DNA from: Hordeum vulgare subsp. vulgare
Taxonomy: Eukaryota; Streptophyta; Magnoliopsida; Poales; Poaceae
Length of the DNA stretch: 64,000 nucleotides
Assembly (NCBI RefSeq): GCF_904849725.1
Contig: NC_058518.1
Location: 215,028,741-215,092,740 of the forward strand
Reading direction: 5' to 3'
Shown: positions 1 through 64,000 of the stretch, in pieces
Layout of the letters: every line of letters begins with the position of its first letter
Numbering within the stretch: the stretch's first letter is position 1
Notes under the pieces: model-generated
What the model was told of the DNA's origin: nothing
Seen by the model: the letters and a program-made list of their open reading frames with translations, nothing else
Database searches by the model: none
Position numbers and translations under genes: made by a program

Positions 1-181
1 GTGTTGATATCTTGAGGACGGCGTATGTGGATGCTGCCATTTTTGGAATTTTTGCATCAAATTCGCCGATGATTTAATGAGTTGGCGAGGCTGGAATCCC
101 CCCGTTCCTCAAGCCGTTGAATCCCCATGAGGTTACCATCTGAAGACCATGTAGTAGTACCTCGTATTCTACCACGTTATT

Positions 182-478
182 TCAATCGGCATACATGATT
201 TGTAGCATGTACCAGACATTATTCCCGATAGAGGATGTGAGGATCACACCAGCCCCTAGTCCGGCGAGAATTTTGGACCCATCTAAGTACATGGTCCAAT
301 GAGCGTAAGTGTTATACTCTCTGGGGACCTTTTCCTCTATCCATTCAGCGACGAACTCGGTCAACACTTGAGATTTGAGGGCTCGCCGTGGCTTGTAAGT
401 GATCTCAAGTGGCACGAGCTCGATGTCCCATTTAGCTATTTGGCCGATGGCATCCTTGTTGTTAATGATGTTGTTCAA
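182..478 (-). pseudogene. RNase H domain of Gypsy element A (fragment)
   Basis: The 98-residue minus-strand frame contains HWTMYLDGSKILAGLGAGV, the first catalytic-aspartate strand of a Ty3/Gypsy RNase H, preceded by the connection-domain pattern FVAEWIEE. RNase H removes the RNA template during reverse transcription in the virus-like particle. It sits just downstream of the RT frame (509-1450) in a different frame, so a shift separates them. The C-terminal half is not readable left of 182. Clear family match; not functional. Confidence 0.8.
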
Positions 479-508
479 GATTACCTCAGATGTTATCGTG
501 ATCGCACA

Positions 509-1450
509 TTATTTAAAGTAGTGTCTGAGCTTATGTGATTCCATAAACACCGTGTATGCAATCTTCTGATAATGTTGTTGTCTGGTTTTGCATGGGATAA
601 GCACCTCGGATACATAGTAGACCGTCCTTTGTATCTGTAGTTGGTGACCCTCAGCCTCGCGTTCTATGACGAGGACCGCGTTGACCACTTGATTTGTGGC
701 CGATATATATAGAAACATCTGTTCCCCTGCACAGGGTGCTGCTAGGATTGGGTTGCTACCACCATACAGCCTGCAAATTTTTGGACATGCTTCAGCTTTG
801 TAGGGTCCCGCGAGTTGTGACAATGCTTGGCTCTTGGCCGGATTGGCCTCTATTCCTCTTTGCGACACAATGAATCCGAGAAGTTTGCCGGCTGGAACTC
901 CTAAGACACACTTGCGCAGGTTAAGCCATATGTCATATTCTTGTAGGCTGGCAAAGGTATGCGTGAGGTCATCTACGAGCTGGCCGACGTGCTTGGTCTT
1001 GACAATCAAATCTTCCATGTATGCCTCTACTATTTTGCTGATTTGTTTCTCCAAGCATGTGTGGATCATGCGCTCGTAAGTGGCACCCTCATTCTTTAAC
1101 CCAAAGGGCATTGTTTTAAAATAGAAATGCCCATAGGGGGTTATGAAGGTGGTTGCAGCCTGATCTGATTCCTTCAATTTAATCTGATGGTATCTGGAGT
1201 AAGAATCGAGGAAACACAGATAGTCGTGTCCAACCATTGCGTCAATAATTTGGTTTATTCGGGATAAGGGGACAGGATCCATAGGGCAGGCCTTATACGG
1301 GGTAAGAATCGAGGATTTGTCCTTCTTTGGTACCATGACCAGGTTTGCCAACCAGTCGGGATGTTTAATTTGTCTAATGAACACGGCTTCTAGTAGTTTG
1401 GCAAGTTCCTCACCGATAGTTTGACGCATTGGTTCGAAAAATCGACTCAA
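509..1450 (-). pseudogene. Reverse transcriptase of Gypsy element A (decayed)
   Basis: The 313-residue frame shows the RT fingers (HPDWLANLVMVPKKD), the palm motifs CFLDSYSRYHQIKL and ITPYGHFYFKTMPFGLKN, and the catalytic strand EAYMEDLIVKTKH. The catalytic box reads YMED where Ty3/Gypsy enzymes have Y-x-D-D, so one metal-binding aspartate is replaced by glutamate. After the thumb the frame jumps quickly to the connection motif FLYISATNQVVNAVLVIERE, so roughly 40-60 residues usual for the family seem to be missing. Upstream lies the protease, downstream the RNase H. Tat-type assignment rests on the WLAN...CPMDPVPLSRINQIID spacing. Confidence 0.88.
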
Positions 1451-1898
1451 GGCCAGTTTGACAGGTTTAAAGCCCGCTATTATATTCAGGCTATGTTCCG
1501 CCAGCCCTCGAGGGATTCCTGAGGGGTGCCAGGTGAATATGTCTCATCTTTTGCGCAAAAATATGCGCAAAGCTTCATCGATTGCGGGCTCCAGCTGAGC
1601 TCCATGGAATGCTGCTTTGTTGGGGTCCGTTGGATGCACCTGAAATTTTATGATCTCATCCACTGGTTTAAAGGATGTGGACTTTGACTGCTTACCGAGG
1701 ATCACATCATCCTTGTCCGCTATGGAGCATAGTGTGGTGAGGTCTTCTATGGCGAGGGTTTTCGCTAGTATCTCAAGGGTTAGGGATGTCGTCTTATTTT
1801 CAGCTCGGAGCGCTCTGATTGGGTCACTTATATATGACTATGATCACACCGTTCGGCCGTGGCATTTTGAGCTTCATATATCCGTTATGTGGTATGGC

Positions 1899-2590
1899 CT
1901 AGAATCTTTTGAAGGCTTTGTGTCCCAACAGGGCATGGTAACCACTGTGAAAGGTTACAATATGAACAGAAGTTCTAAGGATTGGTAGTTCTCGGGGGTG
2001 CCAAATACCACATCGAGTGTTACTCGTCTGGTACAACATGCTTCTTTCCTGGGGACGATACCTTAGAAGGTGTTGTTGCAATGTTCATTTCGAGATCTGT
2101 CGAACTGCATTTTTTCCAGTTTGTCCTCGTAAATGAGGTTTAGATCGCTACCCCTGTCTATTAGCACCTTATTTAGCCGAAAGCCATCGACTAGGGGATT
2201 TAGGACTAGGGCGACAGATGCTTGGCATGTGCTGGTGATCCGCTGGTCGTCCTTGTCGAAAGTAATTGGTGTGTCCGACCATGGGTTTGCCATGGTAACA
2301 TGGTGGACTTGATTTCTGGAGGAAAATGTTTCGTAGATTCGTTGGATCTCCGTGTTGCTCAATAGCGGCGATCCCAACCATTCCTCCGTAAGGGGGGCCT
2401 TGAGGATGGCCTCTCCACTTTTAGCAACTTTCCTAATGACCCAACATGCTCGGAGGCTGTGGGTGGACCCTGTGTTAGGTGGGGCCGAGTGCATGTGGCA
2501 AGGCTCATCCAGTACTACGTCGAGGACCGATCGGGCTCTCGTCAATGTGTTGTTCCTTTTCTCTACGGACCCACATGTATAAAGCCCCAT
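1899..2590 (-). pseudogene. Gag zinc-knuckle tail and protease of Gypsy element A (frameshifted)
   Basis: The upstream frame (2590-2063) carries a C-x-H...H-x-x-x-x-C knuckle (EPCHMH...HSLRACWV) and the retropepsin region ANPWSDTPITFDKDDQ followed by VLIDRGSDLNLIYEDKLEKM. The active site is D-R-G-S where relatives have D-G-G-S or D-S-G-S. The end of the protease (FHSGYHALLGHKAFKRF) is in another frame at 2081-1899, so a frameshift near 2070 splits the domain. Retropepsin would cut the Gag-Pol polyprotein. Non-functional. Confidence 0.8.
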
Positions 2591-3694
2591 GAATGGGGGA
2601 GCACTCCTTCTTCAGTTTCCTTTGGTTTGCTCGATATGTCCAAGCTTAGTGCACATTTTTTGTGTTTGCCAAGTACTCTCCATGGGGCAATATTTGAGCA
2701 AAAGGTTTGACAGCTTGGTGAAGGTTTGAATTCGGCGATGGGCGAGGGCGTTGGGGATGCCCTCATCATGAGTTATACCGGAAGGCGTTGATCATCTCCT
2801 GCTTGCCATGGTCCTCTGCCCTATCTTTGTTGAGGAGGAATCAACCCCAAAAGTGGAGTATTGATTCCCTTGGCCATTGTTTAACCTTGTGTCGGTCCGA
2901 TGAACTGAACCATTCTGCTTTGCCCGAGGGATGCTCGAGCTGGGTGGTGGGTGGGATGAAATTTTCTGTTCCCATGAGGTGCGAGTCCGAGACTTTGGTG
3001 ACTATGTGTCGCGGTTTAGTGGGCTTTGGCACGGCAGGCCCAGGGCCCTTGGTTGCAACGAGAACCTGCAACACTGATTCTGGGACATGTGCAGGGTTGG
3101 CGCATGGCCCCGAGTTTATCTCAGGACGAGATCCCGGTTCTAGACTATCAAAGGAGTCCGGATGTTCGGTAATTGGGAAGTAGACCGTCATTAACACTGG
3201 TAATTGATGTGGGGAGCACTTAGCCAGGCACTCGACTGTATCGACAAAATGCGTGACGGGTGGGACGTGAATTTTTCTATCGTTGGTTTAAGCCGGACTC
3301 GATCGTAGATCGGAGATAGGTCACCCTTCATGCCCATAGATTGGATCCAGTCGAGTAACTCGTGTAGTAACGGAGTCTTGGTGGAGTTCGTACTATGTAA
3401 GTGTTCGGATCGGCCTACGACACTGATCCCCCGGGGTTTTTCAAGGACGCTCCCGTGTTGTGTTCGTATGAGCCAAATCCGGGCTAATAGACAAAGGGTC
3501 AAAGTCGCCCCGATAGCGGGATCCACGGCTTCCAAAGACAAGGCATCGGGGCTCGTGGTCTCCTTGAAAGGAGCTAGGAGCCTTGTTAACACAAGATCTC
3601 CCCAGGGTTCGTGATGAACTCTAGGTTCCCGAACCTTACTTCCTAACCGAGGGTGAAGTTTCCGACTGGCCAAGGTGGCCTGCCGGATCAGCAT
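2563..3694 (-). pseudogene. Gag N-terminal region of element A (degenerate)
   Basis: Two minus-strand frames (3694-3191 and 3197-2841) and a third (2769-2563) tile this region. Nucleotide similarity to the start of element B's gag (29814-29500) is visible, for example where both say the equivalent of 'gaagttcccgaac' and 'aggtttgggaa' on the minus strand. The capsid core of the type seen in B (WHWLNSLPKNS) is not found here, suggesting an internal deletion. Assigned by position and by similarity to B; individual residues are not reliable because frames change several times. Confidence 0.55.
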
Positions 3695-3810
3695 TCAGAA
3701 CGATGTTTTGGAATGCGAATGTTTCTCCGAGAACAAAGATGTCCTTGTTGCTGATATCTTCACGGAGGACTAATCGCGATGTTGATACGTCTCCAACGTA
3801 TCTATAATTT

Positions 3811-6800
3811 TGTGGGGACCCTGACTAGCAAGTCGAGTTCGCCGTGCCCAGTGACCCCAAGGATCAATGTTCACTGAACCCATATACTGAATAATAGAGT
3901 CTTACATCCAAGTACCGAAATTATTACATCAAACGACCAGAAGGTCGGGTTCAAGAGCAAGGCCTAAAGCCAAATATAATGGATACATGGAGTCGCGGAA
4001 ACTCGTAAGGGCTAAGCGGTGCCCATGACATCAAGCCTACACCGACAGGCATTCTGACTTTGAAGCATCCTAGATCACAGGTTCGTCTCCGATGGCGTAC
4101 TCATCGCCAAACTCCGGTCCTTCCATGTCTGGTCAATAATATAACTAGTGGCAAGCCAATGAGAATTTTGAATGTACTCGCAAACAGCCCATGATATGAA
4201 CATTTATAGTGAAAAATAACAGTAGCATGCATCTTTAGTGGAATGCAATTTGTTGGAATGATCAGGTATATGCAACAAGTTAAAGAATTACTCTTTAAGA
4301 ACAGGTTACATATATCATCATATCTGCTAAGGGTTGAACACACCGGGTTCACCCTAAATGACAAGTCATCGGAATTGTCATAACCTCAATGTATTAATGA
4401 GGGCTAAACCATCCGGGTTTACCCAATATGTCAAGTCACCGAACTTGATCATATTATTGTGATTATCATAACAACACCTTTTTAACACCGCACACACACT
4501 CTTGGATTATGCAGAAACGCTGGACGTAGTTTAAGCAACACCACCCAACTGTCCTTGACCGTGGACACGGCTATTCGAATAGTCTACACTCTGCAGAGGT
4601 AGTACGCTGGACCCACGAGAAACGGGAAATTTCCATGTCATCCGCGACTCGCGGTATATCACATATACCCAAGGTAAGTACCCGATCATCATCTTTCCGC
4701 TGACGACACTAGACAAAGAGGTCCACTCGATTGGTACCCAGCCCACATGTTGTACGTCTTACGAGCATCGACTCTGGACTGTATCAACCATGCATGGACC
4801 AACGGTGTGCCTGGAACTCATAATAATGGCATAGTCGTCCTACCTGGCACGACCCCATCACGAGAGTGACACCGATCACTCCCGCCACTAGTAATGTGGC
4901 TCTTTGCTAGAACCGACCATAGTAATCAACAAAGCCCCGTCCCATAAAGGGGTATCGTGGTTTTTAATATCATTTCATTATACCAAAATAGTGTCTATTT
5001 TCGATAAATGTCAAACACTACAGAATCAATTACTACACATTTTTAGAAATTTACTGGTGGAAGAATCACATTTTTGTACTGGCTAAATATTTTTATAAAA
5101 ATCATTTAAGTTGCTGGATTAAAATAAAAGGAAAAGGCCAGGGGGGAAGATCCAGCCGGCCCAGCCAGCGGGCCTGGCCACCAGGCGCGTGCGAGCCAGG
5201 TTCAAACCTAACCTGCGAGCCCCTGGGGTCAGCGTCAACGGCTACGCGCGCTGGCTGCCCCAGGACACTGACAGGTGGGCTCCACCTGTCGGGTCCTTCT
5301 CCTACCTCCAGCCAGAGAGGTGGAGACGGACACCCGCGAGGTTGCCATTGTCCTCAGGCCAATCTAGGAGCGGGAACGGGTCCCTCGTGCCTCCGCCTAC
5401 CTGCTCGTGGTCGGGACGTCGCCGGAGGTGGTCTGGGTCGCCGGCGACGAGGTGACCGCGGCGGAAGGGTTTCAGGTCGGCGTCGAACTAGTGGCTAGGG
5501 GCGCGGATTCGCTCGGGGAATTTGGGGGAAATGGTCCTGGCGTCAAGGGGAGTGTAATGGGAGGTCGGGCAGCGCAGGAGCCGACGTGTAGCCGAAGATC
5601 GACCAGAGCTCGAAGGCGGAGGGGCCTAGGTCGATCTCGAGCACCGGGGCTCTGCGAGCTCGATTGGGTGGCTAGGGGGTGTCTACTGGTTGTGCTAAAG
5701 CTGCTTGGAGGGTGCTGGGGTGCCGGGGAGACCTATTTATAGGCCAGCGACGGTGACCCGACTCGGGCGCGTCGGTGACTCACCGTGGCGTGCGTGCGAG
5801 CACAGTGAGGTGCTAGCCGCGAAACCACGGATTCGGGACGTGGTTTAGGACCTCCCGGTGCATCGGCCGCAGAGGGAAAGCGAGTGGTGTCGAGCCGCAG
5901 CGACCGTGCATGCTCGGCCGCGTCGGGCGCGCACGGGCACGCGTCGCCTGAGCTCTTGCGCGAGGGGAGGGGGTCCCTGGGGGTCACTTTGCACTGAATG
6001 GTTGTCGGGGGAGCGTTTGGACATAACTGGGGAGGTTGGGACCGGCCGGGGCGGTCCCCTTGCTGGAGGCTCTCTGTAGCGCGCCCAGAGCGTAGTTTTG
6101 GCATGCCACGGCATACTGGTGCGCTCTGGGCACTTGGGACGTGTCCTTCATGTCTTGAGTGTTGCTGGGAGTGTGCCTAGCCGTTGTGGGTTAGTGGGAG
6201 CTCGAGATGGTCAAGGGAGCAAGGAACACTAGTGTTGCCAGTACTGCCCTGCGGCTCAAATTGGAGTTCTTGTCACTTGCTCTTGGATTTGGGGAGGGGC
6301 TGATTTACTGGGTGCTCAGGGTGTTCTGGGGCTCTAACCCACCAAGTTTGGGGCCTTGACATTGGGTAAAACAGTGGCTAGGAGGGTTTTTATCTTCCTG
6401 TCATTAGGTGTTCGACGGTGACTTGGGGTGCTTCCACTCCACCACTGCACCAAATTTGACACGTTTGGTCTTGGGGTAAAAACATGGGGTTTCACCAAAT
6501 TTGAGCTCCATTTAACAAGTTTGGCTTTGTAAACTTGAAAATGCGTGAAAATGACCAGTACTGTCCTTTACACAGGCAGTGTGTCCAAACAGAGTCTCAC
6601 AAATCCCATCTTTGGTGTGGAGTCCTCATTTGGGGTGTCAAACACCTCTGCAAAGTTTCAGCTCCATTGGAGAAACTTTGCAATGTAGAATTGTTCCAAC
6701 TCTACTCTGGACAGAGAGGGTTTTGGGCTCATTAGTTGCACTTCCCCACCTTGGATCAAGGTGAGATTTTAGGTGAGCACCTAATATGGCTTGGGAGGGC

Positions 6801-7380
6801 TCCAGTAATTTTATGGGAATTTACTTAGATAATTTCCTTTGGAAACATCTCAAAAAGCTAAAACAGACATAAATGGTTTTCAGGGTTTTACTCAAATAAT
6901 ATTAATATAAAATAGGGTTGAAAATCTTATATGTGGAAAATATATGTCCTTCTCAGCTTCCATGAATTTACTCAGAATTTTCTAAGGCAAGAAAGCAATT
7001 TTCCTTGTGGTAATATCATTACTGGCCTTAGAAACAGACATAGATATAAAATAGGAAAATAATATTTTAAATCACCAATTAATGTTTTTAATGAATGAAT
7101 ATAATATTTGGATCAGATCACCAACTTTGGTTGGAAGTGCCCCAGTTTGCTTCATGAGCTAGTAGTGTATCCCAACATGATGAAGGTGATCTTGATATAA
7201 AGGAAAAAGGGGGTTTTGAAGAGAGCAAAATAATAAGTTTTCATGGGTTTGAGTCATCAAACAAGCAAGCATTCACTCAAACAAGGGCTGACATTGCACT
7301 CCCAACATTATTTGAAAAAGTTTTAACAAGCTCTGATTTTTGCAACATAAAATACTTGTGGTGAAAAACAGGGTGTGACA
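3811..7380 (-). mobile_element. D1, LTR-like insertion (solo LTR of a long-LTR family)
   Basis: The 3570-bp block begins TGTGGGGACCCTGAC and ends GGTGTGACA, so read on the minus strand it runs TGTCACACCC...GTCCCCACA with TG/CA ends. A related copy (D2) is at 52807-56919, which defines it as one unit. Both carry a GC-rich segment next to a minus-strand TATA box and an AT-rich half, and neither has a transposon gene. This fits a solo LTR of a family with very long LTRs (large-retrotransposon-derivative type); the family name is not certain. No target duplication is visible. Confidence 0.65.
5730..5742 (-). promoter_or_regulatory. TATA box of D1
   Basis: On the minus strand the sequence reads CCTATAAATAGGTC within GC-rich DNA. 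The same element is present at the same relative place in D2 (about 55643-55653). A conserved TATA motif in a coding-free block supports its reading as an LTR promoter in minus orientation. Confidence 0.5.
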
Positions 7381-7637
7381 TGTTTTGTATGCCTTTTATA
7401 TCTTTTTTGGGACTAACATATTAATTCAGTGCCAAGTGCCTGTTCCTATTTTAAACGGTGTCCAAGCGGAATAAAACTTCCAAAAAGATTTTTTTCGGAA
7501 CAGAAGATATGCACGAGACTTCAGAACCATGGCAGGGGCCACCTGGGGACCCCACAAGCCCCCTAGGCGTGGCCAGGGGGCCCGCGCCTAGCAGGCTTGT
7601 GGGCCCCCTATGGCTCGTCTGGCCTACCTCTTCCGCC

Positions 7638-7644
7638 TATAAAT
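7638..7644 (+). promoter_or_regulatory. TATA box of the G 5' LTR
   Basis: TATAAAT lies about 1.1 kb before the LTR end, and the same motif is at 22997-23003 in the 3' LTR. It would set the RNA start of the element. D1 lies upstream of it and has split U3. Confidence 0.5.
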
Positions 7645-8757
7645 TCAGAAAAATTCCAAAACTCTGAGAGAGATCCACGAAAATACTTTTCCGCCGCCGC
7701 AAGCTTCTGTCTCCGCAAGATCCCATCTGGGGCACGTTCTGGTGCCCTGCTGGACGGGGGGATTCGGATATGGAGGGCTTCTTCATCAACACCATGACCT
7801 CCCCGATGATGCGTGAGTAGTTCACCATAGACCTTCGGGTCCATAGCTAGTAGCTAGATGGCTTCTTCTCTCTCTTGGATATTCAATACGAAGTTCTCCA
7901 TGATCTTCATGGAGATCTATCCGTTGTAATCTTCTTTGCGGTGTGTTTGTCGAGATCCGATGAATTCTAGATTTATGATCAGATTATCGACGAATCTTAT
8001 TTGAGTTTCTTCTCATCTCTTATATGCATGATTTCATATCCTTGTAATTCTCTTAGAGTTGTGGGTTTTGTTCGGCCAACTTGATCTATGATTCTTGCAA
8101 TGGGAGAAGTGCTTGTTTTTGGGTTCATACCATGCGATGACCTCACTCAGTGATAGAAGGGGTACCCAGGCACGCATCGTGTTGTTGCCATCAAGGGTAA
8201 AAAGATGGGGTTTTCATCATTGGTTTGAGTTTATCCCTCTACATCATGTCATCTTGCTTAATGCGTTACTCTGTTCGTCATGAACTCAATACACTAGATG
8301 CATGCTGGATAGCGGTCGATGTGTGGAGTAATTGTAGTAGATGCCGAAAGTATCGGTCTACTTATCTCGGGCGTGATGCCTATATGTATGATCGTTGCCT
8401 TAGATATCGTCATGACTTTGTGCGGTTCTATCAATTGCTCGACAGTAATTTGTTCACCCACGGTATTATTTTCTATTTTGAGAGAAGCCTCTAGTGAACA
8501 CTATGGCCCCCGGGTCTACTTCACACCATATTTTCAGCTTTACACTTTTACTTCTTTGCACTTTCCACCTTCACATCTCACTTTGCAATCAATCTTGAAG
8601 GGATTGACAAACCCTTTATAGCGTTGGGTGCAAGCTCTTTTGTGTTTGCGCAGGTACTCTCGACTTGGCGCGATTATCCTACTGGATTTATACCTTAGTT
8701 CTTTCCTCTTCAAGGGAAAAACCAACGCAAGCTGAAGAGGCAGCATAAGGATTTCTG

Positions 8758-8775
8758 GCGCCGTTGTCGGGGAGG
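8758..8775 (+). promoter_or_regulatory. Primer-binding site 1 of element G (tRNA-Asp type)
   Basis: TGGCGCCGTTGTCGGGGA starts 11 bases after the LTR end. It is complementary to the 3' end of plant tRNA-Asp including CCA, with one mismatch (T for C at its twelfth base). It would prime minus-strand DNA synthesis. Confidence 0.75.
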
Positions 8776-8819
8776 AAGATCAAGTCAAGAATAGTCTCCC
8801 GTCAACGTGCCGATTTCTG

Positions 8820-8837
8820 GCGCCGTTGCCGGGGAGG
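8820..8837 (+). promoter_or_regulatory. Primer-binding site 2 of element G (perfect copy)
   Basis: TGGCGCCGTTGCCGGGGA, 62 bases after the first site, is the exact tRNA-Asp type complement. The surrounding bases (GATTTC before, GGAGGA after) are shared with site 1, so the leader carries a tandem duplication of about 62 bp. Confidence 0.7.
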
Positions 8838-10427
8838 ATCAACTCAAGAACTCATCCAAGTAAGTGTCGCAAACTCATCTCTTGCATTTACTTTTTTCCT
8901 CTCGTTTTCCTCTCCCCCACTTCTGAAAAACAAAAATTTACAAAAATATTTACCTTTTTTTGTTTTCCTTTTTCGTTCGCCCTTTTCTCTCGCTTGCTTT
9001 CTGTTCGCTTGTGTGCTTGCTTGCTTGCTGAAGTCACCTTTACTGAAAACACCAAACTTTGTGACTTCTCGAATACTAATAATAATGATTTTATTAGTAC
9101 TCCGATTGCTCCCGCCACTAGTGTGGAATCATACGAAATCAATGCTGCTTTGCTGAATCTTGTTATGAAAGATCAATTCTCCGGCCCTCCTAGTGAAGAT
9201 GCCGCATACCATATTAATACGTTCATTGAGCTTTGTGATATGCAAAAGAAGAAATATGTGGATAATGATGTGATTAAATTGAAGCTTTTTCCGTTCTTGT
9301 TACGAGATCGAGCAAAAACTTGGTTTTCGTCTTTGCCCAAAAATAGTATTGATTCTTGGAAGAAGTGCAAAGATGCTTATATATCCAAGTATTTTCCGCC
9401 GGCTAAGATTATATCTCTCCGTAATGATATTATGAATTTTAAGCAACTTGATCATGAACATGTTTCACAATCGTGGGAGAGGATGAAATTGATGATTAGA
9501 AATTGTCCCGCTCATGGCTTGAGTCTTTGGATGATTATACAAATCTTCTACGTTGGCTTCAATTTCGCTTCTAGAAATATCTTGGACTCCGCCTCAGGTG
9601 GAACGTTCATGGAAATCACATTAGGAGAAGCCACAAAACTCCTAGACAATATCATGACAAACTACGCTTAGTGGCACACTGAAAGGTCACCTACTAGTAA
9701 GAAGGTACACGCTATAGAAGAAATTAACTCGTTGAGTGCTAAGATGGATGAGTTAATGAATTTGTTTGCTAGTAGAAGTGCTCCTTTAGATCCTAATGAC
9801 ATGCCCTTGTCTTCCTTCATTGAGAGTAGCAACGCTAGCTTGGACGTTAATTTTGTTGGTAGGAATAATTTTGGCAACAACAATGCTTTTAGAGGAAACT
9901 ATGTTCCTAGGCCTTTTCCTAGTAACCCCTCTAACAACTTTGGAAACTCCTACAACAATACTCATGGAAATTACAATAGATTACCCTCTGATCTAGAGAG
10001 TAATATCAAAGAGTTTATCAACTCGGAAAAGATTTTCACTGCGTCCATAGAGGAAAACCTACTCAAAATTGACGATTTGGCTAGGAGCGTTGATAGAATG
10101 TCTAGTGATATTGATGATTTGAAAGTTAGATGTGCTCCTCCCAAGATCAATATGGATGAAACTTTGAATGCTATGCGTGTTTCCATGAGTGAGAGCAAAG
10201 AAAGAACCACCCAAATTCGTGCTAGACATGAATGGCTTAAAAAAGTGTGTTCTCGTGATAAGAATCACGAAGATCTTAAAGTGCTTGTTGTGACTCCCAT
10301 TGAATATTTGTTTTCTTGTGTCAAACCTAATGATGATGGGGCTGGATATGAATCACTTTGGTTGAATAATGCCCCAATGATTCGGAGTCCATCTATCTTG
10401 ATGCTAAAAGCATTGAAAGTGGAGTAG
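8826..10427 (+). pseudogene. Gag of element G (Athila type, one in-frame stop)
   Basis: One frame runs from 8826 to a stop at 10425-10427 with a single internal TAG at 9669-9671. The capsid-like domain (about 9170-9660) contains HINTFIELCDMQKKKYV, LKLFPFLLRDRAKTWFSSLP, ISKYFPPAKIISLRND and MKLMIRNCPAHGLSLW, all typical of Athila/Sabrina Gag. After the stop come an Asn/Phe/Gly-rich stretch (about 9850-9990) and a helical stretch with ENLLKIDDLARSVDRM. The likely natural start is the ATG near 9166; the 5' end of the open frame overlaps leader. Gag would form the particle shell. The protease follows in another frame. Confidence 0.8.
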
Positions 10428-10440
10428 AAATATTAAAACC

Positions 10441-11061
10441 TTGAGTAGTAATGAAACTACGACTTTAGATTTCAAGGAATTCAATTATGATAGTTTCTCC
10501 TTGATTGAATGCATTTCCTTGATGCAATCCATGCTAAACTCTCCACATGCTTATAGCCAAAACAAGGCCTTTACCAATCATATCGTCGATGCTATGATAA
10601 AATCTCTTGAAGAGAAACTTGAATTGGAAGTTTCCATCCCTAGACAGCTTCATGATGAGTGGGAACCTACTATCAAAATAAAAATCAAAAACTATGAATG
10701 CAATGCTTTGTGTGATTTGGGTGCTAGTGTTTCTGCGATTCCAAAGTCTTTATGAGATGTTCTGGGTTTTAATGAGATTGAGGAGTGTTCTCTTAATTTG
10801 CATCTTGCGGATTCTATTGTCAACAAACCCATGGGTAGGATCAATGATGTTCTTATTATTGCAAATAGGAACTATGTACTCGTGGATTTCATTGTGCTTG
10901 ACATTGATTGCAATCCTACATGACCTATAATTCTTGGTAGACCTTTCCTAAGGACTATCGGTGCTATCATCAATATGAAGGAAGGGAATATTAGATTTCA
11001 AATTCCTTCAAAGAAGGGCATGGAGCATTTTCCTAGAAAGAAAATAAGATTGCCTTATTAA
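10441..11061 (+). pseudogene. Protease domain of element G (two in-frame stops)
   Basis: The frame reads ECNALCDLGASVSAIPKSL, the Athila-type retropepsin active site (D-L-G-A-S), continues through LADSIVNKPMGRINDVL and VDFIVLDIDCNP, and ends with PIILGRPFLRTIGAIINMK. TGA stops at 10753-10755 and 10921-10923 break it; the final stop is TAA at 11059-11061. It is in a different frame from Gag. In an autonomous relative RT would follow within the same polyprotein; here only non-coding DNA follows. The domain is otherwise complete. Confidence 0.8.
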
Positions 11062-11762
11062 TCTATGATGAGGGCTACTTATGGTTTGAGCACCAAAGAC
11101 GACGATACGTGCTTCTATCGCCTTATCCTAGCTAAGGGCGTTAAAAAATAGCCCTTGTTGGGAGGCAACCCAATGAATTTATCTTTTTCTTTCTGTTTTG
11201 TTGCGTCCAGACCATCATAATTCTGTTAATATTGCGTCTTTTGTGTTTCTTTTTGTGTTTGAGCCAAGCAAAACCTTTATGACTAGTTTTGGTGATGGTT
11301 GTTTGATCCTGCTGGAAAACGATAGAAACTTTTCGCTCACGAAATTATTTTTCATTTTTATTCATAAAGAGATTTTAAGTTGATTCTTTTTGCTGCTGGT
11401 TGATATGCCTTTTTCCCAGGAAGTCGTAATTTTAAGAATCGTTGAGGTAACATAAGTATACGAAGTATACAGATTGCTACAGGCTCGTGTGTTTATTGAC
11501 AGATTCTTTTTTTGTTGAGTTGGTTGCTTGTTTTGATGAAACTATGGATAGTATCGGGGGTTACTAGCCATGGAAAAGTGAGAATATAGTAATCTAACAC
11601 CAATATAAATAGAAATATAGATTGCTACAGTACCTAAACAGGTGGTAGTTTGTTTTCTTGTGATAATGATATCACGAGTTTCTGTTTAAGTTTTGTGTTG
11701 TGAAGTTTTCAAGTTTTGGGTGATGTTCTCATGGACAAAGGGATAAAGAGTGGAAAGAGCTC

Positions 11763-11831
11763 AAGCTTAGGGATGCCCAAGGCATCCCAAGCCAAATTCA
11801 AGGACACCAAAAATCCTAAGCTTGGGGATGC
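11763..11831 (+). repeat. Two internal copies of the element G polypurine motif
   Basis: AAGCTTAGGGATGC (11763-11776) and AAGCTTGGGGATGC (11818-11831) match the motif directly before the 3' LTR (22660-22673). They are 55 bp apart, with short inverted GGCATCCC sequences following each. Confidence 0.7.
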
Positions 11832-13039
11832 CCCGGGAAGGCATCCCCTCTTCCGTCTTCAATCCATCGGTAACATTACATGGAGCTATATTTTTATTCA
11901 CCACATGATATGTGTTTTTCTTGGAGCGTCTTGTATCGTAGGAGTATTTTCTTTTTGTTTTTTCACAATCATCCTTGCTGCACACCTTTTGAGAGAGACA
12001 TGCACTCATCGTGAATTTTCTAGAATGCTCATCGTGCTTCACTTATATCTTTTGAGCTAGATAATTTTGCTCTATGTGCTTCACTTAGATCTTTTAGAGC
12101 ACAGCGGTTCATGACTTGGTAGTTGGTTTGTGCTATGAAAGTAGTCCCAAAGGTGATAGGTACCCAAAGAGGATACAAAAACTTCCATCTTCATGTGTAT
12201 TGAGTAGAAAGATAAATTTGATTCCTCTCAATTAGTTTTGAGACATGGACTTGGTAATATTAAGAGTTATGTTAGTAGGGTGTTGTGAATCGAGACATAC
12301 TTGTGTTGAAGTTAGTGATTCCCGTAACATGCACGTACGGTGAAGCGCTATGTTAGGAAGTTGGAGCATAATTGATCTACTGATTGTCATCCTTTGTGTT
12401 GCGGTCGGGATCGCGCGATCCTTAACACCTACCAACCCTTCCCGTGGGAGTCTGCGTTTAGCACTTTGTTTTGATTACTAATAAAACCTTTCGCAGCAAG
12501 TATGTGAGTTCTCCATGACTAACGTGAGTCCATGGTATAGATGCACTTTCACCTTCCACCATTGCTAGCCTCTCTAGTACCACGCAATTTTCACCGATGC
12601 ACAAACCCACCATATGCCTTCCTCAAAATAGCCACCATACCTACCTACTATGGCATATTCATAGCCATTCCGAGATATATTGCCATGCAACTCCCACCGT
12701 TCTGTCTCATGACTTGTTTCGTCACTCTCATATTGCCATTGCATGATCGTAAGATAGCTAGCGAGATGTTTCAACGTCATACACCAAGCTAGATCGTTGC
12801 ACATCCCGATACACGGCCGGAGGCATTTCCTACAGAGTCATCATCGTTCTGAGCTTTGAGCTATCAGTAAATAAAAGTATGATGAACATCATTATTTGAG
12901 CATTGTCCCATGTGAGGAAATAAAAAAAGAGGCCAAAGTTGCCCACAATAAAAAAGAGAAAAAAAAGAGGCCCAAGAGCCCAAACAAAAAAACGAGAAAA
13001 AGAGAGAAGGGACAATGCTACTATCTCTTTCCACACTTG

Positions 13040-13044
13040 TGCTT
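13040..13044 (+). repeat. Left target-site duplication of element F (TGCTT)
   Basis: TGCTT immediately precedes the TGATGG start of the F 5' LTR; the identical 5 bp is at 21999-22003 directly after the 3' LTR. Element G sequence joins cleanly across the two. Confidence 0.95.
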
Positions 13045-13602
13045 TGATGGGGTTATAGTCCTAGGGTAGGTTCATAGGCCTGCCCTATGAGTCCTACCCA
13101 AGGACCACCCTTCATAAGGGATATGGCCTTTAGTCAGTTCCGGCTGAATTAAGGACTTCCCATCATCCAGTCGGTGAAAATTCCTCCATCATCCAGTCGG
13201 AGATGAACATTCGGAGCGTATCGAACTTACCGACTGGATTCCAGTCCGTGCATCGTAACCCCCCTGCAGGGCAACGGTCATACGTTTCCATGTACCTTTA
13301 TTAGCATTTAAGACATACGTTACCTGTAACGTAGGAATTTATTCGCCACTACTCCACCCCTGTGCACCGAACCGTTGTGAAGGGCAGAGCACTCTATATA
13401 AGCCGCCCTTCCCCACTGGTGCAGGGGTTAGCAATTCACTGTAATCTATATTCCACTCGACAACAAGCTCCCAAGAGCACTGAGACGTAGGGCTTTTACC
13501 TCCACCGTAGAGGGGCCTGAACTCATACAACCTCGCCGTAGTTAAGGCTCTGCCCATCCTTTCGTAATCTACACATCTACTGTCAGACTTATACCCACGA
13601 CA
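13045..13602 (+). repeat. 5' LTR of element F
   Basis: Starts TGATGGGGTTATAG and ends CCCACGACA, the same as 21441-21998, both 558 bp. A TATA box is at 13395-13402. It contains repeated ATCCAGTCGG motifs near 13160-13200. Confidence 0.95.
13395..13402 (+). promoter_or_regulatory. TATA box of the F 5' LTR
   Basis: TATATAAG with GC-rich DNA just downstream, conserved in the 3' LTR at about 21791-21798. It would start the genomic RNA roughly 170 bp before the LTR end. Confidence 0.6.
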
Positions 13603-13622
13603 GTTGGCGCCCACCTTGGGGC
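13603..13622 (+). promoter_or_regulatory. Primer-binding site of element F
   Basis: GTTGGCGCCCACCTTGGGGC directly follows the LTR terminal CA. The TTGGCGCCCACC...GGGGC form is the usual primer site of grass Tat-type elements. I cannot name the tRNA with certainty. Confidence 0.6.
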
Positions 13623-13669
13623 AGGCGTCTAAGCGACTTCCAGCGAGTTTGCGACTACATCTTTTCGTC

Positions 13670-15123
13670 ATGTCATCCGGTGGAGATTTGAGCATGGGTC
13701 ACGAGATCCTCTTCGGTGCTCTCTCCTTCGTCGTCGACGATTCGGCATGGCTTTGGGATGCCCCTCTCGAAGTCGAGGCACTCCCCAGTCGCGGGGCTAC
13801 GCACTTCCGTGCCAGCGCCCGCGTAATTCTTCTTCTCCAGCAATCGGCTCCGGTGTTGACTTACGCCGCAGTCGCGCGCCGCAACAAGCGGTCCCGCCGT
13901 TCGCGGCTCCAGCGTTGGGTGCAACAAGCCTAGGCGGGCCAGAACGCGTCCTCACAAGTGGCGGTCCTAGAGTCGGTTGTGGTTGCGCCGCCGTCCCAGC
14001 GCTCGGACTCAGTTCCGAGTGAGTTTCCTTCCGAGTACTTGGGTCGCGGGCCTGCGGCTGAAGTGCACATGACCAACTCCCATGAAAGTCCACGCCAAAC
14101 TGGCCGGAATGAGCACGAGGTCGGCGAAACATCCGGCGTTCGCCGTCAGCCCCGCCCTTCTGCCAGTCGGCACACTCGGCGGAGCAACGTGGAGGTGTTC
14201 CGCACACCCGTCCTCAACCTGGCTGCCGCCGCCAAGATAGCCGATTCCCTCGAACCGACTGATTCAGAGGCTGGCAGGTGGATCAAGAAAATCCGCGCCC
14301 TGCTGCACACGGCGCAGCAGCAAAATTCGGCGGTCTCCTAGTCGCACAACAGGATCCACAATAGTTCTGTTCATGCGAACACGCATCGGTCAGTTCACAG
14401 CCCCGGTTCTCATCAGCGACACAGGGGAGGCAGCCGTTCCACAAATCTCGAAGATCGTCGCCGTTCACGCACCCCTCCGCGGGGTGGGCCCTATGGGCCC
14501 CGACATCATGATGATCGGCGTTCAGTCGGTGACACTTACGATCCAAGGCCCGACGCAAGAGGGCATATCGCCCAGAGGAGGGTCGACAGGGGCCGAGCCC
14601 ACCGCGATGGTCACGATATGGACCGTCCGAGTGGAAGCAGGACCATCGTCTCTGGTCCCGAGTGTTTCAGTCGAGCCATCCGTTCGGCTGACATCCCTCC
14701 CAACTTCCGATTGGCAACGGGGATCAGCAAGTTTACAGGAGAATCCAAGCCAGAAACATGGTTGGACGACTACCGAGTGGCAGTTCAGATCGGAGGAGAC
14801 GACCACGTCGCCACGACGGCTCGGCAGGAGCGTGGCTGAAACAGTTGGCTCCCTCAAGCATCTACAGCTGGGCAGATCTGGCCCGAGTCTTCATCAGGAC
14901 CTTCGAAGGGACGTGCAAACGCCCTGCTGGCCTCGTGGAGCTCCAGCACTCTGTCCAGAAGCAAAATGAGCCCCTGCGCGATTTCATTCAGCGTTGGACG
15001 ACCCTCTACCACATGGTGGAGAACGTCACAGAGCACCAAGCTGTCTGCGCCTTCAAGACAGGCGTGCGGTACAGAGATTTGTACCTAAACTTCGGTCGAA
15101 CAGGCGACATCTCCATGAGCTAG
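13670..15123 (+). pseudogene. Gag of element F (two stops and one frameshift)
   Basis: The frame from an ATG at 13670 gives MSSGGDLSMGHEILFGALS, then TAG at 13931-13933. The same frame continues with VLNLAAAAKIADSLEPTDSE, a second TAG at 14339-14341, and an Arg/His-rich linker to ISKFTGESKPETWLDDYRVA. Near 14820 the frame shifts and the capsid core continues as AWLKQLAPSSIYSWADLARV and LRDFIQRWTTLYHMVENV up to TAG at 15121-15123. These are recognisable Retrotrans_gag features of Tat-lineage elements. Protease follows in the same second frame, so Gag and protease were one polyprotein. Confidence 0.8.
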
Positions 15124-16032
15124 ATGATGGAGATAGCGGCACGCTATGCAAATGGCGAAGAAGAGGACCGCATCCGTAGCGGCAAGCAGAAAGCAGTCGC
15201 CGATGGAGATGGGAACAACACTCGGAAGCAGAAGCAGAAAGCTCCGTTCACTCCGCAGGCAGAGGCCGCAACCGTTACCAATGCCAAGTTCAAGGGCAAG
15301 GGGAAAGCTCAGTTCACCCCCAAGAAGAAGCAGTTCGGAAACCCCATCCTGGACCAGCCATGTTCGATTCACACGAAGATGGATGAAGAGGGCAACGCCA
15401 TATATCTGAAGCATACCACTCGGCAATGTCGCCTCCTGATCCAGGGGTTCGGCAAAGGGCAACCAAGTGAAAAAGGCAATGAACAAGATGAGGAGGACAA
15501 GGAGGATCCATTCCCCCAAGTCCATGCAACACTGATGATTTTTGCTGACGTTGAGAGCAAGAGTCGACTAAAGCTGGTGAACAGGGAGGTGAACATGGCC
15601 ACGCCGACCAACCCCACGTTCCTCAAATGGTCTCAGACTGCGATCACCTTTGACCAGTCGGATCATCCAGCACACCTACCCACCCCAGGGAGGCAGGCTC
15701 TGGTCGTCGACCCGGTGGTGGAACGAGTCCGACTGCGCAAAGTCCTCATGGACGGCGGCAGTGGTTTGAACATCATGTACGCTGACACTCTCAAGGGGAT
15801 GGGCATTCCGATGTCCAAACTTAGAAAGAGCAGCATGCCGTTCCATGGAGTCGTCCCTAGACGAAAGGCCAAGTCACTCGGCCAGATCGCGTTGGACGTC
15901 GTCTTCGGCTCCGACAAGAACTTCCGCAAGGAAAAGTTGACGTTCGAGGTGGTGGACTTCCAGAGTGCGTACCACGCGATTCTGGGCCGCCCGGCGTATG
16001 CGCGTTTCATGGCCCATCCATGTTACGTGTAA
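15124..16032 (+). pseudogene. Gag C-terminus and protease of element F
   Basis: This 302-residue open frame continues the Gag frame after one stop. It has a Lys-rich basic region (about residues 20-80), a knuckle-like C-x-x-H...H-x-x-x-x-C (CSIHTKMDEE...KHTTRQC), an acidic stretch, and then a retropepsin (about residues 155-300) with AITFDQSDHPAHLPTPGRQA, the active site VLMDGGSGLNIMYADTLKGM and the flap/C-terminal motif AYHAILGRPAYARFM. D-G-G-S-G is a usual Tat-type active site, so the domain itself looks undamaged. The stop at 16030-16032 falls at the first unit of the tandem array, where pol would be expected. Confidence 0.82.
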
Positions 16033-16793
16033 CTTTCTCTGAGTCTGCACTAAACGTCGCACTCGGGGACTTAGCTGCGATCCAGAATCGCCTAAGTATT
16101 AACTTTCTCCGAGTGTGCACTAAACGTCGCACTAGGGGTCTTAGCTGCGATCCAGAATCGCCTAAGTATTAACTTTCTCCGAGTGTGCACTAAACGTCGC
16201 ACTCGGGGACTTAATTGCGATCCAGAATCGCCTAAGTATTAACTTTATCCGAGTGTGCACTAAATGTCGCACTCGGGGACTTAGCTGCGATCCAGAATCG
16301 CCTAAGTATTAACTTTCTCCGAGTGTGTACTAAACGTCGCACTCGGGGACTTAGCTGCAATCAAGAATCGTCTAAGTACAAAATTTCTCCGAGTGTGCAC
16401 TAAACGTTGCACTCGGGGACTTAGCTGCGATCAAGAATCGCCTAAGTACAAAATTTCTCCGAGTGTGAACTAAACGTCGCACTCGGGGACTTAGCTGCGA
16501 TCCAGAATCGCCTAAGTACAAAATTTCTCTGAGTGTGCACTAAACGTCGCACTCGGGGACTTAGCTGCGATCAAGAATCGCCTAAGTACCAACTTTCTCC
16601 GAGTGTGCACTAACCGTCGCACTCGGGGACTTAGCTGCGATCAAGAATCGCCTAAGTACTAACTTTCTCCGAGTGTGCACTAAACGTCGCACTCGGGGAC
16701 TTAGCTGCGATCAAGAATCGCCTAAGTACAAACTTTCTCCGAGTGTGCACTAAACGTCGCACTCGGGGACTTGTCTGCGATCAAGAATCGCCA
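16031..16793 (+). repeat. 70-bp tandem repeat array in element F, eleven units
   Basis: Units start at 16031, 16101, 16171, 16241, 16311, 16381, 16451, 16521, 16591, 16661 and 16731, exactly 70 bp apart; the last is cut short. Each unit contains CTCCGAGTGTGCACTAAACG, then ACTCGGGGACTTAGCTGCGA. Single-base variants are shared by runs of neighbouring units (TCCAG versus TCAAG; TAAGTATT versus TAAGTACA), showing local amplification. The centre ACTCGGGGACT resembles the element's own polypurine motif at 21428-21440. A diverged relic is at about 17037-17085. Confidence 0.95.
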
Positions 16794-16841
16794 GATAGAA
16801 AGCTTCCTTCGAGTGTATCTCACAGATCCACTCGGAGGCTT
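16794..16841 (+). other. Spacer between the two tandem arrays
   Basis: CCTTCGAGTGTATC...CAGATCCACTCGGAG recurs at about 17089-17120, each time directly before a ribosomal-protein-like unit, so it is part of a larger composite repeat. Confidence 0.6.
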
Positions 16842-17009
16842 AGCAGACCCTCATTGAGGCTCATGTAGATGTCAAGACAACTGACAATTAGATGAGTAGC
16901 AGACCCTCATTGAGGCTCATGTAGATGTCAAGACAACTGACAATTACATGCGTAGCAGAACCTCATTGAGGCTCATGTAGATGTCAAGACAACTGACAAT
17001 TACATGAGT
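16842..17009 (+). repeat. 56-bp tandem repeat derived from a ribosomal protein S3a exon, three units
   Basis: Units start at 16842, 16898 and 16954. Read from the CAG codon each encodes [17 protein letters not shown] or a near match, the conserved segment of eukaryotic 40S ribosomal protein S3a. Unit 1 has TAG in place of the Tyr codon and unit 3 has Asn for Thr. The 56-bp period is not a multiple of three, so the array cannot be read as one frame. A fourth, longer copy follows at 17127. Confidence 0.8.
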
Positions 17010-17126
17010 AACTACTCGCTCCGAGTATGACCTGACAGTCGCACTCGAAGACTTAGCCGCGATCACGAATCACCTAAGTACTCTATTGCCTTCGAGTGTA
17101 TCCTCCAGATCCACTCGGAGATTCAA

Positions 17127-17206
17127 CAGACCCTCAGTGAGGCTCATGCAGATGTCAAGACAACTGACAATTACATGCTCCGCCTGTTTACCATTGGCTT
17201 CACCAA
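17127..17206 (+). pseudogene. Fragment of 40S ribosomal protein S3a gene captured in element F
   Basis: The frame from CAG at 17127 reads [17 protein letters not shown] and goes on [16 protein letters not shown]. Human and plant RPS3a have the same run (I/LEAHVDVKTTD-Y-LR-F-GFTKKR), so about 26 residues are clearly shared. Similarity fades after TKKR, and the open frame then runs unrelated to a stop near 17310. Nothing upstream of the QTL codon resembles the protein, so the captured piece may begin at an exon edge. Too small to function. Recognised from memory of the family; a search would settle the extent. Confidence 0.78.
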
Positions 17207-17418
17207 GAAACGCCAAACAAAAACCACGAGCCAAAATCGTGTCCACAACTCTTTGGCAAAAGAAGAGAAAAAGATTCGATTCAAATTCAAAGTTCGCCTA
17301 AAGATAGTCGGTTAGGTGTAGATCAAGCTTATCCACACCGAACCACGAATGTGACGGCCAACAGCAGTGGCCCAAGTTTCATACAACCAACACTCGGCAT
17401 ACCGAGGTAAAAGTTTTC

Positions 17419-18282
17419 TTAAACGTCGTCAGGACTGGCACTAGGACTGGCAGGCTCCACGAAAGTGTCGACGTCGATCCCGTCTGCGATGCGAGTGGTG
17501 CTCTCAAGGAAGGTCTCCATGAAATCTTCGAATCGAAGCTTTTTGGTGTTGGCGACTTGCAACGCCTTCAGCTTCTCTTCGCGAGCCTCCTTGCAGTGCA
17601 CTCGGACTAGCGACAGAGCGACATCCGCACCACAGCGAGCTGCAGACTTCTTCCACACTGGCACTCGGTTCGGGACCTCCTCCAGCCGAGTCATCAAGCC
17701 TTCCATCTCTTGCCGAGACTCGTTTTCAGGCCAAAGCTCCTTGTCGATTCGGCTGACGACCTCTCTCAATCGACCGATGAAAGGTCCCACTTTGCGCAGG
17801 TGAATGTGCGCTCGGAGCATATCTCGATTGGCGTCCTCGCCGAGTGGAACGTTCAGAAGAATCGACCGCTCCACGTCAGCCGCTTCAGCCTCAACGTCCA
17901 TGCAAAAATCTGCAAAGACAGGACGAGAAAACAATAAGCGCAGAATGAAATACACAGTCCACAAGCACTCGGAAAAACAGAACTTACCACCGAGAAGCGC
18001 TATCATCTTCCTTGCCCAGTCACTGACGTAATTCTCCTGTACTATGCACCGCCTGTTCAACACCTGCATCTGTCCCATCAGCTCGGTCCTTTGTTTCCCC
18101 ATTTTCTTCACTTCAGCCGCCAATGCCTTGTTTGCCTCACGGGACTCCTCCAAGGACTTTTCTTGTTCAGCCAGAACATCCTTCAGACCAGCCAACGCAA
18201 CCATTGATGCATCCAGTTCCGCAGCAAACTGAACCTTTTCAGCCCTCAGAGTCTCGTAAGCTGATCCCATCTCGCAAGTCTT
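17419..18282 (-). pseudogene. Coiled-coil C-terminal exons of the antisense ORF
   Basis: Exon five (18282-17988) encodes a heptad-rich helix with YETLRAEKVQFAAELDASMV and LAEQEKSLEESREANKALAA. A 78-bp intron (17987-17910; GTAAGTT...TTTGCAG) separates it from exon six (17909-17419), which reads FCMDVEAEAADVERSILL and ends with PSASPDDV at a TAA (17419-17421). The intron is accidentally open in frame, which produces one long 289-codon frame. Long coiled coils are usual at the C-terminus of this protein type. Confidence 0.7.
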
Positions 18283-18766
18283 CTGCAAGTCAGTGCCAAG
18301 AGACGATCAGACAAATTCAACAAGGACAACAATAAAGACTCGAAGTTCTTCAGACCCCTGCCGACGCAAGCAGTCGACAGCGGTCTCGGGGACTACACCT
18401 AGTGGGTTCACTAAGAGTGACCCCACTGGCATGAAGCTCGAACAAGTCCGCCCTATTGAGATACATGACAACAAACAAGCCTATGAGGTTACTACTACCC
18501 GACCTGAGTAAAATTACTCTCGGGGACTAATCCAGTAGGTGCACTCGGAGTGCCACCACCGGTAACATTCGAACAGATTAGTTTTGATCTGATCAAGTCA
18601 AAGAAAATATATATAAAGACAACTGCCGGTGCAAGCACTCGACAGAAGTCTCGGGGACTACACCCACTAGGTTCACTAAGAGTGAACCCACTTCAAAAGA
18701 ATCATACTGTATCCGAGTACATTACTTAAACACCCAGTGGGTAACAAGAGGAAAGTAAATACTTAC

Positions 18767-19330
18767 TAGCCCAGTTACTCGGATATCGTCCCGGAGTTCC
18801 AAGCTTCGCTTGTACACTGACGCGATGGAGTCGTACGCTCTCTTGGCATCTCCCGCCATCAACTCTTCCTACACCATGGCCCCCTTGGCAGCTCCCACCT
18901 GATCTTCCGGGAGGCGCTGGACGTTGTACTGGACAGTCGACGGACCTGGCATCAAAGGAGACTCCTTGGGCATCCCAAGTCCTGCTCCAGTCGGTTCAGC
19001 AGCGATAAGCGCCTTTTCAGTCGATGGCATGATCTCAGTCGACGGCGCGTCCATGGCGGGAGTAGTAACCGGTGGAACAGCCTCAAGGACAGGCACCGCA
19101 GCTTGCTCGGATCTCCCCTGGTCGCCCTCCTCCACATAGATCACCTCTGAGGGAAACCCGACCGAACGACGCGAGTCACAGGAAAAAGGCAAGACCAAAG
19201 ACAGAATTCGTGATGCAATAATGTAAGCTCTCGGAATTGCCACGACGCACCTGGCTGGGATGTGAAAACATTGTCCATGTCCATGGGATCGTCCCCCTGG
19301 CGTGGCGGAGAGGTGGAAGAGGTAGCAGCT
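18767..19330 (-). pseudogene. Exons three and four of the antisense ORF
   Basis: Exon three (19330-19251) ends with DNVFTSQP and joins exon four (19146-18767) across a 104-bp GT...AG intron to give EVIYVEEGDQGRSEQ in frame. Exon four is Pro/Ala/Thr-rich and has a TAG near 18869-18871, after which the frame continues LMAGDAKRAYDSIASVYKRS to a GTAAGT donor at 18766. The following intron is 484 bp. The single stop is the main damage in this part. Confidence 0.65.
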
Positions 19331-19409
19331 CTGTCGAGTAAAATTCATTCGACCAATAAGCATGAGTTCAATCGAATACTGGAAGAAGCTGGAAGAACAA
19401 TGCACTTAC

Positions 19410-19831
19410 ATTGAGGTGACGGGAACTTTGACCCTCATCCGCGGCAAAGCCTTCCGAGGCTTAGATCCACTCGGTTTGGCCACCTTAGAGGGCTGGCCCG
19501 CAGGCTCAGCAGAAGAGTCCCTGGTCCTCTTTGTGCTCCGAGCACTCGGAACCGCCGGAACGGCTGGCGAGCCGCTCGGAACCACATGAGCAGCTGGCGG
19601 GGCACTCGAGGATGCTGGAGGGGCCGACGGAGCCACGGGTTCATGACGGCGTTTAGTTCGAGGATCTGGCGGTGGGGGTGGCGAGTTCTGTTCCTCATTT
19701 TCCTCCTCTTCCTCTTCGAACTCCTGCTCTGTCTCCCCACTGTCGGAGACATACTCGACGCTCTCCACGCTACCTTCCTCTTCCTCGGCCGGATACCCGT
19801 TCGAGACAGGAGAAAACCAGTTAGTCCACGC
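19410..19831 (-). pseudogene. Exon two of the antisense ORF, acidic and proline-rich
   Basis: The exon reads AWTNWFSPVSNGYPAEEEE, a Glu-rich tract (about residues 18-48), PPPPPD and a Pro/Ala/Ser-rich low-complexity region, then a basic tail (KALPRMRVKVPV). It is fully open. The acceptor is at 19832 and the donor (GTAAGTG) at 19409. Such low-complexity linkers sit between the conserved core and the coiled coil in this protein type. Confidence 0.65.
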
Positions 19832-19928
19832 CTGCACGAGATACAGTCGACAATATCAGACTTTAGACAGTGATTCAAGAAAGCGATAAATCTAAGACAA
19901 TTGTGTGCACTCGACAAGTTATACTCGC

Positions 19929-20935
19929 TTCATTCGGAGGAGGGTTTTCCGCACGGAAGGCCTTCACTCGCCGGGCTCCTCTAGGGTTATCGCAGGCGCC
20001 TGTGATGTTGAGGACCCACGACGCCACCATCTAGCCGGTCACGCACTCGACGTTAGTCCGAGTGGAGTCCTCAGGCCCCGTGTAGTGCCACATGGCGTGG
20101 TGTCGAGCTTGCAGGGGCTGGATACGCCGACCCAGAAAAACCTCCAGCAAATTATGCCAGTGACTCCCCTTCAGATGACCTCTACAAGCGCATCGACCAG
20201 AGGCTGGATCTGGATCTTCTCCGCCTTCGTGAGCGCGAGCTGCCTAGGCGGAGCCGGTCGGTCTAAGCTAAAAGGAGGCAGTCCAGTTGTAGCATTCGGG
20301 CAAGCAACGTCCTGGCAGTAGAACCATGTCGACTGCCAGTTCCTAACAAATTCACACAACTGAAGAGCGGGATAGTTACTTTTACTTTTATTTTGGAAGC
20401 CTAAGCCTCCGCAGAGCTGGAGGAGGTGAGTTTTGTCATCCGACTGGTTAAGTCGTTTGATGGTTTGAGATCTAGCAGAGAAGATGTGTTTGAAAAGCCC
20501 CCAATGGGGAGGACAGCCGATGAAACACTCGCACAGCACGACGAAGGCAGAGAGATGAGCTATTGCGTTGGGAGGAAAATGGTGGAGCTGCACCTCGAAG
20601 TGGTTCATTATACATTTGAAGAAGCCAGAGAGATGAGCTATTGCGTTGAGAGAAGCCTCGGTGCACGTGGTTGAGCAGCAAGACGCGCTCCCCCTCATGG
20701 GGCGCCGGCTCGGTCTCGCCTTCCGCCGGCCACCTCCACGTCTTGTGCGCGATCATGCCATGCTCCACCAACTCCAGCAAGTCCCCCTCAATCACCATGG
20801 AGGGGAGGAAATCCCCCTGGATCCAACCCGCCGGTAGCGCACGCTGCCGCCGCTGAGCAGGAGCCGTCGCCTTCCCCTTCTTCTTCCGCGCCTCTAACTT
20901 GCTAGTCTCCCCCCTTTGTCATGGAGGAGGCTGCA
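19929..20935 (-). pseudogene. Conserved core exon of the antisense ORF (Transposase_28-like)
   Basis: Reading minus: a Lys-rich start near 20935, MVIEGDLLELVEHGMIAHKT, ERVLLLNHVHRGFS, then in another frame FPPNAIAHLSAFVVLCECFI, HWGLFKHIFSARSQT, HLLQLCGGLGFQNKSKSNYP, VRNWQSTWFYCQDV and LTKAEKIQIQPLVDALVE. Further on RRIQPLQARHHAMWHYTGPE is visible around 20130-20070. This order is that of the plant putative Gypsy-type transposon domain. At least two frameshifts and a stop break it. A local duplication of NAIAHLS with 78-bp spacing replaces part of the N-terminal half. Confidence 0.72.
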
Positions 20936-21427
20936 GATCCGCGAGGGAGAAGGAGAAGGAAAGAGCTTGGGATGCGCAGGGGATGGCGAGAGAAGCGGGG
21001 CAAGTGCAAGTTATCCGGCGAGTGTAACAAAAAACCCTCGCCGTAGAGAATTAAATAAGGTTCCGACTGGGTCACTAGCAGGTGGCCCCGAAATCTTATC
21101 CCCCGACCGGTTGTTGCGATATTAGTGGAGAAGATGAAGGCGCAGAAATCGAGGCGGTAGATACTACTCGATTACGATGTCGGCATCCCCGCTGAGCGTG
21201 CGGCAACCAAAATTTGGAGATCCCGGAAAATTCGCCGCTATTAGTTGACTGGTCACGTCAAAAGATACCACAGAAGCACTCGGTCCCTAACGGTTCGTTT
21301 CGCAAATACATCCACTCGGATCACTGGACAAGAGGATAAAATGGATCGAGGCAAACAACTCCAAAGTCGCATCTGTACCAGTCGGATCCGTACTCCAAGC
21401 ATCGCTTCATCGTTCCAACCCCAATCC
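20936..21427. other. Region between the antisense ORF and the F polypurine tract
   Basis: No coding domain. It should hold the promoter of the antisense gene; on the minus strand TTATTTAATT near 21050 is a possible TATA-like element upstream of the ORF start. Short TCGG-rich segments resemble those elsewhere in F. Confidence 0.4.
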
Positions 21428-21440
21428 ATTCGGGGACTAA
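21428..21440 (+). promoter_or_regulatory. Polypurine tract region of element F
   Basis: ATTCGGGGACTAA lies directly before the 3' LTR. CGGGGACT is repeated in every 70-bp unit and near 18385, 18520 and 18650. Confidence 0.6.
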
Positions 21441-21998
21441 TGATGGGGTTATAGTCCTAGGGTAGGGTCATAGGCCTGCCCTATGAGTCCTACCCAAGGA
21501 CCACCCTTCATAAGGGATAAGGCCTTTAGTCAGTTCCGACTGAATCAAGGACTTCCCATCATCCAATCGGTGACGATTCCTCCATCATCCAGTCGGAGTT
21601 GAGCATTCGGAGCATATCGAACTTACCGACTGGATTCCACTCCGTGCATCGTAACCCCCCTGGAGCGCAACGGTCATACGTTTCCATGTACCTTTATTAG
21701 CATTTAAGACATACGTTACCTGTAACGTAGGCATTTATTCGCCACTACTCCACCCCTGTGCACCGAACTGTTGTGAAGGGTAGCACACTCTATATAAGCC
21801 GCCCTTCCCCACTGGTGCAGGGGTTAGCAATTCACTGTAATCTATATTCCACTCGACAACAAGCTCCCAAGAGCACTGAGACGTAGGGCTTTTACCTCCA
21901 CCGTAGAGGGGCCTGAACTCATACTACCTCGCCGTAGCTAAGGCTCTGCCCATCCTTTCGTACCCTACACATCTACTGTCAGACTTATACCCACGACA
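21441..21998 (+). repeat. 3' LTR of element F
   Basis: 558 bp, colinear with 13045-13602 without gaps, differing at about 21 positions counted by eye. Followed by the TGCTT duplication at 21999-22003. Confidence 0.95.
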
Positions 21999-22003
21999 TG
22001 CTT

Positions 22004-22659
22004 CATAATAGCACCCTGTTCTTCATGACTGAGAGCCTCTCATTTTGTCACCACCATATACTAGTGGGAATCCTTATTATATAACTTGGCTTGTATATTC
22101 AAATGATGGGCTTGCTCAAAATTGCCCTAGGTCTTCGTGAGCAAGCAAGTTGAATGCACACCCACTAGTTCTCCTTTTGAGCTTTCACATACTTATAGCT
22201 CTAGTGCATCCTTTCTATGGCAATTCCTACTCATTCACATTGATATCTATTAATGGGCATCTCCATAGCCCTTTGATACGCCGAGTCAATGTGACCATCT
22301 CCTCCTTTTTGTCTCACAACCACCACACTCTATTCCACCCATAGTGCTATATCCATGGCTCACGCTCATGTATTGCGTGATAGTTGTAAAAGGTTTGAGA
22401 AAGTAAGAGTGCGAAAACAATTACTTGGCCAATATCGGGGTTGTGCATGATTTTGTAGGGATAACTTTCTTTGGCCTTGTTATTTCGAAAGTTCATGATT
22501 ACCTTGTTAGTTTGCTTGAAATATTATTGTTTTCATGTCAATAGCAAACTATTGTTTTGAATCTTACGGATCTGAACATTCATGTCACATGAAAGAAGTT
22601 ACAAAGGACAACGATGCTAGGTGGCATTCCACTTCCCTACTCGAGGACGAGCATGAGTT
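22004..22659 (+). other. Non-coding 3' region of element G, second part
   Basis: Continuation of the G 3' region after F. AT-rich, without a recognisable gene, ending in TCGAGGACGAGCATGAGTT just before the polypurine tract, which is usual for this family. Confidence 0.7.
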
Positions 22660-22673
22660 AAGCTTGGGGATGC
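22660..22673 (+). promoter_or_regulatory. Polypurine tract of element G
   Basis: AAGCTTGGGGATGC directly precedes the 3' LTR start and would prime plus-strand synthesis. Confidence 0.7.
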
Positions 22674-22674
22674 T

Positions 22675-24130
22675 TGATACGTCTCCAACGTAACTATAAT
22701 TTTTAATGGTTCCATGCTATTATCTTGTCAAACTTTGGATGTTTTGTATGGCTTTTATATCTTTTTTGGGACTAACTTATTAACTCAGTGCCAAGTGCCA
22801 GTTCCTGTTTTTTTCGTCTTTTTGACCCCTTTCAGAGGAGGATTTTAAACGGTGTCCAAATGGAATAAAACTTCCGAAAAGATTTTTTCCGGAACAGAAG
22901 ATACGCACGAGACTAGAGAACCAAGGAGCGTCCAGGGGGCCCGCGCCTAGCAGGCTTGTGGCCCCCCTGTGGCTCGTCTGCCGTACCTCTTCCACCTATA
23001 AATTCAGAAAATTTCCAAAACTACGAGAGAGATCCACGAAAATAATTTTCCGTCGCCGCAAGCTTCAATCTCCGCAAGATCCCATCTGGGGCACGTTCTG
23101 GTGCCTTGCCGGAGGGGGGATTCGGATACGAAGGGCTTCTTCATCAACACCATGACCTCTCCGATGATGCGTGAGTAGTTCACCATACACCTTAGCTAGA
23201 TGGCTTCTTCTCTCTCTTGAATCTTCAATACAAAGTTCTCCATGATCTTCATGGAGATCTATCCGACGTAATCTTCTTTGCGGTGTATTTGTCGAGATCC
23301 GATGAATTGTGGATTTATGATCAGATTATCTATGAATCTTATTTGAGTTACTTATGTTCTCTTATATGCATGGTTTCATATCCTTGTAATTCTCTTCGAG
23401 TTGTGGGTTTTGTTTGGCCAACTTGATATATGATTCTTGCAATGGGAGAAGTGGTTGGTTTTGGGTTCATACCGTATAGTGACCTCACGAAGTGAGAGAA
23501 GGGGTATCGAGGTGCACATCGTGTTGTTGCCATCAAGGGTAAAAAGATGGGGTTTTCATCATTGGTTTGAGTTTATCCCTCTACATCGTGTCATCTTGCT
23601 TAAGGCGTTACTCTGTTCGTCATGAACTCAATACACTAGATGCATGCTGGATAGCGGTCGATGTGTGGAGTAATAGTAGTAGATGCAGAAAGTATCAGTC
23701 TACTTGTATCAGACGTGATGCCTATATGTATGATCATTGCCTTAGATATCGTCATGACTTTGTGCACTTCTATCAATTGCTCGACAGTAATTTGTTTACC
23801 CATCGTATTATTTGCTATTTTGAGAGAAGCCTCTAGTGAACACAATGGCCCCCGGGTCTACTTCACACCATATTTTCAGCCATACACTTTTACTTCGTTG
23901 CACTTTCCACCTTTAGATCTCACTTTACAATCAATCTTGAAGGGATTGAAAACCCCTTTATAGCGTTGGGTTCAAGCTCTTTTGTGTTTGCATAGGTACT
24001 CTCGACTTGGCGCGATTCTCCTACTGGATTGATACCTTGGTTCTCAAACTGAGGGAAATACTTACTGCTCCTGTGCTGCATCACCCTTTCCTCTTCACGA
24101 GAAAAACCAACGCAAGGTCAAGAGGCAGTA
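22675..24130 (+). repeat. 3' LTR of element G
   Basis: Starts TGATACGTCTCC and aligns with the split 5' LTR. It preserves the 35-bp stretch missing where D1 sits and a segment near 24040-24095 missing from the 5' copy. TATA motif at 22997-23003. The exact right end is unclear: about 16 bases separate GGCAGTA from the GCGAT target repeat, so the terminal CA is mutated or the end is rearranged. Confidence 0.85.
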
Positions 24131-24151
24131 GCTGTCAATCCTTCTTGCGAT

Positions 24152-24182
24152 CCTATAGTGAAATTCTCAATGAAAGCACCAA
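24152..24182 (-). other. Leader of element A next to its 5' LTR
   Basis: On the minus strand this reads TTGGTGCTTTCATTGAGAAT just inside the LTR, the normal start of this family's internal region and its likely primer site. Element B has the matching leader at about 29815-29840. Confidence 0.6.
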
Positions 24183-24652
24183 TATCGGTGTCAAAACCGG
24201 CGGACCTCGGGTAGGGGGTCCCGAGCTGTGGACCTTAGATTGATGGGTTACATGGGGTGAAGGAGACAATATTTACCCAGGTTCGGGGCCTTTTGAGGAG
24301 GTAAAACCCCTACGTCCTGCTTGATTATATTGATGGTGTATGAGGACTACAGAGTTGATGTACCATGAGATCGTATGAACTATAACCCTAGATGAGTCAA
24401 CCTCCTGATAAAATGAGACCCTCTGGTTTATATAGAAACCAGGGGTTCCTAGGGTTACATACAACCGACCTTGAGTCGGGGGTAAAGGAACTGACCTAGA
24501 CTACTAAACTTGGATGATACACCAGTCTTCGGAGCCTTCCTTCTTGAATACAAGGTCATCACGTAGTCCGATCTTCAATAATGCGGCCCATTAGGTTGGA
24601 CTGAAAGAGATGGGCTGACCATCCGAGGACCCCTTAATCCAGGACTGCCTCA
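24183..24652 (-). repeat. 5' LTR of element A
   Basis: 470-bp LTR in minus orientation (minus TGAGGCAGTCCTGG...TGACACCGATA). It matches B's truncated LTR at 29841-30202. A minus TATA box is at 24427-24434. The outer flank (24653 onwards) has no polypurine tract but reads as C gag, so this is A's own 5' LTR, not B's 3' LTR. Confidence 0.8.
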
Positions 24653-26066
24653 ACAGGCATGCTCCAAAGAGCCAAAGATAGGCAAGGAATGTGGAACCTT
24701 CTGGTGCTATTTCTAGCTCCCCGTGTTGCTGACTGGGATTGCCCCAAATGTGGTTGAGCAGCCCGCCTTGCGGCTGCTTCCGCATCCATCTACTAGGAGG
24801 GTCTTGATGCGTCAACTAAATCTCGGGCATTGTGTAATCCTGGCCGAGTTGGAGAAACCCGGGGCTGCTGTCACCGCCCGTTACATGAAATAGGCTGCGG
24901 CTCCTCCTGACGGCTGATATTGGGAGTGGAGTGCATCCGATCTCGATTGTATGAGAACTGCGCTTGTCGGGCAACTGTTGTCTTCAGCATCTCATTGGCG
25001 TTTCTAGCTTCAATCTCAATCGCGATGTTTCTGTGTATGGCAAGCGCCTCCAAGTTGCGCGTTTCAGCCAACATATTGTCAATGGGGTTCGAAAAATGAA
25101 CCTGCGATGTGTGAAAATGTTGTGGTGACTCATGAGCCGACGGAAGCTAGGTCGGTGGTGGCTGAGACGGATCAACCTGTCAAGGCGGTGAATTTTGCAC
25201 AATGCAAGGTCTGCCAGGTGTGTGTAGACTGGCAAACAAGCGAGTCGGGGTTAGGTTTTGTTGCAACCGGGATGGATGCCTCCTATGGTGAACTCCCTCA
25301 TGAGCGTTCTGTCGAAGCCCTAGCAGCCACGTGTTTGTCTTCAAATGATTCGACTTATCTTGGATTCGATCCTGCAACTCTGCCATTCGGGTGTTCTTGG
25401 TGTCGATGTCCCGCTAGACCTTGACCATCTCTGTGTGATGTTTTTCTTGTTCCATGTTATGCTTCTCCTGGTTTCCGTAGTGACATGAACCTCAAATTGT
25501 TTGGCCATCTCAGCCACCAGATCCCTCATGACCTAAGTCTGCGTTTTGCCCGACCCGCCGGCCCCATTCGTGGCTCCTTCTAGAGATGGGCCCAGAGTGG
25601 GCGTGGCTCCAGCCATGTAGGTCGTGACTTGACTAGCCGGTTCATCAGGCTCCTCGGAAGGGTCGGAGGATTCTACTTCCAGAGGGACCCGTAGGTCCAT
25701 CACAGAGAGGAAAGATTGATCTGGTATCTCCTATGGATATCCTCGTTGCTCACCGGCTAATCCGGAAGGCTGACTCCCTGGGTGAATCCAACGAAGACGT
25801 GTCAACGGCTGGCTTGACGTCGATCGCTTTGGGCACATTGAGATCGCTCGATGATGGTGGTGTAGATGTCCGAACCGGGTGCCTACACATAGATATGGCT
25901 GAAGGGGACCTGCTTATTAGACTTGTCTAAGTCGGCCTCAGAGTCCCAGCCTGGATTGCTAGTGTAACCATCACAACGGCGATTCTTGATCATTATGGAA
26001 ACCGCGTAACTTCCGAACCCTAGGCGGGTTCCCGCTAAGAACTCAATTCCACCTTGCGATAGCCCC
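24653..26066 (-). pseudogene. Gag region of Gypsy element C (degenerate, interrupted by A)
   Basis: Minus-strand frames tile from a leader frame (26080-25883; MAPTVGLSQGGIEFLAGTRL) through short pieces at 25529-25341 and 25386-25180 to 25074-24871, which has ARNANEMLKTTVARQAQFSY and RDRMHSTPNISRQEE, a Gypsy Gag helical segment known from Triticeae elements. A last piece (24815-24653) has QGGLLNHIWGNPSQQHGELE. Many frame changes and stops. The remaining part of C, with any pol and 3' LTR, would lie left of A and outside the window. Confidence 0.6.
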
Positions 26067-26081
26067 ACCGTGGGTGCCAAC
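26064..26081 (-). promoter_or_regulatory. Primer-binding site of element C
   Basis: On the minus strand TTGGCACCCACGGTGGGGC follows the LTR end, very close to F's primer site. The tRNA is not identified. Confidence 0.55.
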
Positions 26082-26565
26082 TGTCGTGGTTGGACTTAGT
26101 GGTGAGGCCATTGTCGCAGTGTGGTGACTCGAAGGGGTTGATCGGTAAAGAGGGATGACTTTACCCAGGTTCGGCCCCTCCAATGGAGGTGAAAGCCAAG
26201 GTCATGCTTTGGTGTCTATATTGATGTGGATCTTGATTACAAAGATGCGGATTCGCTAACCAAGCTCTCGAGGGTTTCTTCCTTGATCCTTTTGCTCGAG
26301 GGCTCTCCTTTACAACAGAGTCCAGATGGAATAAGCACCCGTGACTACTACAATTGTACTTCATCTTGCTTCACAAGTTAGAAAAGTATCTGGCGTATCC
26401 TACCTTATGGGCTTTGAGTCGTCATCTCCTTGTGTTGGGCCGTCAGGCGGCTTACTACGTAAGTCTTTGAGCTGATCTTCATGTCTTGTCTTACGGTTTA
26501 GGCTGGCCCTATAGGGAGGGTTACATCCTTGGGTTATATCCCCGCCAGTGGGGTAGAATCCTTCA
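26082..26565 (-). repeat. 5' LTR of Gypsy element C
   Basis: 484-bp unit, on the minus strand TGAAGGATTCTACCCC...AACCACGACA, followed by the primer site. On its other side (26566 and up) the sequence is element B downstream of protease, so C inserted in B. The second LTR and target duplication are outside the window. Confidence 0.7.
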
Positions 26566-26751
26566 GAGGTGTTTTGATGTCAGTTCTTGGACCTTGAATA
26601 GAGGGTCTTGAGAAGCTATCGTGGTGTAGGTGAGCTTGACGCTTGGGAGATCCTTAATGATATCTCGTTTTTGTCCGGGAAGACGTTTGGAATATAGTTT
26701 GGTCGAACTGAACATATGGTCCTTGGTGGTGGATCCCCACAGCTGTCCAAG

Positions 26752-27216
26752 CTATTTCAAGGGCGAAATTGGGGCGGTTGTCTTCTCCTCGGTCCGGAGG
26801 GACCGTTCTGTGTTGCTGTTGACAGTGATAACTCCCCTGGGTCCGAGCATCTTGAGCTTTAGGTAGGTGTAATGAGGCATGGCGTTGAAGCTGTCAAATG
26901 TTGTGTCGCCCAGTAGTGCATGGTATTGGTGCATAAGGGGACGATGTCGAAGATTAAGTCTTCGCAACGGAAGTTTTTGGGTGAGTAGAACACAACCTCG
27001 AGCGTTCTCGTGCCGGATCAGCGGGCTTTGATGCCAGGGATCACTCCTTGAAAGGTAGTGTTGGTGGGTTTGATCCTTGATGGGTCGATGCCCATCTTTT
27101 CCACCATATATGAGTAAATCATCTTGAGGATACTTCCTCCATCCATAATGACTCCAGTGAGGTGTTACCCATCTATGATGGGGTCTAGGACAAGGGCGGC
27201 CGACCCTCCATAACAA
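26752..27216 (-). pseudogene. Protease of Gypsy element B
   Basis: The frame ends with MHQYHALLGDTTFDSFNAMP and HYTYLKLKMLGPRGVITVNS, the retropepsin C-terminus and the spacer before RT in Tat-type elements, then NTERSLRTEEKTTA. The upstream half, including the active site, is out of frame: on the minus strand a catalytic-like segment can be seen in another frame around 27170-27100. A frameshift in the middle disables it. Downstream sequence to 26566 is the linker before RT and has no intact frame. Confidence 0.7.
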
Positions 27217-27234
27217 ATACTAGTCAGATGGTCC

Positions 27235-29814
27235 CTATGGTTGAAGGTGATCGGGGAAGTCGGCAATGGGTTGCACTTCGGGGCTACGGGCTCTACGACG
27301 TATACCTCCCAAAGGGCTCGCTTCCTCTCCTTCTTTCGTATTTGAGTAACTTATATCATATTCACAGTTTTCACCTCTGGGGGACTGTTTCTGGCCCAAG
27401 TGTTCGGACCATGGGGATCGCCGTCCTATTTGCATCGTGGCCCTTTCCTTGTTCATCGGCTACTAGTTTGCCAGCTTGTATAAACACACAACGTTTATGG
27501 TTGGTGTGGGTAGCGGGCTTGTCTTGCATGCCATGGATCTGGCAGGGCCTTTCCATAATTTTATCTAATGGAGTCGGTCCATCCCTGTTCCCTTTAGGGG
27601 GTTTCTTCCGTTGTCCTGGTTTTCAGCTGCGGAAGCCAGCATTTACGGTTGTGTCATCGGCATCACTGTTATGGTGGCGGCGTTTGTTCTTGTTTCAACT
27701 TGGCTTTCCATTTCCATCCCAAACTTCAGAGGTACCAGGGTCATCCGCATTATGGCCAAGCAAAGCTAGCAATTGTCCTTGCCCATGCAAAAGCGGGTCA
27801 TGAGGGAAGTGAGGGCGGACATTGTTCTCGACCTATCCTAGCCGACCTAGCGATCGAGCCATTCATCCCGGATATAATGCGTGAAGGAGGCTATCGCCTC
27901 GTTATCCGAACCGATTCCAGAATTCTATCGCCGATTCGCCCGCCTTTTGGACGATGTTACTCAGGTCGGAAGAATTCGGCGGTCGGACATAAGTTCCTTA
28001 AAAATTAGATAAGAAGGCTTCCTCGAGCTCTTCCCAGCTTCCCATGGAATTTTTGGGTAAGCTGTTTAGCCAGTGCCACGCTGGCCCTTTCAGATTTAGG
28101 GGTAGGTATTTAATGACGTGTAGGTCATATCACCTGTTCATATGGATGTGGAGAAGGAAATCTTCTATGCACACGACGGGGTCTATAGTTTCCTCATATT
28201 GTTCTATGTTCACGGGTTTAAAGCCTTCTGGAAATTAGTGTTGCATGACCTCATCTGTAAAGCACAGTGGGTGGGTGGTGCCTCTAACCTGGGCTATATT
28301 GTGCCGGAGATAGGTTGTTGGTTGTGCTTGGTACGGTTCCCGATCTCTGTTGCTATGGGTAAACCAAGGTTGGTCTCCATCCCATCGAGTGGTAGAGTAC
28401 CTTCTAGATCCATAAACGGACCTATTGTCACTTGTTCTGTTGTCCAAGTCGTGTCGTAGATCGTATCTGCCCCTGGGTTGGATATGTTCCTTTCCTTTCC
28501 TGCGGGGATGCTCGGTTCTATACTTAGCTTCTCTCGCAGCTCCGTCGCCCCTCGAGGTGGGCGATCAGGCTGATCGTATTGTATGCGCCTGGGGGACACG
28601 GTCTCCGGGACCTCGACATCGAACTGAGGCAGTATGGACCGGTGTGAGTAGCTATTGTCTTGATCTGGCCACTCGGTGCCATATCATTCTTCGGCTGCGA
28701 GTACTTTCGTCCATCTATTGTTGATTGTATCATGTTTGGCTTGGAGCCATTGTTTCTTCGCTTTTAGGATGCGGGCGGTAGCTATGAGCTCCTGCATGAA
28801 CCTCTCCTGACCCTCAAGGTCCTCGGGACTGTGAAGTCTTTAGCCTCTAGCTTGTCTTCCATGTCGACAGGGGGGAGGTAGTCGTTGTCGTGTAAATCAT
28901 TGGTATCGTCGGGGTCGTGCTCGCACTCGGGAATTTCGAGGTTGCCCCGGTCCTCTAGGGTTATATTTTCCCCGATGTTTTGTCCCCCTTCCCTTGTTCC
29001 CCTTGGCTCATTTATGCTACCTTCAGCTCTTTGATGGCTCCTCCCCGGACCTATCGCCATTTTGTTTGGGTGTAGGATCCAATTTTTGTATGGTGTGTCC
29101 ACCATGTAGACGTCGTGAGGTGGAGGCGGAAGTTTATTGCCCGTTATCTACGGGGGTGGGGTTATCGGTCTCATCATCCATGTCTTCAACTTCCTCGGAG
29201 GCGCAATCCAACATGTCGGTTAAGTCTTCGACGGTGGCTACGAAGTGGGTGCAGGGTGGGCTGTAAAAATCCTCATAATCTACATCCGGACCGATTCGAG
29301 TATAGGTCGGGCTCAGGCCGTCTGCAATTCTCAATGACTAGATTTGGTCGAGTGTCTCATTTAACATTGACACGTTGCCCTGATCGATCTCTTGACAGTT
29401 TTCAGAGTTGTCCTCCATGGCTTCCATGAGGGACACGTATTCAGGAATGGTAGTTTGATGTTGCTCGAGCACTAAGGTCGGGTCCACGCTCTCAACCAAC
29501 TATTTGACAAAGAGGGAACCGAGGGCATGGCCGGACAATAGACCCGAAGTCAAGGCTTCGGGATTTTTGAGCTCATCGTACGGAACCGTGATCTCAGCAC
29601 GGGAAATATCACACCGGGAGTCAACTAAGAATTTGAGATTCCCAAACCTTATTTCCTGACTAGGGTCGAAGCCTCCGATCCTACCGAGGCGGGTGGCCGG
29701 TCGAAGCAGTGTGAAGTTCCCGAACGAGAAAACCTTCCCGGGAATGAAGATGACCCCATTGTTGATTCGATCGCTAATGATTAAGAGAGTCATCAATCCA
29801 TCCGGTGATATCAC
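27235..29814 (-). pseudogene. Gag of Gypsy element B (degenerate)
   Basis: The N-terminal frame (29814-29500) reads NNGVIFIPGKVFSFGNFTLL and SQEIRFGNLKFLVDSRC. Acidic Asp/Glu-rich frames follow (29334-29134; 29105-28782). The capsid core, around 28240-27990, reads YLPLNLKGPAWHWLNSLP KNSMGSWEELEEA when translated minus, a Retrotrans_gag signature. A knuckle-like CQIHGMQDKPATHTNHKRC is at about 27550-27490. Many stops and shifts; no part longer than about 105 codons remains open. Confidence 0.68.
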
Positions 29815-29840
29815 ACTAGAACTATCAATGAAAGGACCAA

Positions 29841-30202
29841 TGTCGGTGTCAACACCGACGGATCTTGGGTAGTGGGTCCTAAGTCGTGAACCTTGGATCG
29901 ATGGGTTACACGGGACGAAGGAGACAAAGTTCTTCCCACATTTGGGCCCTCTTGAGGATGTAAACCCCTACGTCCTGCTTTATTATATTTATGTGCATGA
30001 GAATTGCAGAGTTGATTTACCTCGAGAACGTATGAGCTAAAACCCTAGATGAGTCAACATGCCTATACAGTTGAAACACTCTGGTTTATATAGACACCAG
30101 GGGTTCCTAGGGTTGCATAAAACCGACCTCCAGTCAGGGACAGATGCGCCAATGTAGACGACTTAACTTGGATGACACGCCAGTCTTCGGAGCTTTCCTT
30201 CC
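29841..30202 (-). repeat. 5' LTR of element B, truncated by element H
   Basis: Begins TGTCGGTGTCAACACCGACG (plus reading) and follows A's LTR closely, with a TATA box at 30085-30092. It stops abruptly at 30202 where H's LTR starts. The missing 110-120 bp of U3 is not found on the far side of H. Confidence 0.75.
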
Positions 30203-31591
30203 TGAAAGTGCGTTATATCGACAAGAGGGGGGTGAATAGGCGATTTTCAGAATTTCATCAATGAGGAAATTCCTTGTGAGGAAAGTCCTCAACGGTCAAC
30301 TTAGTGGAGCGGAAATAGTGCACAACCAGGAGTGCAAAACAACTACAACAAAGTACTCAATGAAGTTTATGAGATTCGTCTTGCACAGTTTGCAAGTACA
30401 GAGTAAGCAGGTGAAGATTAACTCAAGTGAAGAATTTGAGGTTGAGGAAATTCAGAGAATGTCTTCAGACAAATTCTTCAAATAGTACATATGAATGTCT
30501 TCAACATACAATGAGCAAATGAAAGAGCTAAAGAAATAGAACCGTAGCTCGATGAAGGCAGTTGTTGATGACTCAGTTCCAACTGTTGTGATTGTTGTAC
30601 GTATGGTTCGGAGCGGCTTGGTATTGAAACCAAAAGGACACATAGTCCCAGGCCACACAGTCCCTACCGTATTCTCCTTGAGCTAAGGACACACGGTCCT
30701 CGCGCAACACTCGTGGTAAGTCTTCAGGGCAGACATCCAAATCCTCACAAACTCGGTCACCCGATGATCCAGAATTGACTCGTGGATGCTCTAGACCATG
30801 ACGCCTAACCGTCTGGAGGATGCACAATCCTCAAAGGTAACAGGCTTTAGTTCCACACATGAACAACTTCTTCAGTGATGCTCAATCACTTGGTTTTTGG
30901 TTTAGGGTCTGGTGTTTGGGGTATTTCCTCACCTAATGATTTTATCTCAAAGACTCTGAGGAATTGGGTTACTCTAAATGACAAGTGTCAGTTTCTCTCG
31001 GAGCAGCCCACCCACGAGTGGTTGTGGGGGGCGGCTATTTATAGCCTGGGAGCATCCCGGCATGATTTGACATAAATGCCCTTAAATAATGTGATCGTTG
31101 GGTTGATAAGATCAGTGAGGTGGGGCATGTCACGACACTGGTCGGAACTTTCAACTGTGTAGGTCCTCATGTCTTACATATTCCTCACTTTGCGGCTTTG
31201 GTAGATTTAGGCTTGGGTTGAGCATCATGAGGAAAATCATTCCGAAGTTTTACCTCGACCCCCTTTAACAGTACGTCGTTTTTATGACTCAAGTGTAAAG
31301 AAAATGAAGCATAAAGAGTAAATATTCACTCTTCAAAGTCTTCAGAGTGTTGTATTCATGACACGCCGAATTCCTCATCTTCAATATCTTCATGAGGAAT
31401 ATCAATTTCTTTGCGACCAATGTCTTCAAGGAAGGACCAAAGTCTTCACATTTTTAGGGGTCGATATTCACCGGTAAACTCAAACTCCTCAGCGACTTAT
31501 AGATCATGTGTACACTCACAAACATATTAGTCTCTAAACCTATAAGCCTTCAATCCACCGAAATCACTAAGGGGCACTAGATGCACTTACA
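30203..31591 (-). repeat. 3' LTR of Copia element H (Maximus/SIRE type)
   Basis: 1389 bp; read minus it starts TGTAAGTGCATCTAGTGCCC after the polypurine tract and ends CGATATAACGCACTTTCA. These ends match the Triticeae Maximus-type LTR. The shorter middle LTR at 41272-41724 shares both ends but lacks about 936 bp of the interior. No gene inside. Confidence 0.8.
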
Positions 31592-31606
31592 ATCTCCCCC
31601 TTTTTG
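31592..31606 (-). promoter_or_regulatory. Polypurine tract of element H
   Basis: On the minus strand CAAAAAGGGGGAGATT directly precedes the LTR, the usual SIRE/Maximus plus-strand primer. A second copy is next to the middle LTR at about 41725-41740. Confidence 0.75.
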
Positions 31607-32108
31607 GTGGTTGTTGACAATTAGGTTAAGTTTTCAACGGGGGTAATAATATGGAATGTAAGTACAGAGTTTGAGGAATTTGAAGTTAAGATACAGAGAA
31701 ACTCCCCCTAAAGATGTGCATATTTTGAGGAATTTGCTTTGAACAGCAGATGCACAGTGATGATTTATTTCATGGAGCTCCCCCCCTGTATCTTACAATT
31801 CATGCATCCATTTGACATATAGTATGAGGAATTAGAAATGCATGCTGAAAAATGGTGTCTGATGAATTTCAACATTCTTGCATTAATAAACTAGAGGAAT
31901 AAACATGTGAGGAAGAACGTTCAAAAGAGTGAGAACACCATCGGGATTAAGTTACAACTCACTACATCAAAAACTTCAGTAGAACCAGGATTTGGTAACT
32001 TAATAAAGTTTATAAGCCCATAATGTATGTCGCTTGAAGACTAACTCTCAGATTTCTCCCCCTTTGTCATCAAGTGACGAAAAGGAACAAAGCTGAGGAC
32101 TAACGCCC
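31607..32108 (-). other. Non-coding stretch between the env-like ORF and polypurine tract of H
   Basis: AT-rich, no frame of note. Contains several copies of GAGGAATTTG. The equivalent in H2 is 41740-42210. Confidence 0.6.
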
Positions 32109-35004
32109 TTAAAGAAATTCACTTCTTCTTCGATCAAGAGGCATGAGCCTCCTTGGAGACATGCTTCTTCCTTGGGCCAGTTGCAGTGTCCTTTGGTTCT
32201 TCATCTGATTCGGCAGTGCGAAATGAACAAAATGAACTATCCTCAAAGTCAGGAACTGTAAGTGGCTTGAATTTCTTCTTTGGAGGCCACGACCAGTCAA
32301 AGTCTTGAGTAAGTTCCATTTCCTCAAGTTCATCACGATGCTTTAGGTGAGCCAAAGTGGCCAGAGTACGATCAAAAACCTCACGAAGATAGTAGTAATT
32401 TTTATTCACTTCATTCTAAGTATCATTGAGGGTTTTCACAATGGCACAAAACTGTCGTTTCACCCACTTGTGATCGCGATCGACTTTCTGGTGAAGACTG
32501 AGGAGAAGCTATCTGTTAGTCATCACCCGAGGGGCATTTGGGCTTGGAGGTTCTTGAGTAGTAGTATCATGATATGAAGAATATAATTAGCCTTCCTAAA
32601 TTGGCCATAAAGGGGCCGATTTCCTTCATCACTCACGGACTTTCCTTTGCCTTCAACTGGCTCAAAAGTTTGCTTGGTGACTTTGATAGGAAGTAGATAT
32701 CCAAGGTGATTCTGAATGTCAACTTTATAGTTGATGTCGGATTTGTTCCTGATGAATCTCATAATCCATGGTGCATAAATCTTCAGCTCATACGGAGTCA
32801 AAGCGTTGTCAGCCAAAGTCCTCAAGAAGAAATCATGAATATTCATAGGAATGCCATGTATGACGTTGAATAGGATATTCTTCATGATGCCTACAACGTG
32901 TTCTTCATTGTCATGCCCCTTGATTGGAGGAAAGGAATAGGACAGGATGCGATAGACGGTTCTGGTCTTATACTTCAGATCCTTTACAATGAATCTAGTC
33001 CTTGGAGGTTGTCCTTGAGCCAAAGGCTTCATGAGGACTTCCATGAGCTTGTTCGGAAGTTCTCGTTGATCATACATTTTGACTGCGTCCGCTGTGGGAG
33101 TTGACATTGGGAGAGCTTGAAGCAATTCAGTGGATGGAGATTTGTAATGCGTGTGCTGAGTCATCCAGTCCAATACCCTTGTGGTGACGTCTTTTGGGTC
33201 GCCTGAGATATGCACTGTGGCATAGAATTGAAGAATTATGTCCGTGTTCTAATCACTGATATGTGTGCACAAAGGTTGTAACCCAGCTTCATGAAGAACA
33301 TTGAGGAATCGAGCGAAGCAAGGTATTTCCTCCATATCAAAATGAGGAATATGGGTGTGATGAAATATCTTCCGTCTTCCACAGAGCACAGAGGCATAAT
33401 AGTTGAGCTGATTTGTGGTCGAGAATTTTCTATGCCTGATGCGAAGTTTGTCGTAGGGGTTTGCACCTGTGAAGTAATGACATTCATCAAGGAATGCTTC
33501 CTTATGAAAGGTTGATTTGGCTTCGGCTAAAGATTGTGTTGCTTTGCATCTTCAGGAGTTGTGGCCACCACAACGGTAGTTTCAAGATTCACCAAAACAA
33601 GTGCAGTTTCAGCATTTGGGGTAGAAGAATTTTCATCAGCTTGAGCATTTTCATCATCTTGAGGAATTTGCCGACTTGAGGAAGCAGTTGCAGTTTTTGA
33701 TCCTGCATTTTCTTCAGCTCATGCAGCTGATTCATGCAGCTTGAGCATTTTCATCATCTTGAGGAATTTCTTCAGCAGCTGGATCTTCATCTTCATCTTC
33801 CTCAGGTAGTTCAACAGTGTAGCTTGGGTGAGTGTTTGTCTGCCGTTGTGAAACAGCCATTCCGATATAGTATTAATCAATTGTAGCAGAGTAGCTTTGA
33901 CGAAATTCACTTCGACCCCTTTACGATCCGTGTAAAGACTTGTATACTTGTCAGTGAGGGATTTTAGTTCAGCCTCAGTGGAAACGAGTTTTTCAGACGA
34001 CAAATTGAGGGATTTTAGTTCAGCCCTCGCTTTCTTGGCTTGTTGTTCCTTCCATTTGGCTTCATTGATGAAAGTGGCAACCATGTGGCTTACACCAGGG
34101 GAAGCGTTAAATCATCAATAGGAGTATTTGGATCTTCATACTAGAGGTCTATGAAGTCCATAAATACCTTCGGATCCACTCCAAGAGGAATGGAGCTGCC
34201 GGTGGCTTGTGCAACTATTTCTTGTTTGTTCTTGATAATTGCTTGAAGTGTTTTATCATAAAATTCTTCACTCCCTTCTGATGCAGAAGGAATGTTGACG
34301 ATTTTGCTTGGACTGGGTCTGGTACCTCTACCAGCAGTCATCTTAGTCTTCAAAAGACTTGGTAAAGGTTTTGAAGCAGAACCAATAGCAGATGGCACAG
34401 AGTAACTAGGTTGTTCAGATTAAATCTTACTAAGCTAATTTTGCAGAGGAGGTGAAGACTTTGCTTCAGTTGAAGAATTTGAAGTCGTTGCAACTTTCTG
34501 AGGAAACTGCTCTTTTGACGCAGCAGTTGAAGCTTTTGGTTTCCTCAGGAGAGCCTTCTTCTCAGGAATTTCAGTGGCAGAGGCCTCAGCAGCTGAAGAA
34601 GTGGCAGTAGTGGGTGCAGCAACAGATTCCTCATTGAATTTTTTCACAATAGCTTATGCCTTTTTGCAACTTAGACACGTATTTGTCTTTCTCATCAGGG
34701 TAATCCTCAATAGTGGCTACACTTGAGGGATGAGATGCTTGTTGATCTCCCTGTGTCAAGCTTTTCTAGGGAGGTTTGAGGCCAACTTCTTTGCATATTT
34801 TGGAGTCACATATATGTACTCCTTCCACTCTTTTTCCCACCTGTGCTCAAACTTTTGAAGCCTAATCTTGTAGTTCGACGTGGCTTCTTTACCATGAATA
34901 TCCTCATCAAGTGTACAGTAGTCAGCATATAATTCTTCGGAGATCTCGAAAGCAGTATTCTGCTCCAACTTATTGCCACCTTTCTCTTTCTGGTCTTCTT
35001 CCAT
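32109..35004 (-). pseudogene. Env-like extra ORF (ORF3) of Copia element H, broken
   Basis: Minus frames in order: 35004-34756 (MEEDQKEKGGNKLEQNTAFE; EKEWKEYIYVTPKYAKKL), 34647-34435 (Ala/Ser/Thr-rich), 34398-34141 (VDPKVFMDFIDL), 34084-33719 (coiled coil), 33215-32523 (DVTTRVLDWMTQHTHYK; LPNKLMEVLMKPLAQGQPP; LTPYELKIYAPWIMRFIRNK) and 32409-32134 (REVFDRTLATLAHL; FDWSWPPKKKFKPL). Position 3' of pol and this protein type identify the extra ORF of Maximus/SIRE elements, called env-like although no fusion function is shown. Segment order differs partly from one continuous frame, with five or more breaks. No convincing signal peptide or membrane helix is visible. Confidence 0.68.
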
Positions 35005-36084
35005 TTTCTTCAGCTGAGGTTATTGCTGAGGAATTTGAAATGTTGATGATTCTGAAGACACAGGTAAGGTTTCTTTTAGAAATGCTGCAAATGAGTTAAA
35101 TTGATGAGAACCTAGAGATTCATCAGCTGACATTTTGTACCTATGAACAGAGTATAGGTGCGGAGAATTTGGAGAGGTAATATGCCTTCTCAGAATTGAG
35201 GAAATTGAAGAATTACTTAAGTTGAGGAATTTGACCAGTGAGTTGAGGAATTTGACTAAGCATTCTGATCTTGGGTTCCAGAGTTGTGCAGATTCAAAAA
35301 TTTACACAATTGAGGAATCTCGTGAAAATTTTTAGTGCCTTAGTGAAATTCATCATGTTTTCTAGACATGCGTGTGCACATTTGAGGAAATTTCTGAGGA
35401 AAAACTGATTTCACGAATCTAAAGTGAAATAAGAAATCAACAGGGGCAGTAAAATAAGATTTTATTTACCCTGGGCAACGAACACGATGAACTGAGGCAG
35501 TAGAAAGAAGAAGTTCTTTGGTTCAGATCTTCAGTTCCCTAACTTAGCGACTGAAAACAGCTACGGCACGCGGCGGTGGAGGATATTCCGCAGTCGGCGT
35601 GAGTCCAACGACGGCAAGGGCGAGGCAGTTAAGCTCTTCCTCACCGGTGGGAAGTTGTTAGGGGCGGCGCTATGGTTCAAGCTCGAGCGAAGAAGACGAG
35701 AGGGAAAGAAGAGTTTTTACTTGGGGGGGGTAAGGGCCGAAACTTGCGGACCAAACATCACTTGCCCCTTCGTCTCCGCTTGACACGTGGTGCCCACAAT
35801 TGAAGTTGTGGAGATCATAGTTGTCCGAACGTGAGTAGTGGGTGTGGTTACTGTTGTAACGTAAAAAAATTAAATTTTGAGGATTTCGTTACGAAGTCCT
35901 CAGGTGACAAGGATTCAGTGAGTACTTTGAACAAGTGTCAAATAGAACGCATCTGAAGAATTGAGAATAGACTAGGTTGAGCTTAGCATAGACAGGAGTC
36001 GGGTCCAATCACATTCACTTAGATGAAATATCAAATTAAAGACTAAGCTATATGTGAATGCCGTTGAGGACATTGAAAGCTCAT

Positions 36085-36122
<38 letters not shown>

Positions 36123-36423
36123 CTCAAATGAAAATCATCAAAAAGTTTTGAAGAATTTGAAGATTTTAAAGATTTTGAAAATTTGAGGATTTTGTGACAA
36201 AGTCTCACATTGAGGAATTTCAACTTTGAAGAAAAACCAGCTTGAAGAATTTCAAAGTTGGGTGGTGGCGTGACCCACCGTATAAGAATGATGATTTGAA
36301 GCGCCTCGTACAATTGTTATAGGGTCCTGAGAACCAAATTCTTCACTGATTTCTTCACACTTAGAGTGATTTTCTTCATTGGTTGAGGAAAATCGTTACT
36401 TTGTGTGTCACACATCTAAGTCA
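35005..36423 (-). other. Spacer between RNase H and the env-like ORF of H
   Basis: About 1.4 kb without a supported gene. It includes a GC-richer tract at 35550-35760, a (TA)n microsatellite at 36083-36122 and many TTGAGGAATTT copies. Maximus-type elements normally have a long spacer here. Confidence 0.6.
36083..36122. repeat. (TA)n microsatellite
   Basis: About 40 bp of alternating TA interrupted once by a C. Lies in the H spacer. Confidence 0.9.
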
Positions 36424-36747
36424 TCAATTTTGCATAAGTGTTAGGATGTGTGCAAGTTTACAGACATTCGAAGATTCTAGGATATTTAGGTCACACCGCA
36501 ACTTGCAAAACCTTCTCTCATCCAAGGGATTTGTGAAAATATCTACTAGTTGATCATAAATCTTCACATGGTCGATGATGATATTGCCCTTGAGGACATG
36601 ATCACGAAGAAAATTATGACGAAGCTGGATGTGCTTGGTCTTCGAGTGTTGTACTGGGTTGTAGGCGATCTTGATTACACTCTCATTGTCGCAGTAGAGG
36701 GGCACATTATTCATTTTGATGTCGTAGTCTCTGAGGTTTTGCTTCAT
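36424..36747 (-). pseudogene. RNase H of Copia element H
   Basis: MKQNLRDYDIKMNNVPLYCD then NESVIKIAYNPVQHSKTKHI and LRHNFLRDHVLKGNI: the Copia RNase H signature YCDN-S...NP-HSKTKHI...H-R-H. The 5' part of the domain lies in another frame toward 36950, so there is at least one shift relative to RT. The frame stays open to its end near 36424 with NVCKLAHILTLMQN. Confidence 0.85.
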
Positions 36748-36953
36748 CCATATAAGTTGAGCAACTAAGATCCAGCAGCAATGTACTCAGCTTCGGCAGT
36801 GGAGAGTGATACACAGTTCTCCTTCTTTGAGGACCAGCAAACTAATGATCTTCCAAGAAAATGGCACGTGCCTGATGTTGACTTGCGATCCACACGGTCA
36901 CCAGCATAATTAGAATCAGAATATCCAACGAGGGGAAGATTTGAGCCCTTGGG

Positions 36954-37956
36954 TTACAATAATCCTAGTGTTGGTGTGTAAGCTAAGTATCGAAGAATGT
37001 GTTTCACAGCCTTATGGTGTGATTCCTTCGGTTTTTCTTGAAAACAAGCACACACGCAAACACTAAGCATAATATCTGGCCTAGATGCACATAGGTACAA
37101 TAAAGAGCCAATCCTAGAGCGATATACCTGCTGATCGAAATCTTTACCATTTTCGTCAGTGCAGAGGTTGCCGTTGGTAGTCATAGGAATCTTGACGTGT
37201 TTGCTCTCATTCATGTTGAATTTCCTCAGAACGTCCTTGAGGTATTTCTCCTTAGATATGAAGATACCATTGCATTTTTGACGAATTTGCAGACCTCAGA
37301 AGAATTTCAGCTCCCCCATCATAGACATTTGATATTCTTCACTCATCATGTAGGAAAATTCATCACTGTAACATTTGTGAGTACAACCAAAAATAATGTC
37401 GTCGACATATATTTGGCACACAACCAAAAGTAGGATCAAGTGAACCAGGTTTGAAGCCTTTCTTCATTAGGAATTCCTTCAATGTATCATACCACGCCCG
37501 AGGGGCTTGCTTGAGGCCATAGAGTGCCTTTTTGAGTGTGAAGACTTTGTCCAGATGCTTCGGGTCTTCCAAAACTGGGGGCTGAGCAACATATACTTCT
37601 TCCTCAAGCTTACCATTGAGGAATGCACTTTTCACATCCATTTCTTATAGAGTAATATTGTGAAGATTAGCATAAGCAAGTAATATTCGAATAGCTTCAA
37701 GTCTAGCAACACTTGCAAAAGTTTCATCGAAATCAATTCCTTCAACTTGTGTGTAGCCTTGGGCTACAAGCCATGCCTTATTCCTCACTACCTGACCATC
37801 CTCATGTTGCTTATTTCGGTAGATCCACTTGGTGCCGATGATATTGTGCTTGCGAGGATCTAGTCTTTTGACGAGTTCCCACACGTCATTTAGCTTGAAC
37901 TGAAGAAGTTCATCTTGCATGGCTTCATCAAATTTTGAGGGTTCTATGATAGACAC
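36954..37956 (-). pseudogene. Reverse transcriptase of Copia element H (frameshifted)
   Basis: Three minus frames make up the domain. 37956-37645 reads [20 protein letters not shown] and [20 protein letters not shown]. 37641-37363 reads [20 protein letters not shown] and [20 protein letters not shown]. 37214-36954 reads GSLLYLCASRPDIMLSVCVC and AVKHILRYL. The catalytic box Y-V-D-D is intact at 37398-37409 but out of frame with the preceding segment. A stop separates the first two pieces. All are standard Copia RT motifs in order. Confidence 0.88.
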
Positions 37957-38100
37957 AAACGGGGAATGCGCAGAAAAGTTAACTAAATGTGAATCTTTTG
38001 AGCAAGTGAGAGGACCTGGCGCATTGATGTCATCAAGGATTTTGTCAAGTTCTACTTCATTTGCAATCCTTAGATGAGCTGGTTGATGACTTTTGTTGGG

Positions 38101-38850
38101 CTAAGGAATTGGATCTAAAGCATTTTCCTCAGGTGCACCAGTTTGAATTTCGTAAGTGTTGGGGACGACTTCTTCAACAAGGGGTTGTTCCTCAGTAGGA
38201 ATGATATCTTTAGTTGCCTTGAGCTTGATGGCTTCCTCGGGAAGTAATGTATCTAGCACAAGAGGCAGTTGCTCTCTTTGTGAGCCATTAGTTTCATCGA
38301 ACCGCACATCTACAGTTTCAACAACCTTGTTGTGATAGGTGTTGAGGACTCTATAGGTGTGCCAGTCCTTTCCGTAACCAAGCATAGAACCCTCATGTGC
38401 TTTAGGTGCAAACTTTGAGCTATGGCGAGGATCTCTAATCCAACATTTTGCAGCGAAGACTTTGAAATAACTTACATTGGGTTTCTTGTCAGTGAGGAGT
38501 TCATATGAGGCTTTCTTGAGGAATTTGTGAAGATATTCCTGATTGATGATGTGGCAAGCAGTGTTGATTGCTTTAGGCCAGAAACGATGAGGAGTCTGAT
38601 ATTCTTCAAGCTTAGTCCATGCCATTTCAACCAGAGTCTTGTTTTTGCGTTCAACGACGCCATTCGGTTGAGGAGTATAAGGATCAGATAATTCGAACGG
38701 ACGAGTAGTAGTCATGATAGTCTTCGAAGGGTGTTTGGATCTGGTTATTTTTCCAGATTCACAAGCACCGCAGAGATGGTCTTTGAGGAATTTGATGGAT
38801 TCGATGCCAATGACATGCTTCTTCTTCGTAAGCGTGTGCAAATTCCTCAT
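38101..38850 (-). pseudogene. Integrase of Copia element H, catalytic core deleted
   Basis: The frame starts in the zinc-binding end (FLKDHLCGACESGKITRSKH) and jumps from TTTRPFELSD directly to PYTPQPNGVVERKNKTLVEM. The part with the first two catalytic aspartates is gone; only the glutamate motif NGVVERKN remains. The C-terminal region (YFKVFAAKCWIRDPRHSSKF) and an acidic linker follow. The loss joins the two parts in frame, so the open frame looks healthy but cannot be active. Confidence 0.82.
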
Positions 38851-38900
38851 GCCCGCATGACCCAGACGTCGATGCTATAGCCAGCCTGCTGAGGTTTTTG

Positions 38901-39296
38901 CTAGTAAGCATGTGGATGGTTGAGGACATGTGGAAAAATCAACAATGTAGAAATCTCCTCTTTAAATCCTTCGAAGACTTTGGATTTGTCAGATTCCATG
39001 ATGACTACACATTTGTATTTTCCAGAGATAACAACCATATCAAGTTCACAAAGTATTGAGGCTGACAGCAGGTTAAAACTAAGGGATTCGACAAGCATGA
39101 CTTTGTCCATGTGCCTTTCCTTGGAGATAGCTACTTTGCCATGTCCTAATACCTTGCTTTTACCTTTATCAGCATAAGTGTTTTGCTTCAATGTTAATGG
39201 ATTCAGTGGCAAATTCATCAACAAACTTTTATCACCAGTCATGTGATTTGTGCAAACCACTGTAAAGTACCTAGTCTGTATTCTTGGGTTTGTCAT
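38901..39296 (-). pseudogene. Protease region of Copia element H
   Basis: The frame has YFTVVCTNHMTGDKSLLMNL, which matches the Copia retropepsin segment around C-x-N-H-M-T-G. The catalytic aspartate motif expected before the cysteine is not in place (TVV instead of a D-S-G type triad). It continues with VMLVESLSFNLLSASILCEL, the L-x-x-N-L-L-S-x-x-x-L motif of the second half. It lies between gag and integrase. Divergent and probably inactive. Confidence 0.75.
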
Positions 39297-39522
39297 CCTG
39301 CAGATGAATTAGTATAGCTTACCATATCATATGCTTCAGAGTTGAACAATATGATATCAATTTCATCAGATTAGAATTTCATCATAAACAGTAAATTTGA
39401 GGACGTGTGAAATGTTATCATTTCATCAATTTTAGCTTGCGTCCAAAGAAGCAATTTCCTCTGGTCTCCAGCAAATTATTCACACGATGTCTTTCATCTG
39501 GAAGCATGACCTGCAGAAGTGA

Positions 39523-41204
39523 TTAGTTTAATTTCTTCACCACCAACATATGAAGGGTTGGCAAAAAGTTCATCATCCTGCAAGCACCATATGAGAAAGG
39601 GGGCATTGAAGCTAATGCACTTCTTTTCATAGTAAGCGGGTTTGAGTAATCAAATGAATAGGTAGAGAAATTCTTTGAGGACTTACGAACATAATGATTA
39701 GAGGAATAGCGCTCATATTCATGTCCCGTGTAATTTCCTTGCATATCAGAAGCATTAGCACGAGTATGAGCATAGTATTGACCATTTGAGGATTTTGATC
39801 CTCGTGAAGACTTTGGTCCAACTAAGGAAATTGATATGGGTTTGTGGTTCTTCACATGTGGTGTCATGAGGACATTCACCTGAAGATTTTCCAATTAACT
39901 TTTGGGGACCCAGATTTTCCTCAGGGGTGGTCTATTCATGCGGTTAGTTCCAACATATCGAGCAAATACTTCACCAGATTGATTTTTGAATAGTTTATAG
40001 TTGGCGTCAAATGTTCATCTGAGGAATAATATAATTCACATGCAAAGCTTGTTAGAGTGGATGGATCAACGGAAGAGCCTTTAGCAGCAACACATGAAGT
40101 TTTGGGGTACTGCTCAGGTTTTAAGTATGATCCATTGACATTCAATTTACTTTCAAAGGCAATGCCTTCTTTCCTCGGGTTCTTGTTCAGAATCTTCTTT
40201 TTGAGCACATCGCATAGGGTTTGATGCCCTTTGAGGCTTTTGTATATGTCTGTCACACACAATTCCTTCAGCCCAGCATTTTCGTCAGCAGCATTTGTGG
40301 TTTCTTCAAGTGAAGAATTTGATACCACAGGGACAGTTGAAGAATTTGTAGAAATAGAAGCATTAGATGATTGTCGTGAAGAATTAGCAGTTTCAGGCTC
40401 GATGCATTTGAAACATGGCGGTATTGATATGTTGAGCAAGCAATGAATCGTTTTCCATTCGAAGATCATCATGAGAAAATTTCAAATTCTCAAGATCAAG
40501 CTTCCTTTGAAGAAATTCAAAAGAAAGTTTCTCATGATTTAGCCAAAAGTGTCCCATAACGATCTTGAAGACTATCAAACCTAGACTGAAGTCTTTTCAC
40601 ATTTTGAGTGAGGACTTGAATGCGATTCATTTCATCGTTCAATAGATGATCGCTTATGTCTAGCTGTTTTTGAAGCTTTTCAATGGCACTCTGTTGCTTA
40701 CTGGCAATGTTGGCAAGTTTATAGTAACTGGGTTTTTGATAATCATCAGGTTCACATTCAATAGAATCAGAGGAGGAATTATGATTTGGTACCTTTGAAT
40801 CTTTTGCCATGAAGCAATAGGTTGGAGCAAAGTCATCATCATATTCATCAGTGTAGATAACGATGTCATTTTCGTCAAGGTTGAAGATTGAGTTTCTCAT
40901 TGACTTTGGACATCCTATCCCAGAGAAGTGTAGTTGTTCCCAAAGCACTCACTCCGCCATACCGACCTTCGCTCAGATGGCCACAGATGATATTTTTCTC
41001 ATGCGACTCAAGTTGCTTGAACTTCTTCACATCAGCGGCACATATAGTAGTAGTGATGGAGGGAACACCATGTTCCACAATATACCAGAGATCATTGTCA
41101 ATTGCTTGAAGATGCATTTGCATCATGGTCTTCCGGTAGGGAAAATCCTTTCCTTCGAAGGTAGGACATCTTGCAATAACCTTGATCATACATGCGGTCG
41201 ACAT
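39523..41204 (-). pseudogene. Gag of Copia element H (several frames)
   Basis: The N-terminal frame (41204-40875) has PTFEGKDFPYRKTMMQMHLQ and NDLWYIVEHGVPS, then KKFKQLESHEKNIICGHLS: a UBN2/DUF4219-type Copia Gag. The next (40948-40532) is a coiled coil (ASKQQSAIEKLQKQLDISDH; LQSRFDSLQDRYGTLLAKS) after an acidic segment. Further frames are 40472-39936 and 39894-39523. The N-terminal frame changes abruptly near 40900, and the CCHC knuckle expected of this lineage is not seen, so an internal deletion is likely. Confidence 0.75.
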
Positions 41205-41271
41205 AACTAAAACTCCAAGTGGTTAAACCAAAATCACACAGAACAAGGGAGTACCTTGTTGTGATACAAAC
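41205..41271 (-). promoter_or_regulatory. Leader and primer-site region of element H
   Basis: On the minus strand the LTR end (ATACTTTCA) is followed by GTTTGTATCACAACAAGG, a degraded form of the initiator-Met tRNA primer site usual in Copia elements. Confidence 0.5.
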
Positions 41272-41724
41272 TGAAAGTATGTTATATTGACTAGAGGGGG
41301 GTAAATAGGAGATTTTTAGAATTTCATCACTGAGGAAATTCCTTGTGAGGAAAGTCCTCAATGATGAACTTAGTGCAGCAGAAATAGCTCAGGATGAGGA
41401 GTGCAAAATGACTACAACAAAGTACTCGATAAAGTTTTTGACATTCCGTTTGCACAGTTCGCAAGTACAAAGTAAGCAGGTGAAGATTAACTCAAGTGAA
41501 GAATTAGAGGTTTAGGAAATTCAGAGAAAGTCTTCAAACAAATTCTTTAATCAGTACAGATGAATGTCTTCAACATACAATGAGAAATGAAAGAGTTGAA
41601 GAAATACAATCAGCAAACTCCTGAGCGACTTATAGAGCGTGTGTACACTCACAAACATATTAGTCTCTTGACCTATAAGTCTTCAATCCACCAAAATAAC
41701 TAAGGGGCACTAGATGCACATACA
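41272..41724 (-). repeat. Middle LTR of the H/H2 Copia arrangement, internally deleted
   Basis: 453 bp with the same termini as 30203-31591 but missing about 936 bp between positions equivalent to about 30535 and 31480. On its left is H's primer site and gag, as for a 5' LTR. On its right is a polypurine tract, as for a 3' LTR. Confidence 0.8.
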
Positions 41725-43880
41725 ATCTCCCCCTTTTTGGTGGTTGATGACAACTAGGTTAAGTTTTCAACGGGGATAATAATATGGAATGTAAGTAAAA
41801 AGTTTGAGGAATTTGAAGTATAGATACACAGAAACTCTCCCTGAAAATGAGCATATTTTGACGAATTTTCTTTGAACAAGAGATGCACATTGATGATTTA
41901 TATCATGGAGATGTCCCCCTGTATCTTACAAATCATGCATGCATTTGACATATAGTAAGAGGAATTAGAAATGCATTAATAAACTTGAGGAATCATCATG
42001 TGAAGTAGAACGTTCAAAAGAGTTAGAACACCATCAGGCTTAAGTTACAACTCATTACATCAAAAACTTCAGAAGAACCAAGGGTTTGTAACTTAATAAA
42101 GTTTATAAGCCCATAATGTATCATGCTTGAATAGTAACTCTCAGATTTTTCCCCCTTTGTCATCAAGTGAAAAAAGGGACAAAGGTGAGGACTAACACAC
42201 TTGAATAAATTCACTTCTTTTTCAATGAAGAGGCGTGAGCCTCCTTGGAGACAAGCCTCTTCCTTGGGCCAGTTGTAGTGTCCTCTTGTTCTTCATCTGA
42301 TTCAGCAGTGCGAAATGAAGAAAACGAACTGTCCTCCAAGTCAGGAACTAGAATTGGCTTGAATTTCTTCTTTGGAGGCCACGGCCAGTCAAAGTCTTGA
42401 GTAAATTCCATTTCCTCAAGTTCCTCAGGAGTCTTTAGGTGAGCCAAAGTGGCCCAAGTACGATCAAAAACCTCATAAAGATAGTAGTGATTTATCTTCA
42501 CTGCATTCTGAGTCTCATTGAGGGTTTTCACAATGGCCCCAAACTGTCGTTTCACCCACTTGTGATTGCGATCGACTTTCTAGTGAAGAATGAGGAGATT
42601 CTCTCTGTTAGTCATCACCCGAGGCGCAGTTGGGCTTGGAGGTTCTTGAGCAGCAGTATCATCATATCAATAATATGAATCAGCCTTGCGAAATTGGCCG
42701 TCAAGGGGCCGATTTCCTTCATCAATAACATACTTGCATTTGCCCTCAACTGGCTCAAAAGTTTGCTTGATGACTTTTACAGGCGGTAGATATCCGAGGT
42801 GAGTCTGCAAGTCAGCTTGATAGTTGATGCCGGATTTGTTCCTGATGAATCTCATAATCCACGATGGATAAATCTTCAGCTCATATGGAGTCAGAGCGTT
42901 GTTAGCCAAAGTCCCCAAGAATAAATCACGAAGATTCATAGGAATGACATCTATGACATTGAATAGGATATTATGATGATGCCTACAACGTCTTCTTCAT
43001 TGCCAAGCCCCTTGATTACAGCAAAGGAATATGACAGGATGCGATAGATGGTCATGGGCTTATACTTCAGACCCTATACGAGGAATCTTGTCCTTGGAGG
43101 TTGGCCTTGAGGCAAAGGCTTCATGAGGACTTCCATGAGCTTGTTCGGAAGTTCTCGTTCATCATACATTTTGACTGCGTCCGCAGAGGGAATTAACATT
43201 AGGAGAGCTCGAAGCAATTCAGTGCCTAGAGATTTGTAATGAGTGTGGTGAGTCATCCAATCCAATACCCATCTAGTGACATATTTTGGGTCGCCTGAGA
43301 TATGCAGTGTGGCATAGAATTCAAGAATTATGTATGTGTTCCAATCACTGATATCTGTGTAGAAAGGCAGAACCAAGCTTCATGAAGAACATTGAGGACT
43401 GGAGCGAAGCAAGGTATTTCCTCCATATCACAATGAGGAATATGGGTGTGATGAAATATTTTATTTCTTCCACAGAGCACAGAGGCACAATTGTTGAGCT
43501 AATTTCTGGTCCAGAATTTTCTGTGCCTGATGTGAAGTTTGTCATAGGGGTGTGCACCTATGAAGTAATGACGTTCATCAACAAATGCTTCCTTCTGAAA
43601 CTCTGGCCTCTTAGCGAAAGGTTGATTTGGCTTCGGCTGAAGATTCTACTGTTGTGCACCTTGAGGAGTTGTGGCCACCACAATGGCAGTTTCAGGATTC
43701 ACCACGACAATTGCATTTTCAACATTTGGGGCAGAAGCATTTTCTTCAGCTTGAGGCATTTGCTGACTTGAGGAAGCAATTGCATTTTCTGATCCTGCAT
43801 TTTCTTCAGCTGATGTGGCTGATTCATGGTCTTGTGTTGATTCCTCATTTATGCTCTTTCCATTAGAGCCAGTCAATATT
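41725..43880 (-). mobile_element. H2, partial second copy of the Maximus-type 3' region
   Basis: Runs in the same orientation as H and repeats the polypurine tract, 3' spacer and env-like ORF end. It stops at about 43880, where plus-strand Gypsy J begins. Pol and gag of this copy are absent. Confidence 0.75.
42211..43876 (-). pseudogene. Env-like ORF of H2 (partial, frameshifted)
   Basis: Frames in order on the minus strand: 43876-43646 (Glu/Ala/Ser-rich), 43557-43345, 43376-43074 (AVKMYDERELPNKLMEVLMK), 42939-42667 (NALTPYELKIYPSWIMRFIR; LQTHLGYLPPVKVIKQTFEP) and 42555-42211 (YLYEVFDRTWATLAHLKTPE; FDWPWPPKKKFKPILVPDLE). It closely follows H at 33700-32110 with many substitutions, and both have lost the frame at similar places. 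The comparison of the two copies defines the ORF. Confidence 0.68.
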
Positions 43881-43912
43881 TCAGTGTCGCGTTAGCGCAA
43901 GCCACTCAGGCG

Positions 43913-45660
43913 GTGGTCGGGGGCAATGCCACGGCCGCATCAGCGTCTGTGGCAACGCCTCCCGGACCTCCTCCATGTTCCTCCTTGCACAACCGTGATC
44001 CGCTCCCATGGCACAACGACATGAGGTTTCACTGGGATAAGACTCATGTGTTAGGAATACAAAACGAAGCTCAACCACGTCCCCCTGGTGAGGGCTGTTG
44101 GCTCGCGACGGTGCAAGAGAGTGCTCCTTCTGGCAATGCCAAGAGTAAGGGCACTACCTGCACCTCGGCTCACCTGGTACCTAAGACCGTCGAAGACGCT
44201 CTAGCGCAGGCTCAGCTGTTGCTGAACCTCCCACATGCATCAGAGTTGTTGAAGGACTATTGAGATTTGCGAACTAGGACAAGCAAACGTGGTGGGTTCC
44301 TGGCATGTGCAGCTTGCGACCCCTTTGGGGCCCACCGCCAGGCCCGACGTTGGCAGGCCCCCCATGATACAATCGCCCCCATGACAGTAACAAACAACCC
44401 GCCGACCCGATGAACAAGACAAGGTGTCTGAAGACACGACACACCCGCAACTCAAGCAAGACCGGCGTCAAGTATTGAAGGAACTGTGCACAGAGGACGC
44501 ACATATCGCAATCGAGAGGAGGCACGAGACGCACCACCAATATGATGATTGCACAAATCTAGTCATTGGAGAGCCCATGCCTGAGGCGCCTGGTAGCTTG
44601 CCTAATGAGGCAGGATGCCCGACAATCACTCGTGAGCTGCGGTATGTCCGCTGGCCTTCCAGCAGCGCTTTCAAGCCAGAATTTCCGAACAAGTATGATG
44701 GCAACTTCAATCCATTGGACTTCCTAGGCATCTAGACCATTGCGGTGCAGGCTGGCGGGGGACGTGATGAGAAGGTTCACACGAACTACTTCCAATTGGC
44801 ACTCAAACCCAACGTGAGGAGTTGGCTATGAACTTGCTGGAGGGGTCCATCTCCTCCTGGGCGGACTTGGGCAACGATTTCATTGAGGACAACCATGGGG
44901 CCACAAACTCCCAGGGTAGCCCAGCGATCTGCACGTCTTGCCTCGGCGGGAGAGCAAAACCCTTCAAAAATACATCGAGACATTCAGCCATGTGCAACAC
45001 AATATCCCGGACATCCACCCCAATGTGGTGATTGCTGCGTTCAACACAGACATACACAATCGTCGTATGCACGGGGAGATGAGCATCAACAAGGTGCAGA
45101 ATGTCGCCGAGCTCTATGCCCTGGCCAACAAGTGCGCATGGGCTGAAGAGCGAAAAAGGCTCCATGGGGAGGATGGTGGCGTGAAAGTTGACTCCGACGA
45201 CAATGAGGGCGTGCCGGCCTCCTCGAACAAGGGACATAAGCGCAACAAGAATCACATGGGGGAAAACAGTGATGGCGGTCGAGAGCTCCGGCAAGACTAA
45301 CACTGACAAGAAGTCCAAACCTAAGGGGCACGTCAAGGATATTATCACGTCCTCCGAATACGACAATACCGCACCAGCGAGAAGACCGGCAAGCCATACT
45401 GCAAGATCCACCTCACCAAATTCCACGATATCAACTAGTGCTGTCAAACAGAACAACTTGCTGAGAAGTAGAAGCAAGAGTATGAAAGGCGCGACAAGGA
45501 GAAGGGTTGAAACGGTGAAGGAGGGTCCTACAAGAAGAACTTCGATGAGCGAGGTAGCCACCGCGGCAAGGCCAAGCAATAGAAGGAGAAGACCACCAGG
45601 GGCCGAGACAACAATTTGGGAAGTGATGATGATGAGGATGGACAGGAGTCCGACAAACAT
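43913..45660 (+). pseudogene. Gag of Gypsy element J (degenerate)
   Basis: Pieces in order: 43913-44263 (Pro/Ala-rich, then PKTVEDALAQAQLLLNLPHA), 44424-44735 (AFKPEFPNKYDGNFNPLDFL, stop), TIAVQAGGGRDEKVHTNYFQ to about 44820, SSWADLGNDFIED, and 44938-45300 (YIETFSHVQHNIPDIHPNVV; AELYALANKCAWAEERKRLH). Around 45385 the sequence encodes KPYCKIHLTKFHDIN, a knuckle start followed by a stop. The order matches Tat-type Gag. At least three stops and three shifts. A 309-codon frame on the opposite strand here is a shadow. Confidence 0.72.
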
Positions 45661-45684
45661 GAGTTTTAGAAGGCTACACATGCT

Positions 45685-46182
45685 ATGTGTCTTGACGAAG
45701 GCACATCCTTGCACTCCTCCCATAGGCAGCATAAGCGATGGGTCCGCAAAGTCAATAAGGTAGAACTAGCAGGAGATGCAAGGAGGCGTCTCAAGTGGTC
45801 GAGCACTCCCACCATCTTCGATGTTGAGGACCACCCAAATCGCATCACCGCGTTCGGGTGTGTGGCGCTGTTGGTCTCGCCAACGGTGCAGAACCTCAGA
45901 GTCACAAAGATGTTGGTTGATAGTGGGGACAACCTGAACTTGAGATCTCCCGATGTGATCAAAAGGCTGCAAATCCCCAATTCAGATCTTAAACCAATAG
46001 CCTCCTTCCAAGGTGTGGAAGGGCGGAGGTTTCAACCAAAGAGCAAGATAACTCTTTCGGGTATATTTGGCAGCGAGCTCAATTTCAGGACAGGATATGT
46101 CACCTTCAACGTTGCCAAGATGGCACTGTCGTATAACGGAATCCTAGGTCGTCCCGCTCTAGCCAAGTTCATGGTCGCATAA
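45685..46182 (+). pseudogene. Protease of Gypsy element J
   Basis: 165 codons open. IFDVEDHPNRITAFGCVALL leads to the active-site strand VTKMLVDSGDNLNLRSPDVI, with D-S-G present, and the C-terminal motif YNGILGRPALAKFMVA. This is a near-complete retropepsin of the same type as F's (AYHAILGRPAYARFM). Gag lies upstream in another frame. A linker (46183-46688) with a Lys/Thr-rich open frame follows before RT. Confidence 0.8.
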
Positions 46183-46688
46183 AACCACGCCTACAACACG
46201 CTCAAGGGCCAAGGCCGATGAGCATCATCACCATCCAAGCTGACAAGAACGACGCGGTCCTTTGCGTTGGAAAGATCTTCTATGAGGCAGTCGCAGTGTC
46301 CACCGACAAGGCATCCGCTCCTACCAAAAACAAGCCCAAGACCTCCGGCAAGACTCATGAAGAATTCGGGAAGCGCACCGCCAAGTGGAGCGCACCCATC
46401 GATAACTCACCTAAAACTGGTGCCGTCGGGGGCGAGAGAAACAGAGTGACCATCCCCGAGACGAAGAAAGTGGCTACACGAGAGGACGTAAAGGGAGGTA
46501 CTTTCACTATAAGTGCCACCCTCCACAGCAAATAGGAAAGCGCACTCGTCTCCTTCCTATGGCCGAATGTCGACGTGTTTTCCTAGCAACTGTCCGACAT
46601 CACCGATGTTCCCAGGGAGGTGATGGAGCACCACCTTGTTTTCTATCCCTACATGCGCACCATCAAGCAGAAGGTCTGAAAGCTAGCT
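46183..46688 (+). other. Protease to RT linker of element J
   Basis: Contains a basic, low-complexity frame at 46218-46535 and then fragments with VFLATVRHHRCSQ and, out of frame, the short pre-RT segment. No separate gene. Confidence 0.55.
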
Positions 46689-47675
46689 TTGGAGTGGCAA
46701 GAATTTATTGGTCAAGAAATCAAGAAATTGGAAACAGTAGGGCTAGTCAGGGATGTGCTACGCCTGACATGGCTCGCGAATCCCGTGGTGGTGCACAAGG
46801 CGAACGGAAAGTGGAGGCTTTGCATTGACTTCACATATGTCAACAAGGCTTGCCCGAAAGACCCCTTTCCCTTGCCGCACATCGACCAAATCATGGACTT
46901 AAGTACCAGCTGAGACCTGTTATCATTCCTCGACTCCTAATCTAGTAATCACAAAATCTTCATGGCCAAGGAGGACGGAGGAAAGACAACCTTCATCACT
47001 CCTTGTGGCACGTACAGCTTCATGAGCAAACCATTCGGCCTAAAGAAAGCAGTCTCCATGTTCGCGACGGCCGTCCAGATCAGCTTTGGACCAAAGTTGC
47101 ACAAAAATGTGGAGGCCTACATGGACGACATAGTAGTCAAGACCAAGAGCACGACCACGCTGGTCCAAGACTTGTAGGAGACTTTTGTGATCTTGCACAA
47201 AATCAACTTGAAGCTCAACCCCAATAAGTGTGTGTTCGGGGTCCCGTCTGGTAAGCTCATTTGTTTCTTAATGTATCACGGCGGGATAGAAGCAAACCCC
47301 TCCAAGATTGAAGCCATCGAGAAACTAGAGGCCCCAAAGCTCATCAAGGACGTCTGTCGGTTGGATGGTTATGTCGCTCGTGTGAGCAGGTTCATCTCCA
47401 AGTCCGTGGAATGGGCCCTATCGTTCTTCAAAATCTTGAAGAAAGCAGGACCAATTAAATGGACTCCAGAAGTAGAAGCGGCGCTACAAGACCTGAAGAA
47501 GTACCTATCCTCACCCCCGGTCCTAGTAATGCCCAAGCCCGAGGAGCCATTGCTGTTGTATCTGGTAGCGACAAATCAGGTGGTCAGCGCTGCACTAGTA
47601 GCACAAAGGGAGGTCGAGGATGGGAAACAATGGCCTCTGGCCCGGCAACCGACAATCCCAATTCAACCCCAATAA
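46689..47675 (+). pseudogene. Reverse transcriptase of Gypsy element J (three in-frame stops)
   Basis: A single frame holds the whole RT with stops at 46911-46913, about 46938-46940 and 47175-47177. Motifs: VRDVLRLTWLANPVVVHKAN, GKWRLCIDFTYVNKACPKDP, FPLPHIDQIMD, TTFITPCGTYSFMSKPFGLK, the catalytic NVEAYMDDIVVKTKS with Y-M-D-D intact, LNPNKCVFGVPSGKLICFLM, IEANPSKIEAIEKLEAP and the connection segment LLLYLVATNQVVSAALVAQR. Apart from the stops it is the best preserved polymerase of the window. Confidence 0.9.
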
Positions 47676-47689
47676 ACCAAGAGCCCAAC

Positions 47690-48480
47690 TCACAAGCAGC
47701 ACGGGAAGCAGAACAGCGAGTGGCGCAGAAGAAGATAGTACAACAGCTAGTGTATTTTGTCAGCTCCCTCCTGTAGGGGGCTGGAATGAGATATTCTAGG
47801 ATACACAAATTGATCTTTGACCTCCTCATGGCGTCCTACAAACCGCGTCACTACCTCCAAGTGTACCGCATCACAGTTGTCACCCATTTCCCACTATAGC
47901 GGATCCTGAGGAACCCGGAAGCAACCGGGCAGATCATCGGGTGTGCCCTAGAACTTTCCAGCTTCGATCTGAACTTCAATACCACAACAACCATCAATAG
48001 CCAAGCACTGGCAGTGTTCGTTGCCGAGTGGACGCCACCACTAGATGAAGATATCCCGGAGATAGACCTTCACGGCAAGGAACCCCCTCCCCCCGGGGCA
48101 TAGGTCATGTACTTTGATGGAGCTTTTTCACTACAAGGCGCTGGTGAGAGAGTGCTACTCATAGCACCCACTTGAGAGCACCTCAAGTATGTGATCCAAT
48201 TGCACTTCCCATGGAAGTATCGACCAACAACACGGTGGAGTATGACGATTTTCTTGTCGGGCTGTGAGTACCAGCAGAAATAGGGATCAAAAATTTGATA
48301 GTGCGCGGGGAGTCAGAACTGGTAGTGCACCAAATCAACAAGGAGTATCAAAGCCACCTGATGGAAGCATATGTCCATGAAGTGAGAAAGTTGGAGAAAA
48401 GCTTCGATGGTCTTCAGATGGAACAAGCCCCAACGACGGAGAATAGCTTCACCAATTACTTGTCGAAGCAAGAAACTTAG
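47690..48480 (+). pseudogene. RNase H of Gypsy element J
   Basis: After a frame change the sequence encodes KKIVQQLVYFVSSLL, a stop, then KLIFDLLMASYKPRHYLQVY and QALAVFVAEWTPPL, followed by a stop and VMYFDGAFSLQGAG (about 48108-48150), the first catalytic strand. The last frame (48295-48480) has MIVRGESELVVHQINKEYQS, where the usual D of R-G-D-S is E. Four or more stops; inactive. Confidence 0.75.
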
Positions 48481-48759
48481 AAATCACCTGTGGAACCAGG
48501 CACCTCCGTTCTCCGACTCACTCAGCCATCAGTTACACCGCCAAGGCGGCAAGCTAAGAAGAGGAAGATTAGCTCCGATGACTATGTCCCGGCAGAACCG
48601 CCCGCGACCGCTATGAGAGTTCTCGCGGATGATAAAGCGCTCGATGGTGAGCACCAACCTCCGGCAGGACAAGCAGTCCTCACTGTCGAAGATAGCGCTC
48701 CCACGGCACAAGAGACGCCTTCAGTCCTTGTCGTCTAGCCAAGGGCTCCAGCATGGGCA

Positions 48760-48978
48760 CAACAGATTATCCGATACCTCCAGATAAGAGACCTACCCGA
48801 GAAACATGGGGAAGACAAAAGAATAGCACGACTCTCATGCAGGTACCAGTTTGTGGACAACGACCTGTACATGCGGAGGCCAAACGGGGTGAAATTGAGG
48901 TGCATCGCCCGGAGGAAGGATTACGGCTGTTGGCAGAGAAACATGAAGGGATTTATGGCTCCCACGTAGGATCGCAAG
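48760..48978 (+). pseudogene. Integrase N-terminus of Gypsy element J, truncated by E
   Basis: Readable as RYQFVDNDLYMRRPNGVKLR and, in the alternative frame, EGLRLLAEKHEGIYGSHVGS, the zinc-binding region of Gypsy integrase (L-Y-R-R...C-I...H-E-G-x-x-G-x-H). The protein then stops matching exactly where TGTCGGAATCAG, the start of E's LTR, appears. Core and C-terminal domains are absent from the window. Confidence 0.7.
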
Positions 48979-50100
48979 TGTCGGAATCAGGGCTCCGCAG
49001 ACCCAGAAATGTTCAAACTCTAGGGTGCGCTTGCTCTCCTACCATGTTCTACCTCTCAACTTCACTGGAACTCTCCGTTAGCTCGAGGTAAGGAAGGTTC
49101 AGGCCACCTTGCACTATCAAACCATAGTCCTGCTTGTCTGGATTGCTTGAGGTAGAAGACGAGTACAAAAGGGGTGTTCTTGCCCTAACGGAGACGATGA
49201 CCTTTTCTATGGAGGTCGGGCCTCTCTTTTATACGGCCTTGGTCGTCTTCTCCCCAAAAACACACTTGGCGGGAAGGTTGCCACAATAGCCATTTCGAAA
49301 GGGGGCGGGATTGTAGTCCACCCTAACGAAAGGGGTATTCGCGTGCCAAAGCTCTTCATCGTGACACACCGGTGGGCTCGGGGTGACCTTTGTCCTGCCG
49401 AGCCCCCAGCCTTTGCCCTCTTGCACAAAATTGGAATCCTTTGGGGTTGCTTTGGGAGCCTGCCAGCTGGCCCCGCTTTCTTCGCACAAAAGTGGAAAGC
49501 CTCCATGTACGTGTGTGTTGGCACTACTCCTACGCCGCCTGCGCACCCTTTCTCACCGACATGAAGAAGAAGGCTCGTGAGACCCTGCCTAGTCGCCCTT
49601 GATGAACCCACCCCGCGAGGGCCTCAGGGGTGGCCTCAGGAAGCGTCCTTGCAGCGGGTGACCTCTCGTGGTTGTTGGAAACAATCCTTTGCTGCTTGGC
49701 TTGAGAGGCAGGGGCTCTCGCGAGGGTCATCCTTTCTAGGTTTGCCGATGGGACAAACCAGGCTCGTGTAGCACATTGCACTTGAGGTCGCAAGCCGACG
49801 GGCCTCGCTACCCCCCATTCGATGGAGACCCTTTCGGCACTCCATGCTTGTGGGCCCTGGTCCCGCACTGTGTCCGGTGAGTCTCCTGAAGCTCCATGCG
49901 CAGGAGCCCCCTTTGGCACTTGAGTGATTCCTCTTCCCCTTCCTTTGTTCATCGCCGCAGGATGACCTGAGGCCTCCTGAAACTCGTTGTGGTGATATTG
50001 TGCTTCGATCCGGACCCCCGAGTGGGGGTTGATCGCCAAAAATGTTTTCCCCTGGGACGGCAAGTCCTTGCTTTCACTCCTTGGCCCCTAGGGACAATGC
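48979..50100 (-). repeat. Left LTR-like part of element E
   Basis: Begins TGTCGGAATCAG at the J junction. Minus TATA box at 49225-49234. Rich in GAGGCC and CTCGCGAG palindromes. The inner end is not fixed; a purine-rich ACTCGGGGGTCCGGA (minus) near 50010-50025 could be the polypurine tract. Confidence 0.45.
49225..49234 (-). promoter_or_regulatory. TATA box of the left E LTR
   Basis: Minus reading CGTATAAAAG, about 250 bp from the LTR end, the expected spacing for R-U5. Confidence 0.45.
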
Positions 50101-50273
50101 TGAGCATGTAGCTCCTCAGAAAATCCAGAAAGAGAGGCTTTAAAACCGGCAAAACGAGAAAGCGCAAGAGATAATTCGAAATATAGGAAAAATCATGCAA
50201 ACGCCGCGTCCGACACCTAGGATGGCATAGTCATTCGGGGACTATGTGGGTTTCCCGTCCAACTACGGGCGTA

Positions 50274-50632
50274 GTCATTGGTGGACTGAGTTGATTGTCG
50301 CCGTCTTCTCCCCAGCACGGAGCATAGGGCTGCCACTAGGCGTGGGGTGGACCCCTTCCGCATCCTCGGGGGGCCCTGGGCGTATATAGCCTCGGCTCGT
50401 TATTACATGAGAGTGTGACGGTGGGGGTGTATCTGGGAGGTCGCGAGGACACTTTGGCCTCACGAGTGTCCCTACCCCCTTGGCATAGGCGCCTAATTCC
50501 GGAAGTCATTGGTGGACTTTGTTGATTGCCGCTGTTTTCCCCCCAACACTGAGCATAGGGCTTCCACTAGGCGTGGGATGGACCCCTTCCGCGTATACAG
50601 CCTCGGCTCGTTATTACGTGAGAGTGTCACGG
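50274..50632. repeat. Direct repeat in element E, period about 231 bp
   Basis: GTCATTGGTGGACT...GAGCATAGGGCT...CCACTAGGCGTGGG at 50274-50410 recurs at 50505-50632 with scattered changes and a short deletion. No coding capacity is seen. Confidence 0.75.
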
Positions 50633-50743
50633 GATGAAGTAGGTTCCGAAAGGAATGAAGGACGATGCAGAGGTGTGACGGGTTGATGCAGGTTCTGCGC
50701 TCCTTCTCCTAAGGCCATTTAAGGGATTTTCCATTGCTCTACG

Positions 50744-51130
50744 TTGGCAGGTCCCAGTCCCGCACATTTCCCTACCTCCGTGAGGCGCCTCAGGGGGCAA
50801 GGCCCTGGCTCCCCTGATACCGACTGAATGTGCCTGGACGACACCAGGGTGACCAAGTGGCTTTGTGACCAGTAAGGCTCCTGAGGCGCGATGCTTAGGA
50901 GCCCCCTTGAACATTCGAGCGGCTCTGCGTTGCCAAGATCCAATGCCGCACATTTCCCAACCGCCATTGCATGCGACCGAATGAACGGACGCAACATGTG
51001 GGGTCAACCCTGCCACCCCTGATAACGACCGAATGTCCATGGACAATATTAAGGGTGGCGGGTGGCCTGATGACCGGTAAGGCTCCTGACGTGCGATGCT
51101 CAGGAGCCCCCTTTTGACGCTCAAGCGGCC
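50744..51130. repeat. Second direct repeat in element E, period about 186-204 bp
   Basis: The segment with GCCGCACATTTCCC, CGAATGT and GGCTCCTGA-G-GCGATGCT-AGGAGCCCCC occurs twice (from about 50744 and about 50928). Both end in a CTCCTGA...CAGGAG inverted pair. A 208-codon minus frame over it is produced by the repetition. Confidence 0.7.
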
Positions 51131-52655
51131 CCCATCTCGTCCCGTTGGTTGTGGCTCTGGGAAGACGCGTGGCCTCCCTAGGTCCCGCAATGTGGCGTCG
51201 TGCACCATCCGGAGCCCCCGAGTCGGGGGTAGATCGCTCGAAGTTGCAAGCAAGGCACGATGTCAGGTCGCCAAATGGATGGAGGAGAAGTTATAGAGTC
51301 ATGAGTAAATGATATGATGGGTAGGGGTATGATGTGAACACTTGAAGTTCCCGCAGTCTGCAGGCACTCCCTAGAGAAGTCACCAAAAAAATTACCTCGC
51401 ATAGCTTCTTCGCGTATGAGGGGCGCCTCGTGAGGCCCGACCCACGCCGCTTGCTCCAGCTCCAGGGTTGCCGCGGGTGGCCAGCGCCACTTCTGTCTCG
51501 TTTCTTCATATGACTTGTCCTCTTGAGGCCTGGGGTCCGGTTCTTTGTTTTTCCTCTGAGGGAGCGGCGGCTGGCGTCATGCCCTGCGGCCTGGGGGCGC
51601 TAGGGGCCTCCAGGGCGTTCGTCACTAATGGGGAGAATAGGCACCCGGGGTGGCCGCTTGAGGATCTTCCTCGTCGAGAGGGTCTGGTGGTATCGCATAC
51701 TCCGGTACATAAAGCTCCATGTAGGCGTTCGAGCGGCCTACTTGGCCGTTCAGCAGCGCGACAGTGGTGGTCCCTCTCAGCGGTGGAGGGGGAACCCCTA
51801 GTCGTGTTGTTCGAAGATCTTCCGGCAATGGGTCTCCGCGCGAAGCCGCTTGTTCCTGTTGCCACCGTTGGTTGGTGCCAGTATTGCTCAGTACAGACTC
51901 CCCCCTTGGTGCCCTAGCGTGTCTCTGTTGTCGTAGTTCACTCGCGCCGACGCCTCCGCCGCATGCTCGCTGCGCCTCAGGTAGCGCTTCCGCCTGTCCG
52001 CTCCAGGTTTTCGGGGACCGACCTGGTCTTTCCGATGTGTGCCAGCGTGTGCATCGAACGCCCTGCCGTTCTCTTTGCGCCCATGGTGGTTGCTCTCATG
52101 GTGGTTGCCGGGATGAGGAGGAGGAGGAGGGTAGCGTGAGATGAACCTATATAGGCTCCGCCCCACGGAGGAGGGGCTCCTTTTCTTGCAGGCTCAGGGA
52201 CCGGCACTAGGTGCGAGCCCCCGGGGACTGGCGCCAGCGGACTTCAAGAAGAGTGGGGTCAGATGGCCTTTTGGGTGATGGCGATCAGCTCCATTTTGTG
52301 GTCTGCCCAGGCGTCGAAGCCCCCTTGCGTCAGTTGTTGGAGGAGCATCTCACTCGCCATCTACAACGCATCGTTCGCGCCAAGGTCCGCCAAGTTGATG
52401 CGGCATGTCGGGGATGCCGGTGGCGCCGTCCAGTTACCGGGCGCCTAGGTGTCGCGGGTGGTCGTGACGGTGGAGGTTATGTTGACGATCTGGTACGAGC
52501 CGCCTGGTAGCACAACGCCGGTACACCTTGTGGTCGTAGTGGCATGGCGGTTGGAGGCCAGCTCAGCGAGGCTCAAAGAAGCTTACTGGGCGCCGGTAAT
52601 CGGAGCAGCAGGCTCAGGGAAGATAGAGCTCGGAGAGGACCTCGACACGCCCCCT
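51131..52655 (-). other. Internal region of element E without an identifiable gene
   Basis: GC-rich, with frames on both strands but no known domain. On the minus strand 52166-51888 has a basic, Arg/His-rich composition that may be a Gag remnant. A second ACTCGGGGGCTCCGG (minus) lies at about 51205-51222. Confidence 0.4.
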
Positions 52656-52670
52656 ACCTTGCGTGCCAAA
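52656..52670 (-). promoter_or_regulatory. Primer-binding-like site of element E
   Basis: On the minus strand TTTGGCACGCAAGGT directly follows the LTR end CGACA. Position and TTTGGCA start fit a primer site. Confidence 0.45.
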
Positions 52671-52806
52671 TGTCGAATTTCGGTCTCCGCAAAACCCTAA
52701 AGATTCGAACTCACGGGCGTGTACGAAGATCTCTCTCTCGGACTCACCTCACCTAGCTCGCTACTCGCTAAGAACGGGAAGGAACTCACTCGATGGTGAG
52801 GAAGAC
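52671..52806 (-). repeat. Start of the right LTR of element E, cut by D2
   Basis: TGTCGAATTTCGGTCTCCGC is comparable to 48979 onward. Interrupted after 136 bp by D2. Confidence 0.5.
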
Positions 52807-53375
52807 TGTGGGGACCCTGACTTACGGGTCGAGATCATCGAATGAACGTGCTCAGTGATCCCAGAGATCAATGCTCACCAAACACACAGATGCTGAATAA
52901 TAAGAGTCTTACATCCAAGTACTGAATTTATTAAATCACGTGACTGAATGGTCAAGTTCAGAAGGTAGGGCCTAGAAGGACAAATCACACTGATACAACT
53001 AGCGGTGGAATTCTTGGGGTTAAGCAGGTGCCCGTGCCATCAGCCTACACCAACAGGTATTCTGACTGGGAAGCGTCCTTGTTTGCAGGGTCGTCACTGA
53101 AGACGTACTCTTCTCCAAACTTCGGTTCTTCCATGTCTGGTCAATAATATAACCAGTGGCAAGCCAATGAGTACTTTTGAATGTACTCGCAAACAACCCA
53201 TGATATGAACAATGCAATTGAATGTATAACAAGTAATATGCATCTTTTGTGGATAGCTTCTTATCTATGAATAAACTTGATCAAGGACATGCAACATAAA
53301 CAAGGTGTTGATTTGAAGAACAGGTTACAGATATCAACATATCTGTCAAGGGCTGAATACTCCGGAGTCACCCAA

Positions 53376-53582
53376 CTTGGTCATATCCGAAGTTGTCAGA
53401 ATGGCGAATCAAGTCTTAGAATCTTACGACTTTACGATCCAAACTAGCCCCTCTGATTCTAGAATTTTGCTCATAAAACCTTAGATTCTACGATCCTGGT
53501 AGTTATGATTATACGATTCAGATCCTAACAATGGAGCTCCGATTAGATTCAAAATCGCGATTCTGATAACCTTGGTCATATC
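53376..53582. mobile_element. MITE-like insertion within D2
   Basis: A 183-bp segment (53388-53570), absent from D1, lies between direct repeats CTTGGTCATATC (53376-53387 and 53571-53582). Its ends carry inverted repeats GTTGTCAGAATGGCGA (53392-53407) and the complement of TCGCGATTCTGATAAC (53555-53570), 14 of 16 matching. The interior is rich in GATTCTA/TTAGATTC motifs. The superfamily is not assigned; the long direct repeat would suit a Mutator-like 9-bp duplication. Confidence 0.6.
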
Positions 53583-54758
53583 AACTCTTTCATATTAACA
53601 CTATTTACCACACACTCACACATACTTAGTTTATGCGGAAATGACTAGACGTTGTTTAAGCAGCACCACCCATCTGTCCTTGACCGTTAACACGGCTATT
53701 CGAATAGTTTTACACACTGCAGACGTAGTATGCTGGAACCACGAGATCTGGGAAACTTTTGTGTCATCCACGACATGCGGTATATAACATACCCGAGGTA
53801 AGTACCCCATCAATGTCTGTCCCCCTGACGATACTAGAGAAAGAGGTCCACTCGATTGGTACCCAACCCACATGTTGTACTTCTTACAAGCACCAACTCT
53901 AGACGGTATCAACCATGCGGGGACCAACGGTGAGCCTGGAACATGTAACAACGGCATAGTCGACCTACCTGGCACGACCCCATCACGAGAGTGACCACAC
54001 AGCACTCCGCCACTAGTAATGTGGCTCTTTGCTAGCACCGACCAGAGTAATCACCAAGGCCCCGTCCCATAAAGGGGTAACGTGGTCGTACATGTAAGGT
54101 AGGGACGGTCGACACATCATAAATCTAATCCCATTTCGAAACCACACACACACACAAAATATCGGTGCACCACTTCACCAAAAGTGGCCACCTAACTCAT
54201 CACCACCCTCGAGCATTAGTGGCACTCGACGGGTTTTCCATAAACCTTTGATTTTTATACCAACATCGTGCTCATGCTACTATGCTTAGCTCTACTCGTC
54301 AACATGATATTAGCGTGATCCTCATAGGTGGTATTATCGTGCTCAATATGCAGATGCTCCGGAGGAGCCATCGGGAACATCACCACAATGATTTACCGAT
54401 GCTTATGATCATATGCAACGGAAATATTTTCCCTACTAGCTTGCAATGTAACATATGTTCAAAACATGGCAAAAGGGCTGCTTGCCTTGGTCAGCTAGGT
54501 ATCCGGGGTCTTCGGGGTCTTCAAGTCAAATTCCTTCGTCACACGGGTTTTCTATCGTGAATTTAAATAAAAAGCAATAAGTAGCTCACTCCAAAACAGA
54601 TCACAAAGTCACTTTAAAAATGTTGTTTAATTCTGATAAATCCATATTGTTATTTAAAATATATTATTCTCTGGTTTTAGTGAAAGAATAATTTTAAAAT
54701 CAATATAACAGAAGCAAAACTATTCAAAATTAACCCTTTTTATTATTATAAATCATAA

Positions 54759-54886
54759 TACTCCCTCCGTCCCAAAATTCTTGTCTTAGGTTTGTCTAGA
54801 AATGGATGTATTTAAATACTAAAACGTGACTAGATACATTCATATCTAGACAAATCTAAGACAAGAATTTTGGGACCGAGGGAGTA
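54759..54886. mobile_element. Stowaway MITE (Thalos-like) within D2
   Basis: 124-bp element 54761-54884 with terminal inverted repeats CTCCCTCCGTCCCAAAATTC and its complement (one mismatch, CGAGGGAG), flanked by TA on both sides (54759-54760, 54885-54886). The arms are almost fully palindromic (TTGTCTTAG...CTAAGACAA). These are the hallmarks of Tc1/mariner-derived Stowaway MITEs in Triticeae. Absent from D1. Confidence 0.95.
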
Positions 54887-56919
54887 GTAGTTATAAAAAT
54901 TCATCCAAGGGTTCTCTGAAATACTACATTTTTTTAAATGTCACTCGAAGAATCATAGTTTTTCACTTGTTAAATCTTTTAACAAAAATCATTTAAAATC
55001 AAATTTTAAATAAAAAGTAAAAGGGCTACAGCCCCTGGCATGGCTTGGCCTAGGACTGGGCCGGCCCACTAGCCAGCCAACCAGCCTGCCGAGGCGCGCG
55101 CGCCGTCGGGTTTGAACGTGACGCGCTGGCCCCTACGGTGAGTGGTTGTGGGCAGCGAGGGAGGGAGAGATGGGCCACCTACAGGTGGGGCACACCTGTC
55201 AGGGTCGTCTCCTACCTCTGGCCAAAGAGGAGGAGGAGCACGCTGGCGTGGCTACCGACATCCTCGGGCCCTAATGACGATAGGAATGGGTCCGACTCCT
55301 CGTCGCCTACCTGTTGGTGGTAGAGTCGACAGCGGAGGGGCTCTGGTTCACGGCGACGAGGTTTCCGTGGTGGAGGGGTTTCGGGTGAAGGCGAAGGTGG
55401 CAGCTACGGGCACGGATTCGCTCGGGGAAGAGGGGGGGAAAGCTTCCTGGTGTCATGAGGAGTGCTCTGGTGGGCAGAGGGACGCGAGAATCGACGTGTA
55501 GCCGGAGATCGACCGGAGCTCCGAGGTAGAGGGGCCTAGGTCCGTCTCGAGCTCCGAGGCTCGGCTTGCTCAATGGGGTGGTTAGGGAGGTGACTGAGGT
55601 CTCAGTGAGGTGGAGTGAGGGGTTCTGGAGTGAGGGGAAGGGCTATTTATAGGCCCGCGATGGTGAGCCGACTCGGGAGCGCATGTGATCCACCTTGGCG
55701 TGCATGGGGTGCAGGAAGAGGCTAGGGTCGAAACCACGGTCTCAGGACATGGTTTTGGACCTCCAAGACTCACTCCAGGAGAGAGGGAGAGAGAAGAGAT
55801 GAGCTATTGTGGCCGCGCTCCTTTGGAGCTTCTGGTGCGCGCGGGCATGCATCGCACCTTCTCTTAGCGCGGGAAAGGAGGGGCCCTGAGGGCTGCCTGA
55901 TGCAGTAGGGCTGTTGGGGGAGAGGAGAGACACCGCGGGGAGGCTGGAACTGGCCGAGGGAGTCGCCCCCACCTCAGTTGCTCTCTGTAGGGCGCCCAGA
56001 GCGGAGCTTTGGCATGCCACGGCATGCTGGCGCGCTCTGGGGTGCCTTGGACGTGTCTAACGTGTCCTGGGCACTGGCTTCGAGATGCCTAACCGTTGGA
56101 GTCCCGTGGGAGCCTCGACTGGTCAATGGAAGACAAGAAAACAGGTGTTGTCAGCCTTGGGCTAAAGCTTAAATTGGAGATTTCAGTTTATCTATTCCTT
56201 CCAAAGGGAGTGTGGGCAACTAAAGTCCCACAAATCCCATTTTTGGCATGGAGTTGCTCTAACTTCATACTGGACACAAGGGGTTTTGCAATTATTTGGT
56301 GACCTTAACCACCTTGGATCAAGGTGAAACTTTATATGGGCACCAAATATGTAGGGATACCACTGGAATTTCTATGAATTTATTGAGAATATTTGTTTTG
56401 GAAATATTTCGAAATGTCAAAACAGAAATAAAATGTTTTGCGGGTTTTAAACAAATAATTATAATATAAATAGGGGTTGAAAACCTTTTGTATAGAAAAT
56501 ATATATCCTTCTAAGTATCACCAAATTTTCTTAGATTTTTCTAAGGCAGAAAAGTATTTTTCCATATAGGAATACCATTTCTGGCCTGAGAAATAGACAT
56601 GCAAATAAAATAGGGAAATAATTCATAAAATAATTATTTATGGTTTTGGTGAGCTATAATGGTTTTAGAACCAAATCAACAACTTTGGGTGAGACCACTT
56701 CTTGCCATCAAGGACTTGTAGTGCAACCCAAAGTAGGGTTTTGTATTTACCAGAAATAAGAAAAAGGTTTTTAAAAATAATTAAGTTAGGTGAAATATGG
56801 TTTTTGGTATCACATAATAAAGCATTCAGCATACAATGACAATCATGGCACACACAACATTAGTTTTGAAAAAAATTTAATGAACTCAGGTTTTTGAATT
56901 ACAAAAAAAGTGAAAAAAA

Positions 56920-58417
56920 ATTAGTTTTGAAGGGGAAACTGCACAGTCCTGTTGTCCGCTGCTCGCCAGTCCTTCCCCACGTCATCCTTGACTCCCGAGG
57001 CTGGACCTCGCCTCGGAATATCCGCCGCTCCGGAGGAGTCATGAGGAGCCCCCCTATGGGTCTTTAAGCTGCTCCTCCTCGTGAGGCTTGGCCCCTCGCG
57101 AGGGCCTTGCCATGTGTGGTACCGGGACCGTTGGTTTTTCGTCGATGGAGTGGGCCAGCCTTGGGCCGCACGCTGGTAGGTCTGGGTACCCCCATTCCCA
57201 GAACGCTGACAATCAAGAATCACATGGCCCTGGGAGAGCGTCAACATTATGTAATATATTTTCGCCTTAAGTAGTAGTTGTATATTACGGTTGGGGTGCC
57301 TTTGTTCTTTCCACGAGGTCCTCTGTTTCCCTTCGTGTGTTTCCTACGCTCTACTCGGAGTGGTCCCTTAGCAGGTGGCTCCAGAGGCCCTCATAATTGA
57401 CGTGCGGCGGGGGCTTTGGGGCGGCAGCCCGGGAGCCCTACTTAGAACTTGCCCTTACTTGGCTAGGTTTTCTCCTCGCGTTCCATTGGCCTTCCTACAC
57501 CACGAACTCCTTGGGGGCAGCCTCTCGGCACGGCCCCGGGGCACTTCTAAGCCCTTGACAACGGTTGCTTGTGTGAGCCTCGCGAGGAAGGTGCGCTCAC
57601 GAGGGACTTGTCCGTGCAGCTTGGCGATGGACCAATCCAAAGCCGTGGCACACGCCGCGAGGTCGCAAATAGATGTTTGTGGGCCTCTCCAGGCCAACAA
57701 GCCCAACAGAGCAGCGTGCAAATGTGTGGGTGCCCTTCACCTCGCGAGGGGAATCGGGATGGCGCAGGGCCCCTGCGACTAAGAGTCGAGCACGACACGT
57801 GGCACGCGACGGGGCGCGGTGCGCTCCCACTTCCCCATGACGCCTCGGCAACTGCAAAGTGCTGACATAAACCTGCACGTGGCGTGGGGACATCATTGCC
57901 CCTATTAACCTTCCGCTCGTTGAATGCGGGCAAGGAGGCGCGGGCTGAACACCCACTTGGAAGCCCCATATAAGGGCAAGGGGAAGGGTCTCCTACCCCG
58001 ACTTCCTCCATCCTTGCTCTTCGTTCTTGCTCATTGTTGCCGCAGTAATGGCTCCAGTGAAGTGATCCTCTGCCACCGAGAAAGAGAACGTAGTGAAGGG
58101 GGAGCCGGGGCGCAGCGGCCGGTCAGGGGAACACGCCACTCCCGTGTGCAGTTCATCATGCTCGAAGCACCTCTCGGGGGACACGGGTGCTCCCCGCCGG
58201 TGGCTCATGCCGGCCCGAGTAGCGGCGGGAGGGGTTCTATTCGCAAGCACGAGCATGGCGGACGAGGCGTCCACAGACAGGGCGAGCGGTATGGAAAAGA
58301 TACCTGGCCTCTCAGGTCGATAAGTCACTCCGCAAACGCGGCCCGTGAGTTCATTATACGGATGGAGGGTAGGACTCACACCTAGCTACGACTCCCGGAC
58401 TCTTTCACGGAGGAGAT
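56920..58417. other. Right arm of element E
   Basis: GC-rich with CCTCGCGAGG palindromes. The segment at 57600-57690 resembles 49690-49800. A plus-strand ATATAAG at about 57966 followed by an ATG at 58048 (then a stop after four codons) looks like a relic promoter and start. No domain is recognised in any frame. Confidence 0.4.
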
Positions 58418-60188
58418 TGTTGGAAATATGCCCTAGAGGAAATGATAAAATAGTTATTATTATATTTCCTGTTTCAAGATAATCGTTTATTATCCATGCT
58501 ATAATTGTATTGAATGAAAGCATAGATACATGTGTGGATATATAGACAAAACAATGTCCCTTGTAAGCCTCTAGTTTACTAGCCAGTTGATCAAGGATGG
58601 TTAAGGTTTTCTGACCATATGCAAGTGTTGTCACTTGATAACTGGATCACATCATTAGGAGAATGATGTGATGGACAAGACCCAAACTATGAACGTAGCA
58701 TGTGATCGTGTCATTTTGTTGCTATTGTTTTCTGCGTCTCAAGTATTCATTCCTATGACCATGAGATCATGTAACTCACTAACACTGGAGGAATACCTTG
58801 TGTGTATCAAACGTCACAACGTTACTGGGTGACTAAAAAGGTGCTCTACAGGTATCTCCGAAGGTGTCCGTTGAGTTAGCATGGATCAAGACTGGGATTT
58901 GTCACTCCGTGTGACGGAGAGGTATCTCGGGGCCCACTCGGTAATACAACATCACAAATAAGCCATGCAAGCAATGTGACTCAAGTGTTAGTCACGGGAT
59001 CTTAAATTACGGAATGAGTAAAGAGACTTGCCGGTAACAAGATTGAAATATGTATAGAGATACCGACGATCAAATCTCGGGCAAGTAACATACCGAAGGA
59101 CAAAGGGAATGTTATTCGGGATTATACGAATCCTTCGCACAGAGCTTCAACCGACAATATCTTCGTAGAATATGTATGATCCAATACGGACATCCAGGTC
59201 CCGCTATTGGATATTGACCGGGGAGTTTCTCAGGTCATGTCTGCATAGTTCTCGAACCCGCAGGGTCTGCACACTTAAGGTTCGGTGATGTTTCGGTATA
59301 GTTGAGTTATAGGTGTTGGTGACCGAAGGTTGTTCGGAGTCCCGGATGAGATCACGAGCTGGACGAGGGTTTCCAAAATGGTCCAAAAACGAAGATTTAT
59401 ATATAGGATGGTTTCATTTGGTCACCGGAAAGATTTCGGGCATTACCGACAGTGACCGAGAGTGATGAATGGGTTCCGGGTTTTCACCGGGAGGGCCCCA
59501 CCCACCCGGGAGTGATCCCAATAGTCCTAGGGTGGCACACCAGCCCACTAAAACCTTAGTGGCTTGGTGAGGCCAGCCCAAGTGGGCTATGGCGCCACAA
59601 GAAGAAAAACAAAAGAAAAGAAAAAAGAGGGAGGTGGGAAGGAAGAGGACGACTCCTCCTTCCCAAACCGAATTGGAGCTTGAGTCCTCCTCCTCCTTTT
59701 GGCCTCGGCTAGGCCCTACCCTCCTCTTGTATATACTAGAGGTTTCAGGGTTTTTGAGACACAACTTTGCCACGTGCAACTCAAACTATAACTCATAGTT
59801 CTTCCTCTAGATCAGATTTTTGCGGAGCTCGGGCGGAGCCCTGCAGGAATAGATCATCGCCATCACCGGCGCGCCATCACGCTGCTGGAGAACTCATCTA
59901 CTTCCCCGTCTCTCTTGCTAGATCAAGAAGGCGGAGATCGTCGTCGAGCTGTACGTGTGCTGAACGCGGAGCTGTCGTCCGTTCGGTGCTAGATCGACAC
60001 AGATCGTGGGACGACGGTGATTTGAATCACGAAGCTGTACCACTACATCAACCGCATTTCTTAATGCTTCCCGCTTACCGATCTACAAGGGTATGTGGAT
60101 CCGACCTCCCTGTCGTAGATGAACATCACCACGATAGGTATTCGTGTGCGTAGGAAATTTTTTGTTTCCCATGCAACGTTCCCCAACA
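58418..60188 (+). repeat. 5' LTR of the Angela-type Copia
   Basis: 1771 bp, TG...CA. Contains the family's TATA box (59397-59406) and the terminal ATCACCACGATAGG...TTCCCCAACA. Small frames within are not genes. Confidence 0.95.
59397..59406 (+). promoter_or_regulatory. TATA box of the Angela-type LTR
   Basis: TTATATATAGG, the only TATA-like run in this part of the LTR, roughly 780 bp before the LTR end. Confidence 0.5.
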
Positions 60189-60189
60189 G

Positions 60190-60203
60190 TGGCATCATGA
60201 GCG
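60190..60203 (+). promoter_or_regulatory. Primer-binding site of the Angela-type Copia
   Basis: TGGCATCATGAGCG two bases after the LTR. It resembles the initiator-Met tRNA complement (TGGTATCAGAGC) with changes. Confidence 0.6.
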
Positions 60204-61440
60204 AGGTTCATGTGTAGATGTAATCTCGAGTAGAACACAAAAGTTTTTGTGGGTGTTGACGTTCGATCTGTTGCCCTCCTTAGTCTTTTCTCGATTTAGC
60301 GGTATTGTTGGATTGAAGCGGCCTGGACCAACATTACTTGTACGCTGACGAGAGACCGGTTTCATCCACCAACATGTAACTTGTTGCATAAAGAGGACTA
60401 GCGGGTGTCAGCTTCTTCTACTTTAGTTGAATTGGATTTGACCGAGGCGGTCCTTGGAGAGAGGTTAAATAGCAATTTGCACATCTCCGTTGTGGTTTTT
60501 GCGTAAGTAAAGATGTGATCATACTAGATACCCATAGCAGCCATGTAAAACATGCAACAACAAATTAGAGGATGTCTCACTTGTTTTTGCAGGGTATGCT
60601 TGTGATGTGATATGGCCAAAGACATGATGTGATATATTGGATGTATGAGATGATCATGTTGTAATAGTTAACACCGACTTGCACGGCGATGCTACGACAA
60701 CTGGCAGTAGCCATAGGTTTGTCTTTAAACTAACGTTTGTGTTTGCAGATGCGTTTACTATATTGCTAGGTTGTAGCTTTATTAGTAATAGCATAGATAA
60801 CACTACACCATCGATGGCAACATGATGATGGAGATCATGGTGTGGCGCCGATGACGATGAAGATCATGCCGGTGCTTTAGTGATGGAGATCAAGAAGCAC
60901 AAGATCATGGCCATATCATGTCGCTTATGAATTGCATGTGATGTTAATCCTTTTATGCACCTTATCTTGCTTAGAACGAAGGTAGCATTATAAGGTGATA
61001 CCTCACTAAAATTGCAAGATAAAATTGTGTTCTCCCCGACTATGCACCGTTGCGAGAGTTCGTCGTTTCGAGACACCACGTGATGATCGGGTGTGATAGA
61101 CTCAACGTTCACATACAACGGGTGCAAAACAGTTGCACACGCGGAACACTCGGAACTTGACGAGCCTAGCATGTGCAGACATGGCCTCGGAACACAAGAG
61201 ACCAAAAGGTCGAGCAAGAATCATATAGTTGATATGATTAGCATAGAGATGTTTACCACTCAAACTATACTCAACACACGTGATGATCTAACTTGAGTTA
61301 GTGAATTTGGATCATGCCACACTCAAGTAACTAGAGGGATGTCTATTTGAGTGGGAGTTTATTAGTAATTTGATTAGTCAAACTCTAATTGTCTTGAACA
61401 TAGTCTAAGTCCACCTTGCAATATTTTATGTTGTAGATCA
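60204..61440 (+). other. Untranslated leader of the Angela-type Copia
   Basis: About 1.24 kb without a supported gene. Long leaders are usual for BARE/Angela elements and include dimerisation and packaging signals in relatives; none can be pinpointed here. Confidence 0.7.
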
Positions 61441-62310
61441 ATGGCTCACGCAGTAGCAACCCTGAATTTCAGTACGTTCCTAGAGCAAGCTAAGCTGAAA
61501 GATGATGGTAGCAACTTTGTAGACCGGGCTCGTAATCTTAGGCTCACCCTACAAGCTGGGAAAAAGAATTATGTCCTTGATGCTGCGCTAGGAGATGAAC
61601 CACCCGCTACATGTGACCAAGATGTTTTGAACGCTTGGCAATCACGTAAGGAGGACTACTCAGTGGTTCAATGTGCAGTCTTGTATGGCTTGGAACTGGG
61701 ACTTCAACAACGCTTTGAGCATCATGGAGCATATGAGATGTTCTAGGAGTTGAAGTTTATCTTTTAGAAGAATGCCCGGATCAAGAGGTATGAGACCTCC
61801 GATAAATTCTATGCTTGCAAGATGGAGGAGAATTTTTCAATCAGTGAACATGTGCTCAAAATGTCTGGGTACTCAAACCATCTAGCTGAGCTAGGGATTG
61901 AACTCCCGCAAGAGGCTATCACTGACAGAATTCTTCAATCACTACCACCTAGCTATAAGAGCTTTGTGTTGAACTATAACATGCAAGGGATGAAAAAGTC
62001 ACTCGACGAGTTATTCGCGATGTTGAAAGTCGCGGAGTCAGAACTCCGGAAAGAGCATCAAGTGTTGATGGTCAATAAGACCACTGGTTTCAAGAGAAAC
62101 GGCAAAGGCAAGAAGGGTAACTCCAAGAAGAGTGGCAAAACTGTTGCCAATCTGACGAAGAAACCCAAGGTTGGACCTAAGCCGGAAACAGAGTGCTATT
62201 ATTGCAAGGGGATGGGTCACTCGATGCGCAACTGCCCCAAGTATTTGGCTGATAAGAAGGCGGCCAACGTAAAACTAGGTATATGTGAGATACATGTTAT
62301 TGATGTGTAA
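61441..62310 (+). pseudogene. Gag of the Angela-type Copia (three in-frame stops)
   Basis: The ATG at 61441 opens MAHAVATLNFSTFLEQAKLK, the usual start. TAG stops at 61744-61746 and 61765-61767 break it, and the same frame resumes with YETSDKFYACKMEENFSISE, ITDRILQSLPPSYKSFVLNY and a Lys-rich basic region. The nucleocapsid knuckle is intact: C-Y-Y-C-K-G-M-G-H-S-M-R-N-C (C-x2-C-x4-H-x4-C, about 62190-62235). A third stop, TAA at 62308-62310, separates it from protease, with which it would be continuous. Gag forms the cytoplasmic virus-like particle. Confidence 0.92.
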
Positions 62311-62703
62311 CTAACCAAATCTCGTAGTAGTTCCTCGGTATTTGATACCGGTTCTGTTGCTCATATTTGCAAGTCGAAACAGGACTTCCGGAATAAACAA
62401 AGGCTGGCGAAGGATGAAGTGACGATGCGCGTGGGAAATGGTTCCAAGGTTGATGCAATCGCCGTCGGCACAGTCTCTCTTCAATTACCATCAGGATTAG
62501 TTATGAACTTAAATAATTGTTATATAGTGCCTGCGTTAAGCATGAACATTATATCTGGATCTTGTTTATTGCGAGACGGTTACTCTTTTAAGTCAGAGAA
62601 TAATGGTTGTTCTATTTTTGTGAGTAATATCTTTTATGGTCATGCACCCAACGTGAGGAGTTTGTTCATATTGAATCTTGATTGTGATGACACACATACA
62701 TAA
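62311..62703 (+). pseudogene. Protease of the Angela-type Copia
   Basis: Same frame as Gag. The active site reads SVFDTGSVAHICKSKQ with D-T-G intact, followed by MRVGNGSKVDAIAVGTVSLQ and IVPALSMNIISGSCLLRDGY. The domain is complete (about 110 residues), but TAA at 62701-62703 and TGA at 62707-62709 cut the polyprotein before integrase. Confidence 0.9.
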
Positions 62704-62748
62704 CATTGAGACCAAAAGTCGAGAGTTAACAATGATAGCGCAACTTTT

Positions 62749-63258
62749 TTGTGGCACTGTCGCTTACATCATATTGGAGTAAAGCGCATGAAGAAACTCC
62801 ATATCGATGGGCTTTTAGAGTCACTTGATTTTGAATCACTTGACACATGCGAACCATGCCTCATGGGCAAGATGACTAAGACTCCGTTCTCCGGAACAAT
62901 GGAGCGGGCAAGTGACTTGTTGGAGATCATACATACTGATGTGTGCGGTCCAATGATTGTGGAGGCGCGCAGCGGATATCCTTATTTTCTCACCTTCACT
63001 GATGATTTGAGTAGGTATGGATATATCTACTTGATGAAGCACAAGTCAAAAACGTTTGAGAAGTTCAAGCAATTTCAAAGTGAAGTTGAAAATCATCGTA
63101 ACAAGAAGATCAAGTTCCCACGATCTTATCGAGGGGGTGAATATCTAAGTTTCGAGTTTGGTGCTCACTTAAGACAATGTGGAATCGTTTCACAATTGCC
63201 ACCGCCTGGAACACCACAGCGTAATGGTGTTTCGAACATCATAATCGTACTTTGTTAG
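62749..63258 (+). pseudogene. Integrase N-terminus and core of the Angela-type Copia (broken)
   Basis: Zinc-binding GAG-pre-integrase part: LWHCRLHHIGVKRMKKLH and DTCEPCLMGK (H-H-C-C). Core: the first catalytic Asp in HTDVCGPM is present. The second, expected in the D-R-G-G-E-Y motif, is replaced by Tyr (SYRGGEYLS, about 63130). A 1-base loss near 63230, just after PQRNGVS, shifts the frame before the catalytic Glu. Two independent lesions remove activity. Confidence 0.9.
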
Positions 63259-63860
63259 ATATGGTCTGATATATGATGTGTCTTACCAATTTGCCGTTAT
63301 CATTTTGGGGTTATGCATTAGAGACAGCTGCATTCACTTTAAATAGGGCACCGTCAAAATCCGTTGAGACGACACCATATGAGCTTTTGCATGGCAAGAG
63401 TCCAAATTTGTCGTTTCTTCAAGTTTGGGGATGCGATGCTTATGTCAAAAAGCTGGAACCCAAAGAAGAAAAGTGTGTCTTCATAGGTTACCTAAAGGAG
63501 ACAGTTGGGTACACCTTCTATCTCAGATCCAAGGGTAAAGTGTTTGTTGCTAAGAATGGAGCTTTTCTTGAGAAGGAGTTTCCCTCGAAAGAATTGAGTG
63601 GGAAGAAGATGGAACTTGATGAGGTTGTAGAACCTTTGCTCCCTCTAGATGGTGGCGCATGGCAGGGGGAAACCTCTGTCGAGGCAACACCAGTTGAGGA
63701 GGATGCTAATGATGATGATCATGAAGCTTCGGATCAAATTACTATCGGACCTAGCAGGTCGACAAGATCACGTACTGCTCCTAAGTGGTATGGTAATCGT
63801 ATCTTATCTATCATGTTGTTAGACAACAATGAACCTCGAATTATGAAAAAGCAATGGTGA
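63259..63860 (+). pseudogene. Integrase C-terminal region of the Angela-type Copia
   Basis: Continues in a new frame with NLPLSFWGYALETAAFTLNR, APSKSVETTPYELLHGKSPN, VWGCDAYVKKLEPKEEKCVF and IGYLKETVGYTFYLRSKGK, the Copia integrase C-terminus. An acidic linker (DANDDDHEASDQ) and SRSTRSRTAPKWYGNRI before RT follow. Another frameshift lies near 63840. Confidence 0.9.
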
Positions 63861-64000
63861 GCCAGGATTCCAACAAATTGCTGGAGGCCATGAAGTCCGA
63901 GATAGGATCTATATATGAAAACAAAGTGTGGACATTGGAAGTATTACCTGAAGGTCGCAAGGCTATTCAGAACAAATGAATCTTTAAGAAGAAGACGAAC
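63842..64000 (+). pseudogene. Start of reverse transcriptase of the Angela-type Copia (partial)
   Basis: Frame YEKAMVSQDSNKLLEAMKSE then IYENKVWTLEVLPEGRKAIQ, the RVT_2 N-terminus. A TGA at 63977-63979 replaces the Trp codon of the conserved K-W-I-F-K-K-K segment. Cut by the window edge. Confidence 0.88.

What the first reader, a model, noticed from the sequence alone, without database searches (positions are those of the whole stretch)
16842..17206. A ribosomal protein S3a fragment captured by a retrotransposon and turned into a tandem repeat
Inside element F, four stretches encode the conserved RPS3a segment [17 protein letters not shown]. One (17127) extends through LRLF-IGFTKK. Three others are 56-bp tandem units. 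A host coding sequence was therefore copied into the element and partly amplified as satellite-like DNA. The amplified units (IEAHVDV) are closer to the plant protein than the long copy (SEAHADV), so they may preserve the older state. Host gene capture by Tat-type LTR elements followed by tandem amplification is not something I know to be described for this gene.
Basis: partly seen in the sequence, partly recalled or inferred. Interest (0 to 1): 0.88.

Follow-up and report, generated by a model that had tools for sequence, protein, structure and literature searches.

The report
Ribosomal gene piece carried by retrotransposon
A barley jumping element picked up a piece of about 90 letters from a ribosomal protein gene, still has close relatives without it, and has spread and multiplied that piece thousands of times, so a gene capture can be read with its before and after states in one genome.

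Summary
Window 16844-17217 holds one 91-bp and three truncated 51-bp pieces of the host RPS3a (eS1) gene, the truncated ones as 56-bp tandem units, inside an LTR retrotransposon (13045-21998, TSD TGCTT, LTR K 0.041). All 30 loci fetched by flank alone carry it; exact patterns find 6666 units and 1143 3' junctions (reversed controls 0). A sister group lacks it: 204 'empty' sites with native repeat sequence. Between shared ends, 10 native bases were replaced by 88 host bases, with 2 nt of microhomology at one junction and an 11-of-13 match at the other, in sense orientation: best read as template switching onto RPS3a mRNA during reverse transcription. A flank tree orders empty, early filled, later filled and window class, and the piece departs from the host gene in the same order. 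Later jumps in the 70-bp array made 171-bp and 56-bp repeats. Protein-level selection is not evident. Capture and Tat-type 3' arrays are each known; a capture fixed family-wide and built into the array, with the empty state preserved, is a new variant.

The parts
13040..13044 (.). target-site duplication TGCTT, left
13045..13602 (+). 5' LTR of the element (558 bp)
14692..15123 (+). gag reading frame (PF03732 Retrotrans_gag, E 1.1e-11)
15124..16032 (+). continuation of the gag side; no Pfam hit; aligns with the relative L072 up to 16034
16033..16034 (+). junction of a polymerase deletion: RT and integrase DNA present in L071 and L072, and integrase DNA upstream of the array in L002-L008, are missing here
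16030..16792 (+). 70-bp tandem array (10.9 copies)
16803..16843 (+). partial, diverged 70-bp unit that abuts the first RPS3a piece
16844..16894 (+). truncated RPS3a copy 1 (51-bp core; in-frame stop)
16900..16950 (+). truncated RPS3a copy 2
16956..17006 (+). truncated RPS3a copy 3
16841..17010 (+). 56-bp x 3 tandem array formed by the truncated copies
17010..17126 (+). one diverged 70-bp unit plus a partial unit between truncated and long copies; with a 52-bp copy this makes the 171-bp higher-order repeat seen in relatives
17127..17217 (+). long RPS3a copy (91 bp; from nt 49 of a 186-bp internal exon of the 4H RPS3a gene)
17218..17418 (+). unique 3' flank shared by filled and empty family members
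17419..18306 (-). antisense extra ORF (295 codons stop to stop, no Pfam hit)
18869..19855 (-). two further antisense open frames, no Pfam hit
20171..20752 (-). antisense frame with Transposase_28 (PF04195, E 6.1e-17)
21441..21998 (+). 3' LTR; K to the 5' LTR 0.0405 (11 transitions, 11 transversions in 558)
21999..22003 (.). target-site duplication TGCTT, right

Best explanation
A Tat/Retand-type Ty3-gypsy retrotransposon of this genome captured a stretch of one exon of the 4H-type RPS3a gene at the 3' edge of its 70-bp tandem array: 10 native bases were replaced by 88 host bases, between a shared GC and a shared AAAC. Most likely it happened during reverse transcription: the enzyme, copying element RNA from its 3' side, left it at AAAC inside GAGTCGCCTAAAC, paired with GAGACGCCCAAAC of an RPS3a mRNA, copied it back to the GC, and returned to the element there. 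The filled element then multiplied to well over a thousand copies. Jumps between array units gave a truncated 51-52 nt copy flanked by 70-bp units (171-bp repeat) and, in the window's class, a collapsed 56-bp repeat. The piece is carried along as a passenger. Shown: donor, shared junctions, empty and filled states, copy numbers, the order of changes, no protein-level selection on the long copies of the window's class. Inferred: RNA template rather than DNA, the enzyme jumps, and the root of the tree.
For: Donor and exon. Family-wide presence: long copy in 30 of 30 loci fetched by flank alone, out of 40 scored; element-specific 27-mer 6666 hits, long and truncated copies together, reversed control 0; 25-mer 3' junction 1143; host-exact 3' junction 165; 56-bp junction 1729. 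Empty sites: 4 of 5 candidates read and 204 matches to the empty pattern, control 0. Junctions: the 13-mer at the empty 3' junction has its best match in the whole 4-kb 4H gene exactly at the captured end (11/13 for three of the four empty copies, 12/13 for L089; next best 9/13; a match of 11 or more anywhere in 11 of 300 shuffled genes); the 1H gene reaches only 9/13. Order: the flank-only tree places empty, then L092 (its piece is L087, host-like at positions 83 and 89), then two class-2 copies with host state at 83, then the rest with class 1; support 100, 100 and 96 at the three deepest splits, 38-90 further in. Neutrality: 11 of 51 private changes synonymous, 0.22 against 0.23 expected, in 29 long copies. 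Sense orientation in 30 of 30. No match to RPS3a outside that exon in 65 of 65 filled loci, some of them overlapping.
Against: The piece crosses no exon junction, so an mRNA template is not proven. The 5' junction shares only 2 nt. Rooting on the empty copies is an assumption: midpoint rooting put the root between class 1 and class 2, with the empties inside class 2. My root rests on the host-rooted decay series, on the native repeat sequence at empty sites, and on one early filled copy and two empty flanks only. Distances are not clock-like (empty-early 0.084, class 1-class 2 about 0.18). Selection counts are mixed: in class-2 long copies 12 of 28 private changes are synonymous (more than the 0.23 expected, but that sample was picked by its match to the RPS3a profile), and in the 103 truncated class-1 copies only 20 of 195 are (less than the 0.22 expected, inflated by a few bases shared by many copies).
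Confidence: 0.82

Rival explanations
1. Capture at DNA level: a break in an integrated element was patched with RPS3a sequence by microhomology-mediated repair or gene conversion, and that copy later became a master.
For: Single-exon origin fits it equally well; microhomologies suit it too.
Against: Needs a randomly repaired copy to become a successful master; sense orientation is only a coin toss under this model; no intron or other RPS3a gene sequence in 65 of 65 filled loci, some overlapping.
Confidence: 0.15
2. The empty sites are secondary losses: an ancestral filled element lost the piece by recombination with an array unit.
For: The same near-homology could serve a reverse jump; midpoint rooting would place the empties inside class 2.
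Against: Empty sites keep the special last unit and run natively into the flank, so loss would need two matched jumps restoring repeat-like sequence; the filled copy nearest the empties is host-like at positions 83 and 89.
Confidence: 0.08
3. The piece is kept by selection for a use to the element (peptide, RNA structure, or silencing of host RPS3a).
For: The long copy differs less among 30 copies (3.5%) than the adjacent flank (5.8%); present in 30 of 30 flank-sampled loci; excess of synonymous changes in the biased class-2 sample.
Against: With CG/CHG-type sites set aside its divergence (2.7%) lies within the range of the 91-bp windows beside it (2.1-5.4% up to 18309); the long copies of the flank-sampled class have a neutral share of synonymous changes; the window's truncated copies lie in three frames, one with a stop.
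Confidence: 0.07

Closest known systems
Hypervariable 3' UTR tandem repeats of Tat/Ogre elements as a source of satellites (Macas 2009, as cited in passages of PMC7004042)
   Same: Tandem repeats with varying monomers in the 3' untranslated region of Tat elements; amplification ascribed to illegitimate recombination or abnormal strand transfer
   Different: Here part of the monomer is a host coding exon with a known donor, and long satellite arrays were not shown
Gene transduction by LTR retrotransposons (maize Bs1; rice and sorghum surveys, as cited in PMC7264820)
   Same: Sense-oriented host gene sequence inside an LTR element
   Different: [quoted passage not shown] here 30 of 30 flank-sampled copies have it, with 1143 exact junctions, and an empty sister group persists
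Abnormal template switching in Triticeae (Veju, BARE-2; passages of PMC13317346)
   Same: Switch between co-packaged RNAs builds chimeric elements in wheat and barley
   Different: Those gained unknown or other-element sequence; here a cellular ribosomal protein gene is the donor
Gmr9/GmOgre interleaved minisatellites of soybean (PMC3305785, abstract)
   Same: Polymorphic interleaved repeats between coding region and LTR in a family of thousands of copies
   Different: The abstract mentions no host gene origin

Membership tests
Tat lineage, Retand/Ogre-like (Neumann 2019, PMC6317226) | second RNase H (aRH) between RH and integrase | tested here: met
   Relative L072: RT (PF00078), RT_RNaseH, then RVT_3 (PF13456, E 6.7e-24), then integrase (PF00665). 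That RVT_3 is the aRH domain is my reading. Not present in the window copy, whose pol is deleted.
Tat lineage, Retand/Ogre-like | extra ORF between pol and 3' LTR, antisense, Transposase_28 as in Retand (PMC7264820) | tested here: met
   PF04195 E 6.1e-17 at 20171-20752 minus strand
Tat lineage, Retand/Ogre-like | tandem repeats in the 3' untranslated region | tested here: met
   70-bp array about 0.4 kb after the end of the integrase frame in L072 and at 16030-16792 in the window
Tat lineage, Retand/Ogre-like | position in a polymerase tree; PBS type | not tested
   no reference set of plant polymerases was at hand
LTR retrotransposon gene transduction | host gene sequence with identifiable donor in the same genome | tested here: met
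   4H RPS3a exon
LTR retrotransposon gene transduction | related elements without the insert | tested here: met
   204 matches to the empty-site pattern, four read
LTR retrotransposon gene transduction | spliced exon junction showing an mRNA template | tested here: inconclusive
   piece lies within one 186-bp exon
Satellite DNA | long head-to-tail arrays independent of the element | tested here: inconclusive
   2-6 truncated units in 29 of 30 flank-sampled loci; genome-wide listings were cut at 100 places

The most novel reading that the evidence does not exclude
The captured exon piece is used: antisense transcription through the extra ORF runs on into thousands of RPS3a units and yields RPS3a-matching small RNAs, so that the element family can dampen a host ribosomal protein, or shelters behind sequence the host cannot silence without harming itself.
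Probability: 0.06. Interest if true: 0.88.

Novelty: new variant of a known kind. Interest (0 to 1): 0.6.

Why it matters
In captures known from one or a few copies, breakpoints and direction are hard to read. Here donor, empty site, host-exact early junctions and later amplified forms coexist in one assembly, so the switch points can be read to within the shared bases, and the growth of array repeats from a non-repeat seed can be followed step by step. It also warns annotators: thousands of RPS3a-like pieces attract a ribosomal protein label (three public predicted proteins already carry it).

Tried and rejected
Splice-bounded capture: rejected, the ends lie inside exon sequence (exon limits read from AG/GT and the family profile). 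Strong conservation of the piece: an apparent effect between classes came at least partly from choosing class 2 by its RPS3a match; in the flank-sampled set it fades. A pattern meant to find flank copies without the piece found none; it was badly designed, because the native sequence also has AAA there. Instead I compared by eye the 27 flank matches listed on C1 up to 64.9 Mb with the unit listing; five had no unit listed nearby, were read, and four of them were empty. Twelve stretches near 12 of 150 Transposase_28 hits, meant as distant relatives, had no DNA similarity to the element (0 of 12). Dating the capture by clock was dropped because distances are not clock-like; only the window insertion is dated (1.56 My at a recalled rate of 1.3e-8). 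In some searches and 84 rows were dropped: L001, L053, L055 as duplicates of other rows, L020 for a rearranged flank. One of 30 long copies was dropped for a gap. The base loss in the host's CCC run is scored as a change at position 89, though it is more likely a one-base deletion. Literature, listings only: no report of this capture among the papers listed in searches (3 papers; 0; 0; 20 of 1059 listed; 1; 2; 4), nor in 26, 32 and 53; open-licence papers only. PMC5078923, checked by passage, speaks of a mitochondrial genome.

Full report
What is there. The window lies in a 4.21-Gb genome at C1:215028741-215092740. Morex V3 as I recall them; no call names the species. At a recalled rate of 1.3e-8 per site per year that is about 1.6 My. 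It holds a gag frame (PF03732), then a 70-bp x 10.9 array at 16030-16792, then the RPS3a pieces, then antisense frames including Transposase_28.

The RPS3a pieces. Three truncated copies (16844-16894, 16900-16950, 16956-17006) form a 56-bp tandem, and a long copy lies at 17127-17217. The peptide of the long copy matches eS1 of solved ribosomes (best E 8.6e-11). The genome's own RPS3a genes lie at C1:186234829-186236716 (+) and C4:545535582-545536270 (-) as far as the profile matched. All four pieces match one internal exon of 186 bp, from its nt 49 on, and best the 4H gene: 82 of 91 identical for the long copy, E 2e-31, against 79 of 96 for the 1H gene. No splice site is touched.

How widespread. 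A search with the RPS3a family profile gave 4110 first-look candidates; of the 150 scored, 7 rows are exons of the two genes and 143 are fragments starting at profile position 94-97. To avoid choosing copies by the piece itself I sampled by the antisense frame at 17520-18300: 30 of 30 fetched loci (of 40 scored; the window is one) carry the long copy, and 29 of 30 carry two to six truncated ones. Patterns give 6666 units carrying the element-specific base, 1143 copies of one 25-mer 3' junction and 1729 56-bp junctions; the reversed patterns give 0. So the piece is a fixed part of a large family.

Classes. Class 1 (window, L001-L008, L041-L070) has truncated units 55-57 bp apart in 29 of the 30 flank-sampled loci. 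Class 2 (L015-L038, 24 loci picked by their RPS3a match, hence biased) has mostly 52-bp copies spaced about 171 bp: one 70-bp unit, a partial unit and the RPS3a piece; one (L029) has none. Diagnostic bases are shared between long and truncated copies within a class (position 30 in class 1, position 45 in class 2), which points to homogenisation inside elements.

The window copy is a deletion derivative. Class-2 L072 and class-1 L071 have reverse transcriptase and integrase DNA (L072 also RNase H and RVT_3 by Pfam); the seven other class-1 loci L002-L008 have integrase-side DNA upstream of the array; in L072 the array starts about 0.4 kb after the integrase frame. The window copy passes from 16033 straight into the array. 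RT, RNase H, a second RNase H, integrase, in that order, plus antisense Transposase_28, is the arrangement that PMC6317226 (passages) and PMC7264820 (two of three parts read) give for Retand-like Tat elements.

Before and after. Of 1803 matches to a 21-mer of the 3' flank I compared the 27 listed on C1 up to 64.9 Mb with the unit listing, picked the five with no unit nearby and read 401 bases of each. Four have no RPS3a: the last 70-bp-like unit runs on as CTTAGC-YGAGTCGCCY-AAAC into the flank. One (L087) has the long copy ending in the host's own AAGAGACGCCCAAAC. The empty pattern occurs 204 times, the host-exact filled junction 165 times, reversed controls 0. At the 3' junction GAGTCGCCTAAAC (element) faces GAGACGCCCAAAC (4H gene), 11 of 13 (12 of 13 in L089), the best match anywhere in the 4-kb gene (next 9 of 13; 11 of 300 shuffled genes reach 11 somewhere); at the 5' junction only GC is shared. 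Between the shared GC and AAAC, 10 native bases were replaced by 88 host bases.

Order of events. A tree of about 560 bp of 3' flank, the piece excluded, of 61 copies (2 empty, 1 early filled, 23 class 2, 35 class 1) places the early filled copy between empties and class 2, and class 1 within class 2, with support 100, 100 and 96 at the deepest splits and 38-90 further in. Independently, the piece departs from the host gene in that order: early copy host-like at positions 83 and 89; 5 of 24 class-2 copies host-like at 83; the other 19 and 29 of 29 class-1 copies changed there; class 1 with the further I-to-S and V-to-A changes in 28 and 27 of 29. Two of those five are the class-2 copies that split off first in the tree; the other three lie further in. 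Rooting on the empties is an assumption; midpoint rooting of an earlier tree disagreed.

Function. In 29 long copies of class 1, 11 of 51 private changes are synonymous (0.22; expected 0.23). Class-2 long copies, a biased sample, show 12 of 28; truncated class-1 copies 20 of 195, where a few bases are shared by many copies. I see no consistent protein-level selection. The piece is a little less diverged than its neighbours, within their range once CG/CHG-type sites are set aside. I therefore read it as a passenger.

Mechanism. Sense orientation (30 of 30), shared bases at both ends, a near-match of 13 bases at the side where the enzyme would leave the element, and the replacement of a short native stretch fit two template switches during minus-strand synthesis, element RNA to RPS3a mRNA and back. 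Neither step is observed, and DNA repair remains possible; 65 of 65 filled loci tested show no RPS3a gene sequence outside the exon. The 171-bp and 56-bp repeats fit the abnormal strand transfers already proposed for Tat 3' repeats (PMC7004042, passages).

Standing. [quoted passage not shown] Tat 3' arrays as satellite seeds are known. A host exon fixed in a family of over a thousand copies, worked into the array, with its empty state preserved, I did not find in print (searches listed under Tried and rejected).

Noticed in passing
window 16033-16034: Element F has lost RT and integrase DNA that L071 and L072 keep; gag-side sequence is fused to the 70-bp array.
   Followed up: yes
window 7380-8150 and 22739-23492: A second pair of direct repeats (about 15.36 kb apart) encloses element F, suggesting that F is nested in another LTR element.
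   Followed up: no
window 30202-33736 and 41271-43828: A third set of long direct repeats, mostly about 10.1 kb apart and 86-90% alike, perhaps old LTRs or a duplicated element.
   Followed up: no
P0001-P0003 (ENA contigs of 524-624 nt): Three public predicted proteins look like frames of this element family with a PF01015 ribosomal S3Ae label; one cluster has 12 member sequences. Likely misannotation.
   Followed up: partly
L020: A filled copy whose 3' flank breaks off after about window position 17294 and meets LTR sequence in the opposite orientation: a rearranged or nested copy.
   Followed up: no
G000, Transposase_28 search: The antisense Transposase_28 domain gives 29958 first-look candidates; 150 of 150 scored passed the cut-off, and 12 stretches fetched near such hits had no DNA similarity to element F, suggesting many Tat-like families in this genome.
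   Followed up: partly
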